Position numbers and translations under genes: made by a program
Part shown: in pieces, positions 1 through 25,122 of the stretch
How positions within the stretch are numbered: position 1 is the first letter of the stretch
Layout of the letters: each line of letters opens with the position of its first letter
Notes under the pieces: generated by a model
What the model was told of the DNA's origin: nothing
The model's database searches: none
Seen by the model: only the letters and a program-made list of their open reading frames with translations
IMG/VR virus record: IMGVR_UViG_3300017728_000101
Span: 1 to 25,122 of that record
Direction: 5' to 3' (one strand)
DNA: 25,122 bases
Origin: a virus

Positions 1-2
1 AT

Positions 3-2351
3 AGAGCCGCGGCTAAAAATTTATACACATCAAATACAAAATATAATAATAAAAGTGTTAGAGATCTTATAACACGATGGGCACCTCCGGGTGACGGGAA
101 CAATACACCAGCATATGTAGACAAAGTTGCTAAAGACCTTGGAGTTGATCCAGATGCTGATTTAGGTAATCTAGAATCAAATCCAGCTCTTACAAAAAAG
201 TTACTAAAGTCAATGACAGAAGTGGAAGGTAGAAATAATAAGTTCACTGATCAAATGATTGACAGCGGTGTAGCAATGGCAAACGGAAAAGATCCAAAAG
301 ACGTTGATTTTGCCAAGTTAGAAACCGATGGCGAAACACTTGTATACAAAGATAAAATTATTAAAGATGCAGAAGTAGCCAAAGCTGAAGATGCGGCACT
401 GAAAAAGAAAGCATTAAAAGCTGGTGCTAGAGCAAAGCAAAAAAACTTATTTAACTTATCAACAGAAAACTGGTTAAGTACAGTTGATAGTCCTACATAC
501 AGATGGACTTTTTATATTACTAATAGTAAAATATTTAATGATCCAAGTTTATTAGAAGGATCAGATACAGCGGCTATTAACAATAACAATGCAAAGATAA
601 TAGCACAGACAGGTGTTACTACTGAGTTTGCAATGGATAACTTTGCTATGATACAAAGAGTGGTACCAGGAATGGAACATGGTAATACTACTCCAGGTGT
701 TATACAATTTGATCTTATGGAGCCATTGGGATTTACTTTTTTAGATAGAATTTTAAAAGTTGGAAAGTCTCTAGGAAATCCATATAGCTTACCATCACAA
801 CATTATGTATTAAAATTAGAATTCTTAGGCAGAGATTTTGAAACAGGTGGTAGTGTAAAATATCCTAATGCATTTTTCTATCCTATAAAAATAAATCAAG
901 TAAGAAGTCAAACAGGACCAGAAGGAACTAGATACAATATTATTGCATTTAGTATGATTAAACAAGCACAGGTAGAATCAATTACAACCGTTGATTTGCT
1001 TATACCTAAAGTAAATACAGTTCAAGCATTTGCTGAAGGTTTAGTGACAGCATTTAATAAAGCTGAACTTAATAAGTTACATCCTAATGAAGTTAAGAAC
1101 GGAGTTAAACCGCCAAAAGAAATTGAAATTCTTTTTGATAAAACTAGTGACATATCTGGTATATTAGCTCAAGACACTAAATCAGGAGAACAAATTGGAG
1201 ACTTTAGTTTAAAATTAAAAGCGTGGGGTTCAACAGCTAACGCAGACAAAGGCGCTGGTATGGCTAATGCTATGGACGATGCAGATGTGAGAGAAGCATC
1301 AATTAATGCATCAACTGCATTAGGTCCAGAAATTAAAAAACAAATTGAACGTAACTGTCCAGCCTGGGCCGCATACGTTAAAAAAGTTAATGAAGAAACA
1401 GGAATAACTCTTAGTATAATTGTTGACCTAGATATAAAATTTGGAATAAGAGATGAAAAAACAGGCCAACTTGAACATAAAAAAATTACATTTAAAATTG
1501 GTATATACACAGATAGCACTGGTGCAAGTATGAATAAAAAGAAAGATATAGAAAGATTACAGAACCAAGCATTTCAAAAACAAAGATTAAAAAACTTATC
1601 TATATGTAAATCGTATAGTTACTTGTATTCAGGAATGAATACCGAGGTACTAAACTATAGTCTTGACATAGAACAATTATATGTTACATCAAGAATTCCA
1701 TTAGATGGAGTATATCATTCAGAAGGTAGACAACAATACACCAGTTCAAACCCAACTAAAGCTACCAAGTACTTAGAAGATACTGATTACAATCCAATGA
1801 CTGACTATATTGATTTAGTTCAATATGTAGACAAACCATTAGGTGTTGAAGAGCAACAAAAAAACGAAAACGATAATAGTGATACGTTATATGCTCAAAG
1901 GCTTGGAGCTATAGCAATGAGAAGTGCTGATGCGATTAACTTTAACATTGAAATAAAAGGAGATCCATTTTGGCAAGGTAACACATTTAGAGCTCATGTA
2001 CAAGGAACAGATAAATCACCATTGCCGTCAACAGATTCTCTAATGATAACATTATTAAATTATAATCCCAATCCAGACGATTTATTAGAAAAACAAGTTA
2101 GAGGCCCAGTTGATTTAGTTTCAACTGGAGTATACAAGATAACTAGTATAGAAAGTAGATTTCAAAGTGGAAGGTTTACTCAAAATCTAATAGGATTTAA
2201 GGATCCACTAACTAATCCTGGATTAGTATTGAATCAATTAATACAAATAACAGATGGTAGTGCACCTGCACCAACAAGTGAAAACAAATATGTAGGCACA
2301 CCAATGAAAGAAAAAGCAGTAAACAGCACATTCTTTGATGGAGGAACATAA
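3..2351 (+). CDS. Baseplate hub protein, gp27-like, with N-terminal virion domain (5' end outside window)
   Basis: Partial gene. The frame is open from the first complete codon (base 3), so the ATG at 213 is internal and not the start. Bases about 3-235 encode a motif of the type RDLITRWAPP, then YVDKVAKDLGVDPDADL and an E-G-R-N end. I recognise this pattern from a widespread family of phage structural proteins whose exact role is unclear; it may help with cell-wall contact. After a charged Lys/Ala-rich linker (about 290-450) the remainder resembles gp27-type central hub proteins. Supporting motifs are a central IKGDPFWQG (about 1950-1976) and a terminal stretch GVYKITSIESRFQSG followed by FTQNL (about 2130-2190), typical of the last hub domain. 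The known role of gp27 is a trimeric ring joining tail tube and spike, which fits the spike gene directly downstream. The hub call is moderately sure; the upstream domain is certain as sequence but not as function. Confidence 0.72.
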   Translation, partial: RAAAKNLYTSNTKYNNKSVRDLITRWAPPGDGNNTPAYVDKVAKDLGVDPDADLGNLESNPALTKKLLKSMTEVEGRNNKFTDQMIDSGVAMANGKDPKDVDFAKLETDGETLVYKDKIIKDAEVAKAEDAALKKKALKAGARAKQKNLFNLSTENWLSTVDSPTYRWTFYITNSKIFNDPSLLEGSDTAAINNNNAKIIAQTGVTTEFAMDNFAMIQRVVPGMEHGNTTPGVIQFDLMEPLGFTFLDRILKVGKSLGNPYSLPSQHYVLKLEFLGRDFETGGSVKYPNAFFYPIKINQVRSQTGPEGTRYNIIAFSMIKQAQVESITTVDLLIPKVNTVQAFAEGLVTAFNKAELNKLHPNEVKNGVKPPKEIEILFDKTSDISGILAQDTKSGEQIGDFSLKLKAWGSTANADKGAGMANAMDDADVREASINASTALGPEIKKQIERNCPAWAAYVKKVNEETGITLSIIVDLDIKFGIRDEKTGQLEHKKITFKIGIYTDSTGASMNKKKDIERLQNQAFQKQRLKNLSICKSYSYLYSGMNTEVLNYSLDIEQLYVTSRIPLDGVYHSEGRQQYTSSNPTKATKYLEDTDYNPMTDYIDLVQYVDKPLGVEEQQKNENDNSDTLYAQRLGAIAMRSADAINFNIEIKGDPFWQGNTFRAHVQGTDKSPLPSTDSLMITLLNYNPNPDDLLEKQVRGPVDLVSTGVYKITSIESRFQSGRFTQNLIGFKDPLTNPGLVLNQLIQITDGSAPAPTSENKYVGTPMKEKAVNSTFFDGGT
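2340..2344 (+). promoter_or_regulatory. Shine-Dalgarno site of the spike gene
   Basis: GGAGG lies 8 bases before the ATG at 2353 and overlaps the end of the hub gene. It decides the start: the upstream in-frame TTG (2335) and ATG (2338) overlap or precede this site and cannot use it. Confidence 0.8.
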
Positions 2352-2352
2352 T

Positions 2353-3549
2353 ATGAGTTATAAACATGATGGAGTTAAAGTTAGTAATGATGTAAAAGCA
2401 AATACTGCTCTTAACATTAATAATTTAAGTGGACTATACATAGGTGAAGTTACAGAAAACAGTGACTCGTTATATACTGGCAGGATTAAAGTTAGAATAT
2501 CAGATTTTGGTTCCAAAGACACAGATAGAATTTGTTTACTATCAATACCCATGGGTGGGCATACACAAATTAAAGATAGTGGCGATGACGCAACCAAAGA
2601 AGCACAAGCTCCTGTAAGTTATGGATTTTGGCCACAGCCACCAGAAGTAGGAACAAATGTACTAGTTGCATATACAAGTAGTTTAGAACAAGGTATTGTA
2701 GTAGGAAGCCTTATAGCCAAAGATAGAAACTCTATGATGGGTGGAAATGCTAGTGGACAAATTTATGCTAACGGAGAAAAGAGTTTAGGTCCAGCAGTTG
2801 AAAAAAACCCATATGATCAAAATGATGCAGATACTAAACCAATGAATGAATGGTTTCAGGCAGTATTAAACGAACAAGGATTAAGTTTAGATTATACAAG
2901 AGGACATAGTCAGAGTAGTGCTAGAAGAGAAAGTCCAAGTAAAGTGTTTGGTATAACAACACGTGGTGGACACACTTTTACAATGGACGATGGAGACGAA
3001 AAAGGTAATAGTAAAAATATTAGATTAAGAACACATGGTGGTGCTCAAGTATTACTTGAAGACACTAAAGGTTTTATTTTTGTTACAACACAGAATGGCG
3101 ATGCTTGGATTGAAATGGATCAACAAGGTAGAGTTGATGTTTATAGCAAGGGTGGAGTAAGTGTTCACACAGAAGGCGACTATAATGTTCATGCTAAAGG
3201 CAGTATTAATATGCAGGCAGAAATGGGTGTTAATATAAAAAGCACAGGTGGTGATGGTTTAAAATTAGAAACAAGTGTTGGAAGTATTGATATCTATAGT
3301 GCAGTTGATTTAAATATACAAAGTGACGTAAATTATAATTTAACTGTAGCAGGTAACCAAATTATTAAAGGTGCAAGAATAGATATGAATGGACCAGAAC
3401 CTACACCAGCTACAAAAACAACAATACAAAATCAAACTCAAAACCAAAATGTTAAAGTTAGTGTTGCAAGTAGAGTTCCAGAGAAGCATCCATGGTTGGG
3501 TGTTGATAACCAAGAAACATTTGTTACAGGTAAAGGAAATACAGCATAA
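2353..3549 (+). CDS. 5: Baseplate spike, gp5-type (OB fold plus beta-helix, no lysozyme domain)
   Basis: This 398-aa protein matches the gp5/VgrG spike plan. Residues about 25-125 look like the OB-fold domain: YIGEV at the start, GRIKVRISDFG, then GFWPQPPEVGTNVLVAY and a GIVVGSL strand, the usual end of this domain. Residues about 204-345 are a run of short beta strands rich in G, D, V and T (RGGHTFTMDDG, IRLRTHGGAQVLLED, INMQAEMGVNIKS), typical of the triple-stranded beta-helix needle that pierces the outer membrane. T4 gp5 carries a lysozyme domain between these two parts. Here only about 75 residues of linker are present, with no GH24 motif. The start is chosen from the GGAGG at 2340-2344. 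The stop shares its last A with the next ATG. The tip is not the simple PAAR type as far as I can see. Confidence 0.85.
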   Translation: MSYKHDGVKVSNDVKANTALNINNLSGLYIGEVTENSDSLYTGRIKVRISDFGSKDTDRICLLSIPMGGHTQIKDSGDDATKEAQAPVSYGFWPQPPEVGTNVLVAYTSSLEQGIVVGSLIAKDRNSMMGGNASGQIYANGEKSLGPAVEKNPYDQNDADTKPMNEWFQAVLNEQGLSLDYTRGHSQSSARRESPSKVFGITTRGGHTFTMDDGDEKGNSKNIRLRTHGGAQVLLEDTKGFIFVTTQNGDAWIEMDQQGRVDVYSKGGVSVHTEGDYNVHAKGSINMQAEMGVNIKSTGGDGLKLETSVGSIDIYSAVDLNIQSDVNYNLTVAGNQIIKGARIDMNGPEPTPATKTTIQNQTQNQNVKVSVASRVPEKHPWLGVDNQETFVTGKGNTA

Positions 3550-4277
3550 TGCCTACTTTTAATTTTGGAAACGTTGTTAATGATAAAACTTTAATTGACT
3601 TTAGTTTATTTTCTATAATAGATACAATCACGGCTAGAGATGAAGTATTTGTAAAAGACTTAGAAGCAAGTGATAATGTTATGAACTATATTATTAGAAC
3701 TATGGGTTGGAGTGGATATCAAAAAACTGTTGATGGCATAACAAAAATAGGTTATAAAAGTACAACAGTAGATGACATAGAAGGTAATGGAGTAACTGAA
3801 GATTCAGCATATACTGCTTGGATAGAACTTTTTAAAGATAGAGAAAGAAGATTTAAAAAACTCTTACCAATTGATACGTTATCTCAAAGCCAATACGATG
3901 GGTTATTAAGTTTATATTGGTTTACTAATGATATTACATCAGTTGGTACTGAAGATAGAAAATTTCGTATATACGAATTTATTGAAGAAAAGAAATGGGA
4001 TTATGTTGCTACTGCATTAATTTTAGGTGGATCACAAAGAACACAAAGACAAGCTGAATCAAAAATAATTATCTTAGCAGACTATGGACAATATAAAAAT
4101 AGATCTTTAATTAAAGAACAAGGTATTCAACAGCTGGTAAAAGAGTATAGTACATTTCAATTAACGGATAAACAAAAGGCTCAAGCTGAGTATGTATACT
4201 ACGCAGAAACTAGTAGATTTTTGCCAAATCTTTCTGAAAGTAGAAAGAGATCACTAATAAATCAATTAAATCAATAG
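3549..4277 (+). CDS. Lysozyme-like (GH24-shaped) structural protein, probably not catalytic
   Basis: The 242-aa product has the outline of T4-type lysozyme. It shows a strand pair Y57-x-D62-G63-I64-T65-K66-I67-G68-Y69, where lysozymes have Y-x-D-x-x-G-x-x-T-I-G-x-G-H. A helix block GVTEDSAYTAWIELF (81-95) follows, then LSQSQYDGLLSLYWFTND (111-128), the counterpart of the Q-x-D-A-L-x-S-x-x-x-N core. WDYVATALILGG (150-161) and R-x-Q-R-Q-A-E (164-170) with ILADYG close the domain. The expected catalytic Glu is absent: there is no Glu between residues 40 and 77. The catalytic Asp position is K or T, and the G-H after IGY is K-S. I infer a dead lysozyme fold reused as a baseplate part, or an inhibitor or cap. 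It overlaps the spike stop by one base (TAATG) and has an AAAGGA about 11 bases upstream, so translation is probably coupled. About 60 extra residues follow the domain. No signal peptide. Confidence 0.6.
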   Translation: MPTFNFGNVVNDKTLIDFSLFSIIDTITARDEVFVKDLEASDNVMNYIIRTMGWSGYQKTVDGITKIGYKSTTVDDIEGNGVTEDSAYTAWIELFKDRERRFKKLLPIDTLSQSQYDGLLSLYWFTNDITSVGTEDRKFRIYEFIEEKKWDYVATALILGGSQRTQRQAESKIIILADYGQYKNRSLIKEQGIQQLVKEYSTFQLTDKQKAQAEYVYYAETSRFLPNLSESRKRSLINQLNQ

Positions 4278-4289
4278 CTTTACAAGCTA
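4275..4289 (+). other. Small inverted repeat at the end of the hub block
   Basis: TAGCTT-TAC-AAGCTA makes a 6-bp stem with a 3-base loop and includes the stop codon of the lysozyme-like gene. No T-tract follows, so it is at best a weak terminator or RNA end-processing site. Confidence 0.25.
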
Positions 4290-4324
4290 ATTATACAATC
4301 ATAAACTACTAACAGAATAAATCG

Positions 4325-4333
4325 CATAAATAG
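4325..4333 (+). promoter_or_regulatory. T4-type late promoter motif before gene 25
   Basis: CATAAATAG matches the T4 late consensus TATAAATA in seven of eight positions; NATAAATA is known for T4-like cyanophages. In T4 the motif spans -13 to -6, which puts +1 on the A of the ATG at 4338. The same nonamer recurs at 18327-18335. It probably drives gp25, gp6 and the giant gene late in infection. Confidence 0.7.
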
Positions 4334-4337
4334 TTGT

Positions 4338-4715
4338 ATGAGCGAGATTATAGGATATACAACAGTTGAACAGGCTTATACTAGCAAGGGACTTTCTGGT
4401 CTTGAACTAGCTAAACGTGACCTGTTAAACCATTTTCATATACGTAAAGGAGAGAAGTGGACCGACCCTACTTTTGGTTGTGACTTGCCTTTTTATGTAT
4501 TTGAACCATTAGATGATGATACTATTGAGTCTATACGCAATGAAGTATTTGCTGTAGTAAACTACGATCCTCGTTTTACAGTTAACGATACAAATGTTCG
4601 TGTAGTACAAGATGACCATTATGTTACAGTTAATGTAAATTTAACATACCTACCTACTACAACAGCAATAGATTTGCAAATTAAGTTCGATAGGGAACAG
4701 GACGCAGAGATTTAA
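4338..4715 (+). CDS. 25: Baseplate wedge protein gp25
   Basis: The 125-aa product is the size of the gpW/gp25 family. It has the family core: W41-T-D-P-T-F-G47, then F55-E-P-L-D-D with a helix I63-x-x-x-x-x-x-V70, then N75-Y-D-P-R79. The last motif corresponds to the E-P-R core motif of gp25, here with Asp for Glu. A C-terminal strand block VNVNLTYLP follows. In T4-like phages gp25 joins gp6 and gp53 in the inner wedge and helps start sheath assembly; gp6 is the next gene here, 1 base after the stop. The only Met in the frame is the first residue, and no purine-rich ribosome site precedes it, so the transcript from the late promoter at 4325 may be leaderless. Confidence 0.85.
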   Translation: MSEIIGYTTVEQAYTSKGLSGLELAKRDLLNHFHIRKGEKWTDPTFGCDLPFYVFEPLDDDTIESIRNEVFAVVNYDPRFTVNDTNVRVVQDDHYVTVNVNLTYLPTTTAIDLQIKFDREQDAEI

Positions 4716-4716
4716 C

Positions 4717-7700
4717 ATGGCACAAAAAACTAGACAAAATAAAATATTTGCGGCAGAAGACTATACTGTAGTTTATGAATCTTACGTTAATGCTAACTTT
4801 CAAGCATTTGATTATGATACAATTAGAACTGCAATGGTTGACTATGTCCGTAACACATATCCAGAAAATTATAATGACTGGATTGAATCAGCTGAATTTG
4901 TATCACTACTTGATGTAGTAGCTCAATTTGGACACAACCTAGCATACAGAGTAGATCTTAATGCTAGAAATAACTTTTTAACAACAGCAGAAAAACAAGA
5001 ATCAGTTTTTAAATTAGCTGAATTTTTAGGATACTCTCCAAGACGTAATGTGCCTGCGTATGGTGAAATGAAAGTTGTTGCAGTTAAAACAAACGAAGCA
5101 GTTATTGGTAGTGCAGGAACAAGTTTAGGTGGAAAAGAAATTAAATATGAAGTTACTAATGATGTTAATAACTTAGATGATTTTATTACCATAGTAAATT
5201 CAACTTTACAAAATAGTAATCAGTATGGTAGTCCAAATAAAAGTGTAGTACTTAATAATATTAGAACAGATTTTTACGATTTAAATAATACACCAAATCA
5301 AATTAAGTTTGATGTTGAAGGTGTAGTAACAGGTTCTACAAGAACATTTAATATTATTAGCAGTGATTATGATGAAACTAATTTAACATTCAAAGAAAAA
5401 TCTCCAGATCCAGTTTCTAACATTGGAATGTATTTTAAGAATGACGGCAGAGGAATCAATAGTGCTAACACAGGTTTCTTCTTTGGAGTAAAACAAGGTG
5501 AATTATCATATCAAGATTTTGCTATTGAAGATCCAATTGATAGTAATGTATTAGATATTACTATCCCTAATATTAATAACACAGATTGCTTTGTACAAAA
5601 TATAAGTACAACCGGAAACCTTATTAAAGAATGGACTAAAGTTAAAGATGTTAATAGCAATATAGTTTATAATAATTTAGCATCAGGTATTAGAGATATC
5701 TTTAGTGTTAAGACTAGAGAGAACAATGAAATATCAATTTTATTTCCTGATAGAACTTTTGGTAATATCCCAAAAGGCACAATTAGAGTTTGGTATAGAC
5801 CAAGTGAGAACTCATCTTATGTGGTACGTCCAGATGATTTAACTAACAAAAAAATTAATGTAAACTATACAGGACGTGATGGTAATACTTATAATGCAGT
5901 ATTTACTTTACAATTAAAACAAGCAATTACAAATGCTACATCAAGTGAATCGCTAGATAGTATAAGAGAAAATGCACCTAAGAATTATGCAAGTCAAGAC
6001 AGAATGATTACTGCTCAAGACTACAATACTATATTATCTAATAACACAGGTGGAGTAGTAAAAGTAAAAAGTGTAAACAGAACATTTAGTGGACACAGCA
6101 GATATTCAAAATTTATTGATCCTACAGGTGAATACAGTAATTTATACTTGCAAGGCGATGATGCTAGATTATATCAAGATGAAAGATTACATACATCTTC
6201 AACTAGTGGTTCATATAATTCAAGTCAACTGTTTAACAAATATGTAAAAGATATTATTAACAATGACGAATATATAAATTTATACTATACAAAATATAGA
6301 AGTGCATTTAGTGGACTAAGAACACAACATAACTATACTGCAGATTCTTTTGTATGGCAAAGTCCAAGTCAAACCGTAAGTGGTGTTAAGACTGGATACA
6401 TAACTGATACTAATAATGATATTGTTAGAGTTGGTGATACAGTAGACTCATATATGCAATATATAACCCCTGGTGCTTTACTTAAATTTACAACATCAAG
6501 TGGTAGCAAATGGGCAAAGGTTACAGATGTATTCAATTATGGTTTAGGTATAGAAGGTACAGGAACAAGTGCAGGTGAACCAACTGGTGTTCAAAACGAT
6601 GGTATAGGATCAATTATTCTTGATACTGACATTCCATCTAATAGTACATTAGATATTATATATCCAGCATTGTCAAGAAACTTTAGCACAAGTGAAAGAA
6701 ATATTATTATTGCTTATATTGATTCTAAAAGATCATTTAGTATAAAATATAATTATAAAAATAAAAGTTGGGAAGTAGATACTAGCCCTGAAACATTTAG
6801 TACCAATACACAATTTCCTGATAACTTTGATTTAGAAGATGCTAGTTGGTCAATATATTTTAATTATAATAATCAACAATATGATATACATTTAAGAACT
6901 ATAAGATTTAACTTTACTAGTAATTCTGTTCGCCTTGGTAATATTCAAAACGAAATGGAAATTAGTTCTTTTACTAAAAAATCAAAAAGAGATTGCATAC
7001 AAGCATTAGGTGTTTCAAATAATGCTATTGCTAAACTAGGAAAATTTTATGTATATGGATACGATCAGTTAGGACTAAACACTTATAGATTAGTACTTGT
7101 GGATGGTAATGCAGATAGTAGACCAGATAATCCTGAAGTATTTTTTGATACAGTAGGATCAACGCAAATATCAGTAGACGACACTTTTTATACAGGTAAA
7201 GAAAATATGAACTTTGAATGGGAGCATATTGCTTCTGACAACCAAGTAGTTGATCCTAGCTTTACAAACGTTATTGATGTATTTGCTTTAACTACAGCAT
7301 ATGATACAGAATATAAAAATTGGCTATTAGGTACAATTCCAAATATGCCTTTACCACCAACAAGTTATGAACTAGGACAGATGTTTGCGTCAAGTGGTGA
7401 AAAGAAAGCTATGAGTGATACTATAGTTTATAAACCTATAAGATACAAATGTTTGTTTGGTGCAAATGCAGAAAATGCATTGAAAGCAAGATTCAGAGTA
7501 ATTAAACTTATAGGATCAAATATAACTGACACTGATTTAAAAAATAAGACTGTAGAGTCTATTAAAGAATTTTTTGATTCTTCAAATTGGGATTTTGGAG
7601 AAACATTTTACTTTACAGAATTAGCGGCATACGTGCATAAAAAACTTGCAGGTGTGTTAAGTAGTTTTGTTATTGTGCCACAAGGTTCAGGTAGTGTATT

Positions 7701-7818
7701 TGGTGATATGTTTGAGTTTTTACCAAACAGCGACGAACTTATTATTCCCGACGTAAGTGTTAACGATATTGACATTATTCAGAATATAACAGATGAAAAC
7801 ATTAGAGCAGGAACATAA
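4717..7818 (+). CDS. 6: Baseplate wedge protein gp6 (baseplate J-like), long form
   Basis: The 1033-aa product is recognisable as gp6. It has the N-terminal block DWIESAEFVSLLDVVAQFG and LNARNNFLTTAEKQESVFKLA leading to LGYSPRR (about 50-110). A central block I416-R-E-N-A-P-K-x-Y-A-S-Q-D-R-M-I-T-x-x-D-Y follows, the conserved baseplate-J motif. The C-terminal block (about 905-1025) holds YKPIRYKCLFGAN, a helix around IKEFFDSSNWDFGETFYF, and FEFLPNSDELIIPD. In T4, gp6 dimers form the inner ring that holds the wedges together and changes shape on contraction. T4 gp6 is about 660 aa, so roughly 370 extra residues sit mainly between the J motif and the C-terminal block (about 470-900), as beta-rich sequence. 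It starts 1 base after gene 25 and ends 3 bases before the giant gene. Confidence 0.85.
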   Translation: MAQKTRQNKIFAAEDYTVVYESYVNANFQAFDYDTIRTAMVDYVRNTYPENYNDWIESAEFVSLLDVVAQFGHNLAYRVDLNARNNFLTTAEKQESVFKLAEFLGYSPRRNVPAYGEMKVVAVKTNEAVIGSAGTSLGGKEIKYEVTNDVNNLDDFITIVNSTLQNSNQYGSPNKSVVLNNIRTDFYDLNNTPNQIKFDVEGVVTGSTRTFNIISSDYDETNLTFKEKSPDPVSNIGMYFKNDGRGINSANTGFFFGVKQGELSYQDFAIEDPIDSNVLDITIPNINNTDCFVQNISTTGNLIKEWTKVKDVNSNIVYNNLASGIRDIFSVKTRENNEISILFPDRTFGNIPKGTIRVWYRPSENSSYVVRPDDLTNKKINVNYTGRDGNTYNAVFTLQLKQAITNATSSESLDSIRENAPKNYASQDRMITAQDYNTILSNNTGGVVKVKSVNRTFSGHSRYSKFIDPTGEYSNLYLQGDDARLYQDERLHTSSTSGSYNSSQLFNKYVKDIINNDEYINLYYTKYRSAFSGLRTQHNYTADSFVWQSPSQTVSGVKTGYITDTNNDIVRVGDTVDSYMQYITPGALLKFTTSSGSKWAKVTDVFNYGLGIEGTGTSAGEPTGVQNDGIGSIILDTDIPSNSTLDIIYPALSRNFSTSERNIIIAYIDSKRSFSIKYNYKNKSWEVDTSPETFSTNTQFPDNFDLEDASWSIYFNYNNQQYDIHLRTIRFNFTSNSVRLGNIQNEMEISSFTKKSKRDCIQALGVSNNAIAKLGKFYVYGYDQLGLNTYRLVLVDGNADSRPDNPEVFFDTVGSTQISVDDTFYTGKENMNFEWEHIASDNQVVDPSFTNVIDVFALTTAYDTEYKNWLLGTIPNMPLPPTSYELGQMFASSGEKKAMSDTIVYKPIRYKCLFGANAENALKARFRVIKLIGSNITDTDLKNKTVESIKEFFDSSNWDFGETFYFTELAAYVHKKLAGVLSSFVIVPQGSGSVFGDMFEFLPNSDELIIPDVSVNDIDIIQNITDENIRAGT

Positions 7819-7821
7819 TAA

Positions 7822-10800
7822 ATGTCTAAAAAGAAAGCAGGCCCAAACAAGGTAAACAAAATTAAAACTAGTAACTTTTTACCTAATGTTTTTCAAACAG
7901 ACATTAATAAAAGTTGGTTAGATAGTACCCTTGACCAAATGGTTTCAAAAGGACCGCTAGGACAAGTTAATGGATACATAGGAAATAATAGTGGAAAGTA
8001 TTCAGTATCTACAGACAAATATATAACTCCTAGTGTTGATGCTACTATAAGAAACAAAACTCAACTAGCACCTGCTATAGTATCTTATAATAATAACCAA
8101 GACTTAACTAACAAAATTTCTTTTGATGATATAACATATGCAATAAATCAAAACTTTAATGCTTACAATTATAATGCGTCTTATTCATCAAGTAAATTTA
8201 CATTTAGTCCTCCAATTAATGTTGACAAATTTTTAAACTTTAAAAATTATAGATGGGTTGAAGAAATGCCTGTATACGAAAGTGTTTATACAGGAGCGAA
8301 CAAAGATCCTCTTATTGATATGTTGCGTGTGCCAGCATATAAACTAACTGACGATAATAATTCGTTTGTACTAGAAGTTGGCATGATTATAAAATTTAGT
8401 GGAACAGGATGGGATTCAACTGTAAAAGATAAAACTTATCTAGTAACTGCAAATAATCCAGAAACAAAATTAGAATTATATAAAGACTCAAATGGAGTTA
8501 AAGTTTACAATAGTTATAGTAAACTATCAAAAAGAAACTATGGTGTATGGGATACTGGTGAACCTGTAAGAGTTTCTCCAAATACTGCAAACAGTTATTG
8601 GGCTACTAGTAATCAATCGCCACAAGCATTAGTAGATGCTTATAATGCTGATACAAATAGACTTCCTTTGTTTGACGGATTTATTTTTGGAAACGAGGAT
8701 AGCAATCCTGCACAGTTTAAAGAAAATACTTTAATAAGATTTACTGCTGGTTGGGTTCACAATGGTCAAACTACAAACACAGAATCAATTTATATTACAC
8801 AAGTAGATGCATCAACAAAAGATGTTTCATTTAAAAAATTAGTTGATGCTACATTTAGTAATAATAAATGGACAGCAACAAATGTAGCAGGTATAACTGC
8901 TAACGAACTTGCTTTAATTAATTCACTAGATGGACACGATGAAGATAACGAAAAATGGGATCACCAGGCTCCACTAACACCAAACAAAGATTATATTGTT
9001 ATAGATAGAGGAGATGTATATCAAACTGCTTGGAGTAGAACAAATAGCTGGGTTAACTTTGCTACTATTAATAAAGTACAAGAGTTAATTCCAACACATG
9101 ATTTTACTGAAATACTAAATGAAAATAGAATTGCACAGAGACCAATTATAGAATACAATGAAGAATTAAATTTATGGAACTATGCAGAAAAATCATTGGT
9201 AGCAAATAAAGTAGGTAAAATTGACTATGGTGTAGTAAGTGGAGAAGATTTATCTGTTCTTCCAATTGATGCTACATATGTTTATATAGATAATAGTGAT
9301 ACTAAAGTTTATCAAAAAACAGCTTTGAACTTTGTTGCTATAAAAACTTTAGCAGATAATGATGTTATGCAAATTAACTCTGTAGCAAATCCTGCTTACG
9401 CAGATTGGAGATATGCAGATGTTTATTATAAAAATAATACAATTACATTAGGTCAACAAAAAACAAAAATTAATCAGTATCCATTATACAAATTTTATAA
9501 CTGTGAAGGTATTCCTTTAGAAGATATATACTCTACAGGATTTGCCGGTGAAAAGATTTTTGGATATAAAGTTGGAACAGGAACATTTGTTGATCCTGAA
9601 ATTAATCATGTATTAAGTTATAAAGATACACCTAAGGGTGCAGAGTATGAATTTGAAAATTTCTTACTAACTAAAAACTACAAAAAATCATATGACGATA
9701 CAGTACAAAATATAAGATATGCAAAACCATTAGCAGGTTATAATCATATTAAAAACTCAGGAAACTTAGAAACATTTTATAAACCATCAGGAACTTTAAC
9801 AGGCGCCAAAGAAACTAAACAGTATGAAATTACAATACCCGACACAGCATTAACTATACCAGTTGGTAAAAATAATTGGAGACCCGAAGAAGAATATAAT
9901 GTAATTGTTAAAGGTAATGTAACTGTATTAGCTAAATGCAACAACGATGGCACTTACAACGAGTCTGTTAAAAAGACTAGACATTTAGTTGGTGTAGAAC
10001 AAACATTTACATTAAATAATTTAACAGGAAAAACTATTACATTTCTAGCAGGACCAGTTGATATTGAGAATCCTGGAGGTAATGCAATACCAGATATGAC
10101 TATAACTAGAAGTGGTTCCAAAATTACAATAGTTACTGGATCAAACAGCGATGGTGATCACTTTACTATACTTGCAGACAATACTGAAATAGCATCTATG
10201 ACAATTTCAAAAGATTGGGATGAACTGTTTTACAATGTTAAAGTTAACGGTAATCCAGTTCCAACATCTTTGGTAAGTGCAAATGCTACTACTTTAGTTA
10301 TTGATCAAAGTTTATTTACTACAGGAGATTTAGTTGACTTTGTTTGGACAAATAATGATGCAAGTAATCCAACAACAAATATTAGTTTTCCAGAAACACT
10401 AGAACATAATGCCAATAACAAACGTATATATGAATTTACTATGAGTGAAACAATCGATCATTGGTTAGACAAACTTACAGTTAATCCAGGTTACTCTGGA
10501 ACTATGTTTGGTGATAATAATTATTCTAGCATTGTTCATACTCCATATTACGGAGGTACAATGTTTGTGCATCCAGACATTAGTATAATGCATGATATAA
10601 ATTACTCAGATAAAGATTTAAACATAACTGCAATATTAAATGAACAGGCTAATGATTGGTATGCATTTAGAAAAAGATTTTTAGCACAGGTTAAAAGATT
10701 ATATACTGTAGGATCAAATAATTCTAGTATAAAACTTTTAACTGAATCTGCTATTAAAGAAATTATTAGAAATAAAAAAGATTCAGAACTTTATAATAAT

Positions 10801-13800
10801 TCTAATATGGTATATCATAACACATATGATATTGAAACATTTACTATAACAGATACTACTGTAAAAGAATTTAAAACAAAATTTGATATACACGGTGATC
10901 AAAATATCAGAGATCATGTATATGTATATCTAACTGAAAACGATGGAAATAATAAACAAGTAGAAAGAATATTATTAAAAGACACAGATTATGATATAAT
11001 TGGTGATACTGTATATTTAAAACTTACATATGCGGCACTTGATAATGTTAACACTAATCCAATACTTAATGTAGTATACAACCAAATGGATAACAAATGT
11101 TATATTCCACCTAGTATGGTTAAACTTGGATTAGCTTATGGTATGCAACCACAAGTAGTTGGTTCAACCTTGTACACACACGATGGTGATACTTATACAC
11201 TAACTGGACAAATTACAGATGTAACTGGAGCTAACTTTGATCCTGTACACGCGGCATTGTTTGATTTAGAAAAAAGAATTTACGCAGGACTACCTGTACA
11301 AGATTTAATGTATAGAGATGATTATTGTATCAAAGACAAATATAAAAGTGCTACAGATTATATGCCAAGTCAACATATATCTACTTGGTATAAGTTAGCA
11401 GACATTGATAATTATTTAGAAAAGTTTTATCAAACTTGGGCTAATAAAAATGAAAAGACAAGTTTAAATATTGCGAACTATTATGATCAAACTGATCCAT
11501 TTACTTGGAATTACAGCTCATTAAGCATAGGTAATAAGTTTGGTACTAACAAACTACCAGGACATTATAAAGGTGCTTATATGACGGTATTTGGCACCTC
11601 TACACCACACTTAACACCGTGGCATATGTTAGGTTATTCATTTAAGCCTACTTGGTGGGATACCTACTTTAGTTGGACTGATGCTACAAAAAGAACTGCA
11701 TTACTTAATGCATTATCAAATGGTATTGTAAAACCACAAGCATCGCCAGATACAGAACAAGATATAAAATATGCAAGACGTTATTGGGACTTTACTAATA
11801 ATTGTCCTGTAGATACAAACGGTGATTTAGTAAATCCCGATACAGTACTAGGTGCTCCTACAGCTTCAGATGCCGCACAAGAATTTGTGTTTGGTGATTG
11901 GGGTCCTGTAGAAATAGAATGGCGTCAATCTGCATTAGGTCAGGCAATGACTGTTAATGCTATGTTAAAATTAAATCCTACTAGAGCATGGTCAGATTAT
12001 TTTCAACCTGGCAAGGTAAGAGATTACTATACATCATATACTAAAAGATATTTAAATAGTTCTTGTTTTACTATGCCTGGTGAAACTTATAAAACTATTA
12101 ACAGTATTAAGATATTAAGTAGTTCAGGATTAACTGATACAAACGAGTTTTACTTATTAGATAGCTACGATAGTGTTTTAGGTACTGCAAGATTTAAATC
12201 CACAGGTGGCAAAATTACTGCAACAAGTATGGTAGGTAGAGGAACACACTTTACAGGTGAACCTATACTTTCGTATAGTGATAGTATGAGCGGTGTAACA
12301 GTTAGTTACGAATTAGAATTAAAAGAAGTATCATATGTAGCTAACGGAATATCACAGGCTCAACATAATTACATTTTAAGAAAACAGTTAGATAAAAACT
12401 TTAAAGAGTTGTATAATAATCTAACAACAAAATTATTACAAAAACTTGAAGGGTATAGTAGTAAACATTTATTAAACATCTTTGGAGAAACTAGTTACTA
12501 TGGTGATTTTGAATTTGGCGATAGTGATTATAATATCTCAATGTATGAAGGTACAGCTAATGATTTTGTTAACGCATCTATAGTATTAATTACTAAAACT
12601 CCAGATGCATATACTGTAACTGGTGTAGCAGATAATAAAAGAGAATTTAAATTCTTTGAACCTAATATTAGCAATGGAACAGATTTTGAATTACAGACTA
12701 TTAACGGTGCTACGGTAAGAAGATATAATAAATTTGTAAGTACACCTAGCACATTAGAGTTTGGCAGTAAGGTTAGTAAGATACAAGATGTTTATAGTTT
12801 TGTTAGAGGTTACTGGAAATATTTAGAAAGCCAAGGATATAACCTACAGTTTGAAGGTGATCAAAACGCGGCTGACTTTGTTAATTGGACAAATACTGCT
12901 GAAGAAAATGATACTTATATATTACAGATAGGAAGAAGACTTACTTATACTCCTGAGTCAGGATCGGTTTATCCTTACAACGAATTAAGCTATAACAATA
13001 ATAGCATACTTGATATGTTCAGCAATAAGATTGAACAAACTGATTTAAGCATATCAAGAAAAGATGGAATAGTATCAGTTGAAACTAAAAACCAAAAACT
13101 TATTGGAAGTATTACTACCGCTAGTACGAACTTTGAACACGCATTGATATTTGAAAATACAACCGCATTAGGAGTCACTGTATATGATGACGTAAAAAAT
13201 AAAAGACAACATAGATTATTAGTTAGAGGTCAACTTACACAAGAATGGAATGGTGAAAAGAAAGCACCAGGTTATCTAGTGTTTGGTGATCATATTGTTG
13301 AAAACTTTGATAGTGCAGTACAAGCCGTTGACGATATTTACAGAACAGATGTAGATGAATTTAATAAGTCTATTACTAAATCAAAAGATTTAGCTATTGG
13401 TAATATAGATAAAGTTTGGTTAGATGGATTAGGACTGAATAAAAATACTATTACAAGATTTCACCAAGGTAGTATTAAACAACAAGGTACAAAAGGTGCA
13501 GTTGAAAGATTTGGAAGATCAACATTACTTGACGGTGGTAAAACAAGTTTATCAGTTTTTGAACAATATATGTTTAGACAGTCTACACTTGGTAATGATG
13601 ATTTACAAGAACCATTTGAAATGGAATTAGTATCAAATGATATTATAAACTTACCTTTAGCTATTGACCTAACTAGTGTTGATACAACAAAAATTATAAA
13701 TGATGTAGCAACAACATTTGAAACATTAAGTTATGATGATTCAAGTTCAGACATATTAACTGGTGGAGAAACATTAACAACAGAAACAAAATACCATATA

Positions 13801-16800
13801 GCAAATTTAACAAAAATGAAATATGTTTTTGATTCCACAGACTCATATGCAACAATACCAACATGGAATTCAACTACAAGTTATAAAAAAGATGACCTAG
13901 TAAGACACAACGGTCAACTATGGAAATGTAGTGTTAATTTTACAGGACTTACTGAACTGGCACCTAATATAACTGAAATAGGTACAGTGACTAACCCAGT
14001 ATTTCCTAGTGGAACAGTTGCAAACATTGCAGGTACTACGGTTACATTTAATGATACAGCAACAGAATATCAAGATATAGAAGCAGTAGGTACTGTAGTA
14101 AGTCCAACATTCTTACCAAGTGAGACATTAATTATTGATGGAGTAAGTATTGGATTTACTAAAACAGAAAACGTTACAATAGTTACAGGTAATGCAGTAA
14201 TAACAGGTAACGTTGCTAACCCAAGTATTAATGATGTAACGGGTAAGCAAATTACAATTAATGGTTCTATAGTTGACTTTGATACAACGCCAGCAGATGT
14301 TGTAGAAACAAAGTCAGCAACAAACCAAGCACCAGCAGATGCTACAGAAACAAATACAGCTACAGCATCACAAACAGATTTTACAGTTTCGGCCCAGTTA
14401 AGTCCAAGTACTTGGAGTGTTCTAAAAGTGGAAGTAGACAGTACACCAACTACAAACTATACCGTGGCAGGACAGGTTGTTACAATTAACAACCCAGCAA
14501 TGGTAGGTGGTGAGACAGTTGATATAACTGTAACTCACCAACCTATTATTCAAACAGCATATACAATAAATGAAACATTATCAAACACTACCTATAGTGT
14601 TGCTAGTGTAACAGTTGCAGGTGTAGTAACTTCTAATTGGACAGTTAATGGACAAGTGTTAACTCTTACGTCAGCACCATCATTGAATGATGCAGTAGTA
14701 ATAACACTAACCCACGTACCAGACAATATGAATACTGCACAGATAGTAGCTCAAATTAACAATGCAGGAATTACTGGAGTAACAGCTGGTTTAGTTGCTA
14801 ATTCTGGATTCCTTCAAATTATATTTACTACAACAGATCCTACAGCAACATTAACGTTAGCATCAGGTTCAAGTAATACAGATTTAGGATTTCTTGCAGG
14901 TGGAAGTGTAGTTGCACCTCCTACAGAAATTGGACAGCAATCAACTCCATTGAATTTATCAGAAATAGTTCAGCAAATTAATAATACAACAAATTTATCT
15001 AATGTAGTTGCATCAGCTGATTCAAATAGATTAAAATTAACAAGTACAAACATTACATTATCAGTAACTGGTTCTGCACAAACTATACTAGGATTAAGTA
15101 CAGCATATACTGCTACAACAGTTACAGCACCAATTGATACTACAATGAATTCAGCTATTACGCAAATTCAAAATGCGTTAACTTCAGCAAGTAATACTGA
15201 AGTAACAATTACAGCAGATGCAAACAGAATCAAAATAGTATCAGAAGGAACTTCATTATTACTTGGTGATACTACTTTTAATTCAATAGCAGGTATTAAT
15301 ACAGGAACATTGAACGCCGCATCAGGAACAATTCAAAATACGTTTGATATAAATGACTTTGGTGGAGTACCAGTTGATTCAAGTTTAGACCCAGCAACAT
15401 TTAATATACTAGTCACTGATGATAGTGAATATGAAAATGCTTCAGTTGAAAGTATTAACACAAAATTCTTTGGGTACAATATATTCCAAGTAACACAGAA
15501 CAATGTTCCATTATACTCAGAAAGTACAGACGGAACACATTGTGGAATTTGTGCAGGTACAGCAACATCAGATGGTAACGATGCAGAAGTAACAACAAAT
15601 ACCGATCATGGATTACAAGTTGGAGACTTTGTTATGTTATTGAATACAACCACTACTCCTAATATAGATGGAATACATAAAGTTACAAAATTAGGAAGTG
15701 GAACTAACTCGGGTAGAATTTTTTATATAGACGAATTTATTAAAGAGTGTGGGAATGCAGTTTCTGTTATGCCATTAGTAACTACTAGGTTTGCAACAAC
15801 GGCTCAGAGAGATTCAGCACTAACAAAAACACATTGGAATTTACCAACAGGAACAATAGTTGTAGCAAGTAGAGATACTAACAATGTACGTGGAACATAT
15901 GTTTCAAGTACGTCACTTATTGGTACAGGTCTAAATGAAGTAAGACAGACAATAGCAAGACCAACCAATACAGATATTGATAGTATTATTATATACAATC
16001 ATAAATCAAATCAAACAAAGGTACAGCTAGAAGCATTTGACCCAATGAGAAAAGTTATACCTGGTATAGCTGAACAAAATTTAGATTATAGTAATGTAAA
16101 TGATAATGCAATTTATAATACAACAACAGATGAAAATCGTTTCACTGACAATGATAATGCTTGGGGCAGTGAACAAGTAGGTACTAGATGGTGGGATACA
16201 AGTCAAGTTCGTTACTTTGATTATGATCAAGGTGATAACTCATATAGAAAAGATATGTGGGGTAAACTATTTCCAGGTAGTGAAATTGTAGTTTGGGAAT
16301 GGATTAAGTCTACAGTAGCACCAGATGATTACGCAGAGAGTGTTGAGCAACAAAAAGAAATGTTTGGTGTTCCTGCTACCGGCGAAGCATATATAATATA
16401 TGATACTGTAGCTAAAGAGACAAACTATTACTATACACAAGAACAAGAGTATAATGTTAGCACAGGTAACTATGATGATGTATATTATTTTTGGGTTAAA
16501 AATAAAACTACTATAAATGATACAAGAACTTTATCAGCATTTGATGTTGCTAATATTATTGAAAACCCATCAGCGAATGGAATAAGTTGGTTTGCAGTAT
16601 TAGATAACAATACATTTATTATTGACAATGTTAGTTTTTATGTAGAAGATACAAGTACAGTATTACAAATTAATAAGGCAGGAGACAAGTTTAAATCTCA
16701 CAACGAGTGGACGTTGATAACAAAAGACTTAGATACTATTCCAGAATATTATGTTGAAGGTATGAAATATAATTTATCAGGATGGGATAAAGATTCTAGT

Positions 16801-18309
16801 AAAATTCCATTTACAGCTTTACATAAATTTAATAAGTACGGAGATGATTTAGACTCTGGACAAACTTGGTTTAATAATTTAATTACTGCTAGACGTAATG
16901 CAATTATAACAATTAATGATTTATTAACTACTGTTAATCTGTATGATGAGTATAGAGATAGTTGGAACAAAACACTAGTTGCAAATAATTTTCCAAGATA
17001 CTTGTGGAAGTGGAAAGACTATAAATTAGAAACATACTTAGGTAATTTAAATTATACAGCTACAGTTACATCAAGTGATCAACTTGAAACTACAATAGAT
17101 AAAACATTAGATAAGGTAGTTCAGTTACCAATATATGATACAGATTTAAAACTTGACAGAAGTGAAATTTATTACTACAATGAAGACAAATGGATTCTAG
17201 TACACAAGAAAAATAGTACAGTTGAATTTGATGTAGATTTATTATGCCCAACAGGTGGATATGATAATGTTCCTTTTGACTCAAGAGGTTGGGACCATGC
17301 TAACGTAGCTGGGTTCTGGCAAACTCTTATTGAAGCATTAAAGAAAGACATATTTGTACAATATCATAAATTAAAGATGAATAAGTTATTCTTTAGTATA
17401 ATTGATTACACATTAAGTTCGTTTGCACAAACAAACTGGATTAGAAAAACAACATATGTCAAAGTTGAAATAGATAGTCAAATTGATACTACTTCAAGAG
17501 CTTATAAAAAAGATAATTTAGTTAATGCGTTAGGTTACATACAAGATATTAAACCGTTCCATACAAAGATAAGTACAGTCAAAACTAATTATAAAGTTAT
17601 TGATGAAGCTACTTTAACAGTAACGGAAACACCTAAACACGTAATTACAATGAACACACAAGATTTTACTCCAACATTTAATGGAACTACATATGTTGGA
17701 GCAGATAGCACAGACATAGTAACAGGTGGAGACTTTACTAGTACTCCAGCAGATACTATTGAAGCTATAAACTTCTTATCACCATATAACTTTAATGTCA
17801 ATGAAGGTGAGAAGCGAAATAGTTTTGTAAACATAAACCCACTTGAATTGTTGCGTATTAATGTTCAAACAAATCAAACAGGAAATACAACAGCAAATAG
17901 TTCAAGAACGTTTACACATATACAAGATGCGGCAGGCAATGTAAAAGCATATGCCTTACTTGAATCTAGAAAATCTACACTAACTTCTGCAATAGATGAA
18001 GATAGTACAGATTTATCACTAGCAAGTACAACCGCATTTGATGACACAGGACTTGTGTATATTGGTGGAGAGATAATTGAATATGCTAAAACCGATGCTA
18101 CTACATTGAAAATAATGAAAAGAGCAGTAGGACAGACATTTATAGTATCAGCAGATACAGGAGATGCTGTAGTTCAAATATCAAACTATCAACTTACATT
18201 TGCTAATGATACTGTAAGTTATAATCAAACAGGCGGTTCATTATTGAGTACACCTGTATCAGAACCTGCACAAGAGTTGCAAGATTTTGGTAGAGGTATA
18301 GAGTTATAG
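7822..18309 (+). CDS. Giant modular virion protein (3495 aa), in the gp7 position
   Basis: One unbroken frame of 10.5 kb directly after gene 6, where T4 has gene 7 (about 1030 aa). Parts I recognise from giant myovirus structural proteins: NFLPNVFQTDINKSWLD (18-34); a W-S-R-T-N-S-W block then AQRPIIEYN (about 400-450); PHLTPWHMLGYSFKPTWW (about 1261-1280); WGPVEIEWRQSALG (about 1360); WLDGLGL to GRSTLL (about 1864-1903); AWGSEQVGTRWWDTSQVRYF with KLFPGSEIVVWEW (2780-2830); and YIQDIKPFHTKIS (about 3240). Inserted is a beta/repeat region: a W2015-x5-Y-K-K-D-D-x-V-x-H-N-G-x-x-W sugar-binding-like motif, three short repeats (2054-2165), two tandem beta repeats (2182-2298) and three flagellin-hook-IN-like repeats (2303-2500). 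CGIC (2574-2577) precedes an HGLQVGD beta domain (2588-2637). The C-terminus has a TDLSLAS-TAFDDTGLVYIGGEIIEYA module (3387-3455). I infer an outer wedge or arm protein with adhesive insertions. Gp7 equivalence is positional only. Confidence 0.7.
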   Translation: MSKKKAGPNKVNKIKTSNFLPNVFQTDINKSWLDSTLDQMVSKGPLGQVNGYIGNNSGKYSVSTDKYITPSVDATIRNKTQLAPAIVSYNNNQDLTNKISFDDITYAINQNFNAYNYNASYSSSKFTFSPPINVDKFLNFKNYRWVEEMPVYESVYTGANKDPLIDMLRVPAYKLTDDNNSFVLEVGMIIKFSGTGWDSTVKDKTYLVTANNPETKLELYKDSNGVKVYNSYSKLSKRNYGVWDTGEPVRVSPNTANSYWATSNQSPQALVDAYNADTNRLPLFDGFIFGNEDSNPAQFKENTLIRFTAGWVHNGQTTNTESIYITQVDASTKDVSFKKLVDATFSNNKWTATNVAGITANELALINSLDGHDEDNEKWDHQAPLTPNKDYIVIDRGDVYQTAWSRTNSWVNFATINKVQELIPTHDFTEILNENRIAQRPIIEYNEELNLWNYAEKSLVANKVGKIDYGVVSGEDLSVLPIDATYVYIDNSDTKVYQKTALNFVAIKTLADNDVMQINSVANPAYADWRYADVYYKNNTITLGQQKTKINQYPLYKFYNCEGIPLEDIYSTGFAGEKIFGYKVGTGTFVDPEINHVLSYKDTPKGAEYEFENFLLTKNYKKSYDDTVQNIRYAKPLAGYNHIKNSGNLETFYKPSGTLTGAKETKQYEITIPDTALTIPVGKNNWRPEEEYNVIVKGNVTVLAKCNNDGTYNESVKKTRHLVGVEQTFTLNNLTGKTITFLAGPVDIENPGGNAIPDMTITRSGSKITIVTGSNSDGDHFTILADNTEIASMTISKDWDELFYNVKVNGNPVPTSLVSANATTLVIDQSLFTTGDLVDFVWTNNDASNPTTNISFPETLEHNANNKRIYEFTMSETIDHWLDKLTVNPGYSGTMFGDNNYSSIVHTPYYGGTMFVHPDISIMHDINYSDKDLNITAILNEQANDWYAFRKRFLAQVKRLYTVGSNNSSIKLLTESAIKEIIRNKKDSELYNNSNMVYHNTYDIETFTITDTTVKEFKTKFDIHGDQNIRDHVYVYLTENDGNNKQVERILLKDTDYDIIGDTVYLKLTYAALDNVNTNPILNVVYNQMDNKCYIPPSMVKLGLAYGMQPQVVGSTLYTHDGDTYTLTGQITDVTGANFDPVHAALFDLEKRIYAGLPVQDLMYRDDYCIKDKYKSATDYMPSQHISTWYKLADIDNYLEKFYQTWANKNEKTSLNIANYYDQTDPFTWNYSSLSIGNKFGTNKLPGHYKGAYMTVFGTSTPHLTPWHMLGYSFKPTWWDTYFSWTDATKRTALLNALSNGIVKPQASPDTEQDIKYARRYWDFTNNCPVDTNGDLVNPDTVLGAPTASDAAQEFVFGDWGPVEIEWRQSALGQAMTVNAMLKLNPTRAWSDYFQPGKVRDYYTSYTKRYLNSSCFTMPGETYKTINSIKILSSSGLTDTNEFYLLDSYDSVLGTARFKSTGGKITATSMVGRGTHFTGEPILSYSDSMSGVTVSYELELKEVSYVANGISQAQHNYILRKQLDKNFKELYNNLTTKLLQKLEGYSSKHLLNIFGETSYYGDFEFGDSDYNISMYEGTANDFVNASIVLITKTPDAYTVTGVADNKREFKFFEPNISNGTDFELQTINGATVRRYNKFVSTPSTLEFGSKVSKIQDVYSFVRGYWKYLESQGYNLQFEGDQNAADFVNWTNTAEENDTYILQIGRRLTYTPESGSVYPYNELSYNNNSILDMFSNKIEQTDLSISRKDGIVSVETKNQKLIGSITTASTNFEHALIFENTTALGVTVYDDVKNKRQHRLLVRGQLTQEWNGEKKAPGYLVFGDHIVENFDSAVQAVDDIYRTDVDEFNKSITKSKDLAIGNIDKVWLDGLGLNKNTITRFHQGSIKQQGTKGAVERFGRSTLLDGGKTSLSVFEQYMFRQSTLGNDDLQEPFEMELVSNDIINLPLAIDLTSVDTTKIINDVATTFETLSYDDSSSDILTGGETLTTETKYHIANLTKMKYVFDSTDSYATIPTWNSTTSYKKDDLVRHNGQLWKCSVNFTGLTELAPNITEIGTVTNPVFPSGTVANIAGTTVTFNDTATEYQDIEAVGTVVSPTFLPSETLIIDGVSIGFTKTENVTIVTGNAVITGNVANPSINDVTGKQITINGSIVDFDTTPADVVETKSATNQAPADATETNTATASQTDFTVSAQLSPSTWSVLKVEVDSTPTTNYTVAGQVVTINNPAMVGGETVDITVTHQPIIQTAYTINETLSNTTYSVASVTVAGVVTSNWTVNGQVLTLTSAPSLNDAVVITLTHVPDNMNTAQIVAQINNAGITGVTAGLVANSGFLQIIFTTTDPTATLTLASGSSNTDLGFLAGGSVVAPPTEIGQQSTPLNLSEIVQQINNTTNLSNVVASADSNRLKLTSTNITLSVTGSAQTILGLSTAYTATTVTAPIDTTMNSAITQIQNALTSASNTEVTITADANRIKIVSEGTSLLLGDTTFNSIAGINTGTLNAASGTIQNTFDINDFGGVPVDSSLDPATFNILVTDDSEYENASVESINTKFFGYNIFQVTQNNVPLYSESTDGTHCGICAGTATSDGNDAEVTTNTDHGLQVGDFVMLLNTTTTPNIDGIHKVTKLGSGTNSGRIFYIDEFIKECGNAVSVMPLVTTRFATTAQRDSALTKTHWNLPTGTIVVASRDTNNVRGTYVSSTSLIGTGLNEVRQTIARPTNTDIDSIIIYNHKSNQTKVQLEAFDPMRKVIPGIAEQNLDYSNVNDNAIYNTTTDENRFTDNDNAWGSEQVGTRWWDTSQVRYFDYDQGDNSYRKDMWGKLFPGSEIVVWEWIKSTVAPDDYAESVEQQKEMFGVPATGEAYIIYDTVAKETNYYYTQEQEYNVSTGNYDDVYYFWVKNKTTINDTRTLSAFDVANIIENPSANGISWFAVLDNNTFIIDNVSFYVEDTSTVLQINKAGDKFKSHNEWTLITKDLDTIPEYYVEGMKYNLSGWDKDSSKIPFTALHKFNKYGDDLDSGQTWFNNLITARRNAIITINDLLTTVNLYDEYRDSWNKTLVANNFPRYLWKWKDYKLETYLGNLNYTATVTSSDQLETTIDKTLDKVVQLPIYDTDLKLDRSEIYYYNEDKWILVHKKNSTVEFDVDLLCPTGGYDNVPFDSRGWDHANVAGFWQTLIEALKKDIFVQYHKLKMNKLFFSIIDYTLSSFAQTNWIRKTTYVKVEIDSQIDTTSRAYKKDNLVNALGYIQDIKPFHTKISTVKTNYKVIDEATLTVTETPKHVITMNTQDFTPTFNGTTYVGADSTDIVTGGDFTSTPADTIEAINFLSPYNFNVNEGEKRNSFVNINPLELLRINVQTNQTGNTTANSSRTFTHIQDAAGNVKAYALLESRKSTLTSAIDEDSTDLSLASTTAFDDTGLVYIGGEIIEYAKTDATTLKIMKRAVGQTFIVSADTGDAVVQISNYQLTFANDTVSYNQTGGSLLSTPVSEPAQELQDFGRGIEL
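13864..13950 (+). other. CBM5/12-like sugar-binding motif in the giant protein
   Basis: Residues 2015-2043 read W-N-S-T-T-S-Y-K-K-D-D-L-V-R-H-N-G-Q-L-W-K, the spacing of aromatic residues and the D-x-V strand seen in small chitin/cellulose-binding (ChtBD3-type) modules. The usual Gly-Asp is Asp-Asp. It marks the start of the repeat region and could bind a surface glycan. Confidence 0.45.
13981..14320 (+). repeat. Three diverged short beta repeats in the giant protein
   Basis: Units begin at 13981, 14089 and 14206 (residues 2054, 2090, 2129), spaced 36 and 39 residues. Each reads G-x-V-x-x-P-x-F or similar, then a strand ending in I-x-G-x-x-V-x-F: GTVTNPVFPSG, GTVVSPTFLPS and GNVANPSINDV. The DNA has diverged, so the duplication is old or under selection for variety. 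Confidence 0.6.
14365..14715 (+). repeat. Two tandem beta-domain repeats in the giant protein
   Basis: Residues about 2182-2298 hold two units of about 58 residues. Unit 1 runs from SQTDFTVSAQLSPSTW to VDITVTHQP. Unit 2 runs from IQTAYTINETLSNTTYS to AVVITLTHVP. Both share x-T-x-x-x-T-V-x-G-Q-V-x-T-x-x-x-x-P and the closing T-H-x-P, typical of small Ig-like phage decoration domains. Confidence 0.65.
14728..15320 (+). repeat. Three flagellin-hook-IN-like repeats in the giant protein
   Basis: Units start at residues about 2303 (MNTAQIVAQINN), 2378 (LNLSEIVQQINN) and 2442 (MNSAITQIQNAL). Each continues with a V-x-A-x-x-x-x-x-x-L/I-x-I strand, a T-rich strand, and a G-L/I-x-x-G or L-G-L-S ending. 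The pattern I-x-x-x-I-N then A-D-x-N-R-L/I-K-L/I is that of the IN motif known from bacterial hook-filament proteins. Units are about 60-75 residues and diverged. Confidence 0.55.
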
Positions 18310-18316
18310 CACTAGA

Positions 18317-18331
18317 TTATGAATATCATAA
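18317..18331 (+). other. Inverted repeat overlapping a late promoter
   Basis: TTATGA-ATA-TCATAA is a perfect 6-bp inverted repeat. Its right arm overlaps the CATAAATAG motif at 18327-18335, so it could be a regulatory site or chance. Confidence 0.25.
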
Positions 18332-18335
18332 ATAG
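18327..18335 (+). promoter_or_regulatory. T4-type late promoter motif before the 201-aa virion gene
   Basis: CATAAATAG is identical to the motif at 4325-4333. The predicted +1 is near 18340, giving a 13-base leader that is almost entirely the ribosome site AAGGATTAGG (18341-18350) just before the ATG at 18353. Confidence 0.7.
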
Positions 18336-18352
18336 TGTATAAGGATTAGGAT

Positions 18353-18958
18353 ATGAAAACATTAAACGATAAATCACATCTAGGAGTTGAAGGTCACGTT
18401 GTAATTAGAGACGCTGATTCCCAAGAAGTGCTACTAAACAAGTACAATGCAATTAACTTTGAGAACTTTGCATTGGCTGTAGCAAATTCTATGGCTAATC
18501 AGACTACTAATAGCAATAATCATTTTATTGCAAAATTGGCATTTGGTTATGGTGGTACTACCATTGATGCTAACGGCAACGTTACATACAAAGACCCTAA
18601 AGTTTCTGGATCAACTGGTGGATTATATTCACCAAGCCCGGCAACGATAGGAGCCAATGCTACAACAACACCACTACAAGTATCTGTAACCGAATTTACA
18701 GTAAACAATGCTAAGAATCAACCATACACAGACTTAGAATGTAAAGTTGTATTAGATTACAACCAACCGGACGCAAGTGGTCCAGCATTAGACAACGCAT
18801 CAGATTTTGATGACGCTGATAGTTTTGTGTTTGACGAGATAGCACTAATTACTGACAACGGCGAGTTTTTAACACACTTAATTTTTCATCCTATCCAAAA
18901 AAGTAACAACAGAAAATTAGAGGTACTATACACTCTAAGAATTAGAGCAGGAGTTTAA
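18353..18958 (+). CDS. Virion structural protein (201 aa), conserved in T4-like marine phages
   Basis: I recognise the pattern but not a T4 gene name. The N-terminus has GHVVIRDADSQEVLLNKYNAINFENF, followed by a helix of Ala, Val and Asn. The middle is G/T/N-rich loops with FGYGG (about 67-71). The C-terminus closes with a FVFDEIALIT strand, a G-x-F-L-T-H-L-I-F-H-P-I-Q-K block and VLYTLRIRAG. Proteins with the same 'F-D-E-x-x-L ... T-H-x-I-F-H-P-V-Q-K' end occur among phage baseplate and fibre genes. It follows the giant gene after 43 bases with its own late promoter and an AAGGA site 7-11 bases upstream, and is followed by the fibre gene after 2 bases. T4 gp8 would sit near here but is longer (about 334 aa); equivalence is not shown. 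Confidence 0.6.
   Translation: MKTLNDKSHLGVEGHVVIRDADSQEVLLNKYNAINFENFALAVANSMANQTTNSNNHFIAKLAFGYGGTTIDANGNVTYKDPKVSGSTGGLYSPSPATIGANATTTPLQVSVTEFTVNNAKNQPYTDLECKVVLDYNQPDASGPALDNASDFDDADSFVFDEIALITDNGEFLTHLIFHPIQKSNNRKLEVLYTLRIRAGV
18949..18953 (+). promoter_or_regulatory. Shine-Dalgarno site of the fibre gene
   Basis: AGGAG lies 7 bases before the ATG at 18961, inside the last codons of the preceding gene. It fixes the start of the fibre protein. Confidence 0.7.
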
Positions 18959-18960
18959 AT

Positions 18961-19923
18961 ATGGCATATACAATTGATAGATATAACAACACTACTTACG
19001 GTGGTGCGGCTGATATCAGTGTAGCAGACAATACATTGAATGAGACAACCAATTTAAAACTCGTTGGTAAAGATTGGGTAGGCTATGGACAAACTATTGC
19101 ACAGAACTCTGTTAGCTTGTTAGAAAATTTTGCAAGTGAAACAGAACCTACTAAACCAACTGAGGGTCAACTTTGGTGGAACCCAGAAACAAAAATCTTA
19201 AGTGTGCGAAGCACAAATAAGTGGCTGGGTATGGATGCTGGTAGTAGTTTTGCTACTATTAAGGCAACAGACAACACAGACAAGAATGTGTTTATTACTA
19301 GATCAAATGGAGTAGTAGTTTCGATTACAAGCTCATATGAAGATTTTATAATTAACACTAGTGAAACAGTAATTGAACCTTTATTCAGAGATAATGGTAA
19401 TCCATCAGTTGCTGGACCGGCAACAATCAAAGCTGGTATTAATATGACAACCGATGCATCAAACGTAAACAAGACTTACTTGTTTCGTGGAACTGCTACA
19501 CACGCACAATACGCTGACGTTGCAGAGATGTATACAGCAGACAAAGAACACGAGCCTGGAACAGTAATTATGTTCAGTGACGATTCAGTTGAAGGACACA
19601 AAGGTGAAGAAGTTTGCGAAACGTTACACGAAAAAGATCCAAAGATGCTTGGTGTAGTTACTACTAACCCAGCATTACTAATGAACTCAAATATTGAAAC
19701 GCCAGAAGGTTTATCTACTATAGCTGTTGCGTTACTTGGAAGAGTTCCTTGTAAGGTTACTGGTATAGTTAACAAAGGTGATAGACTTGTATCAAGTAAT
19801 GTACCTGGTCATGCTATGGCAGGTAAAGATGATATTAGATGGACACACGTTGTTGGCAGAGCTTTAGAAAAGAAAAATACTGAAGGCGAAGGTGTTATAG
19901 AAGTTATAGTTGGGGTAAAGTAA
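18961..19923 (+). CDS. Tail-fibre or baseplate appendage protein with conserved C-terminal domain
   Basis: The 320-aa product has the two ends typical of fibre-like proteins of T4-like marine phages. The N-terminal part has K37-D-W-V-G-Y-G-Q-T-I-A-Q-N-S-V-S-L-L-E-N-F (to 57), then P-T-E-G-Q-L-W-W-N-P-E-T-K (66-78), a motif repeated in many phage fibres. The C-terminal domain begins HAQYADVAEMY (181-191), then EPGTVIMFSDD, LGVVTTNPALLMN, VALLGRVPCKVTGIVNKGDRLV and GHAMAG, ending in VGRAL...GEGVIEVIV. This domain is shared by many long fibres and resembles, at a distance, auto-processing or chaperone tips of other fibres. I see no sure catalytic residues. It probably trimerises and binds the host or decorates the baseplate. 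It starts 2 bases after the previous stop; the next gene follows with no gap. Confidence 0.7.
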   Translation: MAYTIDRYNNTTYGGAADISVADNTLNETTNLKLVGKDWVGYGQTIAQNSVSLLENFASETEPTKPTEGQLWWNPETKILSVRSTNKWLGMDAGSSFATIKATDNTDKNVFITRSNGVVVSITSSYEDFIINTSETVIEPLFRDNGNPSVAGPATIKAGINMTTDASNVNKTYLFRGTATHAQYADVAEMYTADKEHEPGTVIMFSDDSVEGHKGEEVCETLHEKDPKMLGVVTTNPALLMNSNIETPEGLSTIAVALLGRVPCKVTGIVNKGDRLVSSNVPGHAMAGKDDIRWTHVVGRALEKKNTEGEGVIEVIVGVK

Positions 19924-21039
19924 ATGCTAAATAGGCCCGCTACAGTATACACAGGCGAGAAAATAAAAGCTTCTCACTTAAATGATCTTATTACATATTA
20001 TAATGAGATCTGGAATGGCGGCACCTATACCTTTGACGTAAACCATAATACAAAAAATGACAACAGAAGATTTGGATGGGGTCAATCTAGTGCTACAATA
20101 ACACCAGCAGTTCAAGCAGGTAAAATTATTGAAGCAAACGATATGAACCAAGCTATTGTACAAGTCAATGCTGGACAATATCATATTAGTGATGACCCTA
20201 CTAGATTGCTATCAAAACTAGCGGCAGGTCATACAGATCCTGTTTCACCTGTACTATATAATGCAGTAGTTGACAAAGTTGCAACATTTGAAACTGATAA
20301 GTTTAAAGTTGACTGGTCAGACATGACATTAGATGTTTTATCAACAACAAATACTACAGCTTGGAATCAAGACTTGTATTGCGTACATAAATTTGAATTT
20401 AATAATTATAACGAAGCTAGACACTTTTTTAATGCAGGTGGAGAGTTAAGTATTGAATTAAGTATGCAATCTGGAGGAACAGCTGGTAACGATACTTGGA
20501 GACAAATATTTGAACAGTTTGATAGTATAAGAATTGGAGCTGAGGGTTGTAAGTTAGTACAAGACGATGCTGATCCTAAAGATATATTATCAACAAGTAC
20601 ACTAGCACCAATGGGATTCTATAATGGAATAACCAACGATGGTGCTTGGAATACAATATTAGATGCTGGTGTGTTTAGGTACGCAAACGGCGACTATGCG
20701 TATGCATATGCGTATGTTTATGTGTATGGCGAATACAACAGTAGAAGAATAAGACTACAATTAAAAGGCGAAGAAGTTGGTGGCAAGTTTAATGTTTATA
20801 TTAAAGTTATTCTAGTAGAAGATGAAGATGATACTTTTGCTATAACACAACCAGTAACATTAACTTCTGGATATTCTGTTCCAGCAACAACACCAAATCC
20901 ATCAGATGGTAACGCCTCATACTTTACTATAGGTTCTAACTTATATCAATTCCTAGCTAGAAATGCACCAACAATTACATTAAGTGAAGCTTGGACTACC
21001 GTAGATGTTGCAAGTGGACCACAATATCCCACTCCATAA
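19924..21039 (+). CDS. Putative virion structural protein, fibre-associated (371 aa)
   Basis: Not assigned to a T4 gene. The N-terminal third is helical: K-I-K-A-S-H-L-N-D-L-I-T-Y-Y-N-E-I-W (about 13-30), a FGWGQ turn, and K-I-I-E-A-N-D-M-N-Q-A-I-V-Q-V-N (about 62-77), the 'I-x-A-x-D-x-N-x-L' pattern of phage fibre shafts and assembly segments. The rest is beta-rich, with N-E-A-R-H-F-F-N-A-G-G-E-L-S-I-E-L-S, a block I have seen in phage virion proteins. Residues 258-269 are YAYAYAYVYVYG, encoded by a near-perfect hexamer repeat (20695-20730). The start follows the previous stop directly (TAAATG), so coupling is likely. It is the last gene before the promoter-bearing gap at 21040. Confidence 0.55.
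   Translation: MLNRPATVYTGEKIKASHLNDLITYYNEIWNGGTYTFDVNHNTKNDNRRFGWGQSSATITPAVQAGKIIEANDMNQAIVQVNAGQYHISDDPTRLLSKLAAGHTDPVSPVLYNAVVDKVATFETDKFKVDWSDMTLDVLSTTNTTAWNQDLYCVHKFEFNNYNEARHFFNAGGELSIELSMQSGGTAGNDTWRQIFEQFDSIRIGAEGCKLVQDDADPKDILSTSTLAPMGFYNGITNDGAWNTILDAGVFRYANGDYAYAYAYVYVYGEYNSRRIRLQLKGEEVGGKFNVYIKVILVEDEDDTFAITQPVTLTSGYSVPATTPNPSDGNASYFTIGSNLYQFLARNAPTITLSEAWTTVDVASGPQYPTP
20695..20730 (+). repeat. Tandem TATGCN-type hexamer repeat in coding DNA
   Basis: Six consecutive codon pairs start with TAT: tatgcg, tatgca, tatgcg, tatgtt, tatgtg, tatggc. They encode alternating Tyr and small residues, so one face of a beta strand would be all Tyr. Such repeats can change length by slippage. 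Confidence 0.8.
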
Positions 21040-21046
21040 TTAACCA

Positions 21047-21075
21047 TTGACACAAGTCGATAAATACTTTATAAT
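21047..21075 (+). promoter_or_regulatory. Perfect sigma-70 consensus promoter
   Basis: TTGACA at 21047-21052, a 17-base spacer (21053-21069), then TATAAT at 21070-21075. Both hexamers and the spacing are the exact bacterial housekeeping consensus. The predicted +1 is near 21082, 36 bases before the ATG at 21118. It should be read by unmodified host RNA polymerase, suggesting early expression of the block that follows. Confidence 0.75.
21059..21067 (+). promoter_or_regulatory. T4-type late promoter motif inside the sigma-70 spacer
   Basis: GATAAATAC shares the ATAAATA core of the motifs at 4325 and 18327. It lies between the -35 and -10 boxes of the sigma-70 promoter. Its predicted +1 is near 21072. 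The same gene block could thus be read both early and late. Confidence 0.6.
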
Positions 21076-21085
21076 ATACGTATAT
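21074..21085 (+). promoter_or_regulatory. 12-bp palindrome at the promoter start site
   Basis: ATATACGTATAT is a perfect palindrome that overlaps the end of the -10 box and the predicted +1. A dimeric repressor or other regulator could bind it. In A+T-rich DNA such palindromes also arise by chance. Confidence 0.35.
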
Positions 21086-21100
21086 AATTATATTACGAAT

Positions 21101-21107
21101 AAAGGAG
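21101..21107 (+). promoter_or_regulatory. Strong Shine-Dalgarno site of the 115-aa gene
   Basis: AAAGGAG lies 10 bases before the ATG at 21118. It is one of the strongest ribosome sites in the window and fits a gene at the head of its own transcript. Confidence 0.75.
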
Positions 21108-21117
21108 TATACCCTGT

Positions 21118-21465
21118 ATGGATGAAAGACTTGAAAAGGCATTAGAGTTCAGTAACTATGCCTTAACTATTAATAATCAAAAACGAAATATCCGAAACAG
21201 AGTAGCACAATTACAAATTGTACACTATCTTGGTGGTGTGTTTATTGCTAATCACGAAACGATTGCGTTTATAAAAACACTAATGGATATGGAAAAGAAA
21301 AGTGCTATTGTAATTGACAGTAGAGAGAATCCTATTACTGTAAAAAGTTTGAAAGAACTTATGGATAAACTTGTTGATGCTTACACTAGTGCTACTACAG
21401 AATTTGATATTGAGAACGAACGTCTAAAGAAGGCAAGAAATATTAAGAAAATAATGGATTGGTAA
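21118..21465 (+). CDS. Conserved small phage protein, function unknown (115 aa)
   Basis: I recognise a family of 110-120-aa proteins of T4-like phages but know no function. It is mostly helical: MDERLEKALEFSNYALTINN at the start, a central Y-L-G-G-V-F-I-A-N-H-E-T-I-A-F-I-K-T-L segment, a predicted strand I-V-I-D-S-R-E-N-P-I, and a charged helix at the end with ARNIKKIMDW. No membrane segment, signal peptide or metal motif is visible. It heads the promoter-driven block, with a strong AAAGGAG site, and its stop overlaps the start of the glycosyltransferase-like gene by one base, so the two are probably made in step. Confidence 0.65.
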   Translation: MDERLEKALEFSNYALTINNQKRNIRNRVAQLQIVHYLGGVFIANHETIAFIKTLMDMEKKSAIVIDSRENPITVKSLKELMDKLVDAYTSATTEFDIENERLKKARNIKKIMDW

Positions 21466-22364
21466 TGAAAGAATATGCCGATAAACAAGGCGTATGTTTC
21501 TTTGCTTACAACAATGATCAATTAGATTATGTTAGTATGGCAATAACTGCCGCCTTATATGTTAAAAAATATCTTAAACTTCCTGTGGCTTTAATCACAG
21601 ATGAAGGCTCTGAACAGTGGCTTGAACAAAGCCAAGATGAAAAATTAATCAATAAAGCCTTTGATTATATTATAACAACCAATGACGAGATGAAGCAAAA
21701 CCACAGACGTCACTTTGATAGTCCGTGGACAGAGTTTAATGCTCAGTTCAGTAATAGCAACAAACACAAAATTTTTGAATACAGTCCATTTGAGCAAACA
21801 TTATTATTGGATATTGATTATATAGTTAAGACTGATGTATTGTTAAAATATTTTGATACAGACAAAAATATTATAATGTTTGATAATGCACTAACTTTAA
21901 GAAACGAACCTCCTGCTGAGCGAGAACGAATGTTATATGATGCAGGTATTAAGATGTGGTGGAGTACTGTAGTTTACTTTGATAGAAGTGAATTCAGTAA
22001 AATGTTTTTTGATACGTGGGCTCATGTAGCAGATAATTATGAGTTCTATCAATACTTGTATAACTTTCCAAGTAAATTATTTAGAACAGACTATTGTGTT
22101 AGTATAGCAGTTCATGTTCTTACAGGAATGATTGGTAAAGATGATTTGTTTGGAAACTTTAATGGAACACCATTAATTAATATGAGTCAGAAAGATGATG
22201 TCATTGAAGCTATTAATGACAACGAGTGGGTTTTTATTGCACACGACCCAAAAGAAGAATGGAAGAATATTTTAGTAAGACATAACAATCAAGATGTACA
22301 CGTTATGAATAAAAGAGCATTAGGTAGAATCAAAGACAAAGTCTTGGAGACAATACATGAGTAA
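21465..22364 (+). CDS. Glycosyltransferase-like protein with DxD motif (299 aa)
   Basis: Layout suggests a GT-A-type fold. A first strand GVCFFAYNN (9-17) is followed by a helix A-A-L-Y-V-K-K-Y and strand P-V-A-L-I-T-D (40-46). F-E-Q-T-L-L-L-D116-I-D118-Y-I-V-K-T-D follows, where D116-x-D118 sits at the end of a hydrophobic strand as the metal/nucleotide-sugar DxD does in GT-A enzymes. Later, W-W-S-T-V-V-Y-F-D resembles the acceptor-side strand of such enzymes. The substrate cannot be read. I choose the ATG at 21465, which overlaps the preceding stop (TAATG); the in-frame TTG at 21459 lies within the upstream gene and has no better ribosome site. It may glycosylate DNA, virion proteins or host surface sugars. 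Confidence 0.55.
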   Translation: MKEYADKQGVCFFAYNNDQLDYVSMAITAALYVKKYLKLPVALITDEGSEQWLEQSQDEKLINKAFDYIITTNDEMKQNHRRHFDSPWTEFNAQFSNSNKHKIFEYSPFEQTLLLDIDYIVKTDVLLKYFDTDKNIIMFDNALTLRNEPPAERERMLYDAGIKMWWSTVVYFDRSEFSKMFFDTWAHVADNYEFYQYLYNFPSKLFRTDYCVSIAVHVLTGMIGKDDLFGNFNGTPLINMSQKDDVIEAINDNEWVFIAHDPKEEWKNILVRHNNQDVHVMNKRALGRIKDKVLETIHE

Positions 22365-23229
22365 AGAACAAATTTCTAAACAAGGTCAAGGTTACGTAAT
22401 ACCTGCAATGCAAGATTTTGAGTATGAACAAGCTACGGCGTTGGCATACAGTATTAAAACAAATAACAGAGATGCTAGTGTAACATTAGTTACTAACTAC
22501 ACAGATAGAATTCCACACCACTTTCATGATGCGTTTGATCACATGATAGAACTTCCTTATGGTAGTAACGAAATTACTAGATGCAACGATTGGCAGTTGT
22601 ATTGGGCAACACCTTATCTACATACTATAGTAATTGACCCAGCAAGTCTAGTAAAAGAAGATCATACTAGTATATGGGAATTTTTAATTGACCAATATGA
22701 TATATGTTTCTTTAACAAGTCTCATAACTTTAAAGGTGAAATATTAGAAAATAAAAAATTACAAATATACAAACAAGATTACGATATGGATCTTGTATAT
22801 GGTAATATGTATTATTTTAAACACGACACAGATTTAGCATTAGCATATCATAAACTAGCAGATCCATTTCAACAAAATTGGCGAGATGTGTTTGCAAAAT
22901 ATTTTAAAGAACAACACAGACCAAAGTATTATAACAACGACGTTATGCATAGTATACTTAATACGGCAATATTATATGAAGATAAGAATATGCATAATGA
23001 TATGATTAACTTGGTTAATATGCCAGTAACATTAAGTGATGGTTGTGTAGGATTTTGGCCTAAGTGGACTGATAGACTAAACACTTGGATTAGTAACGGA
23101 GCTAAAGTTAAAATTCAAAACTTTGCTATGCATACTAATTTATATTACGGAGAACAAGAGTTCTTAACAAAAGAAATTTTTGATGGACATCAACAAGCAT
23201 TTACAAGCACAGCGAAACGAAGGGATTAA
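22357..23229 (+). CDS. Glycosyltransferase-like paralogue lacking the second Asp of DxD (290 aa)
   Basis: It has the same layout as the preceding protein: strand QGYVIPAMQ (11-19), helix with A-L-A-Y-S-I-K, strand S-V-T-L-V-T-N (41-47), and D78-W-Q-L-Y-W-A-T-P-Y-L-H-T-I-V-I-D94-P-A-S. D94-P-A-S stands where the other has D-I-D, so the metal-binding pair appears broken. Y-G-N-M-Y-Y-F and a C-terminal W-P-K-W-T-D-R-L-N-T-W segment follow. It could be inactive or use another metal ligand. The start overlaps the upstream gene by 8 bases (ATGAGTAA), with GGAGA at 22346-22350 before it. Distant paralogy with the 299-aa protein is inferred from layout and size, not from strong identity. Confidence 0.5.
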   Translation: MSKEQISKQGQGYVIPAMQDFEYEQATALAYSIKTNNRDASVTLVTNYTDRIPHHFHDAFDHMIELPYGSNEITRCNDWQLYWATPYLHTIVIDPASLVKEDHTSIWEFLIDQYDICFFNKSHNFKGEILENKKLQIYKQDYDMDLVYGNMYYFKHDTDLALAYHKLADPFQQNWRDVFAKYFKEQHRPKYYNNDVMHSILNTAILYEDKNMHNDMINLVNMPVTLSDGCVGFWPKWTDRLNTWISNGAKVKIQNFAMHTNLYYGEQEFLTKEIFDGHQQAFTSTAKRRD

Positions 23230-24202
23230 TCCGCATTATAATAAAAGGCGGTATTATATTATCTTTGAAAAAGATTCTGGTAAGATAAAAAGCATTAGTA
23301 ACAGTTCTAAAGAAGTTACTGATCCTGAAAGGTATATGCAGACAGAGTCTTGGAATCCTGTCTGTAAACGGATTATCAAAGGCAAAGCTAGTTTAAAAAG
23401 ATATGGAATGATATGGGATATAGTAAACGAAGTCTGGGATATTGATTTTCGTAGTACTACATTAATTATTGAAGCTAAACATAATAAACTAGTTCCATTT
23501 GAATATGATGCTGATCCTACTGGTACTGAAATATTTGCTAAAATATTTTACGAAGATGCAAAGATTCTTATAGAAGCAAATAAAAGAAACATCAGGGGAT
23601 TAAAGAATTTAAGTGATATAACTGAAATAGCTTCATCAGAAAATAAGCTATTAGATATCTATATTACTAGAAAAAACGATCCAGATTATTTAATTAGTAG
23701 TATAGAAGTTGACCCATTAACGTTATTTAAAAACGGAAAGCAATTACTTGACCTTTCGATAGATGTTAATAAAACAGCTGATTGGAATAATATTAGTTTA
23801 TATGCAAAAACTGTCTTTAGTAATTATGGTTGGTCGTTGTCTAAAAGTATAATACAAACTCAAGACTTCTTGGGTACTAAAAAAATACTACAAACAAATG
23901 TGCAACAAAAATCCAACATAAATATTAACGTAGTGGATAATGTTGCTTATATACGTAGTGATATTAAAGATTCAGAGTTATATTACTTTGACGGACGTAA
24001 ACACTTAAAGTTTGTAGTATGCGACAACAGCATAGATAATCTAGTTGGTGCTTTTGAGGTACCGGTTGGTAGTCTGCTACAAGAAGATTCAAGAGTTAAT
24101 CTAAATTTTAAGTGGCCAAACAATCCACTAGTAATATATAAGAATAATTACATAACAGTAAACACAACAAATAATGGAGTAACACATGAGCAAAATGGTT
24201 AG
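23183..24202 (+). CDS. Unrecognised phage protein, beta-rich (339 aa)
   Basis: I do not recognise a named function. After a short basic segment (N-K-R-R-Y-Y-I-I-F-E-K-D-S-G-K-I) the protein is a mix of strands and helices. A middle motif L-L-D-I-Y-I-T-R-K-N-D-P-D-Y-L-I is followed by S-S-I-E-V-D-P-L-T-L and later D-W-N-N-I-S-L-Y-A-K-T-V-F-S-N-Y-G-W-S-L. This resembles conserved hypothetical proteins near the tail genes of T4-like phages. The C-terminus has F-E-V-P-V-G-S-L-L and a W-P-N-N-P strand region. The ATG at 23183 overlaps the preceding gene by 47 bases, which is long; a TTG sits just before it and no later ATG is near. The true start may lie downstream near 23229 with an unusual codon. 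Its end overlaps the next gene by 18 bases. Confidence 0.5.
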   Translation: MDINKHLQAQRNEGINPHYNKRRYYIIFEKDSGKIKSISNSSKEVTDPERYMQTESWNPVCKRIIKGKASLKRYGMIWDIVNEVWDIDFRSTTLIIEAKHNKLVPFEYDADPTGTEIFAKIFYEDAKILIEANKRNIRGLKNLSDITEIASSENKLLDIYITRKNDPDYLISSIEVDPLTLFKNGKQLLDLSIDVNKTADWNNISLYAKTVFSNYGWSLSKSIIQTQDFLGTKKILQTNVQQKSNININVVDNVAYIRSDIKDSELYYFDGRKHLKFVVCDNSIDNLVGAFEVPVGSLLQEDSRVNLNFKWPNNPLVIYKNNYITVNTTNNGVTHEQNG

Positions 24203-25122
24203 TATCAACGAATTTGATATTGTTTTTATCAGCTATGACGAGCCTAACGCAGATGAAAACTACAATAATTTAATTGAGAAAGCACCGTGGGCTAAAAGAA
24301 GTCATGGTGTATTTGGAAGTGATGCCGCTCACAAAGCCGCGGCAGATTTAGCAGAGACAGATAGGTTTATTGGTATTGATGCTGATAACATTGTTAAAGA
24401 AGATTTCTTTGGCATTGAAATAGATATGGAACGTATTAGAGATACTGACGTAATAAGTTGGGCTGGTAAGAATATAGTTAACGGCCTTGTATATGGTAAC
24501 GGTGGTATTAAGTGTTGGCCAAAACAAGTTGTGTACGGAATGCAAACACACGAGAATGCACCAGCAGGAGATAAACGAGCTCAGGTTGATTTCTGTTGGA
24601 ATATTAATTATGTACAAATGAATAATATTTACTGTGACGTTATGAATAATGCTAGTCCTTTACAAGCATGGCGAGCGGGTTTCCGTGAAGGTGTTAAGAT
24701 GGGATTAGTAGACGGTGATGTAATAGATCCATTATACTTAAAACAAAAAGTACACAATAAAAATTATAAACGACTACTAACTTGGATGAGTGTTGGCGAT
24801 GATAGTGAGAACGGACTATGGGCAATCTATGGTGCTAGACTTGGTTGTCATATGACAAACATTCAAAGAGAAAGTTGGGATTGGAAAAACGTTAGAGACT
24901 TTGATTGGTTATCTAATTACTTTAAAGAAAACGTATTACCAAACTTTGAACAAGATTCTGATCAGCTATGTCCTAGAACTGGAATGAAATGGAACTATAC
25001 AAAATTACAAGATGAAAGTAATAAACTAGGGTATGATATTAGATCAGAACTTGATTTAGAAATTGCTGATTTAGGTAAAGAAGGTTCTCGTTTCTTTAAA
25101 GAAGTATATATCAATCCTAGCA
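24185..25122 (+). CDS. Glycosyltransferase-like protein, DAD motif (3' end outside window)
   Basis: Open from the ATG at 24185 to the window edge with no stop: 312 full codons. It opens with the strand F-D-I-V-F-I-S-Y-D-E-P-N-A-D-E-N-Y (10-26), then L-I-E-K-A-P-W-A-K-R-S-H-G-V-F-G-S-D-A-A-H-K-A (29-51) and D-R-F-I-G-I-D65-A-D67-N-I-V. This is the family of phage glycosyltransferase-like proteins whose DxD follows a short hydrophobic strand. A Trp-rich region (W-A-I-Y-G-A-R-L-G) follows. It overlaps the previous gene by 18 bases in another frame and has no strong ribosome site of its own, so reinitiation is likely. With the genes at 21465 and 22357 it makes a possible sugar-transfer cluster. 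Confidence 0.65.

Follow-up and report, generated by a model that had tools for sequence, protein, structure and literature searches.

The window analysed here, a virus record of 25,122 nucleotides (IMG/VR record IMGVR_UViG_3300017728_000101) and thus only part of a phage genome, raises the question of what a 3495-residue protein does in the place that gp7 occupies after gp6 in T4. This giant is the largest protein of the baseplate region in its group, the Rak2-like jumbo phages, and the records consulted label it only as "hypothetical" or "structural protein". A preliminary description of the DNA, made from the sequence alone, had placed the protein in the gp7 position and suggested a wedge scaffold that has absorbed receptor-binding modules, making one baseplate arm carry several adhesin types. 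The features of the locus are collected in Table 1.

Table 1. Features of the baseplate locus and of the giant protein (coordinates in the window).
Feature	Coordinates	Strand	Remarks
Baseplate hub/spike	2335..3549	+	gp5-like OB domain; PHROG 13211
Lysozyme-like ORF	3549-4277		Between the gp5-like hub gene and gp25
gp25-like sheath initiator/wedge subunit	4338..4715	+	PF04965
gp6-like baseplate wedge subunit, 1033 aa	4717..7818	+	PHROG 10646 / 219; directly upstream of the giant
Giant gene, 3495 aa	7822..18309	+	PHROG 10938, "virion structural protein"; gp7 position
Conserved N-terminal block, residues 1-250	7822..8571	+	
Conserved block, residues 381-640	8962..9741	+	
Main conserved core, residues 801-1990	10222..13791	+	
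Tail_P2_I (P2 gpI / XM1 gp17)-like stretch, residues 1849-1924	13366..13593	+	Profile-profile match
Variable insert, residues about 2000-2560	13819..15501	+	High dN/dS, low occupancy
CBM_5_12 module, residues 2014-2039	13861..13938	+	PF02839, profile positions 1-26 of 44
Two tandem 55-aa beta repeats, residues 2184-2239 and 2244-2298	14371..14715	+	
Conserved C-terminal block, residues 2721-3270	15982..17631	+	Helix-turn-helix and family motif inside
C-terminal tail	17632..18306	+	Lineage specific
201-aa protein	18353..18958	+	PHROG 11259; downstream of the giant

The giant ORF begins with ATG three nucleotides past the stop codon of the gp6-like gene, has an AGGA upstream of its start and contains no internal stop, so the unbroken 10.5-kb frame straight after gene 6 that had been noted earlier is intact. 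Its unusual length might suggest an assembly artefact in which several genes have been fused, an explanation that we rejected as virtually impossible. The same full-length frame is found in independent contigs (L002 and L004, 100% identity; L005, 87%; L026, 77%), cultured phages encode proteins of similar length, and dN/dS was 0.10-0.45 in all segments in comparisons with L005 and L026. Because the frame recurs in independent contigs and is constrained throughout, the giant is a real gene; it is a single functional gene under purifying selection and not an assembly fusion.

The protein matched the PHROG 10938 profile in four stretches (E 2.4e-178), with blocks of the family running along most of its length. 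All ten annotated jumbo-phage genomes that we compared encode a protein of 3138-4555 amino acids after gp6, namely RAS14 (3138), XacN1 (3313), Kaldavass (3339), CBB (3340), Munch (3342), Vibrio phage 2.275.O (3771), SCTP-2 (3807), PA5oct (3857), Atu_ph07 (4449) and Phosso (4555). The giant adjoins gp6 in every one of them, and gp25 is adjacent in nine, the exception being SCTP-2, where gp25 lies elsewhere; RsoM2USA ORF361 (2541 aa) also adjoins gp6 (PMC8504454). A scan of IMG/VR yielded at least 565 relatives, and the complete giants among the 80 IMG/VR relatives that were kept and the named phages span 2798 to 5187 amino acids. A gp6-sized ORF ends no more than 282 nt upstream in 68 of the 77 viral contigs that contain the 5' end of the giant gene, and several relatives also encode a protein of some 200 aa close to its 3' side. 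The order gp25-gp6-giant claimed for the window is as described, with gp25 before gp6 and gp6 immediately upstream.

Homologues of the giant are present in virions. PA5oct gp355 was detected by virion mass spectrometry, as were phAPEC6 gp245 (381.9 kDa, 17 peptides), which adjoins the wedge protein gp244 (PMC7247149), and CBB_236 (21 peptides; PMC5259590). The window giant is no singleton: it is one unexceptional member of a widespread family of jumbo-phage giant structural proteins, and its location in the baseplate wedge is well supported. The named Rak2-like members (PA5oct gp355, CBB gp236, Atu_ph07 gp180, SCTP-2 gp140, Munch 262 and phAPEC6 gp245) have in common with it the PHROG 10938 family, the place after gp6 and the conserved blocks; they differ in that overall identity is 20-27% in a 12-protein alignment and that its insert and C-terminal tail are not common to these phages. 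None of the named giants has an experimentally assigned role past that of a structural protein. SCTP-2 is unusual in two further respects: its gp6-position protein (L009 27272-36562) is itself 3096 aa long, and the wedge cluster is split, with gp25 at a distance of about 80 kb (record position 230923).

A query-anchored alignment of 89 members showed conservation at residues ~1-250, 381-640, 800-2000 and 2600-3270 (2640-3270 by narrower limits). Conserved blocks are thus found in both the N-terminal and the C-terminal parts, in agreement with the giant-phage structural motifs that had been recognized near both ends; the C-terminal block contains a helix-turn-helix at ~3159-3200 and the family motif VKPYHTKIR, which reads IKPFHTKIS in the window giant. 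Across most of 800-2000, column occupancy among the 89 relatives was at least ~0.9, as opposed to ~0.33 for the insert at ~2010-2560. Similarly, when segments were searched by BLASTP against 95 giants, core segments matched 79-89 of them, whereas residues 2061-2550 matched 28 and residues 3271-3495 matched 24. The C-terminal tail after about residue 3230 varies from 58 to 1522 aa among relatives. Residues 2545-2680 (window 15454-15861) carry another family motif, ITxxxxHxLxVGDYV, and show weak matches to End_beta_barrel (E 0.046) and tail protein gp15 (10lj, E 0.035), together with a fold likeness to phage endosialidase/depolymerase structures at E > 0.05 that was not localised to a region; this stretch is possibly another glycan-associated beta barrel.

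If the giant occupies the gp7 slot, it might be expected to resemble T4 gp7. The likeness to T4 gp7 or gp8 that had been considered did not materialize: profile-profile comparisons of all giant blocks with T4 gp7, gp6, gp8, gp9, gp10, gp11 and gp12 gave nothing, the Gp7 Pfam domains are absent from the giant, and Gp7_helical found no support in any of the ten related genomes. As a positive control, the gp6 family of the window found T4 gp6 (score 44, P 2e-4). The failure to match T4 gp7 argues only weakly against orthology, because the method also misses the accepted relation between gp7 and gpI; a profile of T4 gp7 640-780 matched neither gpI nor the gpI-like block of the giant. T4 gp7 is itself distant from the minimal gp7 proteins. 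T4 gp7, the 1032-aa wedge initiator, is therefore like the giant in gene order after gp6 and in proposed role, and unlike it in sequence, profile, domains and PDB fold matches.

A connection to gp7 is suggested instead by the Tail_P2_I family (PF09684), to which P2 gpI and XM1 gp17 belong, the gp7 orthologues of simple phages. The cryo-EM study of XM1 describes (gp16)2-gp17 as homologous to T4 (gp6)2-gp7 and places the tail spikes on regions 80-106 and 201-242 of gp17 (PMC10457771). A 79-member Tail_P2_I profile matched the giant over ~35 columns (residues 1888-1924) through a KGT...EEW...G signature, with a score of 30.7 (P 4-7e-4), although 40 shuffles of one block reached 27.7. Only this one region of the giant scores, the next window reaching 19.1 and the highest of 113 decoy windows 23.0, and a five-sequence Tail_P2_I profile gave a score of 27 at the same place. 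The landmarks in the window giant are QGT at 1888-1890 (KGT in the family), EQY at 1914-1916 (EEW in the family) and G1924, and across the giants conservation is 99% for G1889, 91% for T1890, 81% for E1914, 99% for W/Y1916 and 99% for G1924. The match of PF09684 itself to the giant stayed below the Pfam threshold. P2 gpI and XM1 gp17 may be like the giant in this signature and are like it in being encoded after a gp6/J homologue; they differ in size (about 180-270 aa versus 3495 aa) and in their N-terminal core-bundle hairpin, which was not identified in the giant. When the gp6 N-terminal core-bundle hairpin was compared with residues 3163-3241, shuffles scored as high. A separate Tail_P2_I protein was not found in the ten jumbo genomes, each of which has one gp25, although absence by these models is no proof; nor did the ten related genomes yield any gp7 candidate besides the giant.

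On these comparisons, a relation of the giant to gpI and gp7 is supported but not proven, and we infer that the giant may be the gp7 orthologue, an assignment that we did not find in the literature. The gp7 role put forward earlier thus retains the slot after gp6, a weak but specific Tail_P2_I match at 1888-1924 and the lack of another candidate, and loses T4 gp7 similarity. It is also conceivable, albeit rather unlikely in our estimation, that the giant has no relation to gp7 and is a jumbo-specific protein of the baseplate periphery, working as an arm or a platform for fibres much as T4 gp10 or gp9 do, while the true gp7 has diverged too far to be recognised or is absent. Such a protein would account for the missing T4 gp7 similarity and PDB fold match, for strong BFVD matches confined to jumbo-phage giants or uncharacterised phage proteins, and for a gpI match that is short and sub-threshold; it sits poorly with a gp6-adjacent slot that is fixed across the group, with ten genomes that offer no other Tail_P2_I or gp7 candidate, and with the strong conservation of the sole gpI-like stretch found in the giant.

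Structure prediction gave mixed alpha/beta, multi-domain AF2 models for residues 1040-2065 (mean pLDDT 75, pTM 0.59) and 2545-3495 (pLDDT 76, pTM 0.35). Foldseek searches of both models against the PDB returned no match at E<=1e-3 and no solved baseplate protein, and PDB sequence and fold searches together gave no baseplate match that stands up. In BFVD, the 1040-2065 model has strong matches to the structural protein of Atu_ph07 and to uncharacterised proteins from uncultured phages, among others. For the stretch 1849-1930 model confidence was low (pLDDT about 55), which would fit a segment that needs gp6 in order to fold.

The great length of the protein and the beta repeats in its insert would also suit a tail fibre or a tape-measure protein, a reading that we consider very improbable and rejected on the strength of the profile searches. 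None of the 350-aa segments of the giant matched a tail fibre or tape-measure family at a meaningful E-value, a result that bears directly on the preliminary description, which would have fallen with such a hit. In addition, the AF2 models lack a long coiled-coil architecture, the family, synteny and virion data point elsewhere, and profiles of the tape-measure/endolysin type are matched by a different ORF, the one at 3-2351.

The region between the main core and the C-terminal block varies widely in length among the giants: the spacer delimited by conserved positions 1935 and 2715 measures 779 aa in the window giant and ranges from 137 (XacN1) to 1558 aa (Atu_ph07). Spacer lengths obtained for a few relatives at the 1400-1500 site were chaining errors and were set aside. 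A repeat and sugar-binding-like block had been proposed at about 2010-2640, and the insert indeed contains a CBM5/12 match and a tandem repeat; the likeness to flagellin IN was not borne out, as Pfam searches of the giant gave no Flagellin_IN match even at E<=10. CBM_5_12 scored 29.0 bits on the segment, against a Pfam cut-off of 26.2, and 24.5 bits, just below it, in the whole protein. The 55-aa tandem repeat scored 100 versus a shuffled maximum of 54. dN/dS was raised in residues 2061-2550 (0.29 and 0.45, among the highest in the giant), compared with 0.14 and 0.12 in the CBM segment.

Other giants carry other modules. Pfam searches identified FG-GAP propellers in L071, L086 and L093, the last of which also has CBM5/12; in L031 and L036 CBM5/12 stayed below threshold, and L031 additionally gave a weak match to CBM_X2. 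A regular-expression scan for the CBM motif gave 34 hits in 32 giants versus 1.75 expected in shuffled proteins, a count that includes false hits in the gp6 fragments L042, L050 and L058, in L087, in Vib2275 and at the C terminus of L088. Most of the CBM-like modules occupy one of two alternative sites, at query position 2015 in the group of the window phage or between 1825 and 1826 in a second group, and a few lie in the C-terminal tail. The second group comprises L062, L065, L066, L068, L069, L077, L080, L088, L095, L102 and L104. The two sites flank the KGT-EEW stretch, one on each side, in different phage lineages; likewise, the receptor-binding elements of XM1 gp17 attach on both sides of the signature. 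The insert is modular and its modules are exchanged among relatives. The 1551-aa insert of Phosso (L015 9735-14387) is apparently rich in glycine-rich NPGxGYxxxPxVxxxGxGxGA units unlike the window repeats. In Vibrio phage 2.275.O the gp6-position protein (L017 15903-19766) is annotated with CBM5/12, so sugar-binding-type modules enter the neighbouring wedge gene too.

The insert may act as an adhesin that binds sugar. The idea that a single baseplate arm carries several adhesin types goes beyond what the window giant shows, which has one recognised binding module; across the family, one scaffold bears CBM5/12, FG-GAP propellers or CBM_X2-like modules. What survives of the proposed wedge scaffold with absorbed receptor-binding modules is the position after gp25-gp6, the conserved scaffold and the CBM insert; the proposal is largely sensible, with T4 gp7, T4 gp8 and flagellin IN unsuitable as standards of comparison. 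Phage structural proteins often carry CBM5/12-like modules, and the giant could be a gp7-type wedge subunit in which the insert is a mere structural spacer or fibre-docking platform and the module is a generic beta unit that binds no sugar. We regard this as a reading to be taken seriously, if still somewhat doubtful. It gains from the coverage of only 26 of the 44 profile positions and from the stronger conservation of the module (dN/dS 0.12-0.14) relative to the repeats that follow (0.29-0.45), and it leaves the recurrent, site-shifting gain of carbohydrate-binding or propeller modules to be explained. Binding has a precedent, moreover: Gp119 of phage Vp4, which has CBM folds and belongs to the wedge, binds bacterial cells (PMC11406892). 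Like the giant, this Herelleviridae protein is a wedge protein with carbohydrate-binding modules; it differs in phage family, in being another wedge protein (BW3) and in having a CBM16-like and a xylanase-type module.

We marginally favor the explanation that in Rak2-like jumbo phages the giant serves as a wedge subunit of the gp7 type that has grown by taking up exchangeable surface-binding modules. Its assignment to the gp7 slot is based on its position, the KGT-EEW stretch and the lack of another candidate. The giant would then take the place of T4 gp7 or P2 gpI, with one copy per wedge beside two copies of gp6 and with gp25 as its cap. The conserved parts of the giant would build a rigid wedge arm, the Tail_P2_I-like stretch at ~1849-1924 would be the part joining gp6, and lineage-specific surface modules would be plugged into tolerant sites, chiefly at ~1825 before that stretch, at ~2000-2560 after it and in the C-terminal tail. 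In the window phage, one CBM5/12 module and the beta repeats at the site after the core may make reversible contact with host-surface polysaccharide, and force or occupancy could be transmitted by way of the wedge to gp25 and on to the sheath. A more specific version, which we think has a limited chance of being right, is that the giants are gp7/gpI orthologues with a Tail_P2_I core of ~100 residues buried mid-protein and flanked by two hot-spots that exchange adhesin modules, as at the XM1 gp17 spike sites; if so, the wedge itself would be a modular receptor-binding organ, beyond a holder for separate fibres.

The giant family was already known; the gpI-like signature and the module-exchange sites are new. 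We found no high-resolution baseplate of a Rak2-like jumbo phage in the literature. Assigning the giant to the gp7 slot yields a baseplate model for these phages that can be tested. Should adhesins be exchanged at the insert sites, these would be the places at which the phages alter their contact with the host and need no new fibre genes to do so.

Several neighbouring ORFs also have recognizable features. At the left end of the window, the ORF at 3-2351 is truncated by the window edge; its first 100 residues match tape-measure, endolysin and tail-injection transglycosylase families, and what follows them matches a structural family. On the other side of the giant, seven tandem ORFs of 115-371 aa, most without any family, occupy 18961-25121. 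The first of these (320 aa) shows a weak likeness to tail-fibre-type families and possibly contains a Peptidase_G2-like autocleavage domain (E 0.003).

Follow-up and report, generated by a model that had tools for sequence, protein, structure and literature searches.

What fills the middle of the giant virion protein encoded by this phage, and does it pass between phages as a unit? The stretch of DNA analysed (the window) is an entire virus record of 25,122 bases. An earlier note had described a block at residues ~2010-2640 of the giant protein as a swappable host-contact cassette, set apart from its flanks by content and codon use. Upstream of the giant ORF lie a gp5-like hub gene, a gp25-like gene (PF04965, E 2.9e-8) and a gp6-like gene (phrog_10646, E 5e-247). 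The phrog_10938 profile matched the giant protein with an E value of 2.4e-178 in four stretches, the best aligning residues 1485-3043 with profile positions 1117-2139. This profile covers most of the protein outside the slot (the stretch between two flank anchors), and the gp25-like, gp6-like, giant gene order, which recurs in PA5oct, Atu_ph07 and Phosso, also fits membership. As judged from homology and gene order, the giant protein is a member of the baseplate-region family (phrog_10938) of RaK2/PA5oct-type jumbo phages.

Homologues were found in the jumbo phages PA5oct, Atu_ph07, Salicola SCTP-2, Sinorhizobium Phosso, Vibrio 2.275.O, RaK2 and their kin, with identities of ~21-33% per matched stretch; the record of the PA5oct homologue carries an ESI-MS/MS mark. 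The window resembles the phrog_10938 proteins of RaK2/PA5oct/Atu_ph07-type phages in gene order and in homology that, outside the slot, extends along most of the protein. Unlike the window, all six named homologues lack the hairpin/IN arm described below, and their slots measure 222-522 aa or, in Atu_ph07 and Phosso, ~1540 aa (1536-1544 aa), occupied by other modules. Gene order by itself suggests a gp7 role for the giant protein; comparisons with T4 gp7 and gp10 detected no similarity (T4 gp7, used as a single sequence, gave an hhalign probability of 0.2 against alignments A4 and A6). Atu_ph07 gp181 and gp182 are listed as baseplate in a part of PMC6102473. The passages of PMC10253068 on RaK2 adsorption assign the receptor-binding proteins under study to the long fibres and to gp098, and mention neither gp070 nor gp071. 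Pelagimyophages and cyanomyophages are described in passages of PMC7029224 as having a VrlC protein in place of gp7, which is a different case from the arm. Downstream of the giant gene, a 320-aa protein (18961-19923) matched tail-fibre PHROGs weakly and, below threshold, Peptidase_G2, an intramolecular chaperone (E 0.0029).

Table 1. Features of the giant gene in the window, and forms of a small virion protein in related records (prefixed by record).
Feature	Position	Strand	Basis
Giant baseplate-region virion protein, 3,495 aa, single ORF	7822..18309	+	downstream of gp25-like and gp6-like genes; phrog_10938
CBM5/12-like hairpin module, first part (residues 2014-2046), core	13861..13959	+	PF02839; alignment A4
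Insert or arm (residues ~2047-2511), missing from short-slot homologues	13960..15354	+	alignment A4; unit scans
Three beta-hairpin units (residues ~2052-2084, 2088-2120, 2126-2158), putative outgoing stalk half	13975..14295	+	G-x-V-x-x-P in each; unit scans; strands in model m662bfed2c4e9
Variable tip (residues ~2164-2298, 135 aa), two small beta modules	14311..14715	+	tip of 9-234 aa over 48 homologues; module copies
Beta module, copy 1 (residues ~2190-2241)	14389..14544	+	unit scan; model confidence low here
Beta module, copy 2 (residues ~2251-2300)	14572..14721	+	unit scan; fold match to phage joint domains, model 530-669
Three IN units (residues ~2299-2368, 2374-2435, 2437-2502), putative returning stalk half	14716..15327	+	unit scan; strand-helix-strand-strand in model; flagellin/FliD matches
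CBM5/12-like module, second part after insert, approximate	15355..15411	+	alignment A4
HGLQVGD domain (E1-FCCH/endosialidase-type beta barrel), core	15490..15780	+	VIA Z 8.9, rmsd 2.1-2.2, 74-76 residues; 0.73-0.79 identity
205-aa protein, filled form	L099:1723-2340	+	hairpin and IN profile matches
205-aa protein, filled form	L100:1595-2212	-	hairpin and IN profile matches
Empty forms, 105 aa (L057 phage) and 111 aa (PA5oct gp245)	L104:1339-1656, L106:1321-1656		end-to-end alignment minus one domain

With the downstream-flank alignment (A1), 586 IMG/VR relatives were retrieved, of which the best 80 were used; together with the named phages and the window they gave 88 proteins with both flanks, and 78 after removal of identical rows. 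Across these 78 homologues (the IMG/VR members being the best 80 of 586), slot length ranged from 222 aa in RaK2 to 1544 aa. Ten proteins form a short-slot group, nine with ~334-351 aa (L052, L067, L069, L070, L071, L076, L079, L084 and L089) and L063 with 387; the window's wider group has slots of 690-936 aa. The figures of 808-849 aa for L072, L083, L090 and L091 include some anchor, the upstream anchor being cut short in these four. Family scans covered 67 of the 78 slots, leaving out L012, L013, L042, L051, L075, L090, L015, L017, L026, L045 and L086. By tblastn both flanks matched the phage collection; the block itself, searched against 50,697 phage records, had no such match at E 0.01. 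The whole giant protein had no match among PDB sequences up to E 1, A1 met only antibody fragments there (E 0.4), and a profile search with A2 returned nothing but CBM-type chains, the strongest at E 0.017.

Where the insert begins and ends can be read from alignment A4. Short homologues keep a CBM-like module and an HGLxVGD domain with no break of hundreds of residues, whereas long homologues have ~465 added residues between '...CSVNFTG', which ends at window residue 2046, and 'NTFDIN' (2511). The CBM_5_12 match at residues 2014-2039 has an E value of 2.7e-5 in the whole protein and 1.9e-6 in the slot alone, and its PF02839 scores (24.5 and 28.2 bits respectively) lie either side of the Pfam cut-off of 26.2, with positions 1-26 of 44 matched. 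In the short proteins L089, L067 and L071 the match reaches position 38-39 of 44, whereas in the window, L047, L053 and L027 it ends at 26-29; the exception is L084, which has no arm and whose match also ends at position 25. Because the break in A4 and the truncated Pfam matches of the long proteins fall at the same module, we place the insert inside the CBM-like hairpin. In 13 close relatives, identity was 0.66 over the CBM stretch and 0.73-0.79 over the HGLQVGD stretch (2575-2664), equal to or better than the flank windows (0.52-0.78), and it fell to 0.35-0.43 at residues 2305-2454. Thus the contrast between a variable block and conserved flanks expected from the earlier note holds for the middle of the block and for slot length, but the two ends behave like the flanks: as far as alignment can tell, the core of the protein includes both the CBM-like hairpin and the HGLQVGD barrel, which lie outside the true insert and are kept in homologues that lack it, so that bounds of 2010-2640 are too wide.

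Both core modules have structural counterparts (given here as VIA Z scores, where by the tool's own note 8-10 is barely above unrelated models and values under ~8 are not decisive). The intact CBM5/12-like module of L084 resembles one in the baseplate of phage Milano (8fqc_P1, Z 7.7, 45 residues, rmsd 1.4) and one in the chitin oligosaccharide deacetylase 3wx7 (3wx7_A, Z 6.6); the window's module, unlike these, is split by 465 residues. A second, intact CBM5-like module was observed in the downstream flank of L084, L053 and L055 (A4 columns ~1790-1840), and this module seems itself to have been inserted repeatedly. The HGLQVGD domain has a fold like that of E1 FCCH and endosialidase beta-barrel domains (PF16190, PF12195; 7pvn_A, Z 8.9, 76 residues, rmsd 2.1), and the corresponding L084 domain gave Z 9.7 with 7sol_A; in a core barrel of a baseplate protein, this predicted likeness would be one of fold only.

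The tandem modules reported in the block are present: CBM_5_12, three G-x-V-x-x-P units, two beta modules, three IN units and HGLQVGD. Within the true insert the order is three hairpins (motifs GTVTNP, GTVVSP and GNVANP), the tip, then three IN units. Profiles of the hairpin and IN units, built from close relatives and iterated, were run on all 78 slots (best 80 of 586; near-copies are included in the unit and length counts). Three IN units were found in 49 slots, two of which had a fourth, weak hit, and these armed slots carried three hairpins in 30 cases, two in 17, four in one and none in one. Among the other 29 slots, 28 had neither unit and L074 had one IN hit only. The IN region measures 192-235 aa with a coefficient of variation (CV) of 0.045, whereas the tip, measured from hairpin 3 to IN 1 in 48 proteins (L040 being unmeasurable), spans 9-234 aa with a CV of 0.40. 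In terms of unit number and length, then, the stalk is constant and the tip is variable.

The tips fall into a group of 26 with one or two copies of the beta module, a group of 17 with other sequence that looks helical by eye, a group of two, two singletons, one tip of 9 aa and the one left unmeasured. The window carries two beta modules, and relatives at ~60-63% flank identity carry one; within one tight group L030 has two copies and L029, L042 and L043 have one. In L023 an additional copy stands elsewhere in the slot. A module with a GTTDFT motif was also seen at differing places among relatives: L016 has it ahead of CGICAG, L021 and L025 close to window residue 2690, and L032 within its tip. 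Judging from these sequences, what the tip contains, and in how many copies, is what changes readily.

We modelled window residues 1630-2759 (model m662bfed2c4e9; pLDDT 73.8, pTM 0.37), and most of the insert is predicted with confidence, the exception being ~2172-2239, a stretch in which the model of the first beta module is poor. Vibrio flagellins matched with VIA Z 9.2-10.3 over 85-87 residues of model 455..803-805, i.e. hairpin 2 to IN 2, the best being 9n8h_A (Z 10.3, rmsd 2.2, 85 residues). Helicobacter pylori FlaB matched over model 495..738, hairpin 3 to IN 1, at Z 7.6, and FliD chains gave Z 7.8-8.0 (5h5v_B, Z 8.0); the tip falls within both the flagellin and the FlaB ranges. Foldseek against the PDB found nothing at E ≤ 0.001 for the window model. 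For the L084 model it returned four endosialidase chains at that threshold, which we set aside as whole-chain matches given their probabilities of 0.30-0.41 and rmsd near 30. The label hook-IN, taken from the earlier note, is thus weak in sequence (PF07196 had no match in the window and matched one of 67 slots, at E 0.003) and is favoured by the structure comparison, in which the arm's domains have a predicted fold like the D2-type domains of flagellin and FliD, where the hook IN motif occurs.

How the units pair is suggested by a much smaller protein. In whole-record searches with the arm (8 records), a 205-aa protein in the L014 and L022 phages was found in which one hairpin leads directly into one IN unit (E 3e-6 and 2e-7 for the hairpin, 1e-13 and 6e-14 for the IN unit). 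The homologues of 105 and 111 aa align with this protein end to end save for a domain of ~95-100 residues; the 111-aa form, PA5oct gp245, lies in the same gene neighbourhood and is noted as detected by ESI-MS/MS. Because the protein exists in filled and empty forms, one hairpin plus one IN unit makes a complete insertable domain, and the pair of forms is a clean case of domain insertion in a virion protein. The giant protein would, on the model, carry three such domains, each with its chain opened at the same place.

From the aligned VIA ranges and this single-domain relative we infer that the pairs are nested: hairpin 3 would pair with IN 1, hairpin 2 with IN 2 and hairpin 1 with IN 3. In the arrangement that we propose, the giant baseplate-region protein belongs to a jumbo phage with a contractile tail and displays at its surface a small CBM5-like hairpin, into which the arm is inserted. 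From there, three beta-hairpins would run outward to the tip and three strand-helix-strand-strand units would return, forming a stack of three flagellin/FliD-like domains with the tip farthest out. The fold is thus probably an out-and-back stalk bearing its variable part at the tip, where small domains would be gained, lost and replaced while the stalk keeps its count and length. In flagellin the chain likewise runs out and back, with its variable parts in mid-chain. Unlike flagellin and FliD, however, the arm lies within a baseplate protein, has three nested repeats and shows no coiled-coil D0/D1 ends.

Such an arm would be exposed on the virion and may touch the host envelope, or hold another fibre, during adsorption. 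The composition of the insert bears on this. Residues 2047-2511 contain 18.9% Thr, against 9.4-11.3% in the upstream and downstream flanks, and 1.7% Lys+Arg, against ~9%, and include the most Thr-rich and the most Lys/Arg-poor windows of the protein. The supposed difference in content therefore exists for Thr, and for Lys+Arg as well, but not for Asn (9.0% both in the insert and in the upstream flank), and the supposed foreign codon use was rejected, synonymous choice being no different in the insert from that outside it (chi-square 30.7, 31 df, p 0.48). Since the arm belongs to a virion protein, has few charged residues and combines a constant stalk with a variable tip, we think that exposure and a contact function is the likeliest reading, the host envelope being a somewhat likelier partner than a docked fibre; host contact is plausible on these features. 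Taken as a whole, the best explanation (a nested, exposed arm with a fixed stalk and a variable tip, mostly inherited vertically and contacting the envelope or a fibre) is on balance probably correct.

The tip may instead hold another fibre or spike protein and make no direct receptor contact. This docking role stays alive because the best fold matches of the beta module are phage joints and connectors, namely the N-terminal domain of the CBA120 tailspike TSP4 (Z 8.4), neck/portal-complex chains of DT57C and T5 (Z 8.1-8.3) and gp48/gp49 of Shigella phage B2 (Z 8.7); in passages of PMC10253068, gp10-like N-terminal domains of CBA120 tailspikes are described as assembling a branched receptor-binding complex. 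However, the fold is a common one that indicates no function, and tips that are unrelated across clades, and only 9 aa long in one homologue, poorly fit a conserved partner. We consider docking unlikely.

We give no better chance to a neutral or stabilizing decoration, i.e. bulk that is weakly constrained, tolerated and without a specific ligand, although the rates of change could be read in that way. In the window/L014 and window/L015 pairs, dN/dS of the insert was 0.44 and 0.39, compared with 0.11-0.28 and 0.11-0.29 in other segments; all values are below 1, so these pairs show raised rates but no positive selection. Of 13 pairs, which overlap in membership and are not independent, 12 differed more in amino acids within the insert, the exception being window/L094 (0.11 in the insert, 0.14 in the flanks), and amino-acid divergence extends across the stalk as well as the tip. 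A decoration would likewise accommodate the differences in module copy number between close relatives. It sits badly with a three-unit stalk of near-constant length in all 49 armed slots, and with an arm that is not freely lost: on a tree of 67 of the 78 flanks (quick method; 11 near-copies left out), arm presence changes twice, and the starred branches force only one change.

The same material bears on exchange. Four-fold degenerate sites diverged equally in insert and flanks (p > 0.05) in 10 of the 13 non-independent pairs. The others were L030/L043 (p 0.049), L082/L087 (p 0.014) and L044/L045 (p 0.0007), and only the last survives correction for 13 tests, with a four-fold divergence of 11% in the insert and 5% in the flanks. 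L044 and L045 are near-identical phages, and their insert divergence is possibly a mark of local exchange. A sign of recombination between the window and L094 (Nei-Gojobori dS 0.23 in the insert against ~0.40) was rejected, as it is gone at four-fold sites (0.15 and 0.19, p 0.22). On a more careful tree of 47 of the 49 armed flanks (L012 and L013 left out), eight tip classes required nine changes, compared with a minimum of seven and a mean of 24.2 after shuffling. Among the closest relatives co-linearity is kept, and the indels within the block measure 1-2 residues.

That phages exchange the entire block as one cassette by recombination, altering host contact, is therefore very improbable: L029/L030 (flank identity up to 0.83, slot identity 0.48 when reckoned over the longer length), small modules at different places in relatives and L044/L045, the one exception in the test of insert against flank history, are what it can call upon, but a single unit from CBM to HGLQVGD is rejected by its core ends, and recent wholesale exchange by co-linear close relatives, by equal four-fold divergence and by arm and tip labels that follow the flank tree. 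Because its protein changes faster, its four-fold sites have in most pairs diverged as much as those of the flanks and two changes on the flank tree suffice to explain its presence, the arm is best seen as old, inherited and fast-evolving, and as not freely swapped. What the sequences record is vertical descent in which the protein changes fast and modules are now and then gained or lost, not free exchange of the block.

More tentatively, the flagellin-like arm may be a plug-in domain of jumbo phage virions, inserted once in the small protein and, nested three-fold, in the CBM-like loop of the giant one, with a tip rebuilt by tandem duplication, loss and replacement on a fixed stalk; it would then form a third variable class of host-contact structure beside fibres and spikes. 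A literature search judged by titles and abstract openings found the arm undescribed, which does not imply absence from print. Variation in host contact among jumbo phages is usually sought in tail fibre genes. If the arm touches the host, part of this variation would lie inside a giant baseplate protein annotated merely as 'virion structural protein'. A stalk that stays constant with a tip that varies would also provide a simple handle, in that metagenomes can supply tip sequences, each of which can be tested as a small domain on its own.
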